Virus record (IMG/VR): IMGVR_UViG_3300021519_000916
Location: 1 to 64,000 of that record
DNA length: 64,000 bases
Strand: one strand, 5' to 3'
DNA from: a virus
The notes beneath the pieces are model-generated. The model had not been told where the DNA came from. It saw only the letters and a list, made by a program, of their open reading frames with translations, and searched no databases. Below are positions 1-64,000 of the stretch, in pieces. Every line of letters starts with the position of its first letter. The stretch's first letter is position 1. The position numbers were made by a program, and so were the translations under genes.

Positions 1-116
1 ACGGCAAGCTCACAGGCGGTTGCAGTTTCTGCAAGCATGGGTTGACTGACAACCGTAGCCTGGCAGTGGGGTATGGCCCGGTTTGTGCTAAGAACTTTGG
101 CTTGGTGTGGGGTTAA
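1..116 (+). CDS. C-terminal end of a DUF6011-like zinc-binding protein (partial)
   Basis: Reading from base 3, an open frame runs to a TAA at 114-116. The visible 37 residues hold CSFC followed by a GPVC element and a KNFG tail. This Cys-x2-Cys, LTD, GxGPxC arrangement resembles the short DUF6011 zinc-ribbon domain found at the end of many phage and plasmid proteins. The start lies outside the window, so the full protein is unknown. Family assignment is by motif only. Confidence 0.55.
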   Translation, partial: GKLTGGCSFCKHGLTDNRSLAVGYGPVCAKNFGLVWG

Positions 117-124
117 TATTTTGG

Positions 125-153
125 TTGCCCAATAAATCCATTTGCCGTATAAT
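125..153 (+). promoter_or_regulatory. Sigma70-type promoter
   Basis: TTGCCC at 125-130, a 17-base spacer and TATAAT at 148-153. It sits in the 68-base gap before the gene at 185, which has a GGAG ribosome binding site near 174-178. Confidence 0.6.
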
Positions 154-184
154 ATACACATAAACTAGCGAAACGGAGAAATAA

Positions 185-454
185 ATGAAGACACCACAAG
201 TCCCGGCATTACAAGGAATGACCCCAATGGGTTTTAAAGACACCCGTCCGCAATTTGATCGCGAACGTCATGGTTCGTTGTATGACCGCGGTAGTGCAGA
301 TTCCTGGTATAGCCGTAATGCAGATCCGCATTGGTATCCGGAAGGCTCTTACAATGGTGATCCGGTGCTGGAACTGACTCCCGAAGAATGCAACGAATAT
401 CTAGCAGGCTACGAGGACAATGAAAAGTCCGGTGGAAAAAAGGATTGGCAATAA
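185..454 (+). CDS. Small conserved phage protein, unknown function
   Basis: This 89-residue acidic, Asp/Tyr/Trp-rich protein has no signal peptide or membrane segment. The N-terminal half has an RPQFDRERHGSLYDRG stretch, the middle WYPEG, and the C-terminus a GYEDNE and KKDW ending. I recall this layout from small unknown proteins of T4-like phages of aquatic bacteria, but I cannot name a function. It follows a sigma70-type promoter and good ribosome binding site and is the first of a run of overlapping small genes. Its stop overlaps the next start by one base. Confidence 0.7.
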   Translation: MKTPQVPALQGMTPMGFKDTRPQFDRERHGSLYDRGSADSWYSRNADPHWYPEGSYNGDPVLELTPEECNEYLAGYEDNEKSGGKKDWQ

Positions 455-783
455 TGTTGGCTATTAAAGAAATTACTGTATGGAAGGGCATTTCGCGTCA
501 GCCCAACCATACGTATTTAATGGACGGCGACAAGATAATTGCCTACAAGCAATGGCACACTGGTGAGCCTATTTACTCTAAAACACCCTTGCGAATGGAT
601 AAACGATATCGCAAGTTTGTAGAAGTAGAAGTGTCCCAATTTAAAAATATACCTCAGGTTGCAAGCAATACCAAAACTGTGCAAGGCAGTAAGGGTAACG
701 TATATACAGTGGACTTGGATGCAGGCTCGTGTTCGTGTCCGGGATTTTCATTTCGCGGTAAATGTAAACACGTTGAGGTCTAG
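454..783 (+). CDS. SWIM-type zinc finger protein
   Basis: This 109-residue protein starts at the ATG overlapping the previous stop (TAATG). A TTG nine bases upstream also keeps the frame open but is less likely. The C-terminal third has CSCPGFSFRGKCKH, fitting the SWIM pattern Cys-x-Cys-xn-Cys-x-His that binds one zinc and usually DNA or protein. The N-terminal part is a basic, beta-rich region without a recognisable domain. Its role is unknown; a nucleic-acid contact is an inference from the finger. Confidence 0.7.
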   Translation: MLAIKEITVWKGISRQPNHTYLMDGDKIIAYKQWHTGEPIYSKTPLRMDKRYRKFVEVEVSQFKNIPQVASNTKTVQGSKGNVYTVDLDAGSCSCPGFSFRGKCKHVEV

Positions 784-784
784 C

Positions 785-1147
785 ATGAAAAATAACATAA
801 TTGATTTTGATGAAGCAGTAAGCAATTTACGTTATATGGGATTGGTGATACCACCGCATACGCAAGAATGCTTGGAAAATTATTATATACGTGGCTACGA
901 GCCAGGTGGGTTTGTTTCGGCAATGCTGGCACGTGATTACGACCGTGCTATAACTATTGCCGATCAAGCCAACCGACAGATGTTTTGGGCCATTGCAACA
1001 TGGATCAAGGAAAATTCTCCCGAAGGTAGCTATGGCGATTACGCTACTATAACTGATTGGTGTTGCGATAAAAACCAACGCAGAACATTGTTTGCTGATT
1101 CTGCTGAGGAAAAGTTTATGTGGCAAAAACTAAAGGACAAAGCATGA
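785..1147 (+). CDS. Conserved phage protein, unknown function
   Basis: The 120-residue protein starts at ATG 785 one base after the SWIM gene's stop; upstream in-frame starts would run far into that gene. It looks soluble and helical, with an N-terminal segment containing VIPPHTQ, a central GYEPGGF turn and a C-terminal MWQKLKDK. The segment around GYEPGGFVSAMLARD, with its Gly-Gly-Phe and alternating charged residues, resembles unknown proteins of T4-like phages. No catalytic motif is visible. It is translationally coupled to the next gene by an ATGA overlap. Confidence 0.65.
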   Translation: MKNNIIDFDEAVSNLRYMGLVIPPHTQECLENYYIRGYEPGGFVSAMLARDYDRAITIADQANRQMFWAIATWIKENSPEGSYGDYATITDWCCDKNQRRTLFADSAEEKFMWQKLKDKA

Positions 1148-1302
1148 GGACAAGTGAATTTCGACGATGGGTCCACGAGATATGGCGCCGCAATTGTGAC
1201 GAACATGACGAAGTAAACGAAAACCGATATACGCAAAAACAGTATTTTCAAATGTACAAGTATTGGTTAAAACGAGAATTTCAATTTCAAAGGACAAAAT
1301 GA
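1144..1302 (+). CDS. Small phage protein, unknown function
   Basis: A 52-residue very charged, aromatic-rich protein. The ATG overlaps the preceding TGA (ATGA), which fixes the start; an upstream GTG-type start would be buried in the neighbour. It contains RRWVHEIWRRNCDEHDE and a Tyr/Trp-rich helix with YFQMYKYWLKREF. Such short helical proteins recur in T4-like phages, but I do not know the role. Confidence 0.6.
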   Translation: MRTSEFRRWVHEIWRRNCDEHDEVNENRYTQKQYFQMYKYWLKREFQFQRTK

Positions 1303-1478
1303 GCGAGCACCATAAGTGTAACGTATGCAGTTGTGATTACACCGACGACGAAGGCGGAATGGAAGGATATTTTGGTATGCTTCCTGTAACATTTTGCCCA
1401 ACTTGTTTTAGCTGTATGTGTGACATGGCCGCACAATTTTTAACCGCAGACGACTTAAAGGAAAAACAAGATGCCTAA
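1299..1478 (+). CDS. Small zinc-ribbon-like protein
   Basis: This 59-residue protein begins at the ATG overlapping the previous stop. It has two Cys pairs, CNVCSC near residue 6 and CPTCFSCMC near residue 35, separated by an acidic linker, so it probably folds around a structural zinc. There is no other domain. Its small size and position in the early cluster suggest an adaptor or regulatory protein, but no function can be named. Confidence 0.6.
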   Translation: MSEHHKCNVCSCDYTDDEGGMEGYFGMLPVTFCPTCFSCMCDMAAQFLTADDLKEKQDA

Positions 1479-2109
1479 TTGGTGCCAAAATACATTAGTA
1501 CTCAAACACGAAGACCCGGTGATGATTAAGCGGGCTGAAGACTCGTTTGCCAAAGGTGCATTTCTAAACGAATTTATTCCAGTGCCCAAGAGCCTACATA
1601 TTGTAGCAGGCCGCGTGGGTGATCCTGATGAGCAGAAGAAGCTCGACGAACAGGAAGAACTCAACCGTGAAATATACGGCTATGCCAATTGGTATGACTA
1701 CTGCGTCAACGAGTGGGGAACCAAATGGGACATTGGCCATAGTGATGGCATCAATGATGTTAAAACAAATGAAATTGTATTTTATTTTGATTCTGCTTGG
1801 TCTCCTCCGACTATCGCTTACGAAAAGCTGATAGACCTAGGGTTCACTGTAGAAGCAACCTATTACGAAGGCGGAATGTCGTTTTGTGGTACGTTTGATA
1901 TGAACGGTGATCAATATTACGACCTATCGGATCTAAATGCCACGGAAGTTGCTAGTACTATACCTAGTGAGTTAGATATGTCATATGGTATTAGTGAGCA
2001 AATGGCCGAAATGGAACGCGAGGCTGAAGATGATGTTACTGCATGGTACAAAGATGGCGTAGAAGAAGTGGGACTTGAACCCCATGTGATCAAAAAAGAC
2101 AATGGTTGA
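1471..2109 (+). CDS. DUF1281-like (YubB ferredoxin-like domain) protein
   Basis: The 212-residue protein opens with MPNWCQNTL, the signature start of the DUF1281/Api92 family, whose N-terminal domain has a ferredoxin-like fold and is common on plasmids and phages. A central Trp-rich stretch (WYDYCVNEWGTKWDIG) and a beta-rich segment ending in SFCGTFD follow. The last 50 residues are acidic and probably helical. No ferredoxin iron-sulfur ligands are present; the name refers to fold. The family's function is unknown. The gene overlaps its upstream neighbour by 8 bases. Confidence 0.7.
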   Translation: MPNWCQNTLVLKHEDPVMIKRAEDSFAKGAFLNEFIPVPKSLHIVAGRVGDPDEQKKLDEQEELNREIYGYANWYDYCVNEWGTKWDIGHSDGINDVKTNEIVFYFDSAWSPPTIAYEKLIDLGFTVEATYYEGGMSFCGTFDMNGDQYYDLSDLNATEVASTIPSELDMSYGISEQMAEMEREAEDDVTAWYKDGVEEVGLEPHVIKKDNG

Positions 2110-2126
2110 CCATTAATTTAAATGGT
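2106..2126 (+). promoter_or_regulatory. TTGACC box with ACCATT-N6-AATGGT dyad
   Basis: TTGACC at 2106-2111 runs into an inverted repeat, ACCATT (2109-2114) and AATGGT (2121-2126) with a 6-base loop. The same geometry occurs in the promoter at 2398-2426, but here no -10 hexamer follows. It may be an operator, a small mRNA hairpin, or a decayed promoter copy. Confidence 0.4.
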
Positions 2127-2142
2127 AACACGGAGATCGATA

Positions 2143-2397
2143 ATGAAAACTAAAGAACCTATAATCCATCAGGACTACTTTGGACATGAACTTCGGAACG
2201 GTGACTTCGTTGTATTTTACGGTTGGAAAACCTTCCAAGTCGGACAAGTGCAAAAGTGTACTCCCAAGTTGGTATTAGTAAAGGGATTTGATCGCCGTAT
2301 CTCAACAGATCCGTTCCGTAAGTATGGTCACGAATGTCTCAAAGTTGATGAGCAAGAAGTTACTATGTATCTGCTGAAGAAGACACACAAAAGATAG
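2143..2397 (+). CDS. Small phage protein, possible SH3-like fold
   Basis: The 84-residue protein starts at ATG 2143, which has a CGGAG ribosome binding site 8 bases upstream; an earlier ATG at 2122 has none. The sequence alternates charged and hydrophobic residues (GDFVVFYGWKTFQVGQVQK), as in small beta-barrels of the SH3 or KOW type. The C-terminus is basic. A function in nucleic-acid contact is possible but not shown. Confidence 0.6.
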   Translation: MKTKEPIIHQDYFGHELRNGDFVVFYGWKTFQVGQVQKCTPKLVLVKGFDRRISTDPFRKYGHECLKVDEQEVTMYLLKKTHKR

Positions 2398-2426
2398 TTG
2401 ACCATTAAATCAAATGGTGCTATAAT
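2398..2426 (+). promoter_or_regulatory. Sigma70-type promoter with extended -10 and spacer dyad
   Basis: TTGACC at 2398-2403, 17-base spacer, TATAAT at 2421-2426 preceded by TG (TGC before TATAAT). The spacer carries the inverted repeat ACCATT-N6-AATGGT (2401-2418). It drives the DNA ligase gene. Confidence 0.8.
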
Positions 2427-2457
2427 AGTTGTATTGTATAGTTAATAAGGAACACAA

Positions 2458-3759
2458 ATGAACAAGCCGTGGGAAGTGATTGCTGAGCTAGAACTGGATA
2501 ATAGTCGCTTGGTTAAAGAAGCTATCATCCGTAGGGAAAGCGAAGCTGGAAATTTAGAATTGTTCCGCGGATTTCGTGCGGCATACGATGCTATGGTTAC
2601 ATTTGGTGTTAAGAAAGTTGAAGAGAAAAAAGGTGATGGTAAGGGTATTAGTTCCGATGCCTTTTGGAAAGTGGCCGAGGAACTTAGCAATCGGACTATC
2701 ACAGGCAATGCCGCAATTACTGCCATAAACTTTTTGCGTATGAACGCAAAAGAGCAAGAATGGAACCAGTGGTATCGACGTATCCTTATCAAAGATATGC
2801 GTTGTGGTACTAGCGATAGCACCATTAACAAACATGCCGCGGAACATTTCCATGTGCCTGTTTTTGAATGCCAACTTGCACATGATGGTGCCAAACACGA
2901 AAGCAAAGTGTCTGGTAAAAAGATCATTGAAGTCAAGTTGGATGGTGTACGTGTTATCACAATTGTATACCCAAGTGGGCAAGTTGATCAGTACAGCCGT
3001 AATGGTAAAGAGCTTGTTAATTTTGAGCACGTTAAAAAGCAGATTGCTAAACATGCGATCTTTTTTAAAGTGCCAATGGTGCTTGACGGTGAAATTATGA
3101 GCGCAAACTTTCAAGATCTAATGCGCCAAGTGCATCGTAAAAGCGATGTTAAGGCCAATGATGCTGTATTGAACTTGTTTGATATGTTGCCCCTTAGTGA
3201 ATTCCAAGAGGGCAAGAGTAAACTGAATCAAAGTCAACGTAGTCAACAATTGGCATCTTGGTTTGCGCCAATTGCAGATCATATGCCCAATGTTAGTGTA
3301 TTGGGACAAGAAATTGTTGATTTGGATACTGAGGCTGGCAAGGCTCGTTTTAAAGAGATCAATACCACAGCGATTGCAGGTGGATACGAAGGCATTATGA
3401 TTAAAGACCTTGGTGCTGTATACGAGTGTAAACGTAGCACCGCATGGCTTAAACAGAAACCCTTTATTGAGGTTTCATTGACTGTAGTAGGCACCGAAGA
3501 GGGCACTGGTAAGAATGTTGGCAAGCTCGGTGCATTAATTGTAGAGGGTATAGATGATGGTAAACTTATTAGGACCAATGTCGGTTCGGGACTCACTGAC
3601 GTTGATCGGGATAGCTTCTGGAGTAGCAGGACTAGCCTTGCTGGTAAAGTTGTCGAAGTTAGGGCTGACGCGGTTACGCAAAATCAAGACGGATCGTACA
3701 GTTTGAGGTTTCCGCGTTTTAAATGTTTTCGTGGTTTTGCTATAGGAGAGAAAATTTGA
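2458..3759 (+). CDS. ATP-dependent DNA ligase (T4 gp30-like)
   Basis: This 433-residue enzyme seals nicks in duplex DNA through a ligase-AMP intermediate. The nucleotidyltransferase motif I lies at about residues 159-165 (VKLDGVR), with Lys160 as the predicted adenylated lysine. Motif III-like DGE follows near residue 205 (VLDGEIM), motif IV EGIMIK near residue 310, and a Lys-rich motif V (WLKQKP) near residue 335. The C-terminal part is an OB-fold domain. Length is close to T4 ligase (487) but shorter at the N-terminus. It has its own strong promoter and AAGGAA site. It would join Okazaki fragments with the polymerase encoded at 59.6 kb. Confidence 0.92.
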   Translation: MNKPWEVIAELELDNSRLVKEAIIRRESEAGNLELFRGFRAAYDAMVTFGVKKVEEKKGDGKGISSDAFWKVAEELSNRTITGNAAITAINFLRMNAKEQEWNQWYRRILIKDMRCGTSDSTINKHAAEHFHVPVFECQLAHDGAKHESKVSGKKIIEVKLDGVRVITIVYPSGQVDQYSRNGKELVNFEHVKKQIAKHAIFFKVPMVLDGEIMSANFQDLMRQVHRKSDVKANDAVLNLFDMLPLSEFQEGKSKLNQSQRSQQLASWFAPIADHMPNVSVLGQEIVDLDTEAGKARFKEINTTAIAGGYEGIMIKDLGAVYECKRSTAWLKQKPFIEVSLTVVGTEEGTGKNVGKLGALIVEGIDDGKLIRTNVGSGLTDVDRDSFWSSRTSLAGKVVEVRADAVTQNQDGSYSLRFPRFKCFRGFAIGEKI

Positions 3760-4154
3760 TAGATTGTTTGATTTTAGGAGATAGTATTGCTGTAGGGACT
3801 CATCGGTTCAAACAAGAGTGTGTGGCCTATGCCACTGGTGGACTTAATAGTAAGCAATGGTTTGATCGTAATGTGGGCAAGAGCCCGTATATCGCCAAGA
3901 CTGTTATTATTAGTTTAGGAACAAACGACCATCAGTATATTAAAACCGAAAGTGAATTGCGTACACTAAGGGCATTGACTAAAGGTGATCGCATTTACTG
4001 GATATTGCCCGCTATCAAGCCAGACATCCAAAACATTGTACGCAAAGTAGCACAAGAGAATGGCGACGTAGTATTGCCCATTACAAGTTTACAAGCAGAC
4101 AAGATACATCCAAGTTGGGCCGGGTACAAACAAATTGCAAAGGAAACGCAGTGA
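3756..4154 (+). CDS. SGNH/GDSL-family hydrolase
   Basis: A 132-residue protein probably starting at TTG 3756, whose last bases overlap the ligase TGA and which follows a TAGGAG site. SGNH block I is at the very N-terminus (LGDSIAVG, nucleophile Ser10), the Gly/Asn block is SLGTND near residue 60, and the catalytic His block is DKIHPSWAGY near the C-terminus. The family hydrolyses esters or acyl groups on lipids or sugars. A short size without signal peptide suggests a cytoplasmic or virion-associated role. The substrate is unknown. Confidence 0.75.
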   Translation: MIDCLILGDSIAVGTHRFKQECVAYATGGLNSKQWFDRNVGKSPYIAKTVIISLGTNDHQYIKTESELRTLRALTKGDRIYWILPAIKPDIQNIVRKVAQENGDVVLPITSLQADKIHPSWAGYKQIAKETQ

Positions 4155-4414
4155 TAGCACTAGGTATTGACATAAGTTATCCGTACAGCGATCGGTGGGC
4201 TAATGTATATGCCATTGGTGGGGCCTTAACTGAAAACAAGAGTTGGGAGTTTCAACTTATGAAAACCAACACTATTGTTCAACTGAATATTAATGTTACC
4301 TCTGCACAAGATCATGCAGGACTTAAAGTAGAAGTAGGATTCTTAGGATACACCGCAGAGTTTAACTTGCACGATAATAGACATTGGGATTACGAAAACA
4401 AACACTGGCAGTAG
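4151..4414 (+). CDS. Phage protein, unknown function
   Basis: Translation most likely begins at GTG 4151, overlapping the SGNH gene's TGA by 4 bases and preceded by an AAGGAAAC site. The 87 residues are beta-rich (IVQLNINV, LKVEVGFLGY) with an HWDYENKHW ending. No motif is recognised. Tight coupling to the SGNH hydrolase suggests co-expression only. Confidence 0.6.
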   Translation: MIALGIDISYPYSDRWANVYAIGGALTENKSWEFQLMKTNTIVQLNINVTSAQDHAGLKVEVGFLGYTAEFNLHDNRHWDYENKHWQ

Positions 4415-4449
4415 TATACAAAGACGAAGACTAATATAAAGGAATTAAT

Positions 4450-4656
4450 ATGTCATACGATCCAAAAGCAATAAAAATTGGTAAAGCAACAAAGACAATG
4501 GCGGCTAATATTCTTGACGCCCACGAGCGCGGCGCTTTCATCCGTATGTTTGTACGTGTAGCGGAAAATGAAGCAATGGGACGTTCAAGCCGTAATCAAG
4601 CGGGTAGTAAGGGCAATAAAGGCAACATCAAAGGCACACCACCTGCGGCAGAATAA
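4450..4656 (+). CDS. Small basic phage protein, unknown function
   Basis: This 68-residue protein follows an AAAGGAAT ribosome binding site. The N-terminal 45 residues could form two helices; the C-terminal 20 are Gly/Lys/Asn-rich and probably disordered. It has no known motif. Its stop overlaps the following start by one base. Confidence 0.6.
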   Translation: MSYDPKAIKIGKATKTMAANILDAHERGAFIRMFVRVAENEAMGRSSRNQAGSKGNKGNIKGTPPAAE

Positions 4657-5267
4657 TGGGACAGGTATTTAGACAAGCAGAGCAGTATCTAGATCAGCTT
4701 GGGTATGATGGGGAGTTCATTGAAATAGGTACTAGTCGCAACGGCGATGATGGTAGTACCAAAACTTTGGCCGAATGGGCTACTCGGTTAGGTACTACCC
4801 TTACTACTATAGATGTGGATCCTGTAAATTGTCAGTTCGTGCAAAATTTGCACATACTGAATTGCACAATACTGAACGCCAAAGGCGAAGACTATTTGTA
4901 TACTCGTAACTATAGCCTATGCCCAATTAATTTCCTATATTTAGATAATTTTGATTGGGACTGGCATCCAGAAAAGACCGAAGACTTTATCCTGGAACAG
5001 CAGGTTAGATACCAACAATTAGGTTTGGCCATGAACAATGTTAATAGCCAACGTGCCCATTTAGCGCAAATGATTTATGCATTGCCACACATGGCTGATG
5101 TATGTTTAGTAGTATGTGATGATACATGGTTTAATAAATGGTGGGGACACTATTCGGGTAAATCGGGGGCAGTAATTCCGTTCCTGATGGACAAAGGATT
5201 CGATATACTGTACACAGAAGAACAGCCAGTGTATGGGACAATATTAGGTCGCGGAATAAAGACATAA
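4656..5267 (+). CDS. Class I methyltransferase-like protein
   Basis: The 203-residue protein has a Rossmann-type start: an FIEIGTSRNGDDGST glycine-containing loop near residues 21-35, then TTIDVDP near residue 50, matching SAM-binding motif I and the acidic residue after strand 2. The later FLYLDNFDWDW and CLVVCDDTW segments look like strands 4 and 5. This resembles the Methyltransf_24 group often seen in phages with glycan or nucleotide-modifying genes. Substrate unknown. Confidence 0.55.
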   Translation: MGQVFRQAEQYLDQLGYDGEFIEIGTSRNGDDGSTKTLAEWATRLGTTLTTIDVDPVNCQFVQNLHILNCTILNAKGEDYLYTRNYSLCPINFLYLDNFDWDWHPEKTEDFILEQQVRYQQLGLAMNNVNSQRAHLAQMIYALPHMADVCLVVCDDTWFNKWWGHYSGKSGAVIPFLMDKGFDILYTEEQPVYGTILGRGIKT

Positions 5268-5271
5268 TTAG

Positions 5272-5277
5272 TATAAT
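5272..5277 (+). promoter_or_regulatory. Probable -10 box (TATAAT)
   Basis: A TATAAT hexamer 25 bases before the ATG at 5302. No good -35 is visible at the usual distance, so this is weaker than the other promoters in the window. Confidence 0.35.
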
Positions 5278-5301
5278 ACAATTTTACAAAGCGAGAACAC
5301 A

Positions 5302-5595
5302 ATGGAACAAACTCAAGAATCATTTTTAGGGTTACTTACTACACCGGAAGAAAGAAACAAGTGGCTCACAAATTTGCTGTGGGAACACGACTGCGAGGTT
5401 ACTTTTACCAAGGTAGATGGAAGTGTGCGAACCATGCCTTGCACCCTTAGAAAGGAAGCAATGCCAGCCCGAGAGGCAAGTACCTTACACGAAACACGAC
5501 TGTACAAGCCCGAGACTATCCGAGTCTATTGTTTGGATAAGAATGAATGGCGCAGTTTCCGTGTAATGAACGTAACTGATGTTAAAGTACTATAA
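5302..5595 (+). CDS. WYL_2/DUF2693-like Sm-fold protein
   Basis: The 97-residue protein has the pattern CEVTFTKVDGSVRTMPCTL, a linker, and a C-terminal EWRSFRVMNVTDV. This is the arrangement of small phage proteins in the WYL_2 (formerly DUF2693) family, predicted to have an Sm-like SH3 barrel. The family is suspected to bind nucleic acid or ligands, but its role is not established. A GCGAGAAC site lies before the start. Confidence 0.65.
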   Translation: MEQTQESFLGLLTTPEERNKWLTNLLWEHDCEVTFTKVDGSVRTMPCTLRKEAMPAREASTLHETRLYKPETIRVYCLDKNEWRSFRVMNVTDVKVL

Positions 5596-5816
5596 TGGTT
5601 AACTCTAAAATAGATCCAAGCATCTTTGAACCCAAGATTGAAAAGACATCAGATTCGTCATGGTCTATTTCGTTAGAAGAAGATCCAGAAACTGGAGAAC
5701 TAGTTTTGCCACTACCCGACGAATTACTTGCCCTCCAAGGATGGGAAGTTGGCGACGAGCTAACTTGGGAATTTAACAAAGACGGAACAGCAGTAATAAC
5801 AAAAAAATCCCCTTAA
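5595..5816 (+). CDS. AbrB/SpoVT-like swapped-hairpin protein
   Basis: This 73-residue protein contains LPLPDELLALQGWEVGDELTWE, the strand-helix-strand pattern of SpoVT/AbrB antitoxin-type DNA-binding domains, followed by a short C-terminal strand. Its ATG shares one base with the previous TAA. It may act as a small transcription regulator; that is inferred from the fold pattern only. No toxin partner is adjacent. A bidirectional terminator follows. Confidence 0.5.
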   Translation: MVNSKIDPSIFEPKIEKTSDSSWSISLEEDPETGELVLPLPDELLALQGWEVGDELTWEFNKDGTAVITKKSP

Positions 5817-5840
5817 TCCAATAACTTTTAGATAATAAAA

Positions 5841-5865
5841 AAGCCCACTTATGCGTGGGCTTTTT
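5841..5865. terminator. Bidirectional rho-independent terminator
   Basis: Stem AGCCCAC/GTGGGCT with TTATGC loop, preceded by an A-run and followed by a T-run (5841-5865). It ends plus-strand transcription after 5816 and minus-strand transcription of the 5.85-6.25 kb gene. The minus-strand open frame ends inside it. Confidence 0.85.
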
Positions 5866-6040
5866 CATATGCTTGGAGAGCTAACTGTCTAGCTAACCAT
5901 AATCTAAATTTTACATAGTCTGATAATTCAATATCTTCGTGAACTATCTTACCAAACTCGCCAGATTTTCGATTACGTCCAAATGTGACTTCATCGTCTA
6001 AGATGAAGTCATCATTATCATCATCTAGACCATACTTACT
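5849..6040 (-). CDS. Orphan acidic C-terminal domain without its own start codon
   Basis: On the minus strand an open frame continues past the stop of the small secreted protein (6036-6248) in the +1 frame. About 62 residues look like real protein: an acidic start, KYGLDDDNDDF, then GEFGKIVHEDIELSD and a helical WLARQLALQAYEKAHA tail. There is no ATG, GTG or TTG in this frame after the upstream stop. Skipping one base at AAG-T-AAG would join it to the upstream protein. It could be a frameshifted fusion, use a rare start, or be a remnant. The last codons lie in the terminator stem. Confidence 0.4.
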   Translation of the reverse strand, partial: SKYGLDDDNDDFILDDEVTFGRNRKSGEFGKIVHEDIELSDYVKFRLWLARQLALQAYEKAHA

Positions 6041-6248
6041 TAGCGGCTGGAGTAGCGGCTTTTGCGTCTGCTTTAGGTGCGTCTTTCTTAGCAGGTTCGC
6101 TTTTTGCAGGCTTTTTGTCGTCTTTCTTAACTTCAGCTTTAGCGGCTGGAGCCGTAGCAGGAGCAGCCTTGTCAGCAGCCTTAGGTGCGTCAGCGGCAAT
6201 AGCGGATAATGCAAACATGGATGCTACGATTAAAAATAATGATTTCAT
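6036..6248 (-). CDS. Small secreted Ala/Lys-rich protein
   Basis: The 70-residue minus-strand protein has a clear Sec signal: MKSLFLIVASMFALSAIAAD, cleavage probably after AIA. The mature part is about 50 residues, almost only Ala, Lys, Pro and Asp, so disordered and probably periplasmic. The start is set by an AAAGGAAA site. An alternative upstream frame extension lacks such a site. It is isolated on the minus strand between plus-strand genes and may be a late accession (moron-like). Function unknown. Confidence 0.6.
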   Translation of the reverse strand: MKSLFLIVASMFALSAIAADAPKAADKAAPATAPAAKAEVKKDDKKPAKSEPAKKDAPKADAKAATPAAK

Positions 6249-6316
6249 GATATTTCCTTTTAGGTTATACACAATTCTCACTGTGTAATATAATAACGCA
6301 TAGACCACGAAATCAG

Positions 6317-6345
6317 TTGACACAAATCCAAAATAAATGTAAAAT
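6317..6345 (+). promoter_or_regulatory. Sigma70-type promoter predicting a leaderless mRNA
   Basis: TTGACA at 6317-6322, 17-base spacer, TAAAAT at 6340-6345. The expected +1 (about 7 bases after the -10) coincides with the A of the ATG at 6352. No ribosome binding site precedes that gene. Confidence 0.75.
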
Positions 6346-6351
6346 GAATAT

Positions 6352-6771
6352 ATGTCTAAACCAAATAACTTAGAATCGGTTCTTGCTACTGCACAATGGA
6401 TTTCGGATAAAGTTCAAGGTGATATGGTATATGCACAACACCTGTATGCGGCACTATGCAATAACGATTTTCAACAGAATGATATGTGGCCCATATTAAA
6501 AAACGAAATATGGAGTTGCTCATGGCGACATGCTGGTAGTATCGTGGCTGGCCTAGAAGGCCAAGGAGATTACATGAACTGGTATTGTAGTGGTATAAAA
6601 CTAGATCCGTTGAGCCAAGATGAATTTGATGCACTATCAGAGGAAAATAAGGCCCATTACAAGAAAACAAGCTCGTATGTTAGCGAAGGTGTAGTGACCG
6701 ACGAAATAAGAGAAGACTTATTTAAACTAGGTTGGAACGTTGTGTCGGATCCCGATGATTCTACAATTTAA
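6352..6771 (+). CDS. Conserved phage protein, paralogue of the gene at 7254
   Basis: A 139-residue protein with a core shared with the 7254 gene: AQHLYAALCNN, a WPILK segment, CSWRHAG and a DYMNWYCSG motif. Several invariant Trp and Cys residues suggest a compact folded domain. The C-terminal half is more divergent and acidic. This pair recalls unknown proteins of aquatic T4-like phages. It appears to be translated from a leaderless mRNA. No function is known. Confidence 0.7.
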   Translation: MSKPNNLESVLATAQWISDKVQGDMVYAQHLYAALCNNDFQQNDMWPILKNEIWSCSWRHAGSIVAGLEGQGDYMNWYCSGIKLDPLSQDEFDALSEENKAHYKKTSSYVSEGVVTDEIREDLFKLGWNVVSDPDDSTI

Positions 6772-6797
6772 TGCAAACAGAATGGTTAAATTAGTCG

Positions 6798-6826
6798 TTG
6801 CAATTACAAAATAATTCGTGCATAAT
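6798..6826 (+). promoter_or_regulatory. Sigma70-type promoter
   Basis: TTGCAA at 6798-6803, 17-base spacer, CATAAT at 6821-6826. It lies 44 bases before the HTH gene at 6870, leaving room for the AAAGGAG site. Confidence 0.6.
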
Positions 6827-6869
6827 ACTGAAATGCTGTAAGAACAGCGTATTAACTAAAGGAGACATA

Positions 6870-7160
6870 ATGTCTATTTCCGTAAAACTAAAGAAGTTTG
6901 ATTTGAAAACTAAGCAGGGTAAGTTGTTTCAAGCGTTGGTATTGAACCGCGAGACTTTGAGCCCAGCTCAAATTAGCAAGCGTTTTGGTATTAAGAACCC
7001 AACTGCTACTATTAGCGACATCCGTCAACGTGGTTATGCCATTTATGGTAACCAACGTGTTGCTGGTAATGGCGTTAAAGTTACTGAATATCGCCACGGT
7101 GAAGCTAGCCGTCGCATGGTTGCTATTGCTTACAAAGCAATCGCAGCTGGTTTGGTCTAA
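6870..7160 (+). CDS. Helix-turn-helix DNA-binding protein
   Basis: The 96-residue protein starts at ATG 6870 after a strong AAAGGAGA site; an upstream in-frame extension lacks one. Residues around 30-60 form a winged HTH-like unit: LSPAQISKRFGIKNPTATI followed by SDIRQRGYAIY, the recognition helix and wing. A short basic C-terminal helix follows. It probably binds DNA as a small regulator. It has its own promoter and terminator, so is a single-gene unit. The regulated target is unknown. Confidence 0.7.
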   Translation: MSISVKLKKFDLKTKQGKLFQALVLNRETLSPAQISKRFGIKNPTATISDIRQRGYAIYGNQRVAGNGVKVTEYRHGEASRRMVAIAYKAIAAGLV

Positions 7161-7205
7161 TTCTAGACCAATTTGACTTGAATTAATTCTACATTCAAGC
7201 CACCC

Positions 7206-7231
7206 AAAAAGCCCACTTTGGTGGGCTTTTT
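7206..7231 (+). terminator. Rho-independent terminator
   Basis: Stem AAAAAGCCCAC (7206-7216) pairs with GTGGGCTTTTT (7221-7231) around a 4-base loop. The stem core is the same as in the terminator at 5841. It ends the HTH gene's transcript. Confidence 0.85.
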
Positions 7232-7253
7232 CATGACTCAGAATAAATATTTA

Positions 7254-7625
7254 ATGCATCGTAGAATCTTTAATTTAGAGTTCGACATCAGAAGTACGGA
7301 TTGGCTTATTGATAAGATCCGTCACCAAGAGATTTACGCTCAAAATCTGTATGCCGCATTGTGCAACAACGAATATGTACCTAAAGATGTATGGGGCATC
7401 CTGAAAAATATACATTGGGACTGTAGCTGGCGCTATGCCGCTGGTATTGTGGCTGATATCCGTGAGCGCGAAGACTATCTAACTTTGTATTGCTCTGGGA
7501 CTAAATTTAAAGGTACAGATTTCTTTGGTTTTGTTGAAGAAAGTTATGTAACCGAAGAAGTTGAAACGGATTTTAATAACATCGGATGGTTATTGCAGAC
7601 CAGAAGATTCGTTGACTTGCCATAG
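7254..7625 (+). CDS. Conserved phage protein, paralogue of the gene at 6352
   Basis: A 123-residue protein with the shared elements AQNLYAALCNN, WGILK, CSWRYAAGIVAD and LYCSG. ATG 7254 is preferred because it gives the same spacing to the conserved core as in the 6352 paralogue; an ATG at 7233 adds 7 residues and lies just after the terminator. The upstream signal is not clear. The duplicate has lost most of the acidic C-terminal region. Function unknown. Confidence 0.65.
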   Translation: MHRRIFNLEFDIRSTDWLIDKIRHQEIYAQNLYAALCNNEYVPKDVWGILKNIHWDCSWRYAAGIVADIREREDYLTLYCSGTKFKGTDFFGFVEESYVTEEVETDFNNIGWLLQTRRFVDLP

Positions 7626-7641
7626 TAATATTTGTTATACT
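7612..7641 (+). promoter_or_regulatory. Sigma70-type promoter predicting a leaderless mRNA
   Basis: TTGACT at 7612-7617, 18-base spacer, TATACT at 7636-7641, with the ATG of the next gene only 5 bases after the -10 (7647). The -35 lies inside the end of the previous gene. Confidence 0.7.
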
Positions 7642-7646
7642 GTTGT

Positions 7647-7997
7647 ATGGCAATTAATACATTACCAACTAACACCAACATTCCGTTATATACCACCGCC
7701 GGCCCCATCTCTCCGTATATCTTTAATACCACCGGAGTCAACAGCATTTCAACAGGTTTCGCCGGAGATACCAAAATACATATTAATGGGAAAGATGCTG
7801 ATCTTGTAATAAACGGAAAGAGCTTTAACGAAACTATGGCCAAGATTGAAGACCGCCTCGGCATCCTTTTTCCCAATCCAGAACTTGAAAAAGAATTTGA
7901 CGAACTACGCCAAGCCGGTGAACACTATAGACAACTTGAAAAGAAATTTTTAGAGCAAAAAAAGGTATTTGATATACTAAAAAATACTGACAAATAA
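7647..7997 (+). CDS. Phage protein with C-terminal coiled coil
   Basis: The 116-residue protein has a beta-rich N-terminal region (about residues 10-60) and a charged coiled-coil C-terminal region from PNPELEKEFDEL to the end. The DADLVINGKSF hinge followed by a PNPELEKE coiled coil occurs in many T4-like phage small proteins of unknown role. The upstream TTG of the open frame is rejected because ATG 7647 lies at the predicted +1. It may oligomerise through the coiled coil. Confidence 0.65.
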   Translation: MAINTLPTNTNIPLYTTAGPISPYIFNTTGVNSISTGFAGDTKIHINGKDADLVINGKSFNETMAKIEDRLGILFPNPELEKEFDELRQAGEHYRQLEKKFLEQKKVFDILKNTDK

Positions 7998-8016
7998 TTC
8001 ACTTACATGTTATAAT
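7987..8016 (+). promoter_or_regulatory. Sigma70-type promoter predicting a leaderless mRNA
   Basis: CTGACA at 7987-7992, 18-base spacer, TATAAT at 8011-8016, and ATG at 8022, five bases after the -10. No ribosome binding site is present. Confidence 0.7.
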
Positions 8017-8021
8017 TGTAT

Positions 8022-8198
8022 ATGACATATCTAACAGTAAACTGTACAAACAAAGATCCAATAGAAATAGCCAATTGGTGCGACAAACAATTTGGTTCAA
8101 CTAACTGGAGTTGGCAAACACAATGGCCCAGTAAATATTGGATTTTTTATCTACCTAACACTAAAGCAGAAACTTTATTTCAACTAAGATGGCGATAA
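8022..8198 (+). CDS. Small Trp-rich phage protein (FxLxW family member 1)
   Basis: This 58-residue protein has an N-terminal beta strand, a helix with ANWCDKQFG, several Trp residues and a C-terminus ETLFQLRWR. The ending Phe-x-Leu-x-Trp after a short helix is shared with other small genes up to 10.86 kb and with recalled T4-like cyanophage proteins. It starts a run of overlapping genes: the codons for its last Arg-Trp-Arg contain the next gene's ATG. Function unknown. Confidence 0.6.
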   Translation: MTYLTVNCTNKDPIEIANWCDKQFGSTNWSWQTQWPSKYWIFYLPNTKAETLFQLRWR

Positions 8199-8443
8199 CG
8201 ATCGAAGTACCATGGGAAAATCCCTACAATAAAAAGGAAGCGTGGAACGAGCTACTGGCGTGGACTGTGGAAGTATTTGGTCTCCCAGGTGACCGTGTAC
8301 AATTTCATCCAACAGAACATTGGATGCGTTTTACATTCGATGATGAAAACGATGCATTAATATTTCAGTTAAAAACAGCTGGACGTAGGATGTCGGATCA
8401 AGATCTCACTGTTGACTTAATGAGCCGGTCGTTGCGGATATAA
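8189..8443 (+). CDS. Small phage protein (FxLxW-like family member 2)
   Basis: An 84-residue protein overlapping the previous gene by 10 bases. It has a Trp-rich helix (AWNELLAWTVEVFG), strands with HWMRFTF and DDENDALIFQLK, matching the family pattern, then an extra 20-residue basic tail. No catalytic motif is visible. Start at 8189 is the only ATG near the preceding stop. Confidence 0.6.
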   Translation: MAITIEVPWENPYNKKEAWNELLAWTVEVFGLPGDRVQFHPTEHWMRFTFDDENDALIFQLKTAGRRMSDQDLTVDLMSRSLRI

Positions 8444-8688
8444 TGGCGCAGATAAAAACCGTGTTACATTCTTTTACTATGGGAGATGTTGAAGACCCAT
8501 ATTTGTATGCGGCTTTTCCTATTAGCAAATGGCAAGAAACAGAACAGGGTAAGTGGGCCAAGGAACACATAGTTGGTGAAGGAGAGTTTGTTTGTATTCC
8601 GGACCCAATGAGTTATGGATTCCGGGTTATAATAACAGGTGTATTTGAAGAAAAAGATCTAACCTATTATAAGTTGAAATGGCAATGA
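8443..8688 (+). CDS. Small phage protein ending in YKLKW
   Basis: The 81-residue protein begins one base over the previous stop. It is beta-rich, with EGEFVCIPDPMSYGFRV in the middle and a C-terminus TYYKLKWQ like its neighbours. The ending helps form the overlapped start of the next gene. It shares only the C-terminus with the FxLxW set, so membership is uncertain. Function unknown. Confidence 0.55.
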   Translation: MAQIKTVLHSFTMGDVEDPYLYAAFPISKWQETEQGKWAKEHIVGEGEFVCIPDPMSYGFRVIITGVFEEKDLTYYKLKWQ

Positions 8689-8963
8689 AGATTAGAAAAA
8701 TTGATTCAAGAAATGAACTGTTTGGTGATTTCAAATGGCAAATAAAAATGGATGTCAAATCGTTTCTAGACGTCAGGGATTGGTGTTATACTACATGGGG
8801 GCCAGCAGTAGAATATCAATGGTGGAATACCTTTGGAAAAGAAAAAGGTTGTGATAATTGGTCATTTGATACATTCCAAATTGAAAGATTTAAAATACGT
8901 ACAGCTAAAATATACCTTAAAGATGATGCCGAGTTAAGTATGTTTCATTTAAAATGGAATTAA
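8679..8963 (+). CDS. Small Trp-rich phage protein (FxLxW family member 3)
   Basis: A 94-residue protein starting at ATG 8679 (10-base overlap) or ATG 8685. It has VRDWCYTTWG, comparable to NWCDKQFG in member 1, then several Trp residues and the ending MFHLKWN. The shared Trp-Cys helix and Phe/Met-x-Leu-x-Trp tail support common ancestry with the 8022 gene. Function unknown. Confidence 0.6.
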   Translation: MAMKIRKIDSRNELFGDFKWQIKMDVKSFLDVRDWCYTTWGPAVEYQWWNTFGKEKGCDNWSFDTFQIERFKIRTAKIYLKDDAELSMFHLKWN

Positions 8964-9289
8964 TAATGACCGATGATGAACTAATCGAAGAGATTAAAGG
9001 TATCCAACGTATCGTGATCAATACGGTACATGGAGGCTTTGGCCTAAGTGAGCAAGCATCACGATTGTTTGCACAACGGACTGGTATTACTTATGACCAT
9101 GCTTGGGCTGATAATCTAATTGCTCGAGATGATCCGGTACTTGTTGCCGTAGTGCGTGAATTAGGGGCAGATGCGGATACTCGTTACGCTGAACTTAAGA
9201 TAGTAGAAGTCCCGTATGGTGTAGACTGGCAGATAGAAGAATACGATGGCGTAGAATGGGTTGCGGAGAAACATAGAATATGGCGATGA
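8954..9289 (+). CDS. Phage protein, unknown function
   Basis: This 111-residue acidic protein starts at ATG 8954 (10-base overlap) or ATG 8966. It looks different from its neighbours: a helical N-terminal half with FGLSEQASRLFAQRTG and a beta-rich C-terminal half with VPYGVDWQIEEYDG. The N-terminal DDELIEEIKGIQRI stretch could be a helix. The C-terminus again supplies an overlapping ATG for the next gene. No function recognised. Confidence 0.55.
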   Translation: MELIMTDDELIEEIKGIQRIVINTVHGGFGLSEQASRLFAQRTGITYDHAWADNLIARDDPVLVAVVRELGADADTRYAELKIVEVPYGVDWQIEEYDGVEWVAEKHRIWR

Positions 9290-9660
9290 AAAACATATTT
9301 GTGATTACTGCACAGCACAAAAGGCGCCCAAAGTATATAGTAACATGGCCGGGATACGGTTCATTACGGAAACCTAGTTCTATCTATATATTATTAAACT
9401 GGATAAGCAATACCAAAGCATTTAACATTGTTCTTGGTAATCAGAACAATCAACTAACACTCAACGATTTGCTATACGTGTCCTCTACTAAAGAACTAAT
9501 AACCAATTATATCATGGAACGACTAATAATTGTTAACTATGTAATATTTGATTTGTTAACCGATGCAGAAACATTTATTGATTGTGCAGAAAAAGATATT
9601 GTTTGGCGTATTCTAACAAAAGAACATACCACAACCATTGGTGATTTATTGGGGCCATAA
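9280..9660 (+). CDS. Phage protein, unknown function
   Basis: A 126-residue protein overlapping its upstream neighbour by 10 bases; ATG 9280 or 9286 can start it. It is alternately hydrophobic and Asn/Lys-rich, with LLNWISNTKAFNIVLG and a C-terminal DIVWRILTKEHTT helix. No membrane helix is long enough to be sure. I do not recognise a family. Confidence 0.55.
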   Translation: MAMKNIFVITAQHKRRPKYIVTWPGYGSLRKPSSIYILLNWISNTKAFNIVLGNQNNQLTLNDLLYVSSTKELITNYIMERLIIVNYVIFDLLTDAETFIDCAEKDIVWRILTKEHTTTIGDLLGP

Positions 9661-9662
9661 CT

Positions 9663-9839
9663 ATGATTTATAAAGGACCACAAGGACCATGGATGCCATA
9701 TTTTACTCGGAAGCCACGTAAAATTAAAGGTAAATGGTACTGGCTTACTACTGTATATCGTAGAGAACGCAATCCAATAGTTTGGCCGCATCAAGGATAT
9801 GAGTTTGGTGACGGTTTTGATCTGCTGAAAGATGCATGA
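9663..9839 (+). CDS. Very small basic phage protein
   Basis: A 58-residue ORF fills the gap between two genes: ATG at 9663, two bases after the previous TAA, and a TGA overlapping the next ATG (ATGA). It is Trp/Tyr/Lys-rich (KIKGKWYWL, PHQGYEFGDG), with ten or more aromatic residues. A close fit between neighbours and a normal composition support it being real. Function unknown. Confidence 0.55.
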   Translation: MIYKGPQGPWMPYFTRKPRKIKGKWYWLTTVYRRERNPIVWPHQGYEFGDGFDLLKDA

Positions 9840-10063
9840 AAAAAGTAGAAATGTGGCCACCACCAGACCAGTGGACTGAAGTCATTATAAAATGGGACGA
9901 AGTATTACAGCATCCATACATACCAATTAGAAAACTGTTAGATTGGGTTGATACTGCCCCGGGTGGTGAATACCATTTAAGTGGATACAAAGCTACAGAG
10001 GGATTTTCATTTCGGTTTAAGCGTGATCGAGACGCTGTACTATTTCGGTTATATTGGTCCTGA
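9836..10063 (+). CDS. Small phage protein (FxLxW family member 4)
   Basis: A 75-residue protein starting with an ATGA overlap. It has a Trp-rich N-terminal half (MWPPPDQWTEV, LLDWVDTAPGG), a FSFRFKRDRDAVLF strand-helix and the family ending FRLYWS. The stretch 'F.F..(R/D)DA.LF.L.W' matches recalled T4-like phage proteins. Function unknown. Confidence 0.6.
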   Translation: MKKVEMWPPPDQWTEVIIKWDEVLQHPYIPIRKLLDWVDTAPGGEYHLSGYKATEGFSFRFKRDRDAVLFRLYWS

Positions 10064-10088
10064 CACAATATTCAATGGATGCTATAAT
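10060..10088 (+). promoter_or_regulatory. Sigma70-type promoter with extended -10
   Basis: CTGACA at 10060-10065, 17-base spacer, TATAAT at 10083-10088 preceded by ATGC, giving the TGn extended -10. It precedes the gene at 10118. Confidence 0.75.
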
Positions 10089-10117
10089 ATACATACTTAA
10101 TTAAATAAAGGTTTATC

Positions 10118-10651
10118 ATGATTACTATGAAAGAATGGATGGAATTAGTAGACTATAAAATTACCGAAGGCGGTGATTATGGTTGGTCGTGTTACGGCCC
10201 TAATAGCTACAGCTTAGATAGTTGGAACGGTGTTCACGGAGAAGGTGGCTATAGTTTTAATATTGTGTTCAGCACAAAGAGCCAAAAGGTCTACGAAGTT
10301 AGTATGTGTGACTACACTAACAACCGTGCCTATCGTATGATCAATCCAGACTATGTTAAAAAACATGCCAAAGAAGCCAAAGCTCGAGACGTCAACTTAA
10401 ACGAAGCGTGGGAAGATATTGACTATGTTAATTTAGACGTGGAAGCCGATTGGATTGAAAAAGCCAAAGCAATTGCATCTGGTCAACCATACGATACTCG
10501 TGTGCAGATAGAGGTTAATTTTTCGGACGACGAGATGGCGCGGTATATGAAATTAGCGCACGAGCGTGATATGACTTTTAACGACTTTGTTGAAGAAGCA
10601 TTGCGTCATGCTATTGAGTCGCCCGATCAATTGGAATTTAACAAGCCGTGA
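10118..10651 (+). CDS. Phage protein with possible C-terminal ribbon-helix-helix domain
   Basis: The 177-residue protein starts at ATG 10118 after an AAAGGTTT site. The first 110 residues contain an aromatic beta-rich domain (YGWSCYGPNSYSLDSWNG) unlike known families. The last 45 residues read QIEVNFSDDEMARYMKLAHE, then DFVEEALRHAIE: one beta strand and two helices, as in CopG/Arc ribbon-helix-helix DNA-binding domains. If right, it may be an autoregulated DNA-binding protein. Confidence 0.55.
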   Translation: MITMKEWMELVDYKITEGGDYGWSCYGPNSYSLDSWNGVHGEGGYSFNIVFSTKSQKVYEVSMCDYTNNRAYRMINPDYVKKHAKEAKARDVNLNEAWEDIDYVNLDVEADWIEKAKAIASGQPYDTRVQIEVNFSDDEMARYMKLAHERDMTFNDFVEEALRHAIESPDQLEFNKP

Positions 10652-10654
10652 TAA

Positions 10655-10858
10655 ATGATTACGTTATCAAAGTACGAGTGGATTCCGTTACAGCAAAGGT
10701 TGGTTGAAGAACACGGCTTGTCTGTAATGAACATAAGTTGGGTGTGTCGTAGAGAATTAGGATTTACAATAAGGTACCATAGACAGTCGGAAACTATAAC
10801 ATGCCTAGATTTTTATGATGATGCCAAGGAAACATTTTTTAGGATAAAATATCTATGA
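10655..10858 (+). CDS. Small phage protein (FxLxW family member 5)
   Basis: A 67-residue protein starting three bases after the previous stop. It keeps the family plan: an N-terminal helix (LQQRLVEEHG), a beta hairpin (GFTIRYHRQSETI) and the ending DDAKETFFRIKYL, where Leu/Tyr replace the usual Leu-x-Trp. Overlaps the next ATG by 4 bases. Function unknown. Confidence 0.55.
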   Translation: MITLSKYEWIPLQQRLVEEHGLSVMNISWVCRRELGFTIRYHRQSETITCLDFYDDAKETFFRIKYL

Positions 10859-11079
10859 TATCTAAGTTGGAATACGGAGAATTTAAAAAACACTATGTCT
10901 GGGTATTATTACAGGCTCCGGATTACCGACTTGGTCAAGCATTCCTTAATTACTTTCCTAAGGTAAGCAAGTTAATGTTAGCTCGTGAGAAAGGCATGCA
11001 AGACGAGTTTCAACTGTTTAATGAAAGAGATCCAAAAAAAGCACAAGAAATTATAAATCAATTCTTATTTGACCATTAA
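10855..11079 (+). CDS. Small helical phage protein
   Basis: The 74-residue protein starts at ATG 10855 (ATGA overlap). It is predicted mostly helical: YGEFKKHYVWVLLQA, LGQAFLNYFPKVSKLM and a C-terminal AQEIINQFLFD. Short proteins with 'FKKHY...GQAF.NYF' are familiar from T4-like phages without known role. The next promoter overlaps its final codons. Confidence 0.6.
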   Translation: MISKLEYGEFKKHYVWVLLQAPDYRLGQAFLNYFPKVSKLMLAREKGMQDEFQLFNERDPKKAQEIINQFLFDH

Positions 11080-11098
11080 TACCATTCAATGCTATAAT
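11069..11098 (+). promoter_or_regulatory. Sigma70-type promoter with extended -10
   Basis: TTGACC at 11069-11074, 18-base spacer, TATAAT at 11093-11098 preceded by ATGC. It lies 45 bases before ATG 11143, which has an AAGGAAG site. Confidence 0.75.
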
Positions 11099-11142
11099 AG
11101 CATATAAATTGGATTAAATACATATATTATTAAGGAAGCACA

Positions 11143-11982
11143 ATGGCACAGCACGGTAACTATTGGAGTTGTACACCGTTCGCAGATTGGGTTCGCGGCA
11201 CTAAAAAGATCAGTGCCGGCACCAGCGAACAGTGGGATGATTGGACAACTGCCGCACAGATGAAACACAACTTTCGTTACTGGGTGGCAGAAGAAGGACT
11301 CGGACATCTACAAGATTTTGTTACATGGCCTGTAAGGAAAATATATGATATCAAGTACTACATTAACAACCGTTGGGTTAGTCGCACTCATAGTCTTACC
11401 GCTCATGCCCGCGATATTAAACCTGGCAACTGGCAGGATGTGGGGAACCGCTTTTTGCCTTGCTTATTCAATGAGCTGGTTGATTTTGTTGAGGTGGAGT
11501 TAGCCTGGTGGCACATTGCCTGGGATGAAGAAGCCCGTAAGAAATTTAAATCACCTTGGTATGCTACAGGATGGTTCCGTTGGCGCACATGGCGCAGTCC
11601 CGAAGCCGGGCTGGCTAATCTAGAATGGCAACGGCAGCTTCGTTGGACAGAAGATGAAGTTGGTAAGGACTTTAAAGGTCTAGGCGAGCTTACCCAACAA
11701 GCAGTCAAAGCACAGGAGATCCTGGACTTGTATACTTGGTGGACTCAAACTTATCGTAATCGTCCAGATGCTTATGATGCCAGTGGTTGGTCTGCTTACT
11801 GCGAGACAAGCCGTATAGCCAACGGTGGAAAACTAAGTTGGAGTGGTGACAAGAGTCCCGAACTTAAAAACATGAGCACCAAGGCGCATAAGCTACTGCA
11901 AAAGATTGAAGCGGCTTATGAAAAAGAAGATGAAGCCATGATGATCCGTCTTATCAAAGTCAGACATGGGTTGTGGACGTAA
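11143..11982 (+). CDS. Large conserved phage protein, unknown function
   Basis: This 279-residue protein is very rich in Trp and looks soluble and mostly helical. Notable segments are YWSCTPFADWVRGTKK at the start, DIKYYINNRWVSRTHSL near residue 75, a NRFLPCLFNELVDFVE helix near residue 105 and ASGWSAYC near residue 215. The same signature occurs in unknown proteins of several large phages. Ligand residues for a metal or nucleotide are not obvious. It has its own promoter and AAGGAAG site, suggesting early or middle expression. Confidence 0.7.
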   Translation: MAQHGNYWSCTPFADWVRGTKKISAGTSEQWDDWTTAAQMKHNFRYWVAEEGLGHLQDFVTWPVRKIYDIKYYINNRWVSRTHSLTAHARDIKPGNWQDVGNRFLPCLFNELVDFVEVELAWWHIAWDEEARKKFKSPWYATGWFRWRTWRSPEAGLANLEWQRQLRWTEDEVGKDFKGLGELTQQAVKAQEILDLYTWWTQTYRNRPDAYDASGWSAYCETSRIANGGKLSWSGDKSPELKNMSTKAHKLLQKIEAAYEKEDEAMMIRLIKVRHGLWT

Positions 11983-11999
11983 CAGTAACTGAGAACAAA

Positions 12000-12830
12000 A
12001 TGCACATTAATTTAATTAGCGACATACATTTAGAATTTGCAGATCTTACATTGCCCGGTGGCGATGTATTGATTCTATCTGGTGATGCTTGCGAGGCAAA
12101 AAACTTTAAAAAAGGCATGTATAATAAAGACATGGTTTTGCTTGAACACGAGCGCGACGATCGTCGCCCCGATAGGTTTAACAGGTTCTTGGAAGAGGAA
12201 TGTTCTAAGTATGCCCACGTGATATATGTTATGGGAAACCACGAACACTACGGGTTCCAATATCAAAAGACGTATGCTCATATTAAAGAACAGTTGCCTC
12301 CTAACATGCATCTGCTGGAAAATGAAACCTACGAATTAGAGGACGTAACCTTTGTGGGTGCCACATTGTGGACTGATATGAACAAAAACGATAATCTTAC
12401 AATTTTCCATATGAAGTCTGCCATGAATGATTATCGCCAAGTTACCATGTTTAACGAAGCAAAGAATACCTATCATCGGCTAACACCAGAACGCACAGTA
12501 GCAGACCATTACAAGTCACGTAACTATATCCGCGAGACTGTGGAAGCAAACCCCACAGGTAAAGTTGTAGTGGTGACGCACCATGCACCTAGCAAGGCCA
12601 GTATTAAGCCATGGTATCAAGACGATCATTTAATGAATGGTGCTTATAGTTCAGACCTGAGTGAGTTTATTTTAGATAACCCACAGATCAAAGTGTGGAC
12701 TCATGGACATACGCACGATACATTTGATTACATGATTGGTAGCACTCGTATTATGTGCAATCCACGTGGTTATGCTGGTTACGAGGAACGGGCACGGGAA
12801 TTTGACCCGGCGTTTGGATTTGACGTATAA
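12000..12830 (+). CDS. Calcineurin-like metallophosphoesterase
   Basis: A 276-residue protein starting at ATG 12000. All metallophosphoesterase blocks are present: SDIHLEF at residues 7-13 (Asp8, His10), LSGDAC near residue 31, MGNHEHYG near residue 76, VVTHHAP near residue 190 and THGHTHDTF near residue 235. These residues bind two metal ions and hydrolyse phosphoesters. Phage members act on nucleotides, nucleic acid 3'-ends or signal nucleotides; the substrate here is unknown. No signal peptide, so cytoplasmic. It follows the unknown 279-residue gene by 17 bases and may share its promoter. Confidence 0.85.
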   Translation: MHINLISDIHLEFADLTLPGGDVLILSGDACEAKNFKKGMYNKDMVLLEHERDDRRPDRFNRFLEEECSKYAHVIYVMGNHEHYGFQYQKTYAHIKEQLPPNMHLLENETYELEDVTFVGATLWTDMNKNDNLTIFHMKSAMNDYRQVTMFNEAKNTYHRLTPERTVADHYKSRNYIRETVEANPTGKVVVVTHHAPSKASIKPWYQDDHLMNGAYSSDLSEFILDNPQIKVWTHGHTHDTFDYMIGSTRIMCNPRGYAGYEERAREFDPAFGFDV

Positions 12831-12848
12831 TTAATTTTCGTGTATAAT
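12820..12848 (+). promoter_or_regulatory. Sigma70-type promoter with start codon at +1
   Basis: TTGACG at 12820-12825 (inside the end of the phosphoesterase gene), 17-base spacer, TATAAT at 12843-12848. The ATG at 12856 sits 8 bases after the -10, at the expected +1. Confidence 0.7.
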
Positions 12849-12855
12849 ATAATTA

Positions 12856-13218
12856 ATGGAAACTAATATGAATGAAATTTGGACAATAGCAATCCAATGT
12901 ATATTTTGGTATTTTGGTATTAAATTAGTCATGCATTTTATTTCAACCTACTTGGGAAATAGGCTTGAAATGAAGCGTCAGATAATTAAACATTTTAACG
13001 AAGTCACGCATCAAGTTGAAATTGAAAGTGCCGGCAACGTACAATATTGGTTTGATAAAGATACTAAGCAATTTATTGCACAAGGCACTACACGAGCAGA
13101 AATTATCTCTGTATTGAAGAGCCATTGGCATGATCACTTATTTTTAGTTAGTGATAATGAACTATTGGTGGGTCCGGAATTCACTCCGGTTAATCCAAAC
13201 GTAAAGGATACAGTATGA
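12856..13218 (+). CDS. Membrane-anchored phage protein, unknown function
   Basis: The 120-residue protein has one N-terminal membrane helix (about residues 8-32, IWTIAIQCIFWYFGIKLVM) and a cytoplasmic or periplasmic domain of about 85 residues with no known motif. Start at ATG 12856 is leaderless; ATG 12868 is an alternative. It begins a short membrane-associated operon with the next two genes (4-base overlaps). Function unknown. Confidence 0.6.
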   Translation: METNMNEIWTIAIQCIFWYFGIKLVMHFISTYLGNRLEMKRQIIKHFNEVTHQVEIESAGNVQYWFDKDTKQFIAQGTTRAEIISVLKSHWHDHLFLVSDNELLVGPEFTPVNPNVKDTV

Positions 13219-13559
13219 GCGAAATAGCACAGGGAATTATGATTGATAACGAGTATAAAGATGCGGTGTCGTACACCATTGCGTGTTCTTGCACAGATAC
13301 CGATCACCAAGTCCACATGTGGATTGAAGTGGATGGAGATCCTGAATGTAACGATATTACATTAACGTTTTTTGTTAACACCACTACTCCGTTTTGGAAA
13401 AAAGGGTTTAGTCGACTTAAAGCGGCCTGGGATATTTTAGTAAAAGGGTATAGGGAAGATCAGCACTCGCTTGTTTTAAAACGAGATTCTGCACTTAACG
13501 TAGCCCATGCAATTAAAGAAACTGTTTTTAAACTTGATAAACTAAGGGAGTCACTATGA
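13215..13559 (+). CDS. Conserved phage protein, unknown function
   Basis: A 114-residue soluble protein. Its N-terminal half is beta-rich (YTIACSCTDTDHQVHMWIEV, ITLTFFVN) and its C-terminal half is a long amphipathic segment (FSRLKAAWDILVKGY, ALNVAHAIKE). I recall this split from T4-like phages, where it is unannotated. It overlaps both neighbours by 4 bases, so it is co-translated with two membrane proteins. Confidence 0.6.
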   Translation: MSEIAQGIMIDNEYKDAVSYTIACSCTDTDHQVHMWIEVDGDPECNDITLTFFVNTTTPFWKKGFSRLKAAWDILVKGYREDQHSLVLKRDSALNVAHAIKETVFKLDKLRESL

Positions 13560-13792
13560 CATTGAAACAAAAAGCAATTATTCGTGCTATGTGCGTATTT
13601 GGCGTTGCGGCACTGAGTGCAATTATAGTAAATGTAATTCTACATTTTGTACCAGCAGTAACTATTGGGACAATTTTTGTAGCAGGTGTTGCATGTTTTC
13701 TATTTTATGTTTGCTACAGTATTTCACTAGGCCAACTTGAAGCAGAGGAAAGTATCGCAAAAATGTCCCAGAAATTTCAAGAGACAAAATAA
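13556..13792 (+). CDS. Small two-helix membrane protein
   Basis: The 78-residue protein has two membrane segments, about residues 9-32 and 35-57, and a charged coiled-coil C-terminus (LEAEESIAKMSQKFQETK). Overlaps the upstream gene by 4 bases and its stop overlaps the next start by 1. It might be a small membrane effector or holin-like protein, but it is not beside the endolysin, so lysis is unlikely. Confidence 0.55.
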   Translation: MTLKQKAIIRAMCVFGVAALSAIIVNVILHFVPAVTIGTIFVAGVACFLFYVCYSISLGQLEAEESIAKMSQKFQETK

Positions 13793-14181
13793 TGTCAATG
13801 CATTTGGCACATCCTGCTCTAAGCACTACCGGAAAGAAAAAGGGTAAACCTAAATTTCGCAATGCCGATGAAGCACGTAAGTCACGCGAACGTGAAGCGT
13901 CGTGGAAAGAATTACAGAAAAAATGGGCATTAGAAGTAGATGCAACAAAACGTAAACGTGGGCTTTCTGCAGAAGTGTGGAATCCCCCCGAGCGTACTTA
14001 TAGAGGTGCAAATGATCCAAAAATCCCAAGCAAAATAACAAGTTGGGATCCATGTGTTATGCCAACCCCAAAAGTTTATACGGGCAATATGGTCAAAGGT
14101 ATTGCTACCATGCACAAATCAAATGCTGTCCCGGTCTTTTCTAATCAAGAGGCAGTTGAGATAAGTAATATGCGTAGATAA
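13792..14181 (+). CDS. Conserved basic phage protein, unknown function
   Basis: A 129-residue protein starting MSMHLAHPALSTTGKKKGK, with a Lys/Arg/Glu-rich helical stretch up to residue 60 and a C-terminal half with DPKIPSKITSW, KVYTGNMVKGIATMHKSN and a SNMRR end. The same blocks are familiar from small proteins of aquatic T4-like phages. It lacks enzymatic motifs and may bind nucleic acid by charge; that is inference. Confidence 0.65.
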   Translation: MSMHLAHPALSTTGKKKGKPKFRNADEARKSREREASWKELQKKWALEVDATKRKRGLSAEVWNPPERTYRGANDPKIPSKITSWDPCVMPTPKVYTGNMVKGIATMHKSNAVPVFSNQEAVEISNMRR

Positions 14182-14215
14182 CATTAAAGGACTATAGCAC
14201 AAATTATGAGTAAGC

Positions 14216-14434
14216 ATGAGTAAAGAAGATTTGTTACGGATGTCGGGCGTAGTAGAGGAAGTATTACCAAACGCTATGTTTAGGGTAGTCCTTGAAAATA
14301 ATCACAAAATTACCGCTATAATTGGTGGTAGACTAAGACAAAATAATATACGTATATTAATGGGCGATGCAGTGGAAGTCGAGATGAGCCCATACGACAT
14401 GACCAAGGGTCGTGTAGTATATCGCAATAAATAA
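14216..14434 (+). CDS. infA: Translation initiation factor IF-1
   Basis: The 72-residue protein matches bacterial IF-1 (also 72 residues) across its length: [27 protein letters not shown], an [13 protein letters not shown] stretch and a C-terminal [14 protein letters not shown]-1 is an OB-fold protein that occupies the 30S A-site with IF-2 and IF-3 during initiation. Lys-Arg residues contacting 16S rRNA are largely kept. Second-codon Ser replaces Ala. A phage copy could favour phage mRNA initiation late in infection. It is followed within 4 bases by the superoxide dismutase gene. Confidence 0.92.
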
Positions 14435-14437
14435 TAT

Positions 14438-14971
14438 ATGCGTGATATTATTAATCTTGTTGAAGAACAAAAAAAGTTAGAACTTATAAAACTGCCTTAC
14501 AGTCGCGGCGGGTTAAGTCCTGTATTAAGTTCTGCCAATATTGATTTTCATTTTGGAAAACTTGCTAAAGGCTATGTTGACCGCTACAATAAAGGTGAAG
14601 GCGACAAAACCTTTAACGAAGCTGGTGCAGATTTACATAACATATTCTTTGGACAGTTTCGTTCACCAAAGAACTCCAATGCTCCACGTGGTAAGATATT
14701 AGATCTTATTAATGCACACCATACAAATTGGGTTGATTTTAAAAAGCACTTCAAAGAAGAAGCATTAAAAGTACAAGGGTCAGGATGGATTTATCTGGCA
14801 AAGAGCGGTGCTATCAAGCCCATTAAAAACCACCAAAAACGTACAGATATTGCTATATTGGTAGATATGTGGGAACACTCGTATCAAAATGATTATCATA
14901 GCGACAAAAGCAAATACGTTGATAGTTTGTGGCGTATAATGAATTGGGACGCTATAAACAAAAGACTATAA
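14438..14971 (+). CDS. Fe/Mn superoxide dismutase-like protein
   Basis: A 177-residue relative of iron/manganese superoxide dismutase, which converts superoxide to oxygen and peroxide. All four metal ligands align: His38 (FHFGK), His67 (DLHNIFF), Asp143 and His147 (DMWEHSY). The gateway Tyr46 is also kept (GYVDRYN), as are GSGW and NWDAINKRL near the end. A loop between the first two His is 18 residues shorter than in bacterial enzymes (about 193 residues), and the His pair after the first ligand (normally KHH) reads KLAK. Activity is likely but not certain. No signal peptide. Confidence 0.82.
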
Positions 14972-15294
14972 TGATTACTATAACCGATAATGCTGTAGAA
15001 AAAATTAAAGATATCCTGGCAGAAGAAAACAATCCAAACCTTAAATTGCGTGTATTTGTACAAGGTGGTGGCTGTTCGGGCTTTCAATACGGATTCACCT
15101 TAGACGAAGATCAAGCAGAAGATGATTGGGATCTTGAATTTGGGGATCTTCATGTGCTAGTGGATACTATGAGCGGACAATATCTACAAGGATCTTCATT
15201 GGATTATAAAGAAGACATCAATGGTGCTAGTTTTACAGTTTCAAACCCAAATGCTCAATCAACCTGTGGCTGTGGCAGTAGTTTTTCAGCGTAA
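14971..15294 (+). CDS. A-type iron-sulfur cluster carrier (IscA/ErpA family)
   Basis: A 107-residue HesB-like protein; start at ATG 14971 overlaps the SOD stop by one base. The three cluster cysteines lie exactly where expected: Cys35 in GGGCSGF, Cys99 and Cys101 in TCGCGSSFS. Such proteins take Fe-S clusters from the scaffold and pass them to apo-enzymes. Phage copies are known in aquatic T4-like phages. Together with the SOD it suggests care of iron enzymes during infection. Whether it is closer to IscA or ErpA cannot be told by eye. Confidence 0.9.
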
Positions 15295-15329
15295 GGCGCC
15301 GTAGTCAAAACTCAGCTTTAACCAATTCC

Positions 15330-15339
15330 GCTAAATAAG
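15330..15339 (+). promoter_or_regulatory. T4-late-like promoter box
   Basis: GCTAAATAAG, 20 bases before ATG 15359 of the first tail gene, one of several TATAAATA-like boxes upstream of late genes in this window. A GAGGATTT ribosome binding site follows. Confidence 0.45.
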
Positions 15340-15358
15340 CTATATGAGGATTTAATCT

Positions 15359-17125
15359 ATGGCTTTTTGGCAAACATTATCCATTTCGGATATAAACATA
15401 GGTACATCACCAAACGATGGTACCGGTGATAATATACGGGCGTCGTTTTCTAAAGTTGATAGCAATTTTAGTAATATATCTAGTTTTCTATCAGGCACTA
15501 GAGTTGACTTTTTAAACGCAAACGTCTCGTTTAACCTATTATCAAACTACATCACTGTAGCAAACTTATTTGTGGCAAATGCCACTGGTACTACAGCAAG
15601 TTTTTCATCAAATATTACAGCGGGTAATGTAATTGCTAATTCAGCAATATATGCCACTAGCGGAATATATAATGCAGGTATAACCAGCTTAGTTGGAAAC
15701 GCCTCTGTTGGTGGGGCTTTAACAATAACTGGACAATCTAGTTTTGGTGCTAACATGTCCGTGGCCGGCTCTATGATCCCGGCAGTAAATGGTTTACACG
15801 ACCTTGGTACAGCATCAAATCGTTTCAGAACAGTTTATTCATTAAACACAGATGCGGCAACACAAATCCAATCATCGAGCGATGCTGGTTTATTACTGGT
15901 CCATGCTAATGCTTCAATTGGTGACTTCCAGGATACTGGTATTTTAGGAAATATTACTAGCGACTTTGGTGGCGCCAATACATATTGTTTCTTTGGTTAC
16001 CAACCTGCAACTGATAATTTTGCTTTTAAAATTACCAACACCAATGCCACAAAAGGCAACAACGTTGTATATGATGGTGTTTATGGTAATGCCCAACTTG
16101 GTGGTTTGTTTTTAAGTAATAGTACAATATCAAGCAGTCCCACAACAGGAGCATTAATAGTTATAGGCGGTGCTGGTATAACCGGCAACATTAACGCTGC
16201 AAATAGTATTATTGCCCCAACACACTACGGTAACATTGTGGCCACAGTGGCCAACGTCACAAGAATGGCAGTCAGTGGTACTATATCAAATAACTTATCA
16301 GTTGATGGCTTGATTTACTCCGGTGGATCACAGGTTGTTACAACTGGACAATTGGCCACACTAGGATTACCGGCATTCACTGGCGTTGGTAGTTTGTTTG
16401 TTGGAAATACCGTGTTTACTTCTACTGGCACATCCACTAGTAATGTGACTGGTGCTGTTGTTATATTTGGCGGACTTGGAGTTGGTGCAGGAACAACCGG
16501 CGGCAACATCAATGTATACGGTAACGTGTCTGCTGTGGGTGTAGTTGGTACACATTACGGATTGATAGCAACAGCAAGTCAGCCAAACATCACTGGTCTT
16601 GGTACATTGGGATCTCTCAATGTCACTAACACAACAACAACTGGTACATTGCAAGCAACCAATATTGGTGTAACTAATGTAACAGCAACTGGTAACGTAT
16701 TTGTTAGTACTATTAATGGACTAACTTCGTTGACCATCGGTGGTTTGCTTACAACCACTACCAGTACCGTTGGTGCCAGTTTTAATAATACCTATACTAG
16801 TGGAACGATATCTGCTGCAGGAGCAACTACGCTAGACACCTTTACTGCAACAACATATACCACTGCAAAATACGTTGTTCAAATAGTTGACTCTGGATCT
16901 ATTCCGTCAAAAGTACAAGCTTCTGAAATATTAATAATACATGATAGAAATAGCACAAGTACTATTCCGTACCTAACAGAATATGGATGTGTATTTAATG
17001 TAACCGGTGGTCTAGGAACATTTAGCACAGCGTACAGCGCAGGATTGATTCAGTTGATATTTACTCCAAACTATACGCCAACTAGCATGGTGATTAAAGT
17101 TGTAAGAACATCATTAACTGCGTAA
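15359..17125 (+). CDS. Tail fibre/adhesin-like structural protein
   Basis: The 588-residue protein is Gly/Thr/Asn/Ser-rich with repeating short beta strands (VTATGNVFVSTING, GNINVYGNVSAVG), typical of long trimeric tail fibres or baseplate appendages. The N-terminus (residues 1-45: SPNDGTGDNIRASFSKVDSNF) is a capping or attachment module also seen, in variant form, at the start of the two later tail genes. The C-terminal 110 residues form a separate globular-looking head with few repeats. Located in a late-promoter unit with the next gene 1 base after its stop. Confidence 0.75.
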   Translation: MAFWQTLSISDINIGTSPNDGTGDNIRASFSKVDSNFSNISSFLSGTRVDFLNANVSFNLLSNYITVANLFVANATGTTASFSSNITAGNVIANSAIYATSGIYNAGITSLVGNASVGGALTITGQSSFGANMSVAGSMIPAVNGLHDLGTASNRFRTVYSLNTDAATQIQSSSDAGLLLVHANASIGDFQDTGILGNITSDFGGANTYCFFGYQPATDNFAFKITNTNATKGNNVVYDGVYGNAQLGGLFLSNSTISSSPTTGALIVIGGAGITGNINAANSIIAPTHYGNIVATVANVTRMAVSGTISNNLSVDGLIYSGGSQVVTTGQLATLGLPAFTGVGSLFVGNTVFTSTGTSTSNVTGAVVIFGGLGVGAGTTGGNINVYGNVSAVGVVGTHYGLIATASQPNITGLGTLGSLNVTNTTTTGTLQATNIGVTNVTATGNVFVSTINGLTSLTIGGLLTTTTSTVGASFNNTYTSGTISAAGATTLDTFTATTYTTAKYVVQIVDSGSIPSKVQASEILIIHDRNSTSTIPYLTEYGCVFNVTGGLGTFSTAYSAGLIQLIFTPNYTPTSMVIKVVRTSLTA

Positions 17126-17126
17126 T

Positions 17127-20100
17127 ATGAAGAACCCACTAATTTGGATAACTAAGACTGGAACTATAGCTAATTTATTAGTTGGTAATCCTATATCCGT
17201 AAAGGTACAGGCCCTTGATACCACAAACAATGCGTACACAGTAACCTATCAATTGTTACACGGTTCACTTCCTCCGGGAATGAGCCTTGCATCAGATGGT
17301 ACTATTTCCGGAACTCCATCGATGACCGGCTTTGATATAACTTCACAATATGAATTTATACTACGAGCCACAAGTAGCAACAATAACATAGTTGATGGTT
17401 CTTTTATAATAACATTAACAAACATAATTAACGGTGACTTTGCGTGGATAACACCAGCTGGTGACCTTGGAATGATTCCCGATGGCGAATACTATTCTTT
17501 ACAATTTCAAGCAGATAGCGCAAGTGGATCGCATATTACATATAGTTTTATATCAGGCGAATTGCCGTCTGGTATGCAATTATTGGCCAGTGGTTATCTA
17601 ACTGGTGTTCCAACTTTTTTAAATGCTGTATTAGTCGACCAAAGCAAAACTTATAGATTCACAGTACGTGCCACAAATGCATTGGGTCAAATATTAGATA
17701 GATCGTTTAGTGTAAGTGTTACAAACGTATACGGTCCCACTATTAGACCAACTACCGGTCTTAGTACTAACCTTGGTACTGTATTTGATGGAGTATATTT
17801 CACCCAGCAATTATCAGTACAAGATTTAAACCCAAATGTTTCTATACAATGGTCAGTTGTCGAAGGTGCTTTGCCCAATGGTGTAGCATTATCATCTAAA
17901 GGATTAATATTTGGATATATTGAGCCGTTAGAGTTGATTGGTGCATATGGCCCAGCTGGATTTGATGGCCAAAGCAAAATACCAGTTGGTACCACAGCAA
18001 TTTTAGCAAATTCAACAATCAGTGGTTCAACATTGAGTGTTGGTACTGTGACATCTGGTGTTATACAACTTGGTATGTATTTAACTGGGGGGAATATAAT
18101 CTCCGGTACAACTGTTGTATCATCGATTACGACATGGCAACGCGGTGCAGCATATAACGTTGGTGACTTAGTATTATATAATAATAGTTATTATAGAGCA
18201 TTATTTAATGTAGCACCAAATAATGATTTTAATCTAGCACAGTGGGTATCTACTACAGGTAATGTAAATATGTGGAGAATACAAACTCCCGGACAGGTTC
18301 CGCAACATATATACGATACAACAATTACAGCGACAGTACTTGACGCTATACAGCAACAAGAATATGATCTTGGCCCATACGACTTTAATCAGTTAAGTCA
18401 AAATTTAACATATGGGTTTACTATACAGGCATTTGATGGTGCCAACTACGACACACAACAATATGTACTAGAGGTTGTAAGTCGTGGTGGCTGGACTGCT
18501 GACAGTACGGCCAGTGTTAACGACACCCATTTAACAGCAGACTCAGAAAATGCATATATTCCAGTTTTGCGGGACACTATAACAACCTTGCCGGCTGGAA
18601 GATCAGGCAGTCATTATGCGTATAAATTTGATGGTTACGATTTCCAAGGCGATGATGTTTCGTATGCAATAGCAAATACAGTTGGTACATGGGATGCCGA
18701 AGAATGGGATTTGGCATGGGATACCGAGACCATGAATAATCAGATAGATATTATTCGTACGGTATACGGCAATGCTGGTGCATGGGATTACTTTGATGCA
18801 ACCGCAGTTGGCACAACAAACTTACCGGGACTAAATCTTGACGCCGACAATGGTTGGCTATACGGAAACATTTCACCACAGACCGAATCGGTGAAAAATT
18901 TCCAATTTGGTGTTGTGGTCAGCAAAACTGTTGGTAATGTTGTATATTCATCAACTCCGGTATTCTTTACGTTGCCTGTATTAGGCGATGTTAATAACGT
19001 TGTAGAATGGATATCACCGGATTACCTTGGATCAATTGACAACGGTTCTGTAAGCGAATTATCGGTTGTGGCCCGCAGCATGGTTGGTAAAGAACTAGTT
19101 TACTCAATGAATGATACGCTTGGTGTGGCTGTTGGTTTACCACAAGGATTATCGTTACTTCCGTCCGGGGATATAAGTGGTAGAGTAAGTTTTGAAGTAT
19201 TCTCTTTAGATATGCAAGACACTACATTTGATAATGCGTTGCTAACAATTGATAGAACATTTAAATTTACAGTCAAGGCAGAAACATTCGATGGGTCATC
19301 ATCAATGTTAAAAACATTTACATTAAGACTAAATGTAATTAATGTAGAACCATATAATAATTTATATTTACATGCCTTACCAGCCACCGACCAACGTGCA
19401 ATTTACAAATCTATTATTACAAACGAAGACATATTTGATCCTAACTTAATTTATCGACCAACTGATCCATGGTTTGGAGTGCAACCCGATATAAAAATGT
19501 TATTCTTGTCGGGACTAACTGCCGAATCGTTATCAGAATACCAATCTGCAATGGCTAGAAATCATTGGACTAAAACTTATAATTTTAGTGATGTAAAGAC
19601 AGCGGTGGTGTTAGATGAATTTTATAAGGTAAAATACGAAGTAGTGTATATTCAGATTACCGACCCTGCAGAAAATGAAAACAATCATGGTGCGCCTGCG
19701 GTATTAAACTTAGCTTCGCAACTATCTAATCCATATATTGATGAAGCTGGAATTAGTCATACTGTGCTGTACCCAAATTCTAGCGAAAATATGGCGGCAC
19801 AATTAATCGATGGCATTGGATACTATGACCAAAGTAGTCTTCCTCCATGGATGACAAGTAATCAACCTGAAGTAACAAGTGTTAGCCAATTCCGTGCACC
19901 ATTAGGATACACCAAAGCTGTAGTATTGGCATATACTATACCTGGTGCAAGTAAATTAATTGCATATCGCCTTAGAAAAGAAGGTATTACATTTAATAAT
20001 ATTAATTTTACAGTTGATAGGTATTCACTTGATAATTACTACAGCACAAACTTTAATTTAGTCAACAGAAAATTTATACCCAGTGCCGAAGTTACGTTTG

Positions 20101-20765
20101 ATCAGTTACCAAAGAATAACGTTGGTGCTATTGTAGCAAATGTAAATTACGCTGTTAAAGTGGCGTTTGATGAAATTAACGGAAGGCCGGTTAGTTATAT
20201 CATTGCAAGTGGCGGATTTGACGGTCGTACTGATTTTACTTCAGGGCAGACACTAATTTTCACTAAACAAGAAAACTATACAGGAGCTACTGGACCATAC
20301 GACGGATGGGTAAACTACAGAGATTCGTTCTTTGGTGATACCATAAGTACTGAACTAATTGAAGGGTACGATCAAACTAGTTATGATACCTTTACATTAA
20401 TTCCGGGCTATTTAGAAAAAGCGCAAGGAACAGCATCCATTAATCAACGTGGCGGTGTTTGGCAAATTACCATTGTAAATGGCGTTGTATTTTTAGTTTT
20501 TATTCAGGAAGTTTATCTAAATCAACGTATACAAATAACTAGCGGTAAAAGTTATGCTAGTGCTGTGATGTATTATAACCCAATTACCCCGCCAGGGCAA
20601 TCAGTACCTTACTATACTGTGGCAAATAGTAGTGGAGTTGCTATAAGCAAACCAACTACGTTCAATGCTGGTACAACCAAGTTCTTCCAGGGCAAAGATC
20701 AATATTATGCTCCTGGTTCACAGGATAAATATCTGAAGTTCCCACAATACGGAGTTTTTAAATAA
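17127..20765 (+). CDS. Giant Ig-like adhesin/tail protein with carbohydrate-binding module
   Basis: A 1212-residue extracellular-type phage protein. At least four copies of the putative Ig (He_PIG-like) pattern are visible: GSLPPGMSLASDGTISGTP near residue 50, GELPSGMQLLASGYLTGVP near 150, GALPNGVALSSKGLIFG near 250 and LPQGLSLLPSGDISG near 675. Near residues 333-375 a CBM5/12-like chitin/glycan-binding module appears (WQRGAAYNVGDLVLYNNSYY). The C-terminal 450 residues lack repeats. It probably binds a surface glycan of the host and sits on the tail. Stop overlaps the next start by one base. Confidence 0.75.
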   Translation: MKNPLIWITKTGTIANLLVGNPISVKVQALDTTNNAYTVTYQLLHGSLPPGMSLASDGTISGTPSMTGFDITSQYEFILRATSSNNNIVDGSFIITLTNIINGDFAWITPAGDLGMIPDGEYYSLQFQADSASGSHITYSFISGELPSGMQLLASGYLTGVPTFLNAVLVDQSKTYRFTVRATNALGQILDRSFSVSVTNVYGPTIRPTTGLSTNLGTVFDGVYFTQQLSVQDLNPNVSIQWSVVEGALPNGVALSSKGLIFGYIEPLELIGAYGPAGFDGQSKIPVGTTAILANSTISGSTLSVGTVTSGVIQLGMYLTGGNIISGTTVVSSITTWQRGAAYNVGDLVLYNNSYYRALFNVAPNNDFNLAQWVSTTGNVNMWRIQTPGQVPQHIYDTTITATVLDAIQQQEYDLGPYDFNQLSQNLTYGFTIQAFDGANYDTQQYVLEVVSRGGWTADSTASVNDTHLTADSENAYIPVLRDTITTLPAGRSGSHYAYKFDGYDFQGDDVSYAIANTVGTWDAEEWDLAWDTETMNNQIDIIRTVYGNAGAWDYFDATAVGTTNLPGLNLDADNGWLYGNISPQTESVKNFQFGVVVSKTVGNVVYSSTPVFFTLPVLGDVNNVVEWISPDYLGSIDNGSVSELSVVARSMVGKELVYSMNDTLGVAVGLPQGLSLLPSGDISGRVSFEVFSLDMQDTTFDNALLTIDRTFKFTVKAETFDGSSSMLKTFTLRLNVINVEPYNNLYLHALPATDQRAIYKSIITNEDIFDPNLIYRPTDPWFGVQPDIKMLFLSGLTAESLSEYQSAMARNHWTKTYNFSDVKTAVVLDEFYKVKYEVVYIQITDPAENENNHGAPAVLNLASQLSNPYIDEAGISHTVLYPNSSENMAAQLIDGIGYYDQSSLPPWMTSNQPEVTSVSQFRAPLGYTKAVVLAYTIPGASKLIAYRLRKEGITFNNINFTVDRYSLDNYYSTNFNLVNRKFIPSAEVTFDQLPKNNVGAIVANVNYAVKVAFDEINGRPVSYIIASGGFDGRTDFTSGQTLIFTKQENYTGATGPYDGWVNYRDSFFGDTISTELIEGYDQTSYDTFTLIPGYLEKAQGTASINQRGGVWQITIVNGVVFLVFIQEVYLNQRIQITSGKSYASAVMYYNPITPPGQSVPYYTVANSSGVAISKPTTFNAGTTKFFQGKDQYYAPGSQDKYLKFPQYGVFK

Positions 20766-21316
20766 TGGCATCAAACATCAACACAGTTAACATAGATATC
20801 AACTTTCCCGTTGCAGGGCAGGATAACGATACTCAGACATTTCGCGACAACTTTAGTGCTATTAGAAATAATTTTTCGGCGGCAGCATCGGAAATTACAG
20901 CAATTCAGACTATTTTAGAAGTATCACCAACAATCCAAAGTGTTCCGGTTAGTGCTAGTGCGTCTGGCACTCCGGGACAAATTGCATACGGACGCTCGTA
21001 TTACACGCCAACTGTTACAAATACATACGCCACTGGTAGTTTAATTAAAGTTGGGACAATCACTAACTTAGAACCCGGACAGGCTATTACGTTTAGTGCC
21101 AATTTGGGCGGGCTAGTAACCGGAACAACCTATTACATTAAAAATGTGTATAGTACTGGAAATATTACAGTAGCAAATGCAAGAGCTACAAGCGCCTCGG
21201 AAACAACCACTTTGTCAACAGCATCCGGAAGTATAATAGCCAATGCCAGTTCGTATTATATGTATGTTTGTATTAACACAAATAGCTGGCAACGTACACC
21301 TTTATCAGTATGGTAA
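20765..21316 (+). CDS. Short tail-associated protein
   Basis: The 183-residue protein starts with the module MASNINTVN, FPVAGQDNDTQ and FRDNFSAIRNNF, shared with the 499-residue gene that follows. Residues 60-183 form a beta-rich domain with GTPGQIAYGRSYY and a Trp ending. It likely attaches to the same virion site as its neighbour through the N-terminus. Exact structural role is unknown. Confidence 0.65.
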   Translation: MASNINTVNIDINFPVAGQDNDTQTFRDNFSAIRNNFSAAASEITAIQTILEVSPTIQSVPVSASASGTPGQIAYGRSYYTPTVTNTYATGSLIKVGTITNLEPGQAITFSANLGGLVTGTTYYIKNVYSTGNITVANARATSASETTTLSTASGSIIANASSYYMYVCINTNSWQRTPLSVW

Positions 21317-21325
21317 TATTTTTAT

Positions 21326-21333
21326 GATAAATA
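21326..21333 (+). promoter_or_regulatory. T4-late-like promoter box GATAAATA
   Basis: GATAAATA 26 bases before ATG 21359 in a 42-base gap between two tail genes. Confidence 0.5.
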
Positions 21334-21358
21334 CTTAATAAATTAGGATAGAACTTAA

Positions 21359-22858
21359 ATGGCATCAAATATTAACCCATACAACGTAGACGGCACTTTC
21401 CCCATTGCAGGGCAGGATAATCCTAGCCAAGGTTTTCGCGACAACTTTACAAATATTAAAAATAATTTGTTATATGCACAAAGCGAAATAACCGACTTAC
21501 AAGGAAAAGCAATTCTAACTGGTGCATTATCGGGCCAGACATTAAACAACGATATGGCTGGCACTACTATTACCCGCCCGCAATTAAAAGCATGGACACA
21601 GTCCATGCTTGATTTAGGTGCTATAAGTAGCAACGTTATACTTGACTTTAATCTTGGTAATTTTCAAAAGATTACCACAGCAGCTCCTGTTTCAATTGGG
21701 TTGCAAAATTGGCCAAGTTCAGTTGGAACTGGTGCATTAGGCTACGGCACATTGAGAATGTGGATTTCTGTTAGTGCTATTGAGCATACGTTAACTTTAC
21801 CATCAAATGTAACAATTGGTGTTGCTGACATAGCAGGTGCTTCGTCTGATGGTACACAATATACTATTGCTTTTGATTCTCCGGGCGATTACATATTTGA
21901 CTTCAGCTCAGCCGATGGTGGTAACAACTATTTAATTTTTGACGTTACTAGAAATCGTGCCACATTCCGAGATCCAGATTTTTATTATAATTCTGAAGTT
22001 AACTCTACACTATTAATTGGATTTGGTGTTGCTCGCCCACTTGCGCTTACATTAGAACGCGGCAACGACATGGTTAGCGCATTGGGTAGTTACAACTCAG
22101 TGACTATAGGTAATTTACAGTTGGCCAACGTGGCATACGCACAAACTGACAACGGAACATTGGGCGGTTTTTGTGTTAGCGCCGCACGTGGAAACATATA
22201 TACAACATCAACATTAACATCAAATTGTGCTGTACAATCAAATGATCCCCTTGGTGCATTTAATGCCTATGCGTTCACTGGTAATGGAGTATCAAACGTA
22301 TTCCAATTGTCAAGTAGTATTAGTATGTTTGCCACTGGTGGCAATGTACAATATGGCTTAGGTGGAAACATTGCAATATTTGTTGCGGCAAATGGTCGCC
22401 CAGTTGGCACCGCTGCTAATTATAATACTGTACAACAAGCAGTTGGTATTGAAAATGATAAGAGTGTTAAATTATATGGTAACGTTGAAGTCACCGGTGC
22501 ATTAAAACGTAGTGGTGGTATTATTGAAAATGGTACTTATGTTACTAACGTAAACACAAGTGGTGTTAATACTATTACTGCCAATGCCAATGTATCAACT
22601 ATGATTATTACCAGTACTGGTGATGCCACAGTTGCTCAAATCACAATGCGGTTACCAACAGCGCCGGAGCGTGGACAACGTATTAAGATCGTATCGTTAC
22701 CAGTCATTACCGCTGCAAACGTATGGAACGCAGAAGGATATTTTATTAGAGCAGGTGGAACAGCGGCATCATCAACATTGCTTTCTTCTTCCAAATTCAC
22801 TGGAAATACTGGTGTTACTTTAACCTATATGCCATCTTTGGGTTGGTTGCTAAGTTAA
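21359..22858 (+). CDS. Tail fibre-like structural protein
   Basis: A 499-residue protein. Residues 1-75 repeat the attachment module (MASNINPYN, FPIAGQDNPSQGFRDNF). A mid-region with GALGYGTLRMWISVS and DYIFDFSSADGGNN resembles beta-sandwich segments, and the C-terminus has a stretch of strands rich in Thr/Ala ending in a short hydrophobic tail. It is probably a late virion appendage. It ends the tail block; the following gap holds a hairpin overlapped by a promoter. Confidence 0.7.
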   Translation: MASNINPYNVDGTFPIAGQDNPSQGFRDNFTNIKNNLLYAQSEITDLQGKAILTGALSGQTLNNDMAGTTITRPQLKAWTQSMLDLGAISSNVILDFNLGNFQKITTAAPVSIGLQNWPSSVGTGALGYGTLRMWISVSAIEHTLTLPSNVTIGVADIAGASSDGTQYTIAFDSPGDYIFDFSSADGGNNYLIFDVTRNRATFRDPDFYYNSEVNSTLLIGFGVARPLALTLERGNDMVSALGSYNSVTIGNLQLANVAYAQTDNGTLGGFCVSAARGNIYTTSTLTSNCAVQSNDPLGAFNAYAFTGNGVSNVFQLSSSISMFATGGNVQYGLGGNIAIFVAANGRPVGTAANYNTVQQAVGIENDKSVKLYGNVEVTGALKRSGGIIENGTYVTNVNTSGVNTITANANVSTMIITSTGDATVAQITMRLPTAPERGQRIKIVSLPVITAANVWNAEGYFIRAGGTAASSTLLSSSKFTGNTGVTLTYMPSLGWLLS

Positions 22859-22874
22859 ATATCCAAAAAAATAG

Positions 22875-22918
22875 TTGACTCCTAGCCCTTATTAGTATAC
22901 ACTAGTAAGACTAGGAGT
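22875..22918 (+). promoter_or_regulatory. Hairpin overlapping a sigma70-type promoter before mazG
   Basis: TTGACT (22875-22880), 17-base spacer, TACACT (22898-22903). The same bases form a long hairpin: ACTCCTAG (22878-22885) pairs with CTAGGAGT (22911-22918), and an inner arm CTTATTAGT pairs with ACTAGTAAG with one mismatch. The 3' arm holds the TAGGAG ribosome binding site of the gene at 22927. It may also end the tail transcript, since TTTTC follows. Confidence 0.6.
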
Positions 22919-22926
22919 TTTCATTT

Positions 22927-23334
22927 ATGCAAATTGATTTAAACAAATATCAAGACTTTGTACTTGAAGTAACATCCGAAGCCAGCAACGACACCGAAAA
23001 ACTAATTGAAAGATTAGCAGATCTAAACACCAACACCACTATTAACCCAGCGTTGCTATTAACAGCGGCAATTGGATTAGCGGCGGAGGGTGGCGAGTTT
23101 GCAGAGCTTCCAAAGAAAATTGTATTCCAAGGCAAACAAGTTAATGAAGAAGTGCTATTTCACATGAAACGTGAATTAGGAGATATAATTTGGTATTGGG
23201 TTAACGCATGTCGCGCTTTGAACTTAAATCCTAACGAGGTCATCGCAGAAAACGTAAATAAACTAAAGGCCAGGTATCCCGGAGGGGAGTTTGACCCATA
23301 CTACAGCGAAAACCGAAAGGACGGCGATCTATAA
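22927..23334 (+). CDS. mazG: MazG-like nucleotide pyrophosphohydrolase
   Basis: The 135-residue protein has the all-alpha NTP pyrophosphatase motifs: GLAAEGGEFAELP near residue 48, then RELGDIIWYW near residue 80, and the ending KLKARYPGGEFDPYYS. These acidic residues hold Mg ions and hydrolyse nucleoside triphosphates to monophosphates; the family is common in T4-like cyanophages, where roles in nucleotide pools or ppGpp levels have been proposed. The leader carries a hairpin covering its ribosome site. It overlaps the next start by one base. Confidence 0.82.
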   Translation: MQIDLNKYQDFVLEVTSEASNDTEKLIERLADLNTNTTINPALLLTAAIGLAAEGGEFAELPKKIVFQGKQVNEEVLFHMKRELGDIIWYWVNACRALNLNPNEVIAENVNKLKARYPGGEFDPYYSENRKDGDL

Positions 23335-23573
23335 TGTTCCATCCACTATCTCCAGATTTAACTAAATTAACCGCCGAAGAGTTAACAAGTAAGTATGGGG
23401 AATTGCTCAAACGAGTAACTGTATCATATCGTATGGGCAATGCTGACATGGTTCATCAATTGCAACTGTTACTACAAGATTACCAAGCTGAGATGGATTT
23501 ACGCAATCGTAAAGCACTTGAAGAGATGGAAAAAAATTCTAAGAACTTTAAGAATATTATTGATATCCAATGA
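23334..23573 (+). CDS. Small helical phage protein
   Basis: A 79-residue protein with Thr/Leu-rich start (LTAEELTSKYGELLKRV) and a strong coiled-coil tail, LLLQDYQAEMDLRNRKALEE. Proteins of this length with ‘KYxELLKR’ occur in T4-like phages near structural genes. No function known. Overlaps mazG by one base and the next gene by 4. Confidence 0.6.
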   Translation: MFHPLSPDLTKLTAEELTSKYGELLKRVTVSYRMGNADMVHQLQLLLQDYQAEMDLRNRKALEEMEKNSKNFKNIIDIQ

Positions 23574-24094
23574 ACTATAATAAATTTGGTCAGGCTTATA
23601 CTACAGAAGCCGAGCTATGTGATATTATCTATCAAAATCCAAACATAGATTTGTCACTGTTTATGGTCGACGACCCGGGCAAGTATAATCAGAGCAGGGA
23701 GACTACATTTAGTAATTTTCCTATCCTAAAAAGATACGTGGCTGTAGACTATAAAGATGATGTTCCGTTAGAATTGTTTGATTGGTCGCAACAAAACAAT
23801 TGGTATATGCCCGCCAATTATAAAGAATTGGATATAGCATCGTATGTGTTAGGATTATGTAAAACAGAAGAAGAATTACAACGAGTTGGTATGGAGTTAT
23901 TGTTATACCAAGAAAGAAATTTGTTTACCCTATTGCAATATTTAAAATATTTTGTTGACACCATGAGAGTCAACAATGTAGTATGGGGATTAGGTCGTGG
24001 ATCTAGTGTAGCAAGTTATGTATTATATCTATTGGGTGTACATCGTATTAACTCGTTGTATTACGATTTACCTGTAGAAGAATTTTTAAAATAA
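23570..24094 (+). CDS. DnaE-like (DNA polymerase III alpha) fragment protein
   Basis: A 174-residue stand-alone protein whose C-terminal 35 residues match the bacterial replicative polymerase signature GRGSAAGS...Y.LGI...P: here VWGLGRGSSVASYVLYLLGV, then SLYYDLPVEEFLK. In DnaE this loop binds the incoming nucleotide triphosphate near the palm domain. The N-terminal 130 residues are helical with no obvious catalytic residues, and the Asp-x-Asp motif needed for polymerisation is absent. It cannot be a polymerase on its own; perhaps it binds nucleotide or interferes with the host enzyme (inference). Confidence 0.6.
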   Translation: MNYNKFGQAYTTEAELCDIIYQNPNIDLSLFMVDDPGKYNQSRETTFSNFPILKRYVAVDYKDDVPLELFDWSQQNNWYMPANYKELDIASYVLGLCKTEEELQRVGMELLLYQERNLFTLLQYLKYFVDTMRVNNVVWGLGRGSSVASYVLYLLGVHRINSLYYDLPVEEFLK

Positions 24095-24106
24095 AGGAAT
24101 TACAAA

Positions 24107-24556
24107 ATGACAAGAGTTTATAAAACAGCAAAAGGCAAGTCTATTGATATTGATAGAGTTAAACTTTCAAACGAAAGTGCAAGAGCAGTTGGTAATATGA
24201 AGGTAAATGCCCGAGGTGATCAATTAGGAGCTCGAGGTGAAGTTGCTATGGGACGTAATCAAGTAATGGATCAGGTATATGCAACTCCAACAAGCCCAGC
24301 ATCATACAGCCCAAACGAACCTACTCAGTTTATTAAGCAACAAGAAGCGGCAAACAATAGTAAGGCAAAAGAATTGCATGATCTTGCGACTAGTTTGACT
24401 GCAACTACTCCGCTTGAACCAATTGTAGCAGAAACAACATCAGCACAACCTGCTCCTGCTCGCGGTAGTTTGGCAGGATCTGTTGCTAAACATGTTTCTG
24501 TGAATCAGCAACCATTGCCACTACCAAAAAAATCAAACGGACCCACGAGAATTTAA
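24107..24556 (+). CDS. Conserved phage protein, probably structural
   Basis: The 149-residue protein begins with MTRVYKTAKGKSIDIDRV and a conserved NMKVNARGDQLG stretch near residue 30, then a Pro/Ala/Thr/Gln-rich, probably disordered C-terminal two thirds. The N-terminal motif recurs in T4-like phages of aquatic bacteria in the same neighbourhood, where it is often called hypothetical. It has an AAAGGAAT site. No enzymatic residues visible. Confidence 0.6.
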   Translation: MTRVYKTAKGKSIDIDRVKLSNESARAVGNMKVNARGDQLGARGEVAMGRNQVMDQVYATPTSPASYSPNEPTQFIKQQEAANNSKAKELHDLATSLTATTPLEPIVAETTSAQPAPARGSLAGSVAKHVSVNQQPLPLPKKSNGPTRI

Positions 24557-24558
24557 TT

Positions 24559-24930
24559 ATGTTTAAGGCAATCAAGATAGAATCTATTAGAGCATTACGA
24601 GATCATGTACTTGTAACCGAAATGAATTTTGGTGCTCGCACTACTAGTTCAGGACTACATCTACTTGGCGATGATATGCGTACCGCCGGGATACGGCCGC
24701 GATGGGCACAAGTCTATGCTATTGGACCAGACCAACAAGATATAAAAGTTGGACAATGGATATTAGTGACACACGGACGATGGACACGCGGTGTTACTAT
24801 TGAAGATTCCGTCGGTAAGCAAACATTACGTCGAGTTGATCCAACCGATGTATTACTAGTTTCAAACCAAGTACCAGCCGATGATAGTTTAAGTGGCGCA
24901 ATTCTTAAAGACGCCGAAACACGCTGGTAG
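24559..24930 (+). CDS. GroES/T4 gp31-like co-chaperonin
   Basis: The 123-residue protein follows the co-chaperonin plan: IRALRDHVLVTEMNFGARTTSSGL (first strand and mobile loop), a GPDQQDIKVGQWILV strand near residue 60, and a C-terminal DVLLVS. The mobile loop contains the hydrophobic SGLHLL contact that binds GroEL. T4 gp31 is 111 residues and needed to fold the capsid protein gp23. A C-terminal extension of about 15 residues is unusual. Confidence 0.75.
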   Translation: MFKAIKIESIRALRDHVLVTEMNFGARTTSSGLHLLGDDMRTAGIRPRWAQVYAIGPDQQDIKVGQWILVTHGRWTRGVTIEDSVGKQTLRRVDPTDVLLVSNQVPADDSLSGAILKDAETRW

Positions 24931-24931
24931 T

Positions 24932-25153
24932 ATGGGATTTGCTAAACTCAATATTCAACCTGCATATTCTGCTATACGTAAATTTTTGGTAGAAATACAT
25001 AGCCCTTATAATAACGGTTTTACCACTTCGTATTGCAAAAAAGATTTATATCTGTTAAAATGTTGGTTAGAGGATGAATATAAAAAGTTGCCTACATACG
25101 CCGTGGAGGAGAAATGGGAACAGGACAGAATAATACAACTACTCAAACAGTAG
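24932..25153 (+). CDS. Small helical phage protein
   Basis: 73 residues starting at ATG 24932, two bases after the previous stop; an in-frame start 39 bases upstream would overlap the gp31-like gene. It is mostly helical with two Cys-Lys pairs (SYCKKDLYLLKCWLEDEYKKL) and a charged C-terminus. The next gene starts inside it (40-base overlap). No function recognised. Confidence 0.55.
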   Translation: MGFAKLNIQPAYSAIRKFLVEIHSPYNNGFTTSYCKKDLYLLKCWLEDEYKKLPTYAVEEKWEQDRIIQLLKQ

Positions 25154-25320
25154 TAAGTAAAAAACCACCGAATTGTAGTGTTTGCCGTAAACCGATTAGC
25201 ATATCTTGTGATTGGAAGCAAGGGCGCTGTCCAAATTTACCAAGTTTAGCAGAACAGATTATAAACGATAGACACAAATCACGATTTTACAATTTATTCA
25301 AAATATTTAAAAGGAAGTAG
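25114..25320 (+). CDS. Small zinc-ribbon-like protein
   Basis: A 68-residue protein with a good GGAGGAG ribosome binding site before ATG 25114. It has CSVCRKPISISC and a later CPN, fitting a short zinc-binding knuckle, then a basic C-terminal helix (RFYNLFKIFKRK). It recalls small unknown proteins of T4-like phages. Overlaps the previous gene by 40 bases in another frame, which the strong site supports. Confidence 0.6.
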   Translation: MGTGQNNTTTQTVVSKKPPNCSVCRKPISISCDWKQGRCPNLPSLAEQIINDRHKSRFYNLFKIFKRK

Positions 25321-25321
25321 C

Positions 25322-26242
25322 ATGATAGAACTTTGGACGGAAAAATATAGACCTAAAACAGTTAATGAGTATGTATTTACCGACGCTAATCAACGCCAAC
25401 AAGTAACAGCATGGATTAAAGATAAATCAATTCCGCATCTGTTGTTTAGTGGTAGTGCCGGCACAGGCAAAACTACGTTGGCCAAGATTCTTATCAATGA
25501 ATTGGGTATTGAAGGATATGATGTCTTGCACATCAACGCTAGTAGGGATAACGGTGTTGATTTTATTAAAAGCAAAGTTGAAGGCTTTGTGCAAACAATG
25601 CCATTTGGTGATTTTAAAATAGTGCTAATGGACGAGGCCGATTACTTGTCCCAGAATGCACAAGCAATTTTGCGGGGGCTAATGGAAACGTATGCTAGCC
25701 AGGCAAGGTTTATTTTAACTTGTAACTATCCACACAAAATTATGCCTGCGTTACATAGTCGTACACAGGGATTCCATATTGATAAAACAGATCATACAGA
25801 ATTCACCGCCCGTGTTGCTACAATCCTAGTAACCGAAGGAATAGAATTTGAGTTGGATACCCTGGACAGTTATGTTAAAGCGACATATCCTGATTTGCGT
25901 AAATGTTTGAACTTGGTGCAACCAAATAGTTCTACAGGTGTATTGACTACACCAGGTGATAGTGATACAAGTGCAAAAGACTGGAGACTAGATGCCGTTG
26001 AATTATTTAAGCAAGGTAAAATTAGACCAGCGAGAGAATTAATATGTAGTCAAGCATCAACTGAAGATATAAACGACGTCTTTCGTTGGATGTATGATAA
26101 CTTGAGTATTTGGAGCGATACACCCGAAGGACAAGACAAGGCCATTATTACTATTAGAAAAGGGTTGGCCACCCATGCAGTTGTAGCAGATGCTGAAATA
26201 AATTTAAGCGCCACATTAGTTGAACTTACACTTATTGGATAA
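25322..26242 (+). CDS. Clamp-loader large subunit (T4 gp44-like AAA+ ATPase)
   Basis: The 306-residue protein opens with the RFC/gp44 signature LWTEKYRPKTVNEYV. Walker A is GSAGTGKTT (residues 44-52), Walker B LMDEAD (102-107), sensor 1 FILTCNY near residue 127, and an SRC-like HSRTQGF near residue 142. The C-terminal collar domain follows. It loads the sliding clamp (encoded at 63.3 kb) onto primed DNA with a small subunit. Starts one base after the previous gene. Size matches T4 gp44 (319). Confidence 0.92.
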   Translation: MIELWTEKYRPKTVNEYVFTDANQRQQVTAWIKDKSIPHLLFSGSAGTGKTTLAKILINELGIEGYDVLHINASRDNGVDFIKSKVEGFVQTMPFGDFKIVLMDEADYLSQNAQAILRGLMETYASQARFILTCNYPHKIMPALHSRTQGFHIDKTDHTEFTARVATILVTEGIEFELDTLDSYVKATYPDLRKCLNLVQPNSSTGVLTTPGDSDTSAKDWRLDAVELFKQGKIRPARELICSQASTEDINDVFRWMYDNLSIWSDTPEGQDKAIITIRKGLATHAVVADAEINLSATLVELTLIG

Positions 26243-26244
26243 CC

Positions 26245-26655
26245 ATGAAAATTAAAGATTTACATTTACTTGCATTTTACGTACAGAAGCCACGCCATGG
26301 TGTTCAAACACAAATTAAAGGGTGGATGAAAGATCCCAATAATTATCAGTACGACGAACGCATTGAGTTTACCAAAGGGTTACAAAGTAAAGACCAACAA
26401 TACGCCGGTGTTATCCTAAACCTTAGTAAAAAAACAGTTGTATCAAATCGATATAACACTGAACACAAAGACTTTGATGCATTGTTCAAGTATTTTTTAA
26501 ATGCGTATCCTAAGTATGTAATTAATGTTATGGCACAATTAGACATGGCTTACCTTGAACAATTTATTCCCAAGGAAAAGCCAGTACATGAAACCGGAAC
26601 AGATAATCCAATTGACTTACCCAAGATAGAAGATGAAGCGGTACAAGTTAAGTGA
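26245..26655 (+). CDS. Phage protein beside the clamp loader, possible gp62 position
   Basis: A 136-residue protein two bases after gp44. In T4-like phages the small clamp-loader subunit gp62 usually occupies this place and has about 130-190 residues. The sequence, with KPRHGVQTQIKGWM, FDALFKYFLNAYPKYV and an acidic tail, is not obviously gp62-like by eye, so the identity is inferred from position only. Its end overlaps the next gene by 23 bases. Confidence 0.5.
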   Translation: MKIKDLHLLAFYVQKPRHGVQTQIKGWMKDPNNYQYDERIEFTKGLQSKDQQYAGVILNLSKKTVVSNRYNTEHKDFDALFKYFLNAYPKYVINVMAQLDMAYLEQFIPKEKPVHETGTDNPIDLPKIEDEAVQVK

Positions 26656-26959
26656 ATCCGGTGACCGCGGTTGGTTTGTAGGTGCGTTTGATCGTGCCGT
26701 TTGGAAAACCAACCTGTTTGAAGTTGCATACATGTTTAACCCAAAAGGTGACATGAGCCAATCTCATGTTCATAAAATTGCCAAGGAACTTAGTTTAATT
26801 GTAAAAGGCCATGTTATTGTCAACGGGGAAGAGTTTGTTGAGGGCGATATATTTGAAATATTACCCAACGAAGTTATTAGCGACTGTCAATACCTAGAAG
26901 ATACCATTACCGTTTGTGTCAAGATGCCAAGCGTTCCTGCTGATAAATATTACGTATGA
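26633..26959 (+). CDS. Cupin-like small protein
   Basis: The 108-residue protein has a core that fits a single cupin barrel: SQSHVHKIAKELSLIVKG, then VIVNGEEFVEGDIFEILPNE. Two His near residue 43 could hold a metal, but the usual third and fourth ligands are unclear. Cupins bind small molecules such as sugars or nucleotides or act as isomerases. Overlaps the upstream gene by 23 bases and the downstream one by 4. Confidence 0.6.
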   Translation: MKRYKLSESGDRGWFVGAFDRAVWKTNLFEVAYMFNPKGDMSQSHVHKIAKELSLIVKGHVIVNGEEFVEGDIFEILPNEVISDCQYLEDTITVCVKMPSVPADKYYV

Positions 26960-27198
26960 ACAATCTTTCCATGTACAAGGTTAAAAAGAAAAGGGCCGTT
27001 GATCCCAACGCACCACCACGCCCTAACTTGCTTAGCCATGAAAAAGTGCTAAAAGGTAACAAAGAGCAAATGGATCAACATCATCAAACGATCATAGCCC
27101 TACAGTCCAGAGTAGAGCGATTAGAGGCTAAATTGGCCAATCAAAGTGCGTATTTAAGCCAATTACACCAAACTTTAGCCCGTAAAACTAGCGGTTGA
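26956..27198 (+). CDS. Small coiled-coil phage protein
   Basis: The 80-residue protein has a basic Pro-rich head (KKKRAVDPNAPPRPNLL) and a C-terminal coiled coil (ALQSRVERLEAKLANQSAYL). It probably oligomerises. A 4-base overlap with the cupin gene suggests a shared operon. No function known. Confidence 0.6.
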   Translation: MNNLSMYKVKKKRAVDPNAPPRPNLLSHEKVLKGNKEQMDQHHQTIIALQSRVERLEAKLANQSAYLSQLHQTLARKTSG

Positions 27199-27223
27199 CC
27201 CATAAATCAGACTATGCTATAAT
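27195..27223 (+). promoter_or_regulatory. Sigma70-type promoter with extended -10
   Basis: TTGACC at 27195-27200, 17-base spacer, TATAAT at 27218-27223 preceded by ATGC. It drives the operon starting at 27256. Confidence 0.8.
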
Positions 27224-27255
27224 ACTTGTATTGTAATTAGATATAGGTGATTTAA

Positions 27256-27918
27256 ATGAGCAAGTATCAAAAAGTTTCCGTTGGAATTATTGATGCGTTG
27301 GCAGTGGCTGTGCATACCTATCGCAAGCAGGGCAACAAGGTTACTAAATTTGACTACGATACTCAGGCCCCGGGCAATAAAGAAATAATCTACGATTATT
27401 TTACCGCAGGCGCCGGCAACATACAACAAGACCCCAAACTGGTTGAAATAGCACTTGCAATACGATCTGCTATTGGTCAACGGATTACTGTTAATATATT
27501 GACTGGTGTTAAAAATAATGATTTTCTTGTCACTGTTAATACCCTACTTGAACGAGATAAAATCACTAGCAAAGATTTTGGGTTGCTAGTGTGGGCACCA
27601 AAGTTATTTGATGATATGAGCAAAGCAGACACACTCAAAGAAGCGATGATCAGTGCCGGCACAGATAGTAAGCATATTGGTGCAATTGGTAAAAAGATTT
27701 CAATTACCTTTAATGAAATTACTACACGATATTTGTCAACATATAATTCGTATGTGCATTCCGGAAAAGATGACGAAGGTAATTTGATCAGCTTTTGGAA
27801 TAAAAATCAAATTCCCAATGGCAGTGAAATTACTGCCAAGGTCAAGAGTCATGCCAAGAACCCACGCATTGGTAATGCGTTGGTAACAAATTTAAACTAC
27901 GTTAAGGTTGCAAAATAA
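27256..27918 (+). CDS. Conserved phage protein, unknown function
   Basis: A 220-residue, mostly helical soluble protein starting after an AGGTGATT site. It contains FDYDTQAPGNKEIIYDYFTAG near residue 35 and a KIRNALVTN-type basic C-terminal region (KNPRIGNALVTN). It is the first gene of a four-gene early unit. No catalytic or DNA-binding motif could be recognised. Confidence 0.6.
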   Translation: MSKYQKVSVGIIDALAVAVHTYRKQGNKVTKFDYDTQAPGNKEIIYDYFTAGAGNIQQDPKLVEIALAIRSAIGQRITVNILTGVKNNDFLVTVNTLLERDKITSKDFGLLVWAPKLFDDMSKADTLKEAMISAGTDSKHIGAIGKKISITFNEITTRYLSTYNSYVHSGKDDEGNLISFWNKNQIPNGSEITAKVKSHAKNPRIGNALVTNLNYVKVAK

Positions 27919-28214
27919 TGGACGGGATAAAATTTCACTGGATTGGATGGTGTCAGGAAGGTACGTCTGACAAAGTGTGGGGATTCTGCTCTACAGGTGG
28001 CACCAGCCAATGCTATGTGTTTTGGGGCAGACGTGGCAAGGCATTGAGCTTTAAAAAAACTACCATATGGGACGCCGACACCCTGAGTGAAAAGAAAGAA
28101 GATAGCGGATATCGATCGGTCACAGAAGCCCAATTACGCGAAGTGTGGACCACGTTTGATGATGACTTGCAATCACGTTTATGCTTTGCTATACTAGCTG
28201 ATAAGGTACGATAA
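27918..28214 (+). CDS. WGR-domain-like small protein
   Basis: The 98-residue protein has the WGR pattern: DKVWGFCSTGGTSQCYVFWG and RRGKALSFKKT. WGR domains occur in PARP and MolR-type proteins and bind nucleic acid ends or proteins. Here it stands alone. The C-terminal half is acidic. It shares one base with the upstream stop and may be a DNA-binding accessory factor, a role inferred from the fold. Confidence 0.6.
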   Translation: MDGIKFHWIGWCQEGTSDKVWGFCSTGGTSQCYVFWGRRGKALSFKKTTIWDADTLSEKKEDSGYRSVTEAQLREVWTTFDDDLQSRLCFAILADKVR

Positions 28215-28215
28215 A

Positions 28216-28428
28216 ATGAACGAATGGATTTTAATTGTTATGATGCTCTCCCCCGGTGGAGAATTTATGGACAAATATACAAAAGGTCCGTACACTAAAG
28301 TTGAATGTATTGCTAAACAAAAAGAATTACCAACTAACTCTGTAATTGGTGCTAAACTTAAAGGTATATGCGTAACAAAGGATCACTGGACTGGGAAGAA
28401 GACAATGACCAATGTAGCACTGGATTGA
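28216..28428 (+). CDS. Small phage protein with hydrophobic N-terminus
   Basis: The 70-residue protein begins MNEWILIVMML, hydrophobic but short for a signal peptide, followed by a soluble part with two Cys (KVECIAKQ, KGICVTKD) that could form a disulfide. A periplasmic location is possible but not sure. One base separates it from the previous stop; the next gene starts one base after its own. Confidence 0.55.
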   Translation: MNEWILIVMMLSPGGEFMDKYTKGPYTKVECIAKQKELPTNSVIGAKLKGICVTKDHWTGKKTMTNVALD

Positions 28429-28429
28429 T

Positions 28430-28885
28430 ATGAAAAAGATTTATTACGAAAAAATTGGACGAAAGTACGTACCTGTGTCAGAGTACGACAGTGAGTATCT
28501 GGCCAGTTTTTCCAAAGGTACACATCTTGTGATGTGCTATCCTGGAGGTCAAAGTCGTAGGTTCAATATTGATCCCAACCATGCAGCTATGATTGCCGCA
28601 GGGCGTGTGGCTGAGGATGCAATTTGTAAGGCCATTTATAAGGCCAGCGAATTCCGACCACCAAGTACTCCCGTCACAATAGGTCAGAAACGAGCCTGGG
28701 AAAAGTTAGCCAAAGAGTTTGGTGATGAGCTGTGCAGTTTGCGTGGTGTAAGTTTTTCTGACTGTGCCGATGCAGGGGTCAAGGCCATGATGGAGGAAGC
28801 GGAAAAACTTATGACACATGCTGCGGTGCGTGAAGCATATGATCACTTCGTGCTGATGTGCAAATTAACCCAAGATCATAAATAA
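28430..28885 (+). CDS. Conserved phage protein, unknown function
   Basis: The 151-residue protein starts with a small beta-rich lobe (YYEKIGRKYVPVSEYDSEY) and HLVMCYPGGQSRRFN. A central helical domain follows (AAMIAAGRVAEDAICKAIYKAS), and the C-terminal half is helical too, with several Cys. It recalls unknown proteins of large phages. It ends the 27.26-28.9 kb operon. Confidence 0.6.
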   Translation: MKKIYYEKIGRKYVPVSEYDSEYLASFSKGTHLVMCYPGGQSRRFNIDPNHAAMIAAGRVAEDAICKAIYKASEFRPPSTPVTIGQKRAWEKLAKEFGDELCSLRGVSFSDCADAGVKAMMEEAEKLMTHAAVREAYDHFVLMCKLTQDHK

Positions 28886-28905
28886 TTATACAAAGCAATT
28901 TTAAC

Positions 28906-28926
28906 TATCAAGGGCCCTCCTTGATA
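28906..28926. terminator. Perfect hairpin overlapping a late promoter box
   Basis: TATCAAGG (28906-28913) pairs with CCTTGATA (28919-28926). No T-run follows, so termination is uncertain. The last bases of the stem are also the start of the GATAAATA late box. Confidence 0.45.
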
Positions 28927-28930
28927 AATA
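28923..28930 (+). promoter_or_regulatory. T4-late-like promoter box GATAAATA
   Basis: GATAAATA followed by ACTATG, 65 bases before ATG 28995, at the left edge of the accessory block. Confidence 0.5.
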
Positions 28931-28994
28931 ACTATGTAATTTAATGCTTAAATTACTATTCTTAATAATTTATTATCCCATTCAGGAGATTCAT

Positions 28995-29954
28995 ATGTCG
29001 CAAAAACATACATTAAACTGGGTTTTGGCCCACGAACCATACCACGTATTCATCGAAGCGGCTAAGAGCTTTGCTGACGAAATTAACACAGAAACTAACG
29101 GTCAATATACAATTAACGTTGTTGACTTAAATGAGTGGAACGCAATCGCTCAAGCAAACTTATCCGTACACACAACAGACCGTGAAAAAATCATCGGCCT
29201 AGTTGATACAGGTGTAATTGATATGGCTACAGTTTATGCAAGTACATTAGGTCGCATTGACAAAGACATGTATGCACTAACAATGCCTTTCTTATTCAAC
29301 AGCGATGAGCAAGCACGTAAGGTAATCGACGGCGACGTTGGTCAACACATGTTAGCTAAAGTTGCAGATAACAGCAACATCCGCGGTTTAGCATTTACAT
29401 ACTCAGGTGGTTTCCGTATTGTTCCAAGTAACAAGGCAATCGAATCTGTTGGTGATTTTGCTACTATGAATATTGGTTGCGGTAATAACCTAGTTGCAGT
29501 TGAAACATTTAAAGCAGTTGGTTCCAATCCAGTTCCAATGTTTATCGAAGACTTAGAAGAAAAATTAGCTACAGGTCAAGTTGACGGTGGCGAAACAACA
29601 TACACACGTTTCTTTGTATTAGGTCACGATAAGCAAACTACACACATTAACGATAACGAACACAGCTTATTCTTAACTAGCTTGATCATTAACCAACAGA
29701 CTTGGTTATCATTGGGCGAAAAGGTACAAGGTATTTTTGCTCGTGCGGCAATGAGAGCCGCTCAAATTGAACGTGATCATAGTTTAGCCGACAACGTTCT
29801 AATTCAGAAACAAGCCGCAGAAAAAGGTATTCCAACTGTACGTATGACCGAAGCTGAAAAAGCCAAGTTTGTATCTGCCACAGCAGGCCTATACACAAAG
29901 TTCAACACTTACTTTAGTTCTGGTCTACTAGATCAATTACAAGGTAAAAAATAA
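28995..29954 (+). CDS. DctP-like solute-binding protein without signal peptide (copy 1)
   Basis: A 319-residue protein of the DctP/TRAP substrate-binding family. In bacteria these are periplasmic and bind carboxylates for TRAP transporters. Here the true start, ATG 28995 after CAGGAGATT, gives MSQKHTLNWVLAHEP, with no signal peptide. Core motifs are typical: PFLFNSDEQARKVIDGDVG, GLAFTYSGGFRIV near residue 130, VDGGETTYTRFF and NEHSLFLTSL near residue 220. The Arg pair that usually holds the carboxylate (SGGFR) is kept. Two paralogues follow in the block. No TRAP membrane subunits are encoded nearby. A cytoplasmic or virion role is possible. Confidence 0.8.
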   Translation: MSQKHTLNWVLAHEPYHVFIEAAKSFADEINTETNGQYTINVVDLNEWNAIAQANLSVHTTDREKIIGLVDTGVIDMATVYASTLGRIDKDMYALTMPFLFNSDEQARKVIDGDVGQHMLAKVADNSNIRGLAFTYSGGFRIVPSNKAIESVGDFATMNIGCGNNLVAVETFKAVGSNPVPMFIEDLEEKLATGQVDGGETTYTRFFVLGHDKQTTHINDNEHSLFLTSLIINQQTWLSLGEKVQGIFARAAMRAAQIERDHSLADNVLIQKQAAEKGIPTVRMTEAEKAKFVSATAGLYTKFNTYFSSGLLDQLQGKK

Positions 29955-30658
29955 TGTTGAGCCCAAAAGAGTTTATAGCACGTTTAGCCAAACAATGTGA
30001 ACCATTGTATCAGCATCACGAACAAGCAGTAGCAGAATACTTTGCTAACAAGCCAAGTAAAGAAGATATGATTGGCTACTTTAGCCGTCGTATGATCAAT
30101 GAACGTATTAACTGCATCCAGTTAGCCAAGCGTGTAGGTAGCTTGCCAATGGATACTAGCGCAGAAGAAATGTTCTTGTTGAGCAAACAAGCACATGACG
30201 AAGCTAAACACTTCTGGTACGTTAAAGAAATCGTAGAAGATATGTTAGGTCATGAAGTTGATGTTGACGCTACATTTGAAAAGATCAAAGAAGAACAATT
30301 AAAGCAAGAAGAAGATGGTTACGATCGTTTTCGTCCAGCTGAATTGTTAGAACATTTCGAGTGTTCAGAAGATCCAGTTGCACTAGCAGTTTACCAATAC
30401 ATTGCCGAAGGCATGGCACATCGTAATTGGGTAATGCAAGCTGAGTGTGCTCCTAATGAACTAATTGCTGAAAAGTATGCCGAAATTGCTAAGGACGAAA
30501 AGTTCCACGCAAGTCTAGGTCGTGCGGCATTAGAAAAATTAGTAGTCGATCCAGAAGTACAAGCTCGTGCTCAAGCATTAGCAGATCAATTTATTGCAAT
30601 TTTATGGGATTTGCGTTGTATCAAACAACATATCCCGATGTCCGAATTAGCAGTTTAA
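29954..30658 (+). CDS. Ferritin-like diiron protein (oxidase/oxygenase candidate)
   Basis: A 234-residue all-helical protein carrying the complete diiron-carboxylate ligand set of ferritin-like enzymes: Glu50 (NERINC), the pair Glu83-x-x-His86 (EAKH), Glu152 (AEGMAH) and Glu182-x-x-His185 (EKFH). This pattern fits PaaA-, MiaE- or rubrerythrin-type proteins rather than simple storage ferritin. It may hydroxylate a small substrate or detoxify peroxide. Its start shares a base with the DctP-like stop, so they are co-translated. The substrate is unknown. Confidence 0.72.
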   Translation: MLSPKEFIARLAKQCEPLYQHHEQAVAEYFANKPSKEDMIGYFSRRMINERINCIQLAKRVGSLPMDTSAEEMFLLSKQAHDEAKHFWYVKEIVEDMLGHEVDVDATFEKIKEEQLKQEEDGYDRFRPAELLEHFECSEDPVALAVYQYIAEGMAHRNWVMQAECAPNELIAEKYAEIAKDEKFHASLGRAALEKLVVDPEVQARAQALADQFIAILWDLRCIKQHIPMSELAV

Positions 30659-30662
30659 TCTC

Positions 30663-30701
30663 TTGACAAGTTGGCACTAGGTAGCGTATACTAGTGCTAA
30701 C
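30663..30701 (+). promoter_or_regulatory. Sigma70-type promoter with overlapping hairpin
   Basis: TTGACA at 30663-30668, 18-base spacer, TATACT at 30687-30692. A hairpin, GTTGGCACTAG (30670-30680) with CTAGTGCTAAC (30691-30701), overlaps the -10. It could also end the upstream transcript. Confidence 0.6.
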
Positions 30702-30718
30702 TTTGTAGTCCCCTTTAA

Positions 30719-31438
30719 ATGAATAACCCCTTAAGCGAATACGATAGCGTATGGGAATGGTCTAAGACTAAAAGCTCTTACCATTTTGATAACACTAAAC
30801 AAGACCGTCCTAATTCTACCTTTATGGTTGTTGGACAAATACCTGTAACCTGGGCAGACTATTTGCCTGCAATACGTCAACAGAGTTTTACTACAACATG
30901 GAATAACATTACCAGCACAGGCGGCGCCAAGCAAGTTGTACTAGGCATTGATAAACGACGTGCTGATATTGCTAAAGGTGGCGGTGACCTTGACAAGATT
31001 GAAATGACTGATGTCTTTGATGACTTTACCAACTATCCCGAGTTACAAAAGATTATTGACAGCTTTCATTTTAGTGCAATTCATGCTCGCTGTCATGTAC
31101 AAAAGACAGGGCAAATGTTTACAGCACACATTGACCCGATACAAAGATTGTTTTACAAAGATGGTAACGGTAATCCCGACTCAGGCGATTACGGTTACGA
31201 TCCACTAGATATTGTTCGTGCTACAGTTATGTTAGAAGACTGGCATCCGGGACAATTTATGATATACGGCAATACTGTTTACCAACAGTGGCGTGCCGGA
31301 GAAATACACATGCACGATTGGCCAAACGTACCACACGCTACAGCCAACGCAAGTGAACACAGTCGTATTACTCTACAAGTAACAGGACTAAGAACTGCTT
31401 TAACTGATCCAAAATTTAACGTGAGGAACTTCAAATGA
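30719..31438 (+). CDS. 2OG-Fe(II) oxygenase/hydroxylase-like protein
   Basis: The 239-residue protein has a jelly-roll-type metal site: His137 and Asp139 in TAHIDP, His206 in VPHATAN and Arg216 in HSRITLQVTG, the last suited to bind 2-oxoglutarate. The pattern resembles aspartyl/asparaginyl hydroxylase-like phage proteins. A preceding ARCHVQKTGQ strand is typical for this group. It may hydroxylate a protein, nucleotide or small molecule. It has its own promoter and overlaps the TctC-like gene by 4 bases. Confidence 0.68.
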   Translation: MNNPLSEYDSVWEWSKTKSSYHFDNTKQDRPNSTFMVVGQIPVTWADYLPAIRQQSFTTTWNNITSTGGAKQVVLGIDKRRADIAKGGGDLDKIEMTDVFDDFTNYPELQKIIDSFHFSAIHARCHVQKTGQMFTAHIDPIQRLFYKDGNGNPDSGDYGYDPLDIVRATVMLEDWHPGQFMIYGNTVYQQWRAGEIHMHDWPNVPHATANASEHSRITLQVTGLRTALTDPKFNVRNFK

Positions 31439-32340
31439 TCAAACGACTTTTACTAACAGCTTTATTAGCCTTATCAACTACTGCATTTGCTGGAGAACGA
31501 ATTACTCTGTATTGGGGTTTTAGTCCTGCCGCCAACCAAGCAAACTTTTATCGTGCTATGGTAGCAGAACTTAAACGTACTCAAACCAAGTATGAATTCT
31601 TTTTTGAAACTAAACCAGGTGCTGGCGGCGCCATTGCCGCGAAACATATTTTAGACAACCCTAAAAATACCCTGCTAGGCGGCACAAGTACTTTCTTTAT
31701 TAGACCAAACTTTGATAAAGAAACTGGCTATAGCGCAGAAAGTTTTCAACCAGTCCTAGTTCAAACTCTTGGCGCACCAGTTGCATTTTTTAGTTCTAAG
31801 TATAATAACATTAAAGTATTGAAAAAGGATCAAGACTTAACAACATCAATTAGTGGGTACGGTAGTCACAGTAACCTAATGGGCAGTATCTTGGGGGAAC
31901 ATTACTCTGGTGTTCGTATTATTAACTATGTTAGTCTAGTAGATGCTGTTAGAGATGTAGAGGGAAAACACATTGACACCGGGTGGAACTGGTTGGCCGA
32001 GATTGAAGGTGCAGTTGAAACAAATACGACAAGTGTGCTTGGCATTACTGGAACTCGTAGTGTCAAAGGTTTCCCTACATTGGCCAGCCAAGGCATCAAG
32101 GGATTTGAAAACGCCAGTACCAATACTGTCATTGTTGCCAGTGCCGAAATGCCTGCGGAAAAAGTTCGAGAATTATACGAACTGCTACGTGTAGCAAATC
32201 GAGCACCGGATGTACAAGCTGGCTATGCTAGAGAGTATTCGACTCCGGCAGACTTTACATGGCCTCAAACAGTTAGTTGGTTTAATCAGCAAGTTAAGTT
32301 TTGGCGCGAACAGGCCGCAAAAGTTAAGCCACTACAATAA
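31435..32340 (+). CDS. TctC-like tripartite tricarboxylate binding protein (copy 1)
   Basis: The 301-residue protein has a Sec signal (MIKRLLLTALLALSTTAFAG, cleavage near residue 20) and the TctC fold: YWGFSPAANQ, TKPGAGGAIAAKHILDNP near residue 60, GGTSTFFIRP and DTGWNWLAEIEGAVE. TctC proteins bind tricarboxylates and related acids in the periplasm for TctAB permeases. The family is expanded in Burkholderiales. Here the permease genes are absent, so host permeases would have to be used. It overlaps the oxygenase gene by 4 bases. Confidence 0.78.
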   Translation: MIKRLLLTALLALSTTAFAGERITLYWGFSPAANQANFYRAMVAELKRTQTKYEFFFETKPGAGGAIAAKHILDNPKNTLLGGTSTFFIRPNFDKETGYSAESFQPVLVQTLGAPVAFFSSKYNNIKVLKKDQDLTTSISGYGSHSNLMGSILGEHYSGVRIINYVSLVDAVRDVEGKHIDTGWNWLAEIEGAVETNTTSVLGITGTRSVKGFPTLASQGIKGFENASTNTVIVASAEMPAEKVRELYELLRVANRAPDVQAGYAREYSTPADFTWPQTVSWFNQQVKFWREQAAKVKPLQ

Positions 32341-33479
32341 TGAATAAGAAACTCGGTTACTACGTATGTGATGGTCAAGAATTTAATTCTAAGATCAATT
32401 GTGCAATACATGCCACACAAGCAAATAAACCCATGTCTTGGGTTTTTAACAATGACGTCTTTTCTAATTACGATTTTAGTAAAGATCCAGAAGAAACATT
32501 AGATGCTCTGTACGATCGCCGTGCTAGAGAAATTAGAGAAAAATACGATTATGTTGTGTTAAGCTACTCTGGGGGTTCCGACAGTCATAATATCTTAATG
32601 TCATTTTATCGACAAGGATTACACATTGACGAAGTAATCAGTAACTGGGTATTTGAAGCTAGTAAAAAATTTACTATCATTGATTCTTTAGTTAACGATG
32701 CATGGAATCAAAACGCCGAGTACGAGCTACATACCAAAGAACGCCTGCAATGGATCTATGATCATATGCCCACGACCAAGGTCACATTATACGATTGTGG
32801 TAAACAAATTTATACGTATTTTAATAAGGCCAAAGACCCAACGTGGGTAACCGATCATGTTGAACCCTTGAACCCTGCGGCCACACAACGTTATAATCCG
32901 TTACAAATTAAAGATATTCGTTTGCGTATAGACAAACAACATTCAATTGGATTTATAGTGGGTGTTGATAAACCCCTGAGTCTTATTGTTGACAACAAGA
33001 TGTATCTGCGTTTGCGGGATAAAACTGCAAACATTATTCCCAGCAGTATCTACACCAGCGAATACGATAACACCACGGTTGAGTACTTTTATTGGGCGCC
33101 TGAATCATGCGCTATGTTGGCCAAACAAGGACATACTATGCTCAAGCATTTGAACACCAATAAACAATACCAGTTGATTTGGAAACCTAGCCAGGTTGAA
33201 AACTTTAGAGCCGCACAAGAAACTCTGATGAGAAGTATAGTTTATACCACATGGGATGAGCAAAACTCATTTCAAACAAAGAAACCGACTAACGATTGGT
33301 ACAGTGAACTAGACTATTGGTTTACTGAACAATTCAGGAATACCCCCGCTGGCCGCAATTGGCAAGCAGGGGTAGACTATTTAGAAAATTCTGTTGATAA
33401 ATCTTTACAACTTACAACTGGAAAGAAGGGCTTGAAGGTTTTCTTCTCACCCCTTTACTATGTTGGCGATGTTGTTTAG
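32340..33479 (+). CDS. PP-loop ATPase (PAPS-reductase/ExsB-like), copy 1
   Basis: A 379-residue enzyme of the PP-loop (adenine nucleotide alpha hydrolase) superfamily. The PP-loop SYSGGSDSHN lies at residues 75-84, after a conserved GYYVCDGQEFNSK start. Such enzymes adenylate a substrate, as in PAPS reductase, ThiI, QueC or GMP synthase. The N-terminal 70 residues, with VFNNDVF, are typical for phage members. It starts one base over the TctC-like stop. Substrate unknown. Two more paralogues lie at 40-42.7 kb. Confidence 0.7.
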   Translation: MNKKLGYYVCDGQEFNSKINCAIHATQANKPMSWVFNNDVFSNYDFSKDPEETLDALYDRRAREIREKYDYVVLSYSGGSDSHNILMSFYRQGLHIDEVISNWVFEASKKFTIIDSLVNDAWNQNAEYELHTKERLQWIYDHMPTTKVTLYDCGKQIYTYFNKAKDPTWVTDHVEPLNPAATQRYNPLQIKDIRLRIDKQHSIGFIVGVDKPLSLIVDNKMYLRLRDKTANIIPSSIYTSEYDNTTVEYFYWAPESCAMLAKQGHTMLKHLNTNKQYQLIWKPSQVENFRAAQETLMRSIVYTTWDEQNSFQTKKPTNDWYSELDYWFTEQFRNTPAGRNWQAGVDYLENSVDKSLQLTTGKKGLKVFFSPLYYVGDVV

Positions 33480-34501
33480 TCTTTACGACGTTCAATAATA
33501 CGTTTTACTAAGTTTATATCGATACCCATGACTTCAACATGGCGATAGCTTAGTTTTGCTCGCTTCCGTAACAACACCTGGTCTTCTTCAGACAAGTCAA
33601 TGATTGTAACACCATTGGCTACAGCATCGCGTTCGTATTTTTCAGCATCTGCAACAGACCACTCACGTTCGATCTTAGCTACACGCTTTGCGGCAACCAT
33701 AAATGCATTACGTTGTTCTTCTGTTAAACTATCTAAGAACTTAGTACCAGTTAAGATAGTTGTCATGAAAATACTGTGATTTGTTTTTAATACGTGCTTA
33801 CCAGTAAAGCGAATGTATGTAGTTTCAATAGCCATGCCGTCATCTACACCTTCAGCTAAACTAGCGTTAGCAACTTCAGAGCGACGTAGGATTGGAGTTC
33901 CAAAACCATCGCCAAACAATACTTCGCTTGGACGATTAGCAACGATCAGATCTGTTTGTGCTAAATCACTAAGATTGCTTAGACCATTTGTGCTACCGAT
34001 AATGCGATAACCACCGGAGTAAGTAAATGCTAAACCACGAATCTTTTCATTTTCTAGGCCTTTGCATAGCTCGTCACCAATTTCGCCATCTAGTACACGA
34101 CTAACGTGATCGTGACTGTCAAACAAGAATGGTAAGTCTAATGCGGCAAAGTCTTTGTTCTTTAATTGTTCGGCAACTGTGAATACTTGAGTTTGGCTCA
34201 TTTCAAAATCGCCGGCACGTAACGCATCAAAGAATGTTGTCCATTTTTGTTGCATATCTCTAATGTGGCCAACGGTATGTTCACTAGTACTATCTTCTAG
34301 ACCAGGAATGCTTGGCTTTCTAAGACGCAGAGCTTCCGATTTTTGGTATTGATCAACGTATGAATCAATAGTGTGAATTTCAAGTTCAAATTGTCCCGGG
34401 CACAAAGTTTCTAGTTCGCGGCCAAATGCTTCGGCAGTTCTTTGAAATAGGTGTACCGGAAAGTGTGCAATTAACCAACGTATTTTTCTACGGTCAGACA
34501 T
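33476..34501 (-). CDS. DctP-like solute-binding protein without signal peptide (copy 2)
   Basis: A 341-residue minus-strand homologue of the 28995 gene. It starts MSDRRKIRWLIAHFPVHLF at 34501 after a CAGGAGATA site; a longer in-frame extension exists but lacks this site. It keeps PFLFDSHDHVSRVLDGEIG, GLAFTYSGGYRII and NHSIFMTTILTG. No signal peptide is seen. An inserted acidic stretch near residues 60-75 is unique to this copy. It converges with the PP-loop gene, overlapping its end by 4 bases, and has a late-type box upstream. Confidence 0.8.
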   Translation of the reverse strand: MSDRRKIRWLIAHFPVHLFQRTAEAFGRELETLCPGQFELEIHTIDSYVDQYQKSEALRLRKPSIPGLEDSTSEHTVGHIRDMQQKWTTFFDALRAGDFEMSQTQVFTVAEQLKNKDFAALDLPFLFDSHDHVSRVLDGEIGDELCKGLENEKIRGLAFTYSGGYRIIGSTNGLSNLSDLAQTDLIVANRPSEVLFGDGFGTPILRRSEVANASLAEGVDDGMAIETTYIRFTGKHVLKTNHSIFMTTILTGTKFLDSLTEEQRNAFMVAAKRVAKIEREWSVADAEKYERDAVANGVTIIDLSEEDQVLLRKRAKLSYRHVEVMGIDINLVKRIIERRKD

Positions 34502-34529
34502 ATTTGTATCTCCTGAGGATTTAAACATA

Positions 34530-34537
34530 TATTTATG
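34530..34537 (-). promoter_or_regulatory. T4-late-like promoter box CATAAATA (minus strand)
   Basis: CATAAATA read on the minus strand, about 30 bases before the start of the DctP-like gene at 34501. Confidence 0.5.
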
Positions 34538-34566
34538 CTTGACCGTAGTCAAATGCCAAAAATACC

Positions 34567-35325
34567 TTAAACTTCCTTGTATATTTTAAGAATTTCAAGT
34601 ACAGCTGGATGTCGTTGTATGTCCTTGTTGGCAAATTCAACTCCCGACACAAACTTACATTCACGATACTCATCTACTAAACGTGTAAAATCTAACAAAC
34701 CGTTATCAGCTTCTTTTCGGTCTGCTTGGCGAGTGTCTCCTGTGATAATCATCTTAGACGCTTCACCCAATCGTGTGAGTAACATTTTCATTTGACTTGG
34801 TGTTGCGTTTTGCATCTCATCTGCAATAATCCAAGATTTCTTAAATGTTCTGCCCCTCATATATGCCAGTGGAGAAATCTCAATTGTTTGATCATCTAGC
34901 ATTTTTACGATTTCGCTTTGTCTATAATACTCCCCAATGACGTCAAATATTGGTCTAGTCCATGGTGCCATTTTTTCATTTAGCGTACCCGGTAAGAAAC
35001 CGTGTTGTTCATCATCTACCCCAACTGCTGGTCTAGTTATAACTATACGTTCGACTTCTCCGGATCTGTAGGCTTTCAAGGCCGCAAGGACCGCAAGCAT
35101 AGTTTTACCCGTACCTGCTGGACCTGTGGCAAATATAATTAGCCGTTTAGGATCAGTTAGTTGATCGATGTATTTTTCTTGTGTTAGACTTTTTGGGAGA
35201 AGAGAAATTGGACGTTGCTGTTGTTGCTGTGGTTTTCGATATAAGTCCAATCTTACTGCGTTGTTACTAGTGAAGTTACTGTTGATTGTTAGAGCATCTG
35301 CTCTACGTTGTTGCCGTTTGGACAA
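34567..35325 (-). CDS. phoH: PhoH-like ATPase
   Basis: The 252-residue minus-strand protein has the PhoH P-loop: Walker A GPAGTGKT (residues 68-75), IVITRPAVGVDDEQHGFLPG near residue 95, Walker B WIIADEMQNATP near residue 170 and GDTRQAD near residue 200. PhoH proteins are often carried by phages of aquatic bacteria and have been linked to phosphate-starvation regulons and RNA helicase or nuclease activity. The N-terminal 45 residues are Gln/Arg-rich and variable. Located upstream of copy 2 of the DctP-like gene on the same strand. Confidence 0.88.
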   Translation of the reverse strand: MSKRQQRRADALTINSNFTSNNAVRLDLYRKPQQQQQRPISLLPKSLTQEKYIDQLTDPKRLIIFATGPAGTGKTMLAVLAALKAYRSGEVERIVITRPAVGVDDEQHGFLPGTLNEKMAPWTRPIFDVIGEYYRQSEIVKMLDDQTIEISPLAYMRGRTFKKSWIIADEMQNATPSQMKMLLTRLGEASKMIITGDTRQADRKEADNGLLDFTRLVDEYRECKFVSGVEFANKDIQRHPAVLEILKIYKEV

Positions 35326-35371
35326 GTGTGCCTCCTGTTAGTAGATTTGTAGATCAATTTTACCTACACAA

Positions 35372-35379
35372 ATATTTAG
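35372..35379 (-). promoter_or_regulatory. T4-late-like promoter box CTAAATAT (minus strand)
   Basis: CTAAATAT on the minus strand about 47 bases before the phoH start (35325). A TATAAAAT-like string lies just upstream. A small hairpin, CGACC/GGTCG around TGTTTAT (35402-35418), separates it from the methyltransferase gene. Confidence 0.35.
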
Positions 35380-35436
35380 GCGCAAACTTGTTTATTTTAT
35401 ACGACCTGTTTATGGTCGAAAAACCAACATAAATAA

Positions 35437-36171
35437 TTAACTATGAGTGAGACACTGGTACGCAAAGTACAGACGCTCGTTGGTATCCTTCTTAAACTCC
35501 AATAGTTTCAAATTATACTTTTCAGCAAACTCGTTTACTATTTCAAATGTCCACGGAAAAATATCTACATACGGGCCAGTCTTGTGCGGAATACCAGGAT
35601 TGGCTCTTAGATAAAATTTCCCCCCGGGTGCAAGCAACTCTATGCAATGTGCAAATCTAGCTTCAATGTCATCTCGACTATTAAAGTTTATGGACCCCAA
35701 TGCAATAATGTGATCGTGTTTACGTGTCACTTTATAGTCAAGAATATCTACCATATAGTCAGCACAATTGTTATAGGGATCAATGCCTATTAGATTATCA
35801 ATTTTCCCTTTAAACGGATGATATCCGCAGCCAACATCCAACACGTTTTGTGGACCTTGTTTTTGAATTTCATCTGCTAGACCCCAACCAGTGTAGTCGT
35901 AATCCCCTGTGCGTGGTTTCCATATTTCACTAAAGAATCGATGAATGTATCTCTCACTTAAATCATCTACTACTTCTTTTAATGTACCTCGGTATTCACA
36001 GGGTAAACATAACTCAGCTTCAACAGCATCTTTAAACTTGCGATAACGTGCTGGTGTCCATGGCAGGTCCTCTACTATAGTATCTTCATTAATAGCAATA
36101 TGTTGATATTTTGGTAGGCTAAATGCACCATATAAATTTTGGGAGATTAAGTTAAAAATTTTAGTATTCAT
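35437..36171 (-). CDS. Class I SAM-dependent methyltransferase-like protein
   Basis: The 244-residue minus-strand protein has SAM motif I NVLDVGCGYHPFKGKI near residue 114, an acidic Ile-Asp (IGIDPYNN) after strand 2, and a later LAPGGKFYLR segment typical of class I methyltransferases. The N-terminal 100 residues are a helical region with Trp and Cys (ELCLPCEYRG). Substrate unknown. It is the first gene of a three-gene minus-strand unit with phoH and a DctP-like gene. Confidence 0.72.
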   Translation of the reverse strand: MNTKIFNLISQNLYGAFSLPKYQHIAINEDTIVEDLPWTPARYRKFKDAVEAELCLPCEYRGTLKEVVDDLSERYIHRFFSEIWKPRTGDYDYTGWGLADEIQKQGPQNVLDVGCGYHPFKGKIDNLIGIDPYNNCADYMVDILDYKVTRKHDHIIALGSINFNSRDDIEARFAHCIELLAPGGKFYLRANPGIPHKTGPYVDIFPWTFEIVNEFAEKYNLKLLEFKKDTNERLYFAYQCLTHS

Positions 36172-36187
36172 TGATTTTTTTCTATTA

Positions 36188-36195
36188 GATAAATA
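36188..36195 (+). promoter_or_regulatory. T4-late-like promoter box GATAAATA
   Basis: GATAAATA in the divergent gap between the minus-strand methyltransferase (start 36171) and the plus-strand TctC-like gene (start 36268). A second weaker box, CTATAAGTATTT, lies at about 36240. Confidence 0.45.
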
Positions 36196-36267
36196 ATTTT
36201 TACAGAAACATAAGAAATTTTTATGTCTGACTGTTTTTCTATAAGTATTTAATCAAAGGATAGCTCA

Positions 36268-37221
36268 ATGAAAAAATTAGTAGCCATATTACTACTTGTG
36301 CCACTGTTAGCATTTGCGTGGGAACCAAAAAAGCCAATAACTGTTATATTTCCAAATGGTCCCGGTGCCGGAAACGAAATTAGTTTTAGATTTGTGGCAA
36401 GTATAGTAGAAAAGAAAACTGGCAGTAGTTTTGTGTCAGAATATCGCCCAGGCGCCGATGGTAATGTTGCAATGAATCATTTTGCCACTGCGCCGGCTGA
36501 TGGATATACTGTTGCTGTTCCTGCTTGCCAAAGTAACTGGGTAACTGCAGAGGTTTGGTATAGCAATATATTAAAATATGATGCTCAAGAATTTGAGCCG
36601 GTTGCTAATATTGCACGTAGCCCTTTGGCATTTTGGGCAACCCCAAAAAGTAATATCAACAATCCAAGAGAACTGGTTGATGCTATTAAGAATAGCAACC
36701 GTCCAATCACATTTGCAATTGGTGGTGGCGGACATAGATTAGCGGTAGAATATCTGGCGGAACGTTTAGGTATCCCGAATAGCAGAATAACAGTGGTAAT
36801 GTATAAAGGTCCAGCACAAGCATTATTAGATGTTATGGGAGGACATGTAGAATTTGGTGTTACTCCAGTGGCAGTGGGGTGGCCCCAAGTGCAAGCCAAC
36901 AAACTAAAGTTAATTGGTATAGCCAACGAGCATCCACTTAAAGGATTAGAAAATGCTCCATTAATGAAAACTGTTGCTCCGGGTTTGTTTATACATGGAT
37001 GTTGGAACATAGTATTGCCAAAAGGTACACCAGCTGATGTACAAGCGTGGTATCGCGATCAATTTGTACCTGCTATTAGAAGTAATGAAGCCCAAGAAAA
37101 GTTTGTGGACAATATGATGTTTATTACACCAACAGAACATACCCCGGAAGGTGTCAGGGCAAGTATGGCCCGTTTGCGACAAGTATGGCAACCAATTGCT
37201 AAAAAGGTAAACCCAGAATGA
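36268..37221 (+). CDS. TctC-like tripartite tricarboxylate binding protein (copy 2)
   Basis: A 317-residue TctC-like protein with a short signal peptide (MKKLVAILLLVPLLAFAW, cleavage near residue 18) and typical Bug/TctC motifs: ITVIFPNGPGAGNEISFRF, EYRPGADGNVAMNHFA near residue 60, PADGYTV, GGHRLAVEYLAERLG, and GHVEFGVTPVAVGWPQ. This is the most canonical TctC copy. It overlaps the sulfotransferase-like gene by 4 bases and follows an AAAGGAT site. Substrate not predictable by eye. Confidence 0.85.
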   Translation: MKKLVAILLLVPLLAFAWEPKKPITVIFPNGPGAGNEISFRFVASIVEKKTGSSFVSEYRPGADGNVAMNHFATAPADGYTVAVPACQSNWVTAEVWYSNILKYDAQEFEPVANIARSPLAFWATPKSNINNPRELVDAIKNSNRPITFAIGGGGHRLAVEYLAERLGIPNSRITVVMYKGPAQALLDVMGGHVEFGVTPVAVGWPQVQANKLKLIGIANEHPLKGLENAPLMKTVAPGLFIHGCWNIVLPKGTPADVQAWYRDQFVPAIRSNEAQEKFVDNMMFITPTEHTPEGVRASMARLRQVWQPIAKKVNPE

Positions 37222-37820
37222 AATATATTTTTATAGCTGGTGCGCCCGGTTCAAAATGGTCCAGTGTAGCTCTTAATATCTATTATAGTCCAGATGTTGA
37301 CCGCAGTGATGCACAAGCCAATCGAAACTATAGTCGCAACGGCACAGTCATGCATGTGGGCGGTTACTTTGATCCTGGTATGGAATTTGGCGATTGGTTT
37401 GATCAGTTAGATAAACATACCCAAGAAGAATGTGAAGCAGAATTTGATCGGCCGTTTACAGGTGAGGGGGTGCGTATTATCAAGAGTCATATGTTTATGT
37501 ATCATATTGGGTTCCTAAAACAAAACTGGTCCGATGCCCCTATCATTATGGTACACCGGGGTGATGATGCTTCTTTAGGATGGTGGGTGCGGTCTGGTGG
37601 ATTTGACATCACTTACCCCGACTATCAACCCTACTATAAAGATTTAGACTTTATGTCAGAGGAAATCACAAGACAAAATGCGGCCATGCGTCCTCACTGG
37701 GATTTGGGAAGTTTTGTCTACAATAATCTTGAGCTGTGTGACCAAATTGGCATTGCCCTGCCCCCACCTGAATATAAGCAAAACTACGCCGATAATAAAA
37801 TAAGGGTAAAAGTATTATGA
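37218..37820 (+). CDS. Sulfotransferase-like protein
   Basis: The 200-residue protein starts with MKYIFIAGAPGSKWSSVALN, a P-loop-like 5'-phosphosulfate-binding motif of sulfotransferases, and has a 3'-phosphate-like IIMVHRGDD near residue 112. Family members move sulfate from PAPS to a substrate. The link to PP-loop/PAPS-reductase-like neighbours is suggestive but not proof of sulfur metabolism. It is co-translated with TctC copy 2 (4-base overlap). Confidence 0.55.
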   Translation: MKYIFIAGAPGSKWSSVALNIYYSPDVDRSDAQANRNYSRNGTVMHVGGYFDPGMEFGDWFDQLDKHTQEECEAEFDRPFTGEGVRIIKSHMFMYHIGFLKQNWSDAPIIMVHRGDDASLGWWVRSGGFDITYPDYQPYYKDLDFMSEEITRQNAAMRPHWDLGSFVYNNLELCDQIGIALPPPEYKQNYADNKIRVKVL

Positions 37821-37826
37821 CACAAG

Positions 37827-37834
37827 CTAAATAA
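37827..37834 (+). promoter_or_regulatory. T4-late-like promoter box CTAAATAA
   Basis: CTAAATAA followed by CTGTAG, 58 bases before ATG 37892; like the box before DctP-like copy 1. Confidence 0.45.
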
Positions 37835-37891
37835 CTGTAGCACTTCGACGATATCCGTCACACACCCCAAAAAAACAATAAGGAATTCTAT

Positions 37892-38849
37892 ATGAAAACA
37901 ACAAAAATTCGCTGGGTAATCGCTCACGAACCGCTAGATCTTTTTATCCGTGCCGCTAAGGATTTCCAAGACTTTTTAAATGCCTCACAGTCGGCTGAAG
38001 AAATTGAAGTAGAAGTAATGACACTAAGTGAGTATTCTACAAAGTATAAAAACGGCGAAACAGTTACCAAGCACGATTTGCTAGACCTAATAGAGTCCGG
38101 TGAAATTGAAATGAGCCAAATGTACACAACCTGGCTGGCAGAAAACTTTAATCACGATATGTTAGCATTAGAAATGCCATTCCTATTTGAAAATCACGAA
38201 CATGCAACTCGTGTACTAGAAGGTGAAGTTGGCGAATATCTATTAGATAAAACAACTGAAAATTCAAATGTGCGCGGCCTAGCGTTTACATATTCGGGTG
38301 GTTTCCGTAATGTACTATCAAACAAAAAAGTTAATAATCTAAAAGGTCTAACTGGTGAAGATCAGAACTAATCGTAATCCTGTAGCACAAGAAACTTTTC
38401 GAGCACTAGGTGTGGAGTCGGAAGACATCCACATCTGTGAAATTGAAGATCTTGCTGAGCATATTAAGTCTGGCGAATGTGATGCCGGCGAAGGTGTATA
38501 CAGTCGTGTGTATCCGTTAAAACAAAATGAAGTTACCAAAAGCGTTATTGATAGTAAACATAGTTTGTTTCTTACCACCATGATTATTGGCAATACATTT
38601 TATGAAAAGTTAAGCCCGGAAGTACGTGCTATTATCAAAGAAGCGGCATTAGATGCTGGACGTAAAGAACGTTTAAAAACTATTGAAGATGGCGAGCAGG
38701 CCAAACAAAAATTGATCAACGAAGGTGTTAACATACACAATCTAACACCAGAAGAACTTGCCGAGTGGAAAGAAAAGACTCAAGTTGTTTACGACAAATT
38801 TGAACCTACCTTTACACCAGGATTAGTTGACAAAATCAAACGCAGTTAA
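37892..38849 (+). pseudogene. DctP-like protein (copy 3) split by a frameshift
   Basis: Two consecutive open frames (37892-38371 and 38355-38849) together match DctP-like copies 1 and 2 over the full length. The break lies after the GLTG codons near 38355: an extra base at GGT-G-AAG would have to be skipped (+1). With it skipped, 318 residues result, nearly identical in length to copy 1 (319). The N-terminus MKTTKIRWVIAHEP has no signal peptide. Conserved blocks are AFTYSGGFRNV in the first part and SKHSLFLTTM in the second. It may be a real mutation, a programmed shift, or an assembly error. Confidence 0.75.
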
Positions 38850-38861
38850 TTTTACCAAATG

Positions 38862-38902
38862 ATTGAGTAGGTATTTACATCCTACTCAATTTTCTGTATA
38901 AT
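38862..38902 (+). terminator. Terminator with an overlapping sigma70-type promoter
   Basis: Hairpin ATTGAGTAGG (38862-38871) and CCTACTCAAT (38881-38890) with a 9-base loop, then TTTTC: a good rho-independent terminator for the DctP-like gene. The loop holds TTTACA (38874-38879), which with TATAAT (38897-38902) and a 17-base spacer forms a promoter for the gene at 38926. Confidence 0.7.
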
Positions 38903-38925
38903 CTATAAATCAATTAGGAAATTTA

Positions 38926-39162
38926 ATGTTTAAAACTCAAATATCTGAGCGCATTCCGCGTTCTCTGGCAAAAGTCATAACATGGCGAATCTTGGTAACA
39001 ATTACAAACTTTCTCGGTGGATGGCTAGCCAGCGGCAATCCCTGGGTCGGCCTAGGTGTTGTTAGTTTTGCTCTGGTAGTAAACAGTATACTGTATTTCT
39101 TTCACGAACGTGCATGGAATCGCACAGACTGGGATAGATCAATCAATGAGGAATCAAGATGA
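38926..39162 (+). CDS. DUF2061-like small membrane protein
   Basis: The 78-residue protein has the DUF2061 pattern: RSLAKVITWRILVTITNF (first membrane helix), a short loop with GNPW, then a second helix ending FHERAWNRTDWD. DUF2061 proteins are two-helix inner-membrane proteins of unknown role, seen in phages with sulfur or nucleotide genes. It has its own promoter and GGAAATTTA site. It overlaps the next gene by 4 bases. Confidence 0.72.
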   Translation: MFKTQISERIPRSLAKVITWRILVTITNFLGGWLASGNPWVGLGVVSFALVVNSILYFFHERAWNRTDWDRSINEESR

Positions 39163-40064
39163 AAAAGATTTTAGCTACATTACTAATGGCTTTTGCACTC
39201 ACAGCACAGGCCAAAGAAACAATTACAATTATTTACGGGTTTAGTGCGTCTGATAACTCAGCAAACTATTCACGTAATTTAGCCAACGAAGCAAACAGCC
39301 AACAAACCAAGTATAAATTTTTATTTGATGTTAGGCCAGGCGGCGGTCAAGCAGTTGCAGTAAATCATGTAAAAAATACACGGAACACTATTTTTATGAC
39401 ATCCGGCGCATTTTGGTTACGTCCAGTTTTTTATCCTAACGAAAGTTGGGACGTTAACGAATGGCGCACGATCATGACACAATGTAGCGCACCATTTAGT
39501 GTGGCCAGCGTAAAATATAAGTCATGGAATGATGTACCAAAAAATCAACCATTGACTATCGCAACAAGTGGTATGGGTGTATTCAGCCATATCATTGCTT
39601 TACAAATTGTAGAACGATATCCAAACATGACTTTAATCCCATTTAAGTCCACGGTAGAAGGTATGTTGGCCGTTGTTAGTGGGCAAGTTGATTTTGCTGT
39701 TGGCTTCGTGGGCGATCAAGAAAATTGGACTCACGAAGAAACTAAGACTCGTTTAAATATTCTCGGAACCACTGGTAATGGTGCTGGAAAATATCCTAGT
39801 TTAGCAAGCCAAGGCTTTCCGCAGGTTCTAACTAAGTTAGATACACCATATAACTTAATGGTTCCAAAGTCGTTTGATGCAGGCAAGGCAAAAGAAATCC
39901 GCGATATACTTGCTAAGGCCGAAACAGCAACAAGTGTACGTAAAAGTTATGCATTAGATTTTTGTGCGCCTATATCTATTCCAGAGAATAAATTAAATGC
40001 TTGGTTTGACGAACAGAATAAAACTATACGCAATACCACAAAAGGGTTAACTATTACTCAATGA
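39159..40064 (+). CDS. TctC-like tripartite tricarboxylate binding protein (copy 3)
   Basis: The 301-residue protein has a Sec signal (MKKILATLLMAFALTAQA, cleavage near residue 18) and TctC features: TIIYGFSASDNSANY, VRPGGGQAVAVNHVKN near residue 58, and GQVDFAVGFVGDQENW. It is closest to copy 1 by layout (Gly-rich PGGG loop, FLFDVRPGG). It lies between a membrane protein and two PP-loop genes. No permease partner is present. Ligand unknown. Confidence 0.75.
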   Translation: MKKILATLLMAFALTAQAKETITIIYGFSASDNSANYSRNLANEANSQQTKYKFLFDVRPGGGQAVAVNHVKNTRNTIFMTSGAFWLRPVFYPNESWDVNEWRTIMTQCSAPFSVASVKYKSWNDVPKNQPLTIATSGMGVFSHIIALQIVERYPNMTLIPFKSTVEGMLAVVSGQVDFAVGFVGDQENWTHEETKTRLNILGTTGNGAGKYPSLASQGFPQVLTKLDTPYNLMVPKSFDAGKAKEIRDILAKAETATSVRKSYALDFCAPISIPENKLNAWFDEQNKTIRNTTKGLTITQ

Positions 40065-40073
40065 TGCAAATTT

Positions 40074-41393
40074 ATGAATAAATTCGAACACACCACTGTT
40101 GCTGATGTGGCTCACGACTCAAATAAAAAGTTAGGTTATTATCTTTTTAATAATCAAATTTATTATAATAAAATGCAAGTGTTACTAGAAGCATCTAAAA
40201 CATCCAAAGACAACGTAAATAAATCACCAGAGGACGACATTAAATGGTTCTTCAATAATGACGTATTCATGAAATTCCCATGGCATGTGGAACCCGAAAC
40301 GCCACTTACTGAACTGTATCGTATACGGGCGCAACAACTCAGGGATCAATATGATTATATACGGGTTGAGGCATCAGGTGGGTCCGACAGTAGTACTGTA
40401 GTTTATAGCTTTTTACTTAACAACATTCACATAGATGAAATAGTATTTAGATATCCCAAGATTGGTGAGAAGGGAGTTTCTAATACTGCGCGATTTACCC
40501 AGTGTGAAAATACTCTAAGTGAATACGAATTTGCTACCAAACCAATGCTTAATTGGATTGCTACTAATTATCCTAAAGTTAAAATCACAATCTACGATTA
40601 TAGTGAAGACATGATTGCAAACGCAGATCGCGCCGACGAGTCATGGATATTTAAAACTAGACACTATTTACAGCCCGGACATGCATATAAAAATTCCTTA
40701 ACAGGCTTCACAGAACATCGAAGATTAGCAGACTCCGGTATCAACATTGGCGTCATATACGGCGTAGATAAACCCAAGATATGTATCAAAGATGGTAAGT
40801 TCTTTTTATATTTCTTTGACAGTTTAGCAAATTATAACAATCCAGATGTTGGCGATTATACAAATATAACCAATGAATATTTTTACTGGACTCCGGACAT
40901 GCCAGAGATACTTGCAAAACAAGCTCATATATGTAAGTATTGGTTTAGTATGCCGGAACATTATCAATTTCAAAAAACCCTGCATTGGCCTAATATGGAC
41001 TTTGCCGCTAGAAACTTATATGAGCAATTAGTCAAGGGAATTGTATATCCAGACTACGACCCAAATACATTCCAGGTTGCTAAACCCAGCAATAATATAT
41101 ACAACGAAATGGACCATTGGTTCCATGTCAACTTCAAAAATACCAAAGCATATAACGTATGGGAAGCCGGCATTAATCACCTACTAACTAACTTTCACGA
41201 GTCGTATATAAAAATGGACATACATGGTAGGGCATCAAATATTCAAGAATTTATGAGCCCGTTTTACTATGTTGGGGACAGTGACATTCCTGAGATTGGA
41301 GTAATAAAGAATAGAGAATTTATATCCAATAGTCGTTTACCAGTTTCTCAGAGACATGTGCATTTTATAAAAAACAAAATGGTAATTTATTAA
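40074..41393 (+). CDS. PP-loop ATPase (PAPS-reductase-like), copy 2
   Basis: A 439-residue PP-loop enzyme. The loop SGGSDSST is at residues 101-108; the start KKLGYYLFNNQIYYNK is shared with copy 1 and copy 3. A central FKTRHYLQPGHAYK block and IGVIYGVDKPK near residue 225 are also kept. Near-identical C-termini (HVHFIKNKMVIY) show a recent tandem duplication with copy 3. It is expected to adenylate a substrate; product unknown. Starts 9 bases after TctC copy 3. Confidence 0.68.
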   Translation: MNKFEHTTVADVAHDSNKKLGYYLFNNQIYYNKMQVLLEASKTSKDNVNKSPEDDIKWFFNNDVFMKFPWHVEPETPLTELYRIRAQQLRDQYDYIRVEASGGSDSSTVVYSFLLNNIHIDEIVFRYPKIGEKGVSNTARFTQCENTLSEYEFATKPMLNWIATNYPKVKITIYDYSEDMIANADRADESWIFKTRHYLQPGHAYKNSLTGFTEHRRLADSGINIGVIYGVDKPKICIKDGKFFLYFFDSLANYNNPDVGDYTNITNEYFYWTPDMPEILAKQAHICKYWFSMPEHYQFQKTLHWPNMDFAARNLYEQLVKGIVYPDYDPNTFQVAKPSNNIYNEMDHWFHVNFKNTKAYNVWEAGINHLLTNFHESYIKMDIHGRASNIQEFMSPFYYVGDSDIPEIGVIKNREFISNSRLPVSQRHVHFIKNKMVIY

Positions 41394-42694
41394 TGAAAAT
41401 TGAACATACACAGGTCGCCGGCGTTACTTTAGAATCAAATAAAAAGTTAGGGTATTATCTGTTTGATGACCAAGTGTACTATAATAAATTTCATGTACTA
41501 CTAGAATCATCCAAAACTGAAAAGAATAAACCACTAAACGATGCAGTTAAATGGTTCTTCAATGATGACGTATTCATGAAATTCCCATGGCACGTAGAAC
41601 CCAAAACATCAATGCAAGAACTATATCGTATGCGGGCCCAGCAACTCAGGGACCAATACGATTATATACGAGTTGAAGCGTCTGGCGGAGGAGATAGTAC
41701 TACTGTAGTCTATAGTTTTTTACTTAATAATATTCATTTAGACGAAGTTGTTTTTAGATATCCCAAAACCGGAGAGAATGGTGTGTCCGGAGATGCATGG
41801 GCAACTAACTGTGAGAATACCCTGAGTGAGTGGGAATATGCTGCAAAACCATTGCTTAATTGGATCGCTACTAACTACCCCAAGGTTAAAATTACAGTAC
41901 ATGATTATAGCGAAGACATGATTAAAAATGCTGACCGTGCCGACGAGTCATGGATATTTAAAACTAGACATTACCTGCAACCGGCACATGCACATAAACA
42001 CTCCACTACAGGATTTATTGAACATCGCAGGTTGGCCGATACCAATTCTAAAATTGGTATAATATACGGAATTGACAAACCCAAGTTATGCATTAAAGAC
42101 GGTAAGTTCTTTTTATATTTCTTTGATAACTTGGCGAATCACAATAACCCCGACGTTGGCGATTATACAAATATAACCAATGAGTTTTTCTATTGGACTC
42201 CGGACATGCCGGAGATAGTGGCCAAACAAGCTCACATGTGTAGGCATTGGTTTAGCATGCCGGAACATTATCAATTCCAGCGCACACTACTTTGGCCCAA
42301 TATTGACTTTTCTGCTAGAAGCTTATACGAACAACTAGTAAAAACCATTGTATACCCAGATTATGATTGCAATACATTCCAAGTAGCTAAACCAAGTAAT
42401 AACATATACAACGAAATGGATCATTGGTTCCATGTCAACTTCAAGAATACCAAAGCATATAATGTGTGGGAAGCTGGCATTAATCACTTGTTAAACAACC
42501 TTAATGAAAATTATATACATCTAGTTAACGGAAAACAAACAAATATTAAAGAATTTATGAGCCCGTTTTACTACATAGGGGAATGTAATATACCAAGCAT
42601 GGGCGTATTACAAAACAAAGCGTTAATGGATAAAGCCAGGGCAATGGCTACAAAACACGTACACTTTATAAAGAATAAGATGGTAATTTATTAA
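41393..42694 (+). CDS. PP-loop ATPase (PAPS-reductase-like), copy 3
   Basis: The 433-residue paralogue of copy 2 overlaps it by one base. The PP-loop reads SGGGDSTT (residues 97-104); Gly replaces Ser in the variable position of SGGxDS, which still fits the motif. The two proteins are alike over almost their whole length, differing most at residues 40-55 and in the C-terminal 60. Such duplicates could form a heteromer or handle different substrates. Function unknown. Confidence 0.68.
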   Translation: MKIEHTQVAGVTLESNKKLGYYLFDDQVYYNKFHVLLESSKTEKNKPLNDAVKWFFNDDVFMKFPWHVEPKTSMQELYRMRAQQLRDQYDYIRVEASGGGDSTTVVYSFLLNNIHLDEVVFRYPKTGENGVSGDAWATNCENTLSEWEYAAKPLLNWIATNYPKVKITVHDYSEDMIKNADRADESWIFKTRHYLQPAHAHKHSTTGFIEHRRLADTNSKIGIIYGIDKPKLCIKDGKFFLYFFDNLANHNNPDVGDYTNITNEFFYWTPDMPEIVAKQAHMCRHWFSMPEHYQFQRTLLWPNIDFSARSLYEQLVKTIVYPDYDCNTFQVAKPSNNIYNEMDHWFHVNFKNTKAYNVWEAGINHLLNNLNENYIHLVNGKQTNIKEFMSPFYYIGECNIPSMGVLQNKALMDKARAMATKHVHFIKNKMVIY

Positions 42695-42717
42695 CCAACT
42701 CAATGCTCGCATATTTC

Positions 42718-42725
42718 GATAAATA
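42718..42725 (+). promoter_or_regulatory. T4-late-like promoter box GATAAATA
   Basis: GATAAATA only 9 bases before ATG 42734, so a transcript starting here would be almost leaderless. Confidence 0.45.
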
Positions 42726-42733
42726 ATTGTACT

Positions 42734-43264
42734 ATGCCAGCAAATATTAAAGATTTACTAAAAAATACACAAGACATTTTCATGACAGATTCTGCTGTCA
42801 GCACCCTATTAGACTTTGAACGGGTGTTAGATGAGCTTGATTTATACGCATTTGCCAATTGGAAGCAAGGCGAATTAGTCGAAGGTCCCACATACGAAAA
42901 GTACTTTGTAAAATGCACTTTTATGTGGCCCTACAAAAAAATGCCCGATCCCCGTGGCGCACAAAGACTGTCTGAATACGATTGTGATATTACATTTGAA
43001 CGTGACTTCTTTGAACACCCTATTAAAGTAAAAAGCCCAAACGACTATAAGCCCGGAACAAAAGTTCCTAAAATGGTCAAGAGCCCCATATGGCTAGTTG
43101 ACATTGTTATGCCTAAGAAGTTAATGGCAGACATTGAAAAAGGTGCTTTAGAACTTGAATCGGGCACAATTGATATGGAAGACATTAATCAAGCATACGA
43201 AACCGGTGCTGATAATGATGCTATAGACCAAGAGGAACAAATCAATGACCAACCAACACAGTAA
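42734..43264 (+). CDS. Conserved phage protein, unknown function
   Basis: The 176-residue protein starts at ATG 42734, almost at the expected late start. It has KNTQDIFMTDSAVSTLLDFERVL near residues 10-32, a CTFMWPYKKMPDPRG block near residue 65 and YDCDITFERDFF. The C-terminal 40 residues are acidic. It recalls conserved T4-like phage proteins of the late region whose role is not known. The following gene starts inside it (20-base overlap). Confidence 0.6.
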   Translation: MPANIKDLLKNTQDIFMTDSAVSTLLDFERVLDELDLYAFANWKQGELVEGPTYEKYFVKCTFMWPYKKMPDPRGAQRLSEYDCDITFERDFFEHPIKVKSPNDYKPGTKVPKMVKSPIWLVDIVMPKKLMADIEKGALELESGTIDMEDINQAYETGADNDAIDQEEQINDQPTQ

Positions 43265-43805
43265 CCTATTTGAGGGTCTAGAAGTTGGCGACTTAAAGCG
43301 GTTAATCCACCCCGAATTACATATTGACGAATTTAAAAGCAAGTTAGGCGACGATGCCGACGTTGTTGTTGTTAGTTTTAAAGTTGACAGTAAAGATCCA
43401 GCAATTGATTTAGTGGCATTCATTGAAAAAGGCTACAGCTGGGTCATTGATGCCGATGTTAGTTCCGGCGAACTTGAAGATGGTTCATATATTGTATTTG
43501 TTGAGATGGATCGTGATGCCGACGCTCCAAAAAATATTATGCAGTTAATGGATGAATTATTGAATTTAACAGAGCAAGATGAAAGCGACTGGCGAGTGCG
43601 CTATTATAAATCTCGTCAAGAAAAGCAATTAAGCCTTGATGCGTTAGAAGAACTTGTGCCAACTACACCAGAAGCCTACGAAAAGGCCCATGGTCAGTCT
43701 GATATTGATCAGTTAAAGACTGCTGCTGGTATAAATGTAACTACTAAAGCACCTAAAAACGACTTTACAGAATCTTTACGTAATCTAGCTGGCATTGCAC
43801 GTTAG
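43245..43805 (+). CDS. Conserved late phage protein, unknown function
   Basis: A 186-residue acidic protein. It has the recurring plan LFEGLEVGDLKRLIHPELHI, DEFKSKLGDDADVVV near residue 25, EKGYSWVIDADVSSGE near residue 62 and the end of many T4-like phage counterparts, ESLRNLAGIAR. I recall this family in aquatic T4-like phages beside structural genes; its function is not established. Overlaps the upstream gene by 20 bases. Confidence 0.65.
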   Translation: MTNQHSNLFEGLEVGDLKRLIHPELHIDEFKSKLGDDADVVVVSFKVDSKDPAIDLVAFIEKGYSWVIDADVSSGELEDGSYIVFVEMDRDADAPKNIMQLMDELLNLTEQDESDWRVRYYKSRQEKQLSLDALEELVPTTPEAYEKAHGQSDIDQLKTAAGINVTTKAPKNDFTESLRNLAGIAR

Positions 43806-43810
43806 TACTA

Positions 43811-43818
43811 TATAAATA
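43811..43818 (+). promoter_or_regulatory. T4-late promoter box TATAAATA
   Basis: Exact T4 late consensus TATAAATA, 26 bases before ATG 43844 of the endolysin gene, with an AAGGAGAT ribosome binding site between. The best match in the window. Confidence 0.65.
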
Positions 43819-43843
43819 CTGAGTATCTACTAAGGAGATAAAC

Positions 43844-44470
43844 ATGAGCTTCGATTTCAATTTCACTAAAGAAAAGTTAGCAAAAATTATTACAGGTAAC
43901 CAATACGTAGACCATTGGTTTGACGCACTGAACACTATATTACCAGATTATGAGATTACCTCATTGAATCGTGTTGCGGCATTTATAGCGCAGACAGCCC
44001 ATGAATCCGGCAACTATAAAGCATTAAAAGAGAATTTAAATTATCAGGCCGCATCTTTGTGTAAGGTATGGCCAAGGTTATTTCCAACAATGGAAATAGC
44101 AAATCAATACGCACATAAGCCAGAGATGATTGCTAATCGTGCCTACGCAGATCGTATGGGCAATGGTAACGAAGCAAGCGGCGACGGGTGGAGACATTGC
44201 GGACGTGGACTTATCCAACTAACCGGTAAGGCAAACTATACTGCATTTGCAGAAAGTATTGAAACACCAGTGGATGAATTAGTTGAATTTTTACAGACCT
44301 TTGAAGGCGCTGTACAATCAGCTTGCTGGTTCTGGGAAACTAATAACTTAAACCAATGGGCAGACAAAGGTGATATGCTTACGTTAACTAAACGTATCAA
44401 TGGCGGCACATTGGGACTTGACGATCGTATTAAACATTATAACCATGCATTAGAAGTGCTAGGCGCCTAA
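43844..44470 (+). CDS. GH19-type endolysin (chitinase/lysozyme-like)
   Basis: The 208-residue enzyme has the GH19 signature: TAHESGNYK at residues 51-59 (catalytic acid Glu54), a NEASGDGWRHCGRGLIQLTG core near residues 108-127, and LTKRINGGTLGLDDR near the end. In phages GH19 proteins cut peptidoglycan and are used for lysis. No signal peptide is visible, so a holin is needed. The gene starts after an exact T4-type late promoter and is followed directly by the membrane and lipoprotein genes of the lysis cassette. Confidence 0.85.
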   Translation: MSFDFNFTKEKLAKIITGNQYVDHWFDALNTILPDYEITSLNRVAAFIAQTAHESGNYKALKENLNYQAASLCKVWPRLFPTMEIANQYAHKPEMIANRAYADRMGNGNEASGDGWRHCGRGLIQLTGKANYTAFAESIETPVDELVEFLQTFEGAVQSACWFWETNNLNQWADKGDMLTLTKRINGGTLGLDDRIKHYNHALEVLGA

Positions 44471-44935
44471 ATGTTTGGATGGTTAGTTGAACACGCACTA
44501 TTAATAATTCCAACTTGGGCATGGTTGGCACTTGCTGTTGCTGGCGCAGTAGTATATTATCTCAGCGGATTTATTCTAGCATTTCCACAATTTAAGCCAT
44601 ATGGCATATTAGTTAAAGTAGTCGGAGTACTGGCATTACTTGGCGGAGTATTCATGACCGGCGGCGAAGGAGTTACAGCTATATGGCAACAACAAATTAA
44701 AGAATCAAACGAACGTATTGCTATAGCCGAAGCGCAAAGCAAAGAAGTTAATGTTAAGATAGTGGAAAAGGTTGTTAAGCAATTAGAAGTAGTGCATCAA
44801 AAGGGCGCTGAAGTTATAAAGTATGTGGATCGCGAAGTTACCAAATACGATAATACCTGCCCTGTTCCTGATGTGGTAGTCAAGGCACACAATGCGGCCG
44901 CATTAAATCAATCAATTGAAAAGGATAAGAAATGA
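44471..44935 (+). CDS. Membrane protein of the lysis cassette (holin or inner-membrane spanin-like)
   Basis: The 154-residue protein has two membrane segments (about residues 12-34 and 46-65), followed by a coiled-coil periplasmic or cytoplasmic stretch and a C-terminal region with CPVPDVVVKAHNAAALN. The layout fits a holin or Rz-like i-spanin. It begins one base after the endolysin stop and overlaps the lipoprotein gene by 4 bases, as in spanin pairs. Confidence 0.65.
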   Translation: MFGWLVEHALLIIPTWAWLALAVAGAVVYYLSGFILAFPQFKPYGILVKVVGVLALLGGVFMTGGEGVTAIWQQQIKESNERIAIAEAQSKEVNVKIVEKVVKQLEVVHQKGAEVIKYVDREVTKYDNTCPVPDVVVKAHNAAALNQSIEKDKK

Positions 44936-45198
44936 AATACTTACTAATCCTGGTTACAATTATGCTAACAGCATGTGCATCTACAGTACCAACCATAGCT
45001 AAATTTCCCGAAGTGCCATCGCAACTATTAGAGAAGTGCCCACCATTAAAAACAATACCAACAGAAACAACAGTATTCAGCGAGTTAACTAAAACAGTTA
45101 CAGTTAACTACACAACATATTATGAATGTGCAATAAAACAAGAAGCATGGGCTGAATGGTTCAATACTCAGAAGAAAATATACGAGAGTTTAAAATGA
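44932..45198 (+). CDS. Small lipoprotein, o-spanin (Rz1-like) candidate
   Basis: The 88-residue protein has a lipoprotein signal (MKYLLILVTIMLTACAST, lipobox LTAC, Cys15). The mature part holds a CPPLK element and a helical C-terminus (KQEAWAEWFNTQKKIYESL). It overlaps the preceding membrane protein by 4 bases, consistent with an i-spanin/o-spanin pair joining inner and outer membrane during lysis. Larger than typical Rz1 but acceptable. Confidence 0.7.
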   Translation: MKYLLILVTIMLTACASTVPTIAKFPEVPSQLLEKCPPLKTIPTETTVFSELTKTVTVNYTTYYECAIKQEAWAEWFNTQKKIYESLK

Positions 45199-45608
45199 AA
45201 AAATTAATATACGTAGCCTTGTTTTCGTTGTTGTCTGGATGTGCAAGTATTCAAAATATATACGAAGCATATACAATGGCTAAGTTTGATGTTAACGAGT
45301 ATCAATACATCACACGTATACGTACACACGCACAGCTAGGTGGTCCATTGTGTGGAACACCCGACGTTAAAGAACATGTTAAGTATATTTTTGTAGTGGC
45401 ACAAGAATATAAAAACTACGCAGAATTAATACCCAACAATCAAAACAGTTTTAAATTAGCAACAACGCTAACGCAAATTACTGATGAATTTGCTAAAAAA
45501 TATCAAGGTGCAGAAACACCGAGTGTTGTATATTGCAAGGCTAAATTTATGGCTATCGAACGTTCAAGTGAGAACATACAAAAGGTTATAGGAGCCAAGC
45601 CAAGATGA
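45195..45608 (+). CDS. Small lipoprotein of the lysis cassette
   Basis: The 137-residue protein starts at ATG 45195 with MKKLIYVALFSLLSGCAS, a lipobox with Cys16 (LSGC). The mature part of 120 residues has no known motif, with two further Cys (GPLCGTP, VYCKAKF) that may form a disulfide. An upstream extension of the frame lacks the signal. Overlaps neighbours by 4 bases each. Possibly superinfection exclusion or spanin-type work; unknown. Confidence 0.65.
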   Translation: MKKLIYVALFSLLSGCASIQNIYEAYTMAKFDVNEYQYITRIRTHAQLGGPLCGTPDVKEHVKYIFVVAQEYKNYAELIPNNQNSFKLATTLTQITDEFAKKYQGAETPSVVYCKAKFMAIERSSENIQKVIGAKPR

Positions 45609-45868
45609 ACGCACAACAAATTTTAGATGGCATTTACGGAACACAAACACAAGACCCCATTGCACAGCAATTAGCAGGGGTATTAGCACAATACACCCAA
45701 CAATTTCAAGCAGGGCAGATGAGCAAAGACGAATACGCTGAACTAGTAAGAGATTTACAAACAGAACAACTAATTAATGCTCAGTGTAGTGACTTAGAAG
45801 CCAAAGAACGGTTAAATACAATATGTAATGCAGTATTAAATGCAGTGGACATACTAAGTAGCATATAA
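45605..45868 (+). CDS. Small helical phage protein
   Basis: An 87-residue Gln-rich protein, helical, with the pattern AQQLAGVLAQYTQQFQAGQM and SKDEYAELVRDLQTE; similar small SHOCT-like segments occur in many phages. The C-terminus (NAVLNAVDILSSI) is amphipathic. It overlaps the lipoprotein by 4 bases. Function unknown. Confidence 0.55.
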   Translation: MNAQQILDGIYGTQTQDPIAQQLAGVLAQYTQQFQAGQMSKDEYAELVRDLQTEQLINAQCSDLEAKERLNTICNAVLNAVDILSSI

Positions 45869-45892
45869 AAATAATTCAAATAGGAGCTAATA

Positions 45893-46393
45893 ATGAGCGA
45901 AGTAAGCGAAAGCGAAAAGAAAAAAGAAGATTGGATGAATAGCAAATGGCGTCCAATGATGGGCTGGATGTACATGTCAGTATGTGTGTTTGACTTTGTA
46001 TTGGCCCCAATTTTATGGTCAATGTTACAAGCAGTATTTCACGGCGGGGTAAACGTACAATGGCAACCACTAACATTGCAAGGTGCTGGTTTATTCCACA
46101 TTGCGATGGGTGCTGTCCTTGGTATTGCGGCAATGGGTCGTACACAGGAAAAATTAGCAGGTGCTAATAATGGCGGAGCAGGCGGTACATCATATACTGC
46201 GCCAGCACCAATTAGCAGCCCATCACCAAGTACAAGTGCTCCGCCGGCACCAAGCTGGGGGACAACGCCGGTGGCAAGTCCATTCCCGAGTGCTCCGGTA
46301 GCAAGTCCATTTCCAAGTGCTCCGGTGGCTACGCCATTGATGAGTTCGTCTGGTAAGTTGGCACCACAGCCGGCACAAGATCCGGTACTATAA
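45893..46393 (+). CDS. Holin-like membrane protein with Pro/Ser-rich tail
   Basis: The 166-residue protein has two or three membrane segments in residues 20-88 (WRPMMGWMYMSVCVFDFVLA; FHIAMGAVLGIAAMG), resembling 3TM holins. The last 75 residues are Pro/Ser/Ala-rich with a repeated ASPFPSAPVA element, probably disordered. A GGAGCT site precedes it. It lies near the endolysin, which supports a holin role. Confidence 0.65.
   Translation: MSEVSESEKKKEDWMNSKWRPMMGWMYMSVCVFDFVLAPILWSMLQAVFHGGVNVQWQPLTLQGAGLFHIAMGAVLGIAAMGRTQEKLAGANNGGAGGTSYTAPAPISSPSPSTSAPPAPSWGTTPVASPFPSAPVASPFPSAPVATPLMSSSGKLAPQPAQDPVL
46263..46347 (+). repeat. Short in-frame Pro/Ser repeat
   Basis: Two nearly identical copies of a 30-base unit (coding SPFPSAPVA) in the tail of the holin-like gene. 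Confidence 0.6.
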
Positions 46394-46413
46394 ATTAAAA
46401 ATAAGGAAATATC

Positions 46414-46629
46414 ATGAAATATATCATATCAGCGTTTGCATTACTCGCATTACTTACAACTAACCCAGTGTTTGCTGCTGGCGAGACTAAAGAAGTATGT
46501 AAGGATGCAGTGGGTAAAGATGGTAAGGTTGTTAAAAATAAAGATGGTTCTGCCAAACAAACCTGTAAGAAAATTAAGGTACACAAAAAGGCAGAAGGCA
46601 CTAAAGTACCTGAAAACTCAAAAAAATAG
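46414..46629 (+). CDS. Small secreted basic protein
   Basis: A 71-residue protein with a clear signal peptide (MKYIISAFALLALLTTNPVFAA, cleavage near residue 22) and a mature Lys-rich stretch with two Cys (EVCKDAVGKDGK, QTCKKIKVHKK) that may form one disulfide. Strongly basic, periplasmic. It has an AAGGAAAT site and its own terminator. Like the small secreted protein at 6.0-6.2 kb, it may bind cell wall or membrane; function unknown. Confidence 0.65.
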   Translation: MKYIISAFALLALLTTNPVFAAGETKEVCKDAVGKDGKVVKNKDGSAKQTCKKIKVHKKAEGTKVPENSKK

Positions 46630-46646
46630 ACTACATCATCAAAAAC

Positions 46647-46689
46647 AAAAGCCGATTGAGTTGACACCAGTCGGCTTTTCATTTATAAT
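46647..46689 (+). terminator. Terminator with an embedded promoter before dnaJ
   Basis: Stem AAAAGCCGA (46647-46655) and TCGGCTTTT (46671-46679). The 15-base loop carries TTGACA (46661-46666), the -35 of a promoter whose TATAAT lies at 46684-46689 (17-base spacer). Predicted +1 falls on the A of the dnaJ ATG. Confidence 0.8.
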
Positions 46690-46695
46690 AGCAAC

Positions 46696-47541
46696 ATGAC
46701 TCATTATGCTACCCTAGGTGTTGCCGAAAACGCAAATGCCGACGATATTAAAAAAGCCTACCGAAGGTTAGCGAGTCAACACCACCCGGACAAAGGTGGC
46801 GACACTAAAAAGTTTCAAGAAATACAAACCGCATACGATACCATAAGCGATAATGAAAAACGACAACAGTACGATATGCAACGCAGTGGACGAGGACCGC
46901 AGCAATTCCATTTCCACCAAGGTGATGTGAATAACGCGGACATAAGCGAACTATTTAGAAATTTTGGATTTGGTGGTGCTGACCCATTTACACCATTTAG
47001 GCAACAACAGCAACAAAGACGCAATAAAGATTTGCGTGTAGAAGTTGCAATCCCATTAGTTTCAACGTTAGAAGAACAAACCAAAGTCATTAGTGTATTG
47101 ACCACTACCGGAAGCAGAGAGACTGTTGAAGTTAAAATACCAAAGGGCATAACAAATGGCACCAATATAAAGTATGCCAATCTAGGTGATAACTTATTCA
47201 ATACTATACCGCGTGGTGACTTATATGTTCAAATTAATGTTCATAATGCGGAGAATTTTTTTGTAAACAACATTGACTTATACACATCAATTAGTGTAAA
47301 CTGTTTACTAGCAATAACAGGTGGAGTCACTACTATTACAGGCATCGATGATAAAAGTTTTATATTAACAATTCCGCAAGGAACACAACCAGGTACTAAA
47401 TTTAGAATAGCACAACAAGGATTATACCAATTGAATTCGAATATTAGAGGCAATTTGTTTGTAGAAATGAATGTTACAATCCCGCAAAATCTAAACACAG
47501 ATCAATTACAAATAGTTAAATCAATCCTCAATCCTCAATAA
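46696..47541 (+). CDS. DnaJ-like co-chaperone (CbpA-type, no zinc domain)
   Basis: The 281-residue protein has a full J domain (residues 1-65) with the His-Pro-Asp motif at residues 30-32, a Gly/Phe/Gln linker (residues 70-105) and a CbpA-like C-terminal peptide-binding region (DLRVEVAIPLVSTLEEQ; IPKGITNGTNIKYAN). The zinc-binding Cys repeats of DnaJ are absent. It should recruit host DnaK. Predicted to be leaderless because the promoter's +1 is the start codon. The ClpA-like gene follows. Confidence 0.9.
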   Translation: MTHYATLGVAENANADDIKKAYRRLASQHHPDKGGDTKKFQEIQTAYDTISDNEKRQQYDMQRSGRGPQQFHFHQGDVNNADISELFRNFGFGGADPFTPFRQQQQQRRNKDLRVEVAIPLVSTLEEQTKVISVLTTTGSRETVEVKIPKGITNGTNIKYANLGDNLFNTIPRGDLYVQINVHNAENFFVNNIDLYTSISVNCLLAITGGVTTITGIDDKSFILTIPQGTQPGTKFRIAQQGLYQLNSNIRGNLFVEMNVTIPQNLNTDQLQIVKSILNPQ

Positions 47542-47544
47542 ATA
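47537..47544 (+). promoter_or_regulatory. Possible T4-late-like box AATAAATA
   Basis: AATAAATATTTT, 8 bases before ATG 47552 of the ClpA-like gene. Weak match; the gene has no good ribosome binding site. Confidence 0.3.
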
Positions 47545-47551
47545 TTTTTAT

Positions 47552-49843
47552 ATGATAAATCACAATCCCGAAATAGAAGTGGTAATTACCAACGCAACAG
47601 AGTTGGCACGTAAGTACAATCACGAGTATGTGACGTTAGAACACCTTGCACACGGATTACTTAGTTATAAACCATTCAGCGAGCTCATGTTAGCATTTGG
47701 AGTAGATGTTGATGGTATACTAAACGACCTTGACGAGTATATCCAAAAGCAAACATACATTGCTGGCGGCGAAGTTGATATTGTACCAAAGAAAACACAT
47801 AGCCTAGAGCGTGTGTTCAATCGTGCATTTACTCAGGTGTTATTCAGTGGTCGTAACCATGTTCAAATTATTGATATCTTTTTGAGTCTGTCAAATGAAA
47901 GCAATAGCCATGCTAGTTACTTTTTTATTAAGTATGGACTAGAACGTAGTCAAGTTGTTGACTTTTACAATAAACACTATGTTGAAACAAAACAAAAACG
48001 TATACCGGCTAGTGCTCGTTCTGATGCTATTTTGGCTGAGTATTGCGAAAACTTAAACGTACAGGCCAAAGAAGGAAAGATTGATCCTGTGGTTGGGCGT
48101 GAGTTTGAATTGGATGAGATCGCGCAGATCCTGGCTAAACGTAATAAATCAAATGTGTTAATGGTTGGTGATGCTGGTGTGGGTAAGACAGCAATCGCAG
48201 AAGGACTTGCACGTAATATCACTACCGGCGATGTACCAGAGTACCTACGTGATTATACTGTATACAATCTTGACATTGGCAGTTTACTTGCTGGGTCTAA
48301 GTACCGCGGTGAGTTTGAAGAAAAGTTTAAAGACGTTATTGGTGCATTGAGACACAAAGGTAAATGTGTGTTGTTCATTGATGAAGCACATCAGATGCGT
48401 GGTGCAGGTGCCGGTGGTGGTGGATCATCTGTGGACTTTGCTAACATGATTAAACCAGCATTGTCCAAGGGAACAATTAAAGTTATTGCATCCACAACAT
48501 GGGAAGAATATACAGGTAGCTTTGAAAAAGATCGTGCGCTAATGCGTAGGTTCTGCCGTATGACGATTGAAGAACCAAGCTCTGTAGTCGCAAAAGAAAT
48601 TCTACGTGGACTTCGCGAGTATTTTGAAAAGTTCCACGGTGGTAGTATTAGTGACGAAGCAATTGAAGCCGCAGTTGAGTTGAGTGTACGTTATCAACCG
48701 GATAAGAAATTACCGGATAAGGCAATTGATTTAATTGATACTGCTTGTGCTAAATTAAAAATTAATGCAATGGCGTGGACCTGCCGTAAGAGTCATATTG
48801 TAGATATCATTAGTAAATTTACTAAAATTCCAGCAGAACAAATTGGATCTGAATCTACAAAGAGTCTTGTTAATCTCGAAGAAACAGTTAAAACAAAGCT
48901 CTATGGGCAAGATGCTGTAGTTGAAACAGTACTTGAAAAAATCTATGTTGCCCGTGCTGGACTTAAAGCAATGAACAAGCCAATTGGTAACTTCTTATTT
49001 CTGGGACCAACAGGCACAGGTAAAACAGAGCTTGCCAAGTTACTTGCTGAAGGTATGGGAATGAAACTCTTGCGATACGATATGAGCGAGTATCAAGAAA
49101 AACATTCCTTGTCTAAGTTGATTGGTGCTCCCCCAGGATATGTAGGCTACGACGATAGCAACTTAGGTGGTGGTATGCTAATCAGTGATATTGAAAAAAA
49201 TCCTAATTGCGTTATACTGTTTGACGAAATTGAAAAAGCACATCCAGACGTAACTAATATCCTACTACAGCTAATGGATGAAGGTGCAATTACCAGTAGC
49301 AATGGTAAGAAGGCCGATGCACGTAATAGTATTGTTATTCTAACAAGTAACCTAGGCGCAAGTGCTAACGAACAAAACAATATTGGATTCGGTCGCGAGT
49401 TACAGAAGTCTGGTGAGGATGACAAAGCTGTTAAAGACTTCTTTAAGCCTGAGTTCCGTAATCGTTTAGATGGTATTTGTAAATTCAATAAACTAGATGA
49501 CATAAGCATTAGGAAAATTGTTGCTAAGTTTATTAACGAAATAAATGACCTACTAAGTGAGAAGTCATTGAAAATTAGACTAACCGAAGCCGCTGTTGAT
49601 CAATTGGCAAAAGTTGGTTACGATAGTAAAATGGGTGCAAGACCCTTGGGACGTAAAATCAACGACCTTATCAAGGTACCGTTAAGTAAAAAAATATTGT
49701 TTGATACTATAGTACCAAACAGTATTATTGAAATTGATTACGACCAAGTTGAATTTAAATTTAATACGTTGGGACAATATTTGTCTGCAACACCAACCAT
49801 AGACTCCAATGGATACATCGTTCTGGATTCAGTGCAATCCTGA
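47552..49843 (+). CDS. ClpA-like double AAA+ unfoldase
   Basis: The 763-residue protein matches ClpA (758 residues) in plan: an N-terminal Clp repeat domain (HEYVTLEHLAHGLL near residue 28), AAA-1 with Walker A GDAGVGKT (206-213) and Walker B LFIDEAH, and AAA-2 with Walker A GPTGTGKT (about 487-494) and Walker B LFDEIEK. An IGF tripeptide near residue 610 matches the ClpP-docking loop of ClpA/ClpX. A phage ClpA could redirect host ClpP to new substrates. Next to DnaJ, so a chaperone pair. Rare in phages. Confidence 0.88.
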   Translation: MINHNPEIEVVITNATELARKYNHEYVTLEHLAHGLLSYKPFSELMLAFGVDVDGILNDLDEYIQKQTYIAGGEVDIVPKKTHSLERVFNRAFTQVLFSGRNHVQIIDIFLSLSNESNSHASYFFIKYGLERSQVVDFYNKHYVETKQKRIPASARSDAILAEYCENLNVQAKEGKIDPVVGREFELDEIAQILAKRNKSNVLMVGDAGVGKTAIAEGLARNITTGDVPEYLRDYTVYNLDIGSLLAGSKYRGEFEEKFKDVIGALRHKGKCVLFIDEAHQMRGAGAGGGGSSVDFANMIKPALSKGTIKVIASTTWEEYTGSFEKDRALMRRFCRMTIEEPSSVVAKEILRGLREYFEKFHGGSISDEAIEAAVELSVRYQPDKKLPDKAIDLIDTACAKLKINAMAWTCRKSHIVDIISKFTKIPAEQIGSESTKSLVNLEETVKTKLYGQDAVVETVLEKIYVARAGLKAMNKPIGNFLFLGPTGTGKTELAKLLAEGMGMKLLRYDMSEYQEKHSLSKLIGAPPGYVGYDDSNLGGGMLISDIEKNPNCVILFDEIEKAHPDVTNILLQLMDEGAITSSNGKKADARNSIVILTSNLGASANEQNNIGFGRELQKSGEDDKAVKDFFKPEFRNRLDGICKFNKLDDISIRKIVAKFINEINDLLSEKSLKIRLTEAAVDQLAKVGYDSKMGARPLGRKINDLIKVPLSKKILFDTIVPNSIIEIDYDQVEFKFNTLGQYLSATPTIDSNGYIVLDSVQS

Positions 49844-50543
49844 TATAACTGTAGAACACACTACTAAAAAGTATTTTGGGAAATATCTATATAAACTAGA
49901 TATATATTCTCCTGCTGGTAGATTAATATACAGCAAAGGAGATATACTTAGTGGACTAGATCATCGAAAACGCACAGCCAAAACGATTAATCATGCTGGT
50001 TGGTGGGGTTCCGGCGGAAACAATTTTAAAGGAATAGATAGAGCAGATGTAGGTTTATTGGATGCCATTAGAACGTTGCGTAATAATCCAGCACACACTA
50101 TTCATTTACGGGTAGAAGAACCGCACGTTCAAATATATGCGTCAACTGAATCTGAATTACAGTCATTAGTTAATAACAAGTTTGGCCAATTCCTCCCAGC
50201 CCTATTTAGAATAACAGGACCCGAAAGTAGCACAGCAGCAAACATATTAGAAACTGGTGCCATTATCCGAAAGAAAGAAGTTGGCTACAAATACAAAGTT
50301 ATTCTCAGAGATGGTAGATATACACAAGAAGTTAAGGCGGGCATATTACAGTACCTAATAAATATTGGGTTGACTACTGTAAAAATACCCAAAAGCGCCA
50401 TTAATTCGCTGGGTACAAATAATTCATTTATTTGGAATTGTTATTTCTACACAAACGACCTAAGTATAAACACTTTTATAACTTTGATATCCCCGGGCAT
50501 AATATCAAAATCGCACGAGCTGGTCATACTAGCCGATAAATAG
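49809..50543 (+). CDS. Phage protein, unknown function
   Basis: The 244-residue protein begins inside the end of the ClpA-like gene (35-base overlap) and lacks a good ribosome site, so the start is uncertain. It is soluble with beta-rich segments (KKYFGKYLYKLDIY, HTIHLRVEEPHVQIY) and a C-terminal SFIWNCYFYTNDLS. I recognise no family. Confidence 0.5.
   Translation: MDTSFWIQCNPDITVEHTTKKYFGKYLYKLDIYSPAGRLIYSKGDILSGLDHRKRTAKTINHAGWWGSGGNNFKGIDRADVGLLDAIRTLRNNPAHTIHLRVEEPHVQIYASTESELQSLVNNKFGQFLPALFRITGPESSTAANILETGAIIRKKEVGYKYKVILRDGRYTQEVKAGILQYLINIGLTTVKIPKSAINSLGTNNSFIWNCYFYTNDLSINTFITLISPGIISKSHELVILADK
50535..50542 (+). promoter_or_regulatory. T4-late-like promoter box GATAAATA
   Basis: GATAAATA at the end of the previous coding region, 25 bases before ATG 50567, which follows a CAAGGAG site. 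Confidence 0.5.
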
Positions 50544-50566
50544 AAGTATACTTCAAGGAGTGGCAA

Positions 50567-50731
50567 ATGGCCAAAATTCAAACCGAAACAGTTGTAATCA
50601 CCTTCAATAAACTAATCAAAGACTCAGATGCTGAAACAGCATCATTAACTGCCGATACCTTATCAGCACTAGAGCAAGTGGCCCAGGAATTAGCGGGCAG
50701 TGGCGTAGTAGTTGAAGTACAAGTAGCTTAA
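50567..50731 (+). CDS. Very small phage protein
   Basis: A 54-residue ORF with a strong AAGGAG site before ATG 50567 and an in-phase late-type box. It is acidic, with a central helix (LSALEQVAQELAGSG) and beta strands at both ends (ETVVITFNKL, VVVEVQVA). It fills a gap between genes and has normal coding composition. Function unknown. Confidence 0.6.
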   Translation: MAKIQTETVVITFNKLIKDSDAETASLTADTLSALEQVAQELAGSGVVVEVQVA

Positions 50732-50753
50732 TCAATTAACCAGAGAGAACTCA

Positions 50754-51611
50754 ATGAGCGACAAAAAAATTAATCAAAAAGATGCGGTAGCAATGATCAA
50801 GGCAGCAGCCGCAAAACAAAAACTTGCGGCGGCTCAACCGCAGGCACAACAAGAAGGCCAACCGTACGATTTTAAACGAAATCATTTACACATTGGTATT
50901 CCTTGTTATGGTGGTATGGTATCCGAACCTACTATGACTAGCTTTTTAAGATTTACTCTTTTGGCTACACAGGCTGGATTAAATTGGTCACTTGACACAA
51001 TGGTTAACGAATCATTGGTTACTCGTGCTCGTAACAATTTAATGGCTAAAATGATGACCAATAAAGAAGCAACACATTTTATGTTTATCGATGCAGATAT
51101 ACGTTTCCAACCTGATAGTATCTTATCAATGATGGCGCACGAAAAAGATGTCATTGGTGGACTATATCCTAAAAAAGCACTACCGGTTAATTATGTTATT
51201 AACTTAAAACCAGAAACAAAAATCCAAGGCGACATTTTTACAGTTGATACAATGGGTACAGGTTTCCTAATGTTTAAGCGCAATGTATACGAGAAGTTAA
51301 TTGCCGCACATCCAGAATGCAAATATGTAGACGATGTGGGTCTTGGTAAACAATATGAGCCAATGATGTATTCAATCTTTGATTGCGAAATCGATGAGCG
51401 TGGACATTATCTAAGCGAAGACTGGTTGTTCTGTCGTAGATGGCAAAAAATTGGTGGCGAGATTTGGGCCCATAGTAAAGTATTGCTCAATCACGTTGGA
51501 CACTACGAATATGCTGGTGACTTGGATAAACTCAAAATTGCCGAGCGTGGCAGTATGGGTATTATTGAAGATACCCTCGCTTCACAAGGTGCCAGAGTAG
51601 AAAAGGCATAA
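50754..51611 (+). CDS. GT-A-type glycosyltransferase-like protein
   Basis: The 285-residue protein has the pattern of GT-A (glycosyltransferase family 2-like) enzymes common in phages: NHLHIGIPCYGGMV near residue 46, LVTRARNNLMAKMM near residue 92, the metal-binding FIDADIRF near residue 112, and a DDVGLGKQYEPM and SEDWLFCRRW region that resembles the acceptor and catalytic loops. It may add a sugar to DNA or virion proteins. The first 40 residues are Ala/Gln-rich and disordered. Starts after a GAGAGAAC site. Confidence 0.7.
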   Translation: MSDKKINQKDAVAMIKAAAAKQKLAAAQPQAQQEGQPYDFKRNHLHIGIPCYGGMVSEPTMTSFLRFTLLATQAGLNWSLDTMVNESLVTRARNNLMAKMMTNKEATHFMFIDADIRFQPDSILSMMAHEKDVIGGLYPKKALPVNYVINLKPETKIQGDIFTVDTMGTGFLMFKRNVYEKLIAAHPECKYVDDVGLGKQYEPMMYSIFDCEIDERGHYLSEDWLFCRRWQKIGGEIWAHSKVLLNHVGHYEYAGDLDKLKIAERGSMGIIEDTLASQGARVEKA

Positions 51612-51624
51612 CAACGGAGTTTAT

Positions 51625-52074
51625 ATGTCATCAACAGAAAAATTGCATTTTAAAGTTGGCCTATCAGGAACCTATTGGAAAAAGGTTCCTGTTTATAGTG
51701 TACTAGTTAATGACTTAACAATTTTTACAAAAAACAAAATAACAAATCCAACAGACGAAGTTGAATATATTGAGTTTGATGCTGAAATAGCAGATGGGCC
51801 TGCTACTCTGCATATACGCCTTGACAATAAAGACTGGACAGATACTGTACAAAATGACGATAAGACCGAAATTCTTAAAGACATGATGTTAAACATAGTA
51901 AGTATTGAAATTGATGAAATTTCCCTTGGTAATTTAGTATACACTAAGAGTATTTTTGTTGGTGATGATACTACTCGACCAGATCTTGACAAATGTGTAA
52001 ATTTAGGATGGAACGGTACTTGGACTTTAGAGTTTACCAGCCCATTCTACATTTGGCTCCTTGAAAACATTTAA
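51625..52074 (+). CDS. Beta-sandwich phage protein, unknown function
   Basis: The 149-residue protein looks like a single beta-sandwich with pairs of strands (YWKKVPVYSVLVNDLTIF; ATLHIRLDNKDWTD; IVSIEIDEISLGNL). It shares a loose layout (VDNELL / VLVNDLT; EHHIRID / TLHIRLD) with the 53123 gene, suggesting a common carbohydrate-binding-like fold. It lies between a glycosyltransferase and a nucleotidyltransferase. Function unknown. Confidence 0.55.
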   Translation: MSSTEKLHFKVGLSGTYWKKVPVYSVLVNDLTIFTKNKITNPTDEVEYIEFDAEIADGPATLHIRLDNKDWTDTVQNDDKTEILKDMMLNIVSIEIDEISLGNLVYTKSIFVGDDTTRPDLDKCVNLGWNGTWTLEFTSPFYIWLLENI

Positions 52075-52075
52075 A

Positions 52076-52104
52076 CTAAATATAGTAATAGGATACTATT
52101 ACTA
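52076..52104 (+). promoter_or_regulatory. Late-like box and hairpin at the start of the 52104 gene
   Basis: CTAAATAT at 52076-52083, then a perfect 9-base-pair hairpin, TAGTAATAG (52083-52091) and CTATTACTA (52096-52104), with a GATA loop. The AUAGGA ribosome site overlaps the stem and loop, and the start codon's A is the last stem base. Confidence 0.55.
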
Positions 52105-53120
52105 TGTTTCTTTCAGAACTTAACGAACCAAATTTACTTGTAGTCTACTGCGGTAGATTCCAGCCTTTTCACAAAGGGCATCATGCTGTATACGAATACC
52201 TCACCGGCAAATTTGGGGTTAACAATGTATATATTGCAACCAGCAACAAAGTAGATCCCCCACGTAGCCCATTTTCCTTTTCAGAGAAGTCATATTTCAT
52301 GCAATTGACTGGGGTTCCCGGCCACCGTGTTATACAGGTATCCAACAATTATAATGTAACAGAAGTAGCAAAAGCATTAAACATGGACGATCAATCCATG
52401 GCAAATACTGTGTTAATTTTCCCAGTTAGTGAAAAAGATATGGCTGAAGAGCCACGTTTTCAATCCTGGACTAAAAAAGACGGCTCCCCGGGTGCTCTAC
52501 AACCTTTAGAAAATATTAAAGATACCAAGAGCATGAAAGAGTTTGCTTATATAATGACTGTACCTACATTTGACTTTAAAGTAATGGGACAACCAATGCG
52601 GTCGGGTACAGAACTTAGACAACAATACATTGATAGTGATGAAAAAACACGCGGTACTATAGTTGCAGATTTGTTTGGTAAGTACACCAGAGAAGCAGAG
52701 CAACTTATGACTAAAGCATTGGCGCCAGCTGCACCAATTGCTCCTCCTACAGCCATTCCTAAGTTACCTAAACCTGCCAAAGCTGCAGGTGGTGTAGTAA
52801 AGGGTATTAAAGAAGGCGGACTCGATCATTCATGGGCTGTTAAAGATGAGAAAACTGGTGAGATGGGTATACGTCCTGCTGGTGGTATGGGTACATGGAC
52901 TGAACCTACTTTAATAAGTAGCCTACTCCGCGACCTAGCAACAGTTGAAGCAAAAATTACTGCAAAAAACGCAACTGATGCTGAGTATATACTGTATCAA
53001 AAATATAGCACAGTAAAAGCTAAACTACAAGCACTGGCAAAATACGAACAATTTGTACTACGCAATGGTAAGCGTGCCATTAAGCCGGGTCGAGAAATTG
53101 ATCTAGGAGAGGACAAATAA
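52104..53120 (+). CDS. Nucleotidyltransferase-like (HIGH-superfamily) protein with phage-specific C-terminus
   Basis: The 338-residue protein starts with GRFQPFHKGHH (residues 17-27), the HxGH motif of cytidylyltransferase/NMN adenylyltransferase enzymes, and has a matching SGTELRQQY near residue 168. These enzymes make NAD or activated alcohols from CTP or ATP. Residues 210-338 are a phage-specific Pro/Ala linker and helical domain, similar in style to the virion-type genes that follow. The leader hairpin may limit translation. Product unknown. Confidence 0.7.
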   Translation: MFLSELNEPNLLVVYCGRFQPFHKGHHAVYEYLTGKFGVNNVYIATSNKVDPPRSPFSFSEKSYFMQLTGVPGHRVIQVSNNYNVTEVAKALNMDDQSMANTVLIFPVSEKDMAEEPRFQSWTKKDGSPGALQPLENIKDTKSMKEFAYIMTVPTFDFKVMGQPMRSGTELRQQYIDSDEKTRGTIVADLFGKYTREAEQLMTKALAPAAPIAPPTAIPKLPKPAKAAGGVVKGIKEGGLDHSWAVKDEKTGEMGIRPAGGMGTWTEPTLISSLLRDLATVEAKITAKNATDAEYILYQKYSTVKAKLQALAKYEQFVLRNGKRAIKPGREIDLGEDK

Positions 53121-53122
53121 TC

Positions 53123-53413
53123 ATGTCCTTGGTAGCAATGAGTGTTGATATTTACTGTGATAACTCACATGGTAAGCACCCGTATTATAGACTATGGGTT
53201 GACAACGAATTGCTAACTGAACGCACATGGATTTGGCCCACGTACGAAATTTTTATACAAGAGAATATAGAAGTGGATATAGAACCCGGCGAACATCATA
53301 TCCGCATTGATAATTGCGGGTCAAAAACAAATTTTGATCTAAAGAATTTAATAGTAGATGGAACTCCACTGCAAGCCGTAACATCACATCAAGATTTGAG
53401 CTTTACAATCTAA
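53123..53413 (+). CDS. Small beta-sandwich phage protein
   Basis: A 96-residue protein with strands YYRLWVDNELLTERT, PTYEIFIQENIEVDI and GEHHIRIDNCGSK, typical of small carbohydrate-binding-like or tail-accessory domains. It resembles the 51625 gene in motif order. It starts two bases after the nucleotidyltransferase stop. Function unknown. Confidence 0.55.
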   Translation: MSLVAMSVDIYCDNSHGKHPYYRLWVDNELLTERTWIWPTYEIFIQENIEVDIEPGEHHIRIDNCGSKTNFDLKNLIVDGTPLQAVTSHQDLSFTI

Positions 53414-53415
53414 CA

Positions 53416-53423
53416 CATAAATA
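53416..53423 (+). promoter_or_regulatory. T4-late-like promoter box CATAAATA
   Basis: CATAAATA 22 bases before ATG 53445, upstream of a virion-like gene group. Confidence 0.5.
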
Positions 53424-53444
53424 TACAATATTGGGATTAACCGA

Positions 53445-54074
53445 ATGAAAACAACAGAATTTATTAATGAAAATGCCTTTATTGGGCAAGATGCACATAT
53501 TATGCACGAAGAGCATAAGCTACAGTCTATACGTGTAAATTTGCATAATATCGCCATAAACAGCGTAGCAATCCATAAACTATTACGTAGACTTGAAAGC
53601 GATAGCGACATTGCGCTATATGCCGAATCAATCAAAGAAGCCGAATCATTGATACAACATGTATTAGAAGAAGTAGAATACGCAACAGCAGACCATAGTT
53701 ATATGGATGCTGAAATGGAATCGTTTAATCCAACTATTGCTGAAGCTAAGTTTGCCGAAGAAACATTGCCTTGGGAAACCGATGCTGAATCTAAAAAGCG
53801 CGAAGCTGGTGAGAAAGAAAAATCTGCATTTAAAAAACCAAAGAATCCTAATCGTACTGGACCCGATGCTGCCAAGGCACTGGCACAAAAAGGCGCATCT
53901 ACTGTTAAAGAAGATGCAACTGGTGGTTCTTCGATGAGTAGTTCTGTTGCTGTTACTCCACAGACGCTGGGTGAAAAAGGCACATTCAGTAAAAAAGAAG
54001 TTAATAAAAAATTAGGCAATTATAGTAATGTACTTACACGCGGCGGCCCAGTTAAGGTTGGGAAGTCAAAATAA
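53445..54074 (+). CDS. Virion-associated-type phage protein
   Basis: The 209-residue protein has a helical N-terminal half (HEEHKLQSIRVNLHNIAINS, AESIKEAESLIQHVLEE) and a Lys/Pro/Ala-rich, disordered C-terminal half. It ends in a basic KLGNYSNVLTRGGPVKVGKSK-like region. It belongs to a set of late genes with similar composition and a late-type box upstream. Its stop overlaps the next start by one base. Role probably in the virion interior; inference only. Confidence 0.55.
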   Translation: MKTTEFINENAFIGQDAHIMHEEHKLQSIRVNLHNIAINSVAIHKLLRRLESDSDIALYAESIKEAESLIQHVLEEVEYATADHSYMDAEMESFNPTIAEAKFAEETLPWETDAESKKREAGEKEKSAFKKPKNPNRTGPDAAKALAQKGASTVKEDATGGSSMSSSVAVTPQTLGEKGTFSKKEVNKKLGNYSNVLTRGGPVKVGKSK

Positions 54075-54787
54075 TGGATAATAATTTTAACGACATTTTA
54101 AATATTTTTAAGCGTTTAGATGAAAGCGCAAAACCTGTTGTACAGGAAAATAATGATTTTCCGGGCTATTGGACAGGTAAGATGTCGGCTAAACAATCTA
54201 GAAATAAAATGGTTGGTGCCGCTGAGAGTATTGAACAAAAACTACAAAAGCAATTTGACAATCCAAAAGACGAACCACAGAAGCAAAAGTTTCGTGTGGA
54301 AGTTACAGTAAGCGACCCAAACCACACAATGGTAACTCAGCGCAATGAACTAAAACGTAGGGTATGTAAAGTAACAGCAACCGATGAAAATAATGCTGTT
54401 GACACGGCAATCCATTGGTATAAAAAACAAGGTTATAAAGTACACGATCATCACTTCATTGGCGCAGACGAACAATCGTTAACAGAATTTGGTGCCGACG
54501 GCATTGGCGCAACTCCCGGTGCACAAGCTGCTGATCCAGCCGCAGATGCAAAAGAACTACAAGCAACAACACAGGCCTTACAAAAACTTGGTGCTGTAAC
54601 TGGTACAAAAATTCCAGTTGCACAAACAGCAAAATCAATGTCTAGTGATGCACCACCAAGCCCAGCCGATAATGCAAAAAATGCAATGGTCGCTAAACAA
54701 ATTGAGCCTTTGTTAACCGATCCAGCTGCCGCGGGCAAGTTAACTAGTTTAATTAAACAGCAACAAACTGAACCCGGAGCCGAATAA
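54074..54787 (+). CDS. Virion-associated-type phage protein
   Basis: The 237-residue protein starts with NFNDILNIFKRLDESAK and has FPGYWTGKMSAKQSRNKM near residue 35, a beta domain RVEVTVSDPN near residue 78, and a helical IHWYKKQGYKVHDHHFIGAD region. The last 100 residues are Ala/Pro/Thr-rich and probably disordered. This is the style of head or internal proteins of aquatic T4-like phages. Overlaps both neighbours by one base. Confidence 0.55.
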   Translation: MDNNFNDILNIFKRLDESAKPVVQENNDFPGYWTGKMSAKQSRNKMVGAAESIEQKLQKQFDNPKDEPQKQKFRVEVTVSDPNHTMVTQRNELKRRVCKVTATDENNAVDTAIHWYKKQGYKVHDHHFIGADEQSLTEFGADGIGATPGAQAADPAADAKELQATTQALQKLGAVTGTKIPVAQTAKSMSSDAPPSPADNAKNAMVAKQIEPLLTDPAAAGKLTSLIKQQQTEPGAE

Positions 54788-56373
54788 TGTTTTTACATGA
54801 CTTTTTTGATACTAAAAAATCCGCAGTTAAAGAAGGAGAAACTACTTTAACTAAAACTGGTCGTGTACATCGCTCAACAGATGCGTACGGTGGTACCCCA
54901 CGCGAGCCAGATTCACTTGGTAACAAGTTAGATAAAGCTGGCACAAATAGTATTGAACGAGCATTAGATATTAAGTGGGATAGAAAGAAAGAATGGCAAG
55001 GCGGCGTTGAAGTAGATACGTCAGAAGGAATAGCTGGTGAACTGATTGGTGGTACCATTGGTGGAGTAGCAGGAACATTAGGTGGTGCCGCAGTAGGTGG
55101 TCCAATGGGTGCATTAGTTGGTGGTGCCGCAGGCGGTACTGCTGGACAAATGGCCGGTAGAGAGCTAACTAAAGAAGAAGGCCGAGAACGAATTTATAGC
55201 AATGGCGATAGAGTAAAATTAAATTCTACATACGCCGATTATCGTAACCCAAATGAGATATTCACTGTATCACAATGTGATCAAGAACGTAAACGTTGTT
55301 GGATCGGCGATAAAAGCGGTAGTGGATGGTATGCAACATTTGATCAATTGATTCCAGCAAGATCTCGTGCCAAAGAAGATGACACCAAGTTAAACAAAAA
55401 TATCGATAACGGCCACCTACGTATGTTGGTACACCGTGCAATGAAAGCAAGACAAGCTGGAAAGTCATTGACTAGTGTAATGCGGTCCGATGAAATTAAA
55501 ACATTGCTAATGGCCAAAGGCACAGGACAATTAAAAGATTTATTTGCAGAAGATTCATGGCATGGCGAAGGCGAAGCATGGCACGGCGGTGGCAATGAGC
55601 CAATGGATGCATGGCACGGACAAGAAGGCGTAACAGAAGAACAACTTGATGAATTTTTGCCAGCATTGGCCGCAGGTGCCGGTGCATTGGCACGTGGTGC
55701 TGCAATGGCAGGAGGCGCGGCGCTAAAAGGCGCACAAGTAGTGGGTGGTGCGGCATTAAAAGGTGCTCAAGCAGTTGCTCCGGGTCTAGTAAAAGGCGCT
55801 CAAGCGGCAGGTAATGCTGTTGTAAAAGGTGCTCAAGCAATTGCTCCGGGCGTTGTAAAAACTGGACAAGCAATTGGAAAAGTCCCAGGTCAAGTTGAAA
55901 AAGGATTAATAAAGGGCTTTGAAGTTCTTGATGCTCTTGTTCCAGGCGGCATCTTTGATGCAAACGGTAATATAAAGAGTCCTCAAATCTTATCAAAATT
56001 CTTAACACCACAACAAATACAACAGGTGCAACAACAGCCAGTACAACAACAATCACCTAGCCAACAAGTAGCACAGAATCAACAACAAGTTGCGGCCGAA
56101 GGTTATTTTTCAGATCTAGATGTTCAAAAGAAAGATAGGCAGTATGCTGGTACAAAAGCATATCACGCTAAGAAGAAAGCCGAAAAAGAAAAGAATGCTA
56201 CAGATGCCAAGACCGCGTTTGATGCTAAGTTTGGTGGTAGCAATCCAGTGGGTTCTCTTAAAATTAGAGAGCAAGGTGTGGCGGAAGGTACCAACTACTG
56301 GACTAAGTTACAGGACGCTCGCAATAAAAAAATAAATAGTTTAGTCAACGAATTAAAAGAGAGTATAATGTAA
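54787..56373 (+). CDS. Large virion protein with glycine zipper and KGAQ repeats
   Basis: The 528-residue protein has a glycine-zipper-like segment near residues 80-118 (GGTIGGVAGTLGGAAVGG; LVGGAAGGTAGQMAG), an SH3-like region (RVKLNSTYADYRNPNEIFTV), three WHG elements near residues 258-280, and a tandem KGAQ repeat near residues 315-365. The C-terminal third is Gln-rich, then Lys-rich, and ends with EQGVAEGTNYW. Glycine zippers and amphipathic repeats often insert into membranes, so an internal or injected protein is possible. No enzyme motif. Confidence 0.6.
   Translation: MFLHDFFDTKKSAVKEGETTLTKTGRVHRSTDAYGGTPREPDSLGNKLDKAGTNSIERALDIKWDRKKEWQGGVEVDTSEGIAGELIGGTIGGVAGTLGGAAVGGPMGALVGGAAGGTAGQMAGRELTKEEGRERIYSNGDRVKLNSTYADYRNPNEIFTVSQCDQERKRCWIGDKSGSGWYATFDQLIPARSRAKEDDTKLNKNIDNGHLRMLVHRAMKARQAGKSLTSVMRSDEIKTLLMAKGTGQLKDLFAEDSWHGEGEAWHGGGNEPMDAWHGQEGVTEEQLDEFLPALAAGAGALARGAAMAGGAALKGAQVVGGAALKGAQAVAPGLVKGAQAAGNAVVKGAQAIAPGVVKTGQAIGKVPGQVEKGLIKGFEVLDALVPGGIFDANGNIKSPQILSKFLTPQQIQQVQQQPVQQQSPSQQVAQNQQQVAAEGYFSDLDVQKKDRQYAGTKAYHAKKKAEKEKNATDAKTAFDAKFGGSNPVGSLKIREQGVAEGTNYWTKLQDARNKKINSLVNELKESIM
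55724..55880 (+). repeat. Imperfect tandem repeat coding (A/V)xKGAQ units
   Basis: About five 30-40-base repeats coding KGAQ-type units separated by Val/Ala/Gly/Pro, inside the 528-residue gene. Confidence 0.6.
56269..56286 (+). repeat. 18-base direct repeat, copy 1
   Basis: gagcaaggtgtggcggaa, coding EQGVAE. The second exact copy is at 57602-57619 in another gene. Confidence 0.75.
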
Positions 56374-56807
56374 TGGAAGAACTACAAAAAGCCGCTAAGA
56401 TAGCATTTGCCTCAGAATTTAGTTTTTATCTAAAGGCACATTTCTTTCACTGGAACGTAGAAGGTATCAACTTCCGTGAACTACACGATTTGTTTGGAAC
56501 GATCTACGAAGAAGTATATGGTAGTATTGATGACTTTGCTGAAAAGATCCGTGCCTTGGGTGCGTATGCGCCAGGTAGTAACAGTCGCTTTAGTATGCTT
56601 AGTCGTATAGAAGATGAAACCGATGTGCTACCCGCTGAACAAATGGTTGTTGAACTATTACAAGATAGCGACAACATGGTTAAAATTTTAAAACGTGTAT
56701 ACGACATCGCCGAGGCTGCTGGCGAACATGGTTTCTCTAACTTCTTGGCTGAACGTATGGATGCACATCGCAAGCACAGCTGGCAATTGCGTGCCACAGC
56801 AAAATGA
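56373..56807 (+). CDS. Dps/ferritin-like protein
   Basis: The 144-residue protein looks like a Dps family member: FYLKAHFFHWNVEGINFRE with His26 and the iron-site region GTIYEEVYGSIDDFAEKIR near residue 45, and a final helix MDAHRKHSWQLRA. Dps proteins form 12-mer shells that oxidise iron with peroxide and protect DNA. At 144 residues it is shorter than most Dps (155-190). A phage copy could guard newly made DNA or the capsid-packaged DNA against oxidation. Overlaps neighbours by 1 and 4 bases. Confidence 0.82.
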   Translation: MEELQKAAKIAFASEFSFYLKAHFFHWNVEGINFRELHDLFGTIYEEVYGSIDDFAEKIRALGAYAPGSNSRFSMLSRIEDETDVLPAEQMVVELLQDSDNMVKILKRVYDIAEAAGEHGFSNFLAERMDAHRKHSWQLRATAK

Positions 56808-57754
56808 AAGTAAACGAAGTCTTATTGGAAAATAAGAATAATGCTTTTATTAAGCAACATATCCAATGGCTTGCAGATCAATTGGATATTAAAAAACTAC
56901 CAAAGATCACATTATTAAACGATCCTGTTGATACAACGTTTGGCCAATATGATCCAAACACTAAAAGTATTAAGTTAGTAACAGGTGGACGACATCCAGT
57001 TGATGTGTTGCGTACATTGGCACACGAACTGACACATTACAAACAAGATATTGAAAATAACTTACCCGATGGTGCTGGTGAAACTGGCACCGACCAAGAA
57101 AACGAAGCAAATGCTAATGCTGGTATTGTCATGAGAGATTTTGCACAAGAGAATCCAGATCAGTTCGGTTTGGATAAAGGTGCATTGGCCGAAGGCAAAA
57201 TTGCCGAGGTAAATGACGAATGGTTTAAACAAGGTGCATTTAAAACTTTTAAGAAAGCCGCCCCAGTTAAGTATCAACTTGCACAACAACACGGGACAGT
57301 TGACACCTTAGAAGGTCCAGTTAGATATGAAGCGGGTCATTATATAATGACAGGCCCTAAAGGCGAACGATATCCTATCTCTCCAGACAAGTTCAATACA
57401 TTATATGATGACAATGGCGACGGAACTGCTACCCCCAAGAAAATTTCTAAGTTAGCTAAACTAGCCGACCACGATGGTGTACTACATACCAGTTGGGGTG
57501 ATCTGCAATACACAAAAGGTAATGATTATATCGTACGCCATGGTACCGGTGATTATGGTGCTGTTAAAAAAGATATTTTTGCACAGACATACAATAATCC
57601 TGAGCAAGGTGTGGCGGAACATATCGTTAAGCACGGTAGCCAATTTCGTTTGCTTAGTAAAAAAGGTAAGAACTTAGGTACATTCCCTTCACACAAAGCC
57701 GCGGCCAAACACGAAGGCGAAGTTGAATACTTTAAGGCACATCCTAAGAAATGA
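56804..57754 (+). CDS. Zinc metallopeptidase with two PGDYG-like domains
   Basis: The 316-residue protein has a zincin motif LAHELTHYKQD (His74, Glu75, His78) and a further Glu in NEANANAG near residue 105. After a linker it has two PGDYG-like domains, YEAGHYIMTGPKGERYPIS near residue 178 and YTKGNDYIVRHGTGDYG near residue 233, and a C-terminal HGSQFRLLSKKGKNLGTF domain with the EQGVAE motif. It may mature virion proteins or act on host proteins. Substrate unknown. Overlaps the Dps gene by 4 bases. Confidence 0.65.
   Translation: MKVNEVLLENKNNAFIKQHIQWLADQLDIKKLPKITLLNDPVDTTFGQYDPNTKSIKLVTGGRHPVDVLRTLAHELTHYKQDIENNLPDGAGETGTDQENEANANAGIVMRDFAQENPDQFGLDKGALAEGKIAEVNDEWFKQGAFKTFKKAAPVKYQLAQQHGTVDTLEGPVRYEAGHYIMTGPKGERYPISPDKFNTLYDDNGDGTATPKKISKLAKLADHDGVLHTSWGDLQYTKGNDYIVRHGTGDYGAVKKDIFAQTYNNPEQGVAEHIVKHGSQFRLLSKKGKNLGTFPSHKAAAKHEGEVEYFKAHPKK
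57602..57619 (+). repeat. 18-base direct repeat, copy 2
   Basis: Exact copy of gagcaaggtgtggcggaa (EQGVAE) inside the metallopeptidase gene; copy 1 lies at 56269-56286. Confidence 0.75.
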
Positions 57755-57822
57755 ACGAATACCCAGTATACCCAGAAGACGACGGCTATGATAGTCCACG
57801 AAATCCTTTCAGCCCAGCCTGA
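57751..57822 (+). CDS. Possible 23-residue coupled small peptide
   Basis: ATG overlaps the metallopeptidase TGA (ATGA); the frame reads MNEYPVYPEDDGYDSPRNPF and stops at 57822, overlapping the next gene's start region. It may be a real micropeptide or a coupling ORF that lets ribosomes reach the next gene. Weak evidence. Confidence 0.3.
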   Translation: MNEYPVYPEDDGYDSPRNPFSPA

Positions 57823-58240
57823 TCCCAAGGCAGAATTAGATGCTATACTTGCTAAATGTTGCGAGATGATTCTTGATGGGCAAACAAAAGAGCCAGACCA
57901 TTATGGGATGGTTGCGGCCTGTGTAGTTTGCCCAGGAGGCAAAAAAGTTTGCCGTACTAGTTATAAAGAAGATGACAAGTATGTACACGCAGAACGTGCC
58001 GCAATAGATGCCTGTGGCGAAGTTGACCCGGACTGTATGATTGTCACTACCTTAAGTCCTTGTAATCGCCCAATGGATGACCGATATCGTGAAAGCTGTG
58101 AGGATTTAATTGCCGAGTATGGTATTAAGCATGTCTATTGTGGATATAAAGATCCAAGCCAAAAACAAGATACCAGCGTTGAAACAGAAAATACAAAACT
58201 TAAAGAGCTTTGTAAAAAGTTCGCAGATACTTTTTTATGA
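57788..58240 (+). CDS. Zinc-dependent nucleotide/pyrimidine deaminase-like protein (RibD-like)
   Basis: The 150-residue protein has the cytidine-deaminase-superfamily zinc motif: HAE at residues 67-69, PC at 91-92 and Cys104. The pattern HAERAAIDACGEVD then LSPCNRPMDDRYRESCEDLI and HVYCGYKDPS resembles the deaminase half of RibD, though the Cys-Cys spacing is longer (11 instead of 8). Substrate may be a pyrimidine or riboflavin intermediate. It overlaps the micropeptide and the HAD gene (4 bases). Confidence 0.7.
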   Translation: MIVHEILSAQPDPKAELDAILAKCCEMILDGQTKEPDHYGMVAACVVCPGGKKVCRTSYKEDDKYVHAERAAIDACGEVDPDCMIVTTLSPCNRPMDDRYRESCEDLIAEYGIKHVYCGYKDPSQKQDTSVETENTKLKELCKKFADTFL

Positions 58241-58839
58241 AATCAAGCGAAATACAACCACGTAAGTTAGTTATATTTGATATCGATGATACGCTGGTAC
58301 ATACACAGACCAAAGTCCGCGTTATCAAACACGGTGCTGTTGTTAATAACTTAAACAGTCATGAATTTACCCATTACAAACTACAACCAGGCGAATCATT
58401 TGATTTTGAAAACTTTCGTAACGCACACGACTTCTTTCATAATAGTAAACCTATTATTCCAATGATCAATCAACTCAAGCACGATATCAATACCGGCAAT
58501 AAAGTTGTTATGGTTACAGCCCGTGCAGACTTTGATGATAGAGAATTGTTCCTGGATACATTTCGCAAATATGGTGTAGACATGAGTAAAGTACATGTAT
58601 ACCGTGCAGGTAATATGCAAGGTAAGGTACCAATTGAACACAAGAAAAAATCTATAATAAAAAATTTACTGAATCAAGACAAATATACAAAAGCTATTAT
58701 GTACGATGACGCTAAACCAAATTTGGATCTGTTTGTGAGCCTTAAACACGAACACCCAACTACTAAATTTTATGCATGGCATGTAAGTTTAGAGGGACAG
58801 GCCAGCGAATATCAGCGTTCGGACGAAGAACACCCTTAG
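58237..58839 (+). CDS. HAD-superfamily phosphatase-like protein
   Basis: The 200-residue protein has HAD motif I IFDIDDTL near residue 15, motif II VMVTARADFDD near residue 90, a Lys in the middle (KKKSIIKNL) and motif IV IMYDDAKPN near residue 163. HAD enzymes dephosphorylate nucleotides, sugars or nucleic-acid ends (as in T4 polynucleotide kinase 3'-phosphatase). Substrate unknown. Overlaps the deaminase by 4 bases, suggesting joint action on a nucleotide. Confidence 0.78.
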   Translation: MKSSEIQPRKLVIFDIDDTLVHTQTKVRVIKHGAVVNNLNSHEFTHYKLQPGESFDFENFRNAHDFFHNSKPIIPMINQLKHDINTGNKVVMVTARADFDDRELFLDTFRKYGVDMSKVHVYRAGNMQGKVPIEHKKKSIIKNLLNQDKYTKAIMYDDAKPNLDLFVSLKHEHPTTKFYAWHVSLEGQASEYQRSDEEHP

Positions 58840-58911
58840 GACCCGTTTAATTACGGTGGTGTAGGTTTTGCCGCTACCTTTCAAATATTATGGAGTCGTG
58901 CCCGGAATGTA

Positions 58912-58941
58912 TTTGGAAAAAGCGGCTTTCTCTTTTCCAAA
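58912..58941. other. Hairpin in the 160-base gap before the DsbA-like gene
   Basis: TTTGGAAAA (58912-58920) pairs with TTTTCCAAA (58933-58941). No clear T-run follows, so it is not a classical terminator. It precedes a promoter at 58949. Confidence 0.5.
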
Positions 58942-58948
58942 ACTTCTC

Positions 58949-58977
58949 TTGCAATTTTAAATAAGTAACTGTATAAT
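58949..58977 (+). promoter_or_regulatory. Sigma70-type promoter
   Basis: TTGCAA at 58949-58954, 17-base spacer, TATAAT at 58972-58977. The spacer also contains TTAAATAAG, a weak late-type box. It precedes the gene at 59001 with its AGGAGAC site. Confidence 0.7.
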
Positions 58978-59000
58978 AAATCAATTAACTAGGAGACTTT

Positions 59001-59270
59001 ATGTCATCAAATGGACCGCGCATGTTTAGTGCAGAACAAAAAGCAAAACTTACACAAATTATTAACGAAGGTATGGGTGTACTTCAAGAAGTTGAAGACC
59101 TTAATGCAGGACTTAATGATACCATTAAAGCTATTGCTGAAGAAATGGAAATTAAACCAGCTATTCTAAAGAAAGCAATTAAAATTGCCCAAAAGTCTAG
59201 ACTTGGCGAAATGAATCAGGATCACGAAGAGCTCAATACTATTCTTGAGACAGTGGGCAAAACGCTTTGA
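59001..59270 (+). CDS. DsbA-like dsDNA-binding protein (T4 type)
   Basis: The 89-residue protein has the size (T4 DsbA is 89) and helical plan of T4-like DsbA: a Lys-rich helix (EQKAKLTQIINEGMGVLQEV), a DTIKAIAEEMEIKP helix, and KKAIKIAQKSRLGEM. T4 DsbA binds double-stranded DNA near late promoters. Position before the polymerase agrees with some T4-like phages. Match is by length and pattern, not a strict motif. Confidence 0.55.
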   Translation: MSSNGPRMFSAEQKAKLTQIINEGMGVLQEVEDLNAGLNDTIKAIAEEMEIKPAILKKAIKIAQKSRLGEMNQDHEELNTILETVGKTL

Positions 59271-59275
59271 TTAAT

Positions 59276-59575
59276 ATGCTTGAAGGGTGGTTTAATACCA
59301 CCTGGCATTTTGCCAAAACAGATTATCAAGATTGGCCATTGCGGTTCACTCTTGAAATGGTTGCATGGGCTGTAAGCATTGGCTGTAGTTTAGGTATGAT
59401 GCTTACTGTACCTAACCCACCGTTGATCTGGCTGTACCCTGCCTGGATAACAGGTTGCGTGATTTATTGTTGGGCGGCGTGGACTAGAGGTTCTTTTGGA
59501 ATGATGGCAAATTATTTGCTATTGAGCACAATTGATTTAATAGCACTTGGCCGCATGATAAGTAAAGTAGTATAA
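59276..59575 (+). CDS. Small membrane protein, unknown function
   Basis: The 99-residue protein starts at ATG 59276 (or TTG 59267 overlapping the previous stop). It has three membrane segments in about residues 28-45, 49-68 and 75-95 (WAVSIGCSLGMMLTVP, YPAWITGCVIYCWAAW). I recall similar membrane proteins in T4-like phages near the polymerase. Perhaps a small transporter; unknown. Confidence 0.6.
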   Translation: MLEGWFNTTWHFAKTDYQDWPLRFTLEMVAWAVSIGCSLGMMLTVPNPPLIWLYPAWITGCVIYCWAAWTRGSFGMMANYLLLSTIDLIALGRMISKVV

Positions 59576-59646
59576 TGTATCAAGGGTCGCTCACTTAACG
59601 AGCATGTAGAGTATGTGCGGGCTATAAGTCGCATTGGAGATTTTAA

Positions 59647-62313
59647 TTGAGTTACATTGACGCTCTCTTTGATAGAGACAAAGATAGGATTCATGTAGTT
59701 GAACGTGTAAATGGTGAGCGGGTATATAAAGAATATCCAGCTAACTACACATTCTACTATGATGATCAAAAAGGCAAGTATCGTACCATCTACGATACTC
59801 CCGTTTCTAAATTCACCACACGCAACGGTAAAGAATTTCATAAAGAGATTCGTGTTAATTCCAACAAGAGATTGTGGGAATCGGACATAAACCCAATCTT
59901 CCGTTGCTTAGAAGATAATTACTCCGGAATTGAATCTCCAAAACTACACACATGTTTTTTTGACATTGAAGTAGACTTTGATCCGGAACGTGGCTACAGT
60001 AAGCCCGACGATCCATTTAATGCCATTACAAGTATTTCACTGTACATGGATTGGATGGATAAACTTGTAACCCTTGTTGTTCCACCTAAGAGCTATTCTT
60101 GGGAGTCTGCTGAAGAAATTTGTAAAAACTTTGACAACTGTTATTTGTTTGAAAACGAAGCAGACATGCTTAACACGTTTTTAGACTTAATAGATGATGC
60201 AGATATATTAAGTGGTTGGAACTCCGAAGGGTACGATATCCCATATACCACAATGCGTATAAATCGTGTATTGAGCAAAGATGACACACGACGCCTATGC
60301 CTATGGGGACAATTTCCTAAACAGCGGACATTTGAACGTTTTGGTGCAGAGAACCTAACATTTGATTTAATTGGTCGTGTGCATATGGACTATATGCAAT
60401 TGTACCGTAAGTATACATACGAAGAAAGACACTCTTACTCATTAGATGCTATCGGCGAATACGAAGAAGTCGGTAGTAAAGTAGCCTATGAAGGCACATT
60501 GGATCAACTCTATAATAAAGAGTTTTCTAAATTCATAGACTACAATCGCCAGGATACTATGTTGTTGGCCAAGTTGGATAAGAAGTTACGCTTCTTAGAT
60601 CTTGCAAATGAACTTGCACATGATAATACTGTACTGTTACCAACCACAATGGGTGCGGTTGCTGTGACGGAACAAGCTATTATTAACGAAGCTCATCAAC
60701 GTGGTATGATTACACCTAACCGGAGATCAAGAGATGACCAAGGAAATACGCAAGCCGCAGGTGCCTATGTTGCTTATCCCAAAAGGGGCATTCACGAATA
60801 CATTGGCGCAATCGACATCAACTCGCTCTATCCCTCGGCTATTAGAGCCCTTAACATGGGGCCAGAAACTATCGTTGGGCAACTCAAACAAACAATGACT
60901 GACAAGTATATTGCAGACAAGATGGCCGCAGGGTCGTCATTTGCAGATGCTTGGGAAAATATGTTTGGTAGCATAGAGTATCAAGCGGTAATGAATATGG
61001 AAATAGGCACAGAGATTACCATTGACTGGGAAGGTAGTAACAGTACTGTACATTCAGCCTCTGAAGTATGGCATATGATTTTTGATTCTCGCCAGCCATG
61101 GACGTTAAGTGCCAACGGAACTATATTTAAGTACGACATGAAAGGTATTATCCCCGGACTATTAGAAAGATGGTATGCTGAACGAAAAGAAATGCAAGCA
61201 AAGAAAAAGGCCGCAGAAACTCCTGAAGAAACTGCCTTCTGGGACAAGCGGCAATTGGTTAAAAAAATTAACCTCAATAGCCTGTATGGCGCCATCCTTA
61301 ACCCGGGGTGCAGGTTCTTCGATCATAGGATTGGCCAAAGTACGACGCTTACGGGGAGGATTATTGCGAAGCACATGGACGCCCATGTCAACGAAGCTAT
61401 TACAGGTGAATACAACCACGTCGGCGAAGCGATTATCTACGGTGATACAGACTCGGTCTATTTCTCAGCCTGGCCGGCGCTTAAAGAAGAAATAGCCACG
61501 GGACGTATGGAATGGAACAGAGAGATCTGTGTCCAACTATACGATACTATTGCAGATAGCGTAAATGAATCATTCCCTGGATTCATGGAACGTGCATGCC
61601 ATGTTCCACGTGATATGGGTACCATTATTAAAGGTGGTAGAGAAATGGTTGCCAGCAAAGGTCTGTTTATTAAAAAGAAACGCTATGCTGTATTGATTTA
61701 CGATCTTGAAAACAATAGATTGGACACACATGGTAAGCCTGGCAAAGTAAAAGCCATGGGTCTTGACCTTAAGCGCAGTGATACTCCCAAGGTAGTACAA
61801 AACTTCCTAAGCGAGATCCTATTAGAAGTACTAACTGGTACTGGTAATGTTAAACAAAAGGTAATTGACAAAGTTCGTGATTTTAAATTACTCTTTGCAG
61901 AACGACCGGCGTGGGAAAAAGGTACACCTAAACGTGTAAACAATTTAACCAAGTATACAGCAGAAGAAGCACGTCTTGGTAAGGCAAATATGCCGGGACA
62001 CGTTCGTGCCGCAATGAATTGGAATAACCTTAAACGTATGCACGGAGATAATTATTCCATGGCAATTGTTGACGGAATGAAAACTGTTGTGTGTAAACTC
62101 AGAGACAACCCACTGGGATATACCAGTGTTGGCTATCCTACAGACGGAACTCATATTCCACAGTGGTTTAAAGATTTGCCTTTTGACCAAGACAGTATGG
62201 AAATGGGAATTGTAGATCAAAAAGTAGAAAACTTACTGGGTGTGCTTGAATGGCAAATTGCCGAAAGCACAGATATTAAAACAACATTTGATGCATTGTT
62301 TACCTTTGAGTAA
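59647..62313 (+). CDS. Family B DNA polymerase (T4 gp43-like)
   Basis: The 888-residue replicative polymerase (T4 gp43 898). The exonuclease motif Exo I is FFDIEVDFD near residue 105. Polymerase motifs are DINSLYPSAIRALN near 390 (A), KKINLNSLYGA near 540 (B) and YGDTDSVY near 598 (C). Translation starts at TTG 59647 after a GGAGATTT site, the only start that fits the 888-residue length; a shorter ATG form would lose the N-terminus. It works with the clamp and clamp loader. A small hairpin, GCTC-ACTTAAC-GAGC, lies upstream and may serve autoregulation as in T4. Confidence 0.95.
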   Translation: MSYIDALFDRDKDRIHVVERVNGERVYKEYPANYTFYYDDQKGKYRTIYDTPVSKFTTRNGKEFHKEIRVNSNKRLWESDINPIFRCLEDNYSGIESPKLHTCFFDIEVDFDPERGYSKPDDPFNAITSISLYMDWMDKLVTLVVPPKSYSWESAEEICKNFDNCYLFENEADMLNTFLDLIDDADILSGWNSEGYDIPYTTMRINRVLSKDDTRRLCLWGQFPKQRTFERFGAENLTFDLIGRVHMDYMQLYRKYTYEERHSYSLDAIGEYEEVGSKVAYEGTLDQLYNKEFSKFIDYNRQDTMLLAKLDKKLRFLDLANELAHDNTVLLPTTMGAVAVTEQAIINEAHQRGMITPNRRSRDDQGNTQAAGAYVAYPKRGIHEYIGAIDINSLYPSAIRALNMGPETIVGQLKQTMTDKYIADKMAAGSSFADAWENMFGSIEYQAVMNMEIGTEITIDWEGSNSTVHSASEVWHMIFDSRQPWTLSANGTIFKYDMKGIIPGLLERWYAERKEMQAKKKAAETPEETAFWDKRQLVKKINLNSLYGAILNPGCRFFDHRIGQSTTLTGRIIAKHMDAHVNEAITGEYNHVGEAIIYGDTDSVYFSAWPALKEEIATGRMEWNREICVQLYDTIADSVNESFPGFMERACHVPRDMGTIIKGGREMVASKGLFIKKKRYAVLIYDLENNRLDTHGKPGKVKAMGLDLKRSDTPKVVQNFLSEILLEVLTGTGNVKQKVIDKVRDFKLLFAERPAWEKGTPKRVNNLTKYTAEEARLGKANMPGHVRAAMNWNNLKRMHGDNYSMAIVDGMKTVVCKLRDNPLGYTSVGYPTDGTHIPQWFKDLPFDQDSMEMGIVDQKVENLLGVLEWQIAESTDIKTTFDALFTFE

Positions 62314-62316
62314 GTT

Positions 62317-63327
62317 ATGGCTCTGTACGATCTAGTTACCTTAAAAACACAACTAACCGAAGCGTTAGATGTTGCTCCGTCAATTGAAAAATTAACAGAA
62401 CTGCGTACGGCTATTTTAAATATTAAGTTACAGGTACAACAGTTAACACCAGAACAAATAGAATACATCGATAGCATGGTAGCACATTATGATAATGTAA
62501 TTGCAATTGCCACTGCCCCTGTTAATAGTAATAAAGAGTTTTTGCGTAAAATTGATACAGAAATTAACGAAATTACTCACCGTTTATTTGCGGGCAACTA
62601 TGATTTAGAAAACAGACCCGGTGACGTTCACTTTGTTAGACGCAGTAGACGCATTAGTATCGAAGGGCAATTTGATGATAACCAACACGTAATTCGACAA
62701 AAGATAGCCACTAGAACCAGTTGGAAATATCCATCATTAGAAATTGGATGTCGTGACGGTGAATGGACTCAGCATTTAATAGCTGCCGACCCTTTATATG
62801 TAGTTGATTTCCATCAAGAGTTTCTTGACTTTACCACGGGACGTTTTCCAACTGAATATCAACGTAGATTGCGTTCATACAGAATAGTCGACCACAATTT
62901 AAAAATGTTACCACAAGGAGTGTTTGGTTTTATTTTTAGTTGGGGATATTTTAACTATGTTAGTGTAGATACAATGAAACAGTACCTAAAGCAAATACAC
63001 GATCTTTTGCGGCCAGGTGGTACATTTATGTTTACATACAACGATGGTGATACGCCAAATGGTGCAGGTATGGCAGAAAACTTTGCACAAACCTATATGC
63101 CAAAAAGTCTGTTAATACCATTGGTCAATAGTATTGGGTTTAGTGTGATTGAGGAATCTAGATTTAGTACTCACATTAGTTGGCTTGAAATTAAAAAGCC
63201 CGGAATACTACATACCATCAAGACACATCAAGTTTTAGGTGAAATTAAAAAGAGAGAAGACTCTATATTATCCTTGACAAATTTCATTGGAAGCACTATA
63301 ATAGATAATACACAGGAGAAGCTATGA
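62317..63327 (+). CDS. Methyltransferase-like protein with coiled-coil N-terminus
   Basis: The 336-residue protein has an N-terminal helical domain (residues 1-90, LKTQLTEALDVAPSIEKLTE), then a class I methyltransferase: motif I SLEIGCRDGEWTQHL near residue 147, an acidic Val-Val-Asp (YVVDFHQ) after strand 2, and FIFSWGYFNY and DLLRPGGTFMFTY in the later part. Starts three bases after the polymerase stop. Target may be a nucleic acid or small molecule; unknown. Confidence 0.65.
   Translation: MALYDLVTLKTQLTEALDVAPSIEKLTELRTAILNIKLQVQQLTPEQIEYIDSMVAHYDNVIAIATAPVNSNKEFLRKIDTEINEITHRLFAGNYDLENRPGDVHFVRRSRRISIEGQFDDNQHVIRQKIATRTSWKYPSLEIGCRDGEWTQHLIAADPLYVVDFHQEFLDFTTGRFPTEYQRRLRSYRIVDHNLKMLPQGVFGFIFSWGYFNYVSVDTMKQYLKQIHDLLRPGGTFMFTYNDGDTPNGAGMAENFAQTYMPKSLLIPLVNSIGFSVIEESRFSTHISWLEIKKPGILHTIKTHQVLGEIKKREDSILSLTNFIGSTIIDNTQEKL
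63274..63302 (+). promoter_or_regulatory. Consensus sigma70-type promoter
   Basis: Perfect TTGACA (63274-63279), 17-base spacer, TATAAT (63297-63302), inside the end of the previous gene, 21 bases before the clamp ATG. The strongest promoter match in the window. Confidence 0.85.
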
Positions 63328-64000
63328 AAGATTATTTGCAAGACATCGTACAACATACACATGGACTAGGTACAATTGACTTAGTCAAGATTACCGGAAC
63401 CGATACAGACACTACTATTAACTCTGTAGCAGAAGATCGTAGCGTGATTGTTGAAGCTAAATTTAAAAAAGCACACCCAGATTTCGTTGGAACATTTGGT
63501 ATGCCAAACTTGGGCAAACTTCATACTATTTTGAATATCCCCGAGTATAAAGAAGATGCTAAATTAACAATTACACGCCAAAATCGCAATGGCGAAGATA
63601 CACCAAATGGTGTTCATTTTGAAAACAAAGCCGGTGACTTTAAAAACGATTATCGCTTTATGGATGCCGCAGTTGTTAACGACAAACTTAAATCAGTTAA
63701 GTTTAAAGGTGTAACATGGGGTGTTGATATTGTTCCAACAAATCAAAACATTCAGCGCCTTCGTTTCCAAGCCAGTGCTAACAGCGAAGAAACTACATTT
63801 GCCGCTAAAGTTGAGAATGGTAATTTGAATTTTTACTTTGGTGATGCTTCTAGCCACGCAGGTAACTTTGTATTCCAAGCAGGCGTGAGTGGAACATTGA
63901 CTACATCGTGGGCATGGCCAGTTAGTGCTGTTATTGCCATCCTGGGACTGTCTGGCGACAAGACCTTTAAATTTAGTGATCAAGGTGCATCGATGATCAC
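63324..64000 (+). CDS. Sliding clamp (T4 gp45-like), partial
   Basis: The open frame from ATG 63324, after a CAGGAGAAG site, reaches the window end: 225 residues are visible, near the full T4 size (228). It looks like a clamp by its alternating strands and blocks such as AEDRSVIVEAKF, FGMPNLGKLHTILNIPEY near residue 62 and DYRFMDAAV. It is expected to encircle DNA as a trimer and hold the polymerase. The C-terminus is missing. Confidence 0.75.
   Translation, partial: MKDYLQDIVQHTHGLGTIDLVKITGTDTDTTINSVAEDRSVIVEAKFKKAHPDFVGTFGMPNLGKLHTILNIPEYKEDAKLTITRQNRNGEDTPNGVHFENKAGDFKNDYRFMDAAVVNDKLKSVKFKGVTWGVDIVPTNQNIQRLRFQASANSEETTFAAKVENGNLNFYFGDASSHAGNFVFQAGVSGTLTTSWAWPVSAVIAILGLSGDKTFKFSDQGASMI

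Follow-up and report, generated by a model that had tools for sequence, protein, structure and literature searches.

Related systems

The auxiliary genes known from phages are, for the most part, enzymes borrowed one at a time. The locus described here shares with the PstS-type and other transport genes of marine T4-like phages a phage-encoded exported binding protein for transport, but differs in its organic-acid families, present in several copies, in its ATP-dependent ligase-type enzymes, and in a second binding protein that lacks a signal peptide. TRAP transporters (DctP-DctQ-DctM) have the DctP family in common with it, and DctQM is adjacent in some relatives; however, the phage DctP lacks a Sec signal and is additional to a normal signal-bearing receptor. 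With TTT transporters (TctC/Bug), the likeness extends to the TctC family, its Sec signal, and the TctA and TctB of some relatives, whereas the TctC genes here overlap PP-loop and sulfotransferase-like genes. AsnB, beta-lactam synthetase, and carbapenam synthetase share a predicted fold class and an SGGxDS loop with the PP-loop proteins of the locus, which, in contrast, have no Pfam match and an N-terminal part too short for the usual glutaminase domain. A precedent for a binding-protein fold in the cytosol is provided by THI5, MqnA/MqnD, and HemC, cytosolic enzymes with an SBP fold; phage DctP belongs to a different SBP family and shows no sign of being an enzyme itself. Among phages, contigs of SUP05 phages carry tctA, 2OG-FeII oxygenase, and phoH auxiliary genes, and the role of tctA was called unknown (PMC4164917). 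The same families occur there singly, and the accessible text of that paper describes no TctC/DctP/PP-loop block, signal-less DctP, operon, or island. A literature search for phage gene sets with DctP, TctC, or PP-loop enzymes turned up nothing comparable.

A cargo island at a fixed site

The window, a stretch of 64,000 nucleotides, belongs to the 136.5-kb record of a T4-like phage that may be incomplete. The block under study (28995–42694) is a cargo island with a site fixed by synteny, with phoH on one side and two virion genes and an endolysin on the other. PhoH (34567..35325, minus strand; Pfam PhoH, 1.3e-67) is the left border of a hypervariable site in relatives. The right border consists of two plus-strand virion structural genes (42734..43805, comprising 42734-43264 and 43245-43805; phrog_12928, 3.5e-32, and phrog_13138, 3.7e-27), past which lies the endolysin (43844..44470, plus strand; phrog_181, 8.8e-75). 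In three close relatives, L305, L310, and L311, the site is empty, and the two virion genes directly follow phoH. The block is an island of accessory cargo in T4-like aquatic phages, with parts that are mixed and matched, and it is a swappable island carried by many uncultured aquatic tailed phages. The T4 late promoter TATAAATA occurs once in the window, 5′ of the endolysin, which is fewer than expected by chance and uninformative on timing.

All genes named in the preliminary description are present, and their families hold by profile (DctP, TctC, PhoH, DUF2061), fold (PP-loop, diiron), or motif (2OG-like, sulfotransferase-like). The overlaps of 1–4 nt between block genes were likewise confirmed.

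Conserved linkage and junctions

The preliminary description had proposed that absence of co-occurrence in related phages would make the block a chance mixture; the gene set recurs. A TctC gene lies within 1.5 kb of 44 of the 73 non-redundant PP-loop genes and a DctP gene equally near to 28 of them, and among 61 2OG-like genes a TctC gene (39/61) or a sulfotransferase-like gene (38/61) lies within the same distance. Many junctions overlap by 1–4 nt: TctC-sulfotransferase in 37 of 42 cases, sulfotransferase-2OG in 51 of 56, and TctC-PP in 18 of 30. Eighty control regions (979 kb) from the same phage clade contained no DctP, TctC, PP, sulfotransferase-like, or diiron genes, and loci of the same record outside the window contained no DctP, TctC, or PP. 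With same-clade controls empty and gene order conserved, a chance mixture is rejected. Elsewhere in the genome, too, the genes stay linked, as in L074-L109, where they stand among tail genes. The sub-cassettes nevertheless occur separately, many marine phages having only DUF2061-DctP-PP-loop and many others only TctC-sulfotransferase-2OG; because they can occur apart, the block may be several systems sharing a site. The preliminary description named neither the island with its empty sites, nor the conserved sub-cassettes, nor the split of a DctP gene described below.

Signal-less DctP proteins

DctP1 (28995..29954, plus strand; 319 aa; Pfam DctP, 1.6e-44) is a TRAP-type binding protein lacking a signal peptide. 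Its start, MSQKHTLNWVLAHEP, is preceded by AGGAG and was set by homologues and this ribosome site. A hidden signal starting from the ATG at 28944 was ruled out: it is absent in homologues, and the ribosome site fits 28995. DctP2 (33476..34501, minus strand; Pfam DctP, 5.6e-23) starts, according to its homologues, at 34501 rather than at the TTG at 34552, and falls in a second clade of the tree together with L016, L054, L094, and L101. DctP3 and many phage DctP retain the Arg of the usual carboxylate-binding motif, KIR, but it is lost in DctP1 (NIGCGNN) and DctP2; because of this loss, it is uncertain whether these two proteins bind a carboxylate.

Signal-less DctP forms a phage family found on 397 contigs. 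A hydrophobic N-terminus or Sec signal is present in none of 81 phage DctP with a conserved start, against 26 of 30 bacterial DctP relatives. Invariant in the phage proteins are H12, T131-Y132-S133-G134, R201, and T224, a set that is largely missing from bacterial DctP. These N-termini suggest that phage DctP is located in the cytosol. In cultured phages (INPHARED), DctP matches were only ~20–31% identical and resemble bacterial DNA.

The neighbors of DctP are informative. A PP-loop enzyme lies within 5 kb of 43 of the 52 DctP genes, and DctP is often alone with it. DctP loci also hold UvsX, a DnaB-like helicase, and tail-tube and head-closure genes. Another frequent partner is the small membrane protein DUF2061; the copy in the window (38926..39162, plus strand; Pfam, 2.1e-14) is 77–79% identical to those directly 5′ of DctP in L089, L088, and L072. 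As a lead, DUF2061 genes are among the iron- or Fur-responsive genes of Caulobacter and Shewanella (PMC3751524, PMC12442407).

It is very improbable that signal-less DctP belongs to the virion or is injected, its link to metabolic genes being secondary. Many of the L074-L109 loci do place it among tail-tube and head-closure genes, as might befit a protein lacking a signal peptide, but in most loci its neighbors are DUF2061, PP-loop, or transporter genes, and it is missing from the syntenic site in close relatives. We also consider it quite unlikely that DctP is a cytosolic sponge, hiding a host metabolite or defense signal by a Tad/Acb-like logic while the enzymes alter or destroy the same molecule. 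Such a role would suit a protein that lacks a signal yet still belongs to its fold family, that has invariant residues peculiar to phages, and that often has a PP-loop enzyme as its sole companion; it fits poorly with the exported TctC, and PADLOC models gave one weak methyltransferase match and no other defense or counter-defense match. The ligands of characterized DctP relatives are organic acids, not nucleotides, which also counts against a sponge.

A split DctP gene

The preliminary description counted three signal-less DctP proteins; none has a signal, but the third is encoded by two overlapping reading frames. The N-half of DctP3 (37892..38371, plus strand; Pfam DctP, 6.6e-16) covers profile positions 2-155 of 316, and the C-half (38355..38849, plus strand; Pfam DctP, 3.1e-28), which has a GTG start and begins MKIRTNRNPV, covers positions 156-314. 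The C-half lies in the +1 frame and overlaps the N-half by 17 nt. The same split occurs in L011, L025, L027, and L052, making five phages with the window, which form one clade (99/90) in the tree. Two junction layouts exist: a GTG start with a 17-nt overlap and +1 frame (window, L011) and an ATGA overlap (L025, L027, L052). Both halves are under strong purifying selection, with saturated dS in the N-half and a dN/dS of 0.05 in the C-half.

DctP3 is a genuinely split gene. A sequencing error or pseudogene was ruled out, given a split at the same protein position in five phages with two junction layouts, selection on both halves, and breaks in other DctP genes only at contig ends. Programmed frameshifting is unlikely because the two layouts would need opposite shifts, and two independent fissions are unsupported, as the split forms fall in one clade. 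The split DctP3 would represent a natural two-chain binding protein.

Exported TctC proteins and permeases

A hydrophobic Sec signal is found in 90 of 93 phage TctC, including all three TTT-type binding proteins of the block, which lie on the plus strand. TctC1 (31435..32340; Pfam TctC, 1.8e-6, just above the Pfam cut-off) has the Sec signal MIKRLLLTALLALSTTAFA. TctC2 (36268..37221; Pfam TctC, 5e-26) opens the TctC-sulfotransferase-2OG cassette, and its nearest solved relatives include Bug27, BugD, and a terephthalate-binding protein. TctC3 (39159..40064) scores below the cut-off (Pfam, 9.7e-4) and belongs to the phage TctC cluster.

Neither TctA nor DctM was found in the window's record, which may be a fragment. 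Across 22 related records, DctM is absent from 21 and TctA is present in 7. TctA adjoins PP, an SBP, and DctP in L015, L019, and L081; complete TTT sets occur as TctB-TctA-TctC in L105 and TctC-TctB-TctA in L046; and the nearest of the relatives sharing the split DctP encodes a TctA of its own, preceded by a TctB-like ORF. In L094-L103, TRAP DctQM and a normal signal-bearing receptor, whose best PDB match is a keto-acid-binding protein, are followed directly by signal-less DctP. An MFS protein also stands beside such genes in other phages. Because relatives carry whole permeases beside block genes (TctA, TctBA-TctC, DctQM), the uptake of an organic acid, one of the options first proposed from the window, is likely. 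Because relatives pair signal-less DctP with whole importers having a normal receptor, DctP is so far best seen as an extra, intracellular part, and the earlier suggestion that it took on a different job gains strong support.

Uptake could also be the only function of the transport genes, with TctC feeding host TTT permeases during infection in the manner of the phosphate protein PstS and the enzymes being separate morons at a shared insertion hot spot. The export of TctC and the whole permeases of relatives agree with such a division, and a hypervariable site with empty versions could gather unrelated cargo. We nevertheless regard it as rather unlikely: TctC overlaps a PP-loop or sulfotransferase-like gene in many phages, the linkage is kept among tail genes elsewhere (L074-L109), and signal-less DctP is left unaccounted for.

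PP-loop and tailoring-type enzymes

Three plus-strand genes encode predicted N-type PP-loop ATP pyrophosphatases. PP1 (32340..33479), recognized by alignment with the PP family, overlaps TctC1 by 1 nt and is 97% identical to its counterpart in L016. PP2 (40074..41393) and PP3 (41393..42694) overlap by 1 nt and form a tandem duplicate with 77% identity. The AlphaFold model of PP3 (pLDDT 92) has carbapenam synthetase, GMP synthetase, and beta-lactam synthetase as its best PDB matches, with NAD synthetase also matched; S97, G98, G99, and D101 of the SGGxDS motif are invariant. The modeled fold points to AsnB/beta-lactam-synthetase-like proteins. The family is found almost only on phage contigs. 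One MAG contains it, on a single 3-kb contig, and 368 other genomes of the MAG's class lack it; with DctP loci also holding UvsX, tail-tube, and head-closure genes, bacterial contamination was ruled out. Cultured phages (INPHARED) gave no PP or 2OG-like match.

The ferritin-like diiron protein (29954..30658, plus strand; 234 aa) overlaps DctP1 by 1 nt. Its residues E50, E83xxH86, E152, and E182xxH185, invariant in 18 sequences, provide the two E...ExxH pairs in a helical bundle expected of ferritin-like diiron oxygenases, and its model (pLDDT 89) has PaaA/PaaC, TenA, and UndA as best fold matches. The 2OG-Fe(II)-oxygenase-like protein (30719..31438, plus strand; 239 aa) was assigned by its conserved motif: H137, D139, H206, and R216, invariant in 31 homologues, match an HxD...H...R metal/2OG site, and it has no match in Pfam, PHROG, NCBIfam, or PDB sequences. 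The sulfotransferase-like protein (37218..37820, plus strand) overlaps TctC2 by 4 nt and was assigned by motifs (PGSKWSS, KSH, and R114, invariant in 27 homologues), which may correspond to the 5′-phosphosulfate loop, catalytic K.H, and 3′-phosphate site of PAPS sulfotransferases; Pfam and PDB sequences gave no match. The list of the preliminary description, correct in the genes it held, omitted a class I SAM methyltransferase-like gene (35437..36171, minus strand), with a weak Pfam Methyltransf_23 match (0.007) and DVGCGY..GIDPYNN invariant in 19 homologues.

Phages use enzymes of these kinds to hypermodify DNA and decorate glycans, and it is conceivable that those of the block decorate DNA bases, tRNA, or a surface glycan, with the imported acid as building block. 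Neighboring loci hold radical SAM enzymes and PP-loop proteins with weak QueC similarity, as such a role might predict. No known DNA-modification pathway gene was found in the block, however, and we know of no DNA-modification pathway that includes the two binding-protein families; macromolecule modification is accordingly judged unlikely.

A possible capture-and-conversion route

The reading we prefer, held tentatively and with somewhat less than even confidence, is that the island encodes an organic-acid capture-and-conversion route. TctC, once exported, would bind a small carboxylate in the periplasm, and a TTT permease, that of the host or, in relatives, the phage's own, would import it. 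Signal-less DctP would bind the same or a derived carboxylate in the cytosol and pass it to the neighboring PP-loop enzyme, or hold it for that enzyme, which may activate the carboxyl group with ATP to form an amide-type (or C-S) bond. The product could then be tailored by the 2OG-like, diiron, sulfotransferase-like, and methyltransferase-like enzymes. Which class of substrate is handled, which way the pathway runs, that DctP hands over to the PP-loop enzyme, and how the phage benefits are all inferred. It is supported by the linkage, the junction overlaps, the pattern of signals, the importers in relatives, the fold of PP3, and the phage-specific DctP residues; it is weakened by the separable sub-cassettes, the motif-only 2OG and sulfotransferase calls, the lack of TctA and DctM in the record, and the Arg loss in DctP1 and DctP2.

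A more specific proposal, possible but doubtful, is that DctP moved to the cytosol, where it carries substrate for PP-loop ligases or is the subunit that sets their specificity; such ligases would form a binding-protein-dependent class, within a phage small-molecule pathway having its own importers, and with a two-chain carrier in one lineage.

Implications

The gene set suggests that these phages capture a metabolite of the host and alter its chemistry along a previously undescribed route. The set is widespread and nearly confined to phage contigs; it joins the import of what is probably one metabolite class to its binding inside the cell and its conversion at the expense of ATP, and some phages even carry complete TTT and TRAP importers. 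It offers a context for phage tctA and 2OG-oxygenase genes of unknown role, and, both being soluble, signal-less DctP and its PP-loop partner are open to direct ligand screening.

An accessory island at a fixed site

The window derives from a virus record of 136,506 bases and belongs to a T4-like phage, encoding a DNA polymerase (phrog_262, 3.9e-189), a clamp loader (phrog_168) and a DNA ligase. Every gene that the preliminary description had named in the accessory block (28995-42694) was found there, together with an additional methyltransferase-like gene (35437-36171). In close relatives, drawn from a DNA-polymerase scan (best 80, 77-89% identity), a hypervariable stretch has phoH at one end and, at the other, two virion structural genes with the endolysin after them. 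The site is empty in L305, L310 and L311, where the virion genes come directly after phoH, and in L306-L309 it carries parts of the block: methyltransferase-like, diiron, sulfotransferase-like and 2OG-like enzyme genes, TctC (exported TTT-type binding protein) and a TctC-PP pair (PP, N-type PP-loop ATP pyrophosphatase). The block is an island that occupies a fixed site. In the window a further stretch, DctP1-diiron-2OG-TctC1-PP1-DctP2 (DctP, signal-less TRAP-type binding protein), flanks phoH on its opposite side, as it does in L016 and L054, where this stretch has no diiron gene.

Upstream of the block, two adjoining large ORFs (588 and 1212 aa; 15359-20765) have no PHROG match. The window has a single copy of the T4 late promoter word TATAAATA, against about eight expected; it lies immediately before the endolysin (43811-43818), and the word seems to be avoided elsewhere. 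A second, more distant gene for the small membrane protein DUF2061 lies outside the block in the same record (L007:4928-5149, minus strand).

Gene linkage and sub-cassettes

Pattern-based scans of metagenomic contigs were seeded with PP3 (44 loci), DctP (397 contigs, best 80 kept) and 2OG (223 contigs, best 80 kept). The gene set recurs in other phage contigs: after removal of near-copies, PP genes have TctC within 1.5 kb in 44 of 73 cases and DctP in 28 of 73; a PP-loop enzyme lies within 1.5 kb of 35/52 DctP genes and within 5 kb of 43/52, TctC within 1.5 kb of 24/52 and DUF2061 within 1.5 kb of 13/52; 2OG-like genes have TctC (39/61) and a sulfotransferase-like gene (38/61) within 1.5 kb. 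Being taken from the best 80 per list, these counts describe near relatives rather than the whole collection, and a seeded family's own counts are biased by the choice of seed. The control, 80 regions around the same-clade DNA polymerase (979 kb), held no DctP, TctC, PP, diiron or sulfotransferase-like gene, one 2OG-like gene and, in seven regions, a second PP-loop family. The linkage of the block families is real.

Four sub-cassettes recur. The first is TctC-sulfotransferase-2OG, often with the diiron gene ahead and the methyltransferase-like gene on the opposite strand; overlaps of 1-4 nt join 37 of 42 TctC-sulfotransferase and 51 of 56 sulfotransferase-2OG junctions. The second is TctC-PP, in which 29 of 30 gene pairs are at most 30 nt apart and 18 overlap (near-copies included in all these junction counts). 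The third, in freshwater-type and marine-type loci, is DUF2061-DctP followed by the second, AsnB-like PP-loop family. The fourth, DctP-2OG-TctC-PP, occurs in L016 and L141, and the window has it with an inserted diiron gene. Members of the AsnB-like family are very diverse; in marine loci such as L112:11036-13308 they come straight after DUF2061-DctP, often as tandem genes that overlap by 1 nt.

Signal-less DctP proteins

With signal peptides called by hydrophobicity rather than by a trained predictor, an N-terminal stretch of signal strength was found in none of 81 phage DctP taken from the conserved start, in 90 of 93 phage TctC and in 26 of 30 bacterial DctP relatives, one of the exceptions being a phage-like contig (L055/L316). 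Invariant residues common to phage DctP (W8, H12, P14, F18, T131-Y132-S133-G134, R201, T224, E255 and Y296) are mostly missing from 29 bacterial sequences, which suggests a shared and specialised role in binding; R201 would lie in the pocket. Between PP and TctC, L020:11194-12180 encodes an NMT1/phosphonate-binding-like protein with no obvious signal, which may be another type of binding protein that stays in the cytosol.

DctP3 of the window consists of two overlapping ORFs, and L011, L025, L027 and L052 have the break at that profile position too (152-156 of 316); of the 133 ORFs that match DctP, no others are split, contig ends apart. The five split proteins form one clade (support 99/90). 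Each half retains 85-90% protein identity with synonymous sites near saturation, dN/dS is 0.03-0.05 where computable, and the junctions differ (the window and L011 have a GTG start, a 17-nt overlap and the +1 frame, the other three an ATGA overlap). Selection thus maintains both chains. The C-half starts exactly at KIR, the usual DctP binding motif, and the two chains probably assemble together.

Importers in relatives

That signal-less DctP does not serve as the transporter's receptor is argued most clearly by L094, L095 and L100-L103, which carry a complete phage-borne TRAP transporter (L094:5219-10930, behind a cold-shock-like ORF): DctQ and DctM stand beside a separate, apparently signal-bearing DctP (its top PDB match is a keto-acid-binding protein, 8.4e-42), and the signal-less DctP is directly next in line. 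Complete Tct operons lie at L105:8294-11098 (TctB-TctA-TctC, on a contig with a signal-less DctP) and L046:3555-6188 (TctC-TctB-TctA, on a contig with PP-loop genes). PP, TctA, a binding protein with an apparent signal and DctP form a single run in L015, L019, L081 and L082; L019 also has an MFS transporter, and L123 has TctA. Across the records of 22 relatives, TctA occurs in seven and DctM in one; neither was found in the window's own record, which may be incomplete. The phage whose split DctP is nearest, G383, has TctA after a TctB-like ORF (judged by eye) about 18 kb or more from its block.

Enzymes and proposed pathway

The predicted PP3 structure (pLDDT 92) best matches the PDB folds of carbapenam synthetase (3e-4), GMP synthetase, beta-lactam synthetase, LarE and NAD synthetase; since TM-scores are low, the predicted assignment is safe to superfamily only. 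Among viral models, those closest to PP3 come from uncultured phages and are uncharacterised, and phage 'asparagine synthase' is more distant. Two E...ExxH pairs sit in the helical bundle of the diiron protein, whose nearest folds are PaaA/PaaC, TenA and UndA, with no match below E 0.001; invariant motifs are the basis for the labels 2OG-like and sulfotransferase-like. Neighbouring loci also encode BKACE, ATP-grasp, Rieske, Trp halogenase, desaturase and radical SAM enzymes, a set that reads like small-molecule tailoring. One BKACE (beta-keto acid cleavage enzyme; Pfam 1.1e-93), encoded near TctC-DctP at L060:5355-6218, may hint at the class of substrate. At L021:8382-9998, a tryptophan-halogenase-like flavoprotein (2.8e-52) has a PP-loop gene on each side.

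Because relatives carry whole importers, an organic acid is likely to be imported. The pairing of DctP with PP would be most simply explained if DctP captures the acid in the cytosol and the PP-loop enzyme activates it in an ATP-dependent step; given their presence in the block, the other enzymes may then tailor the product.
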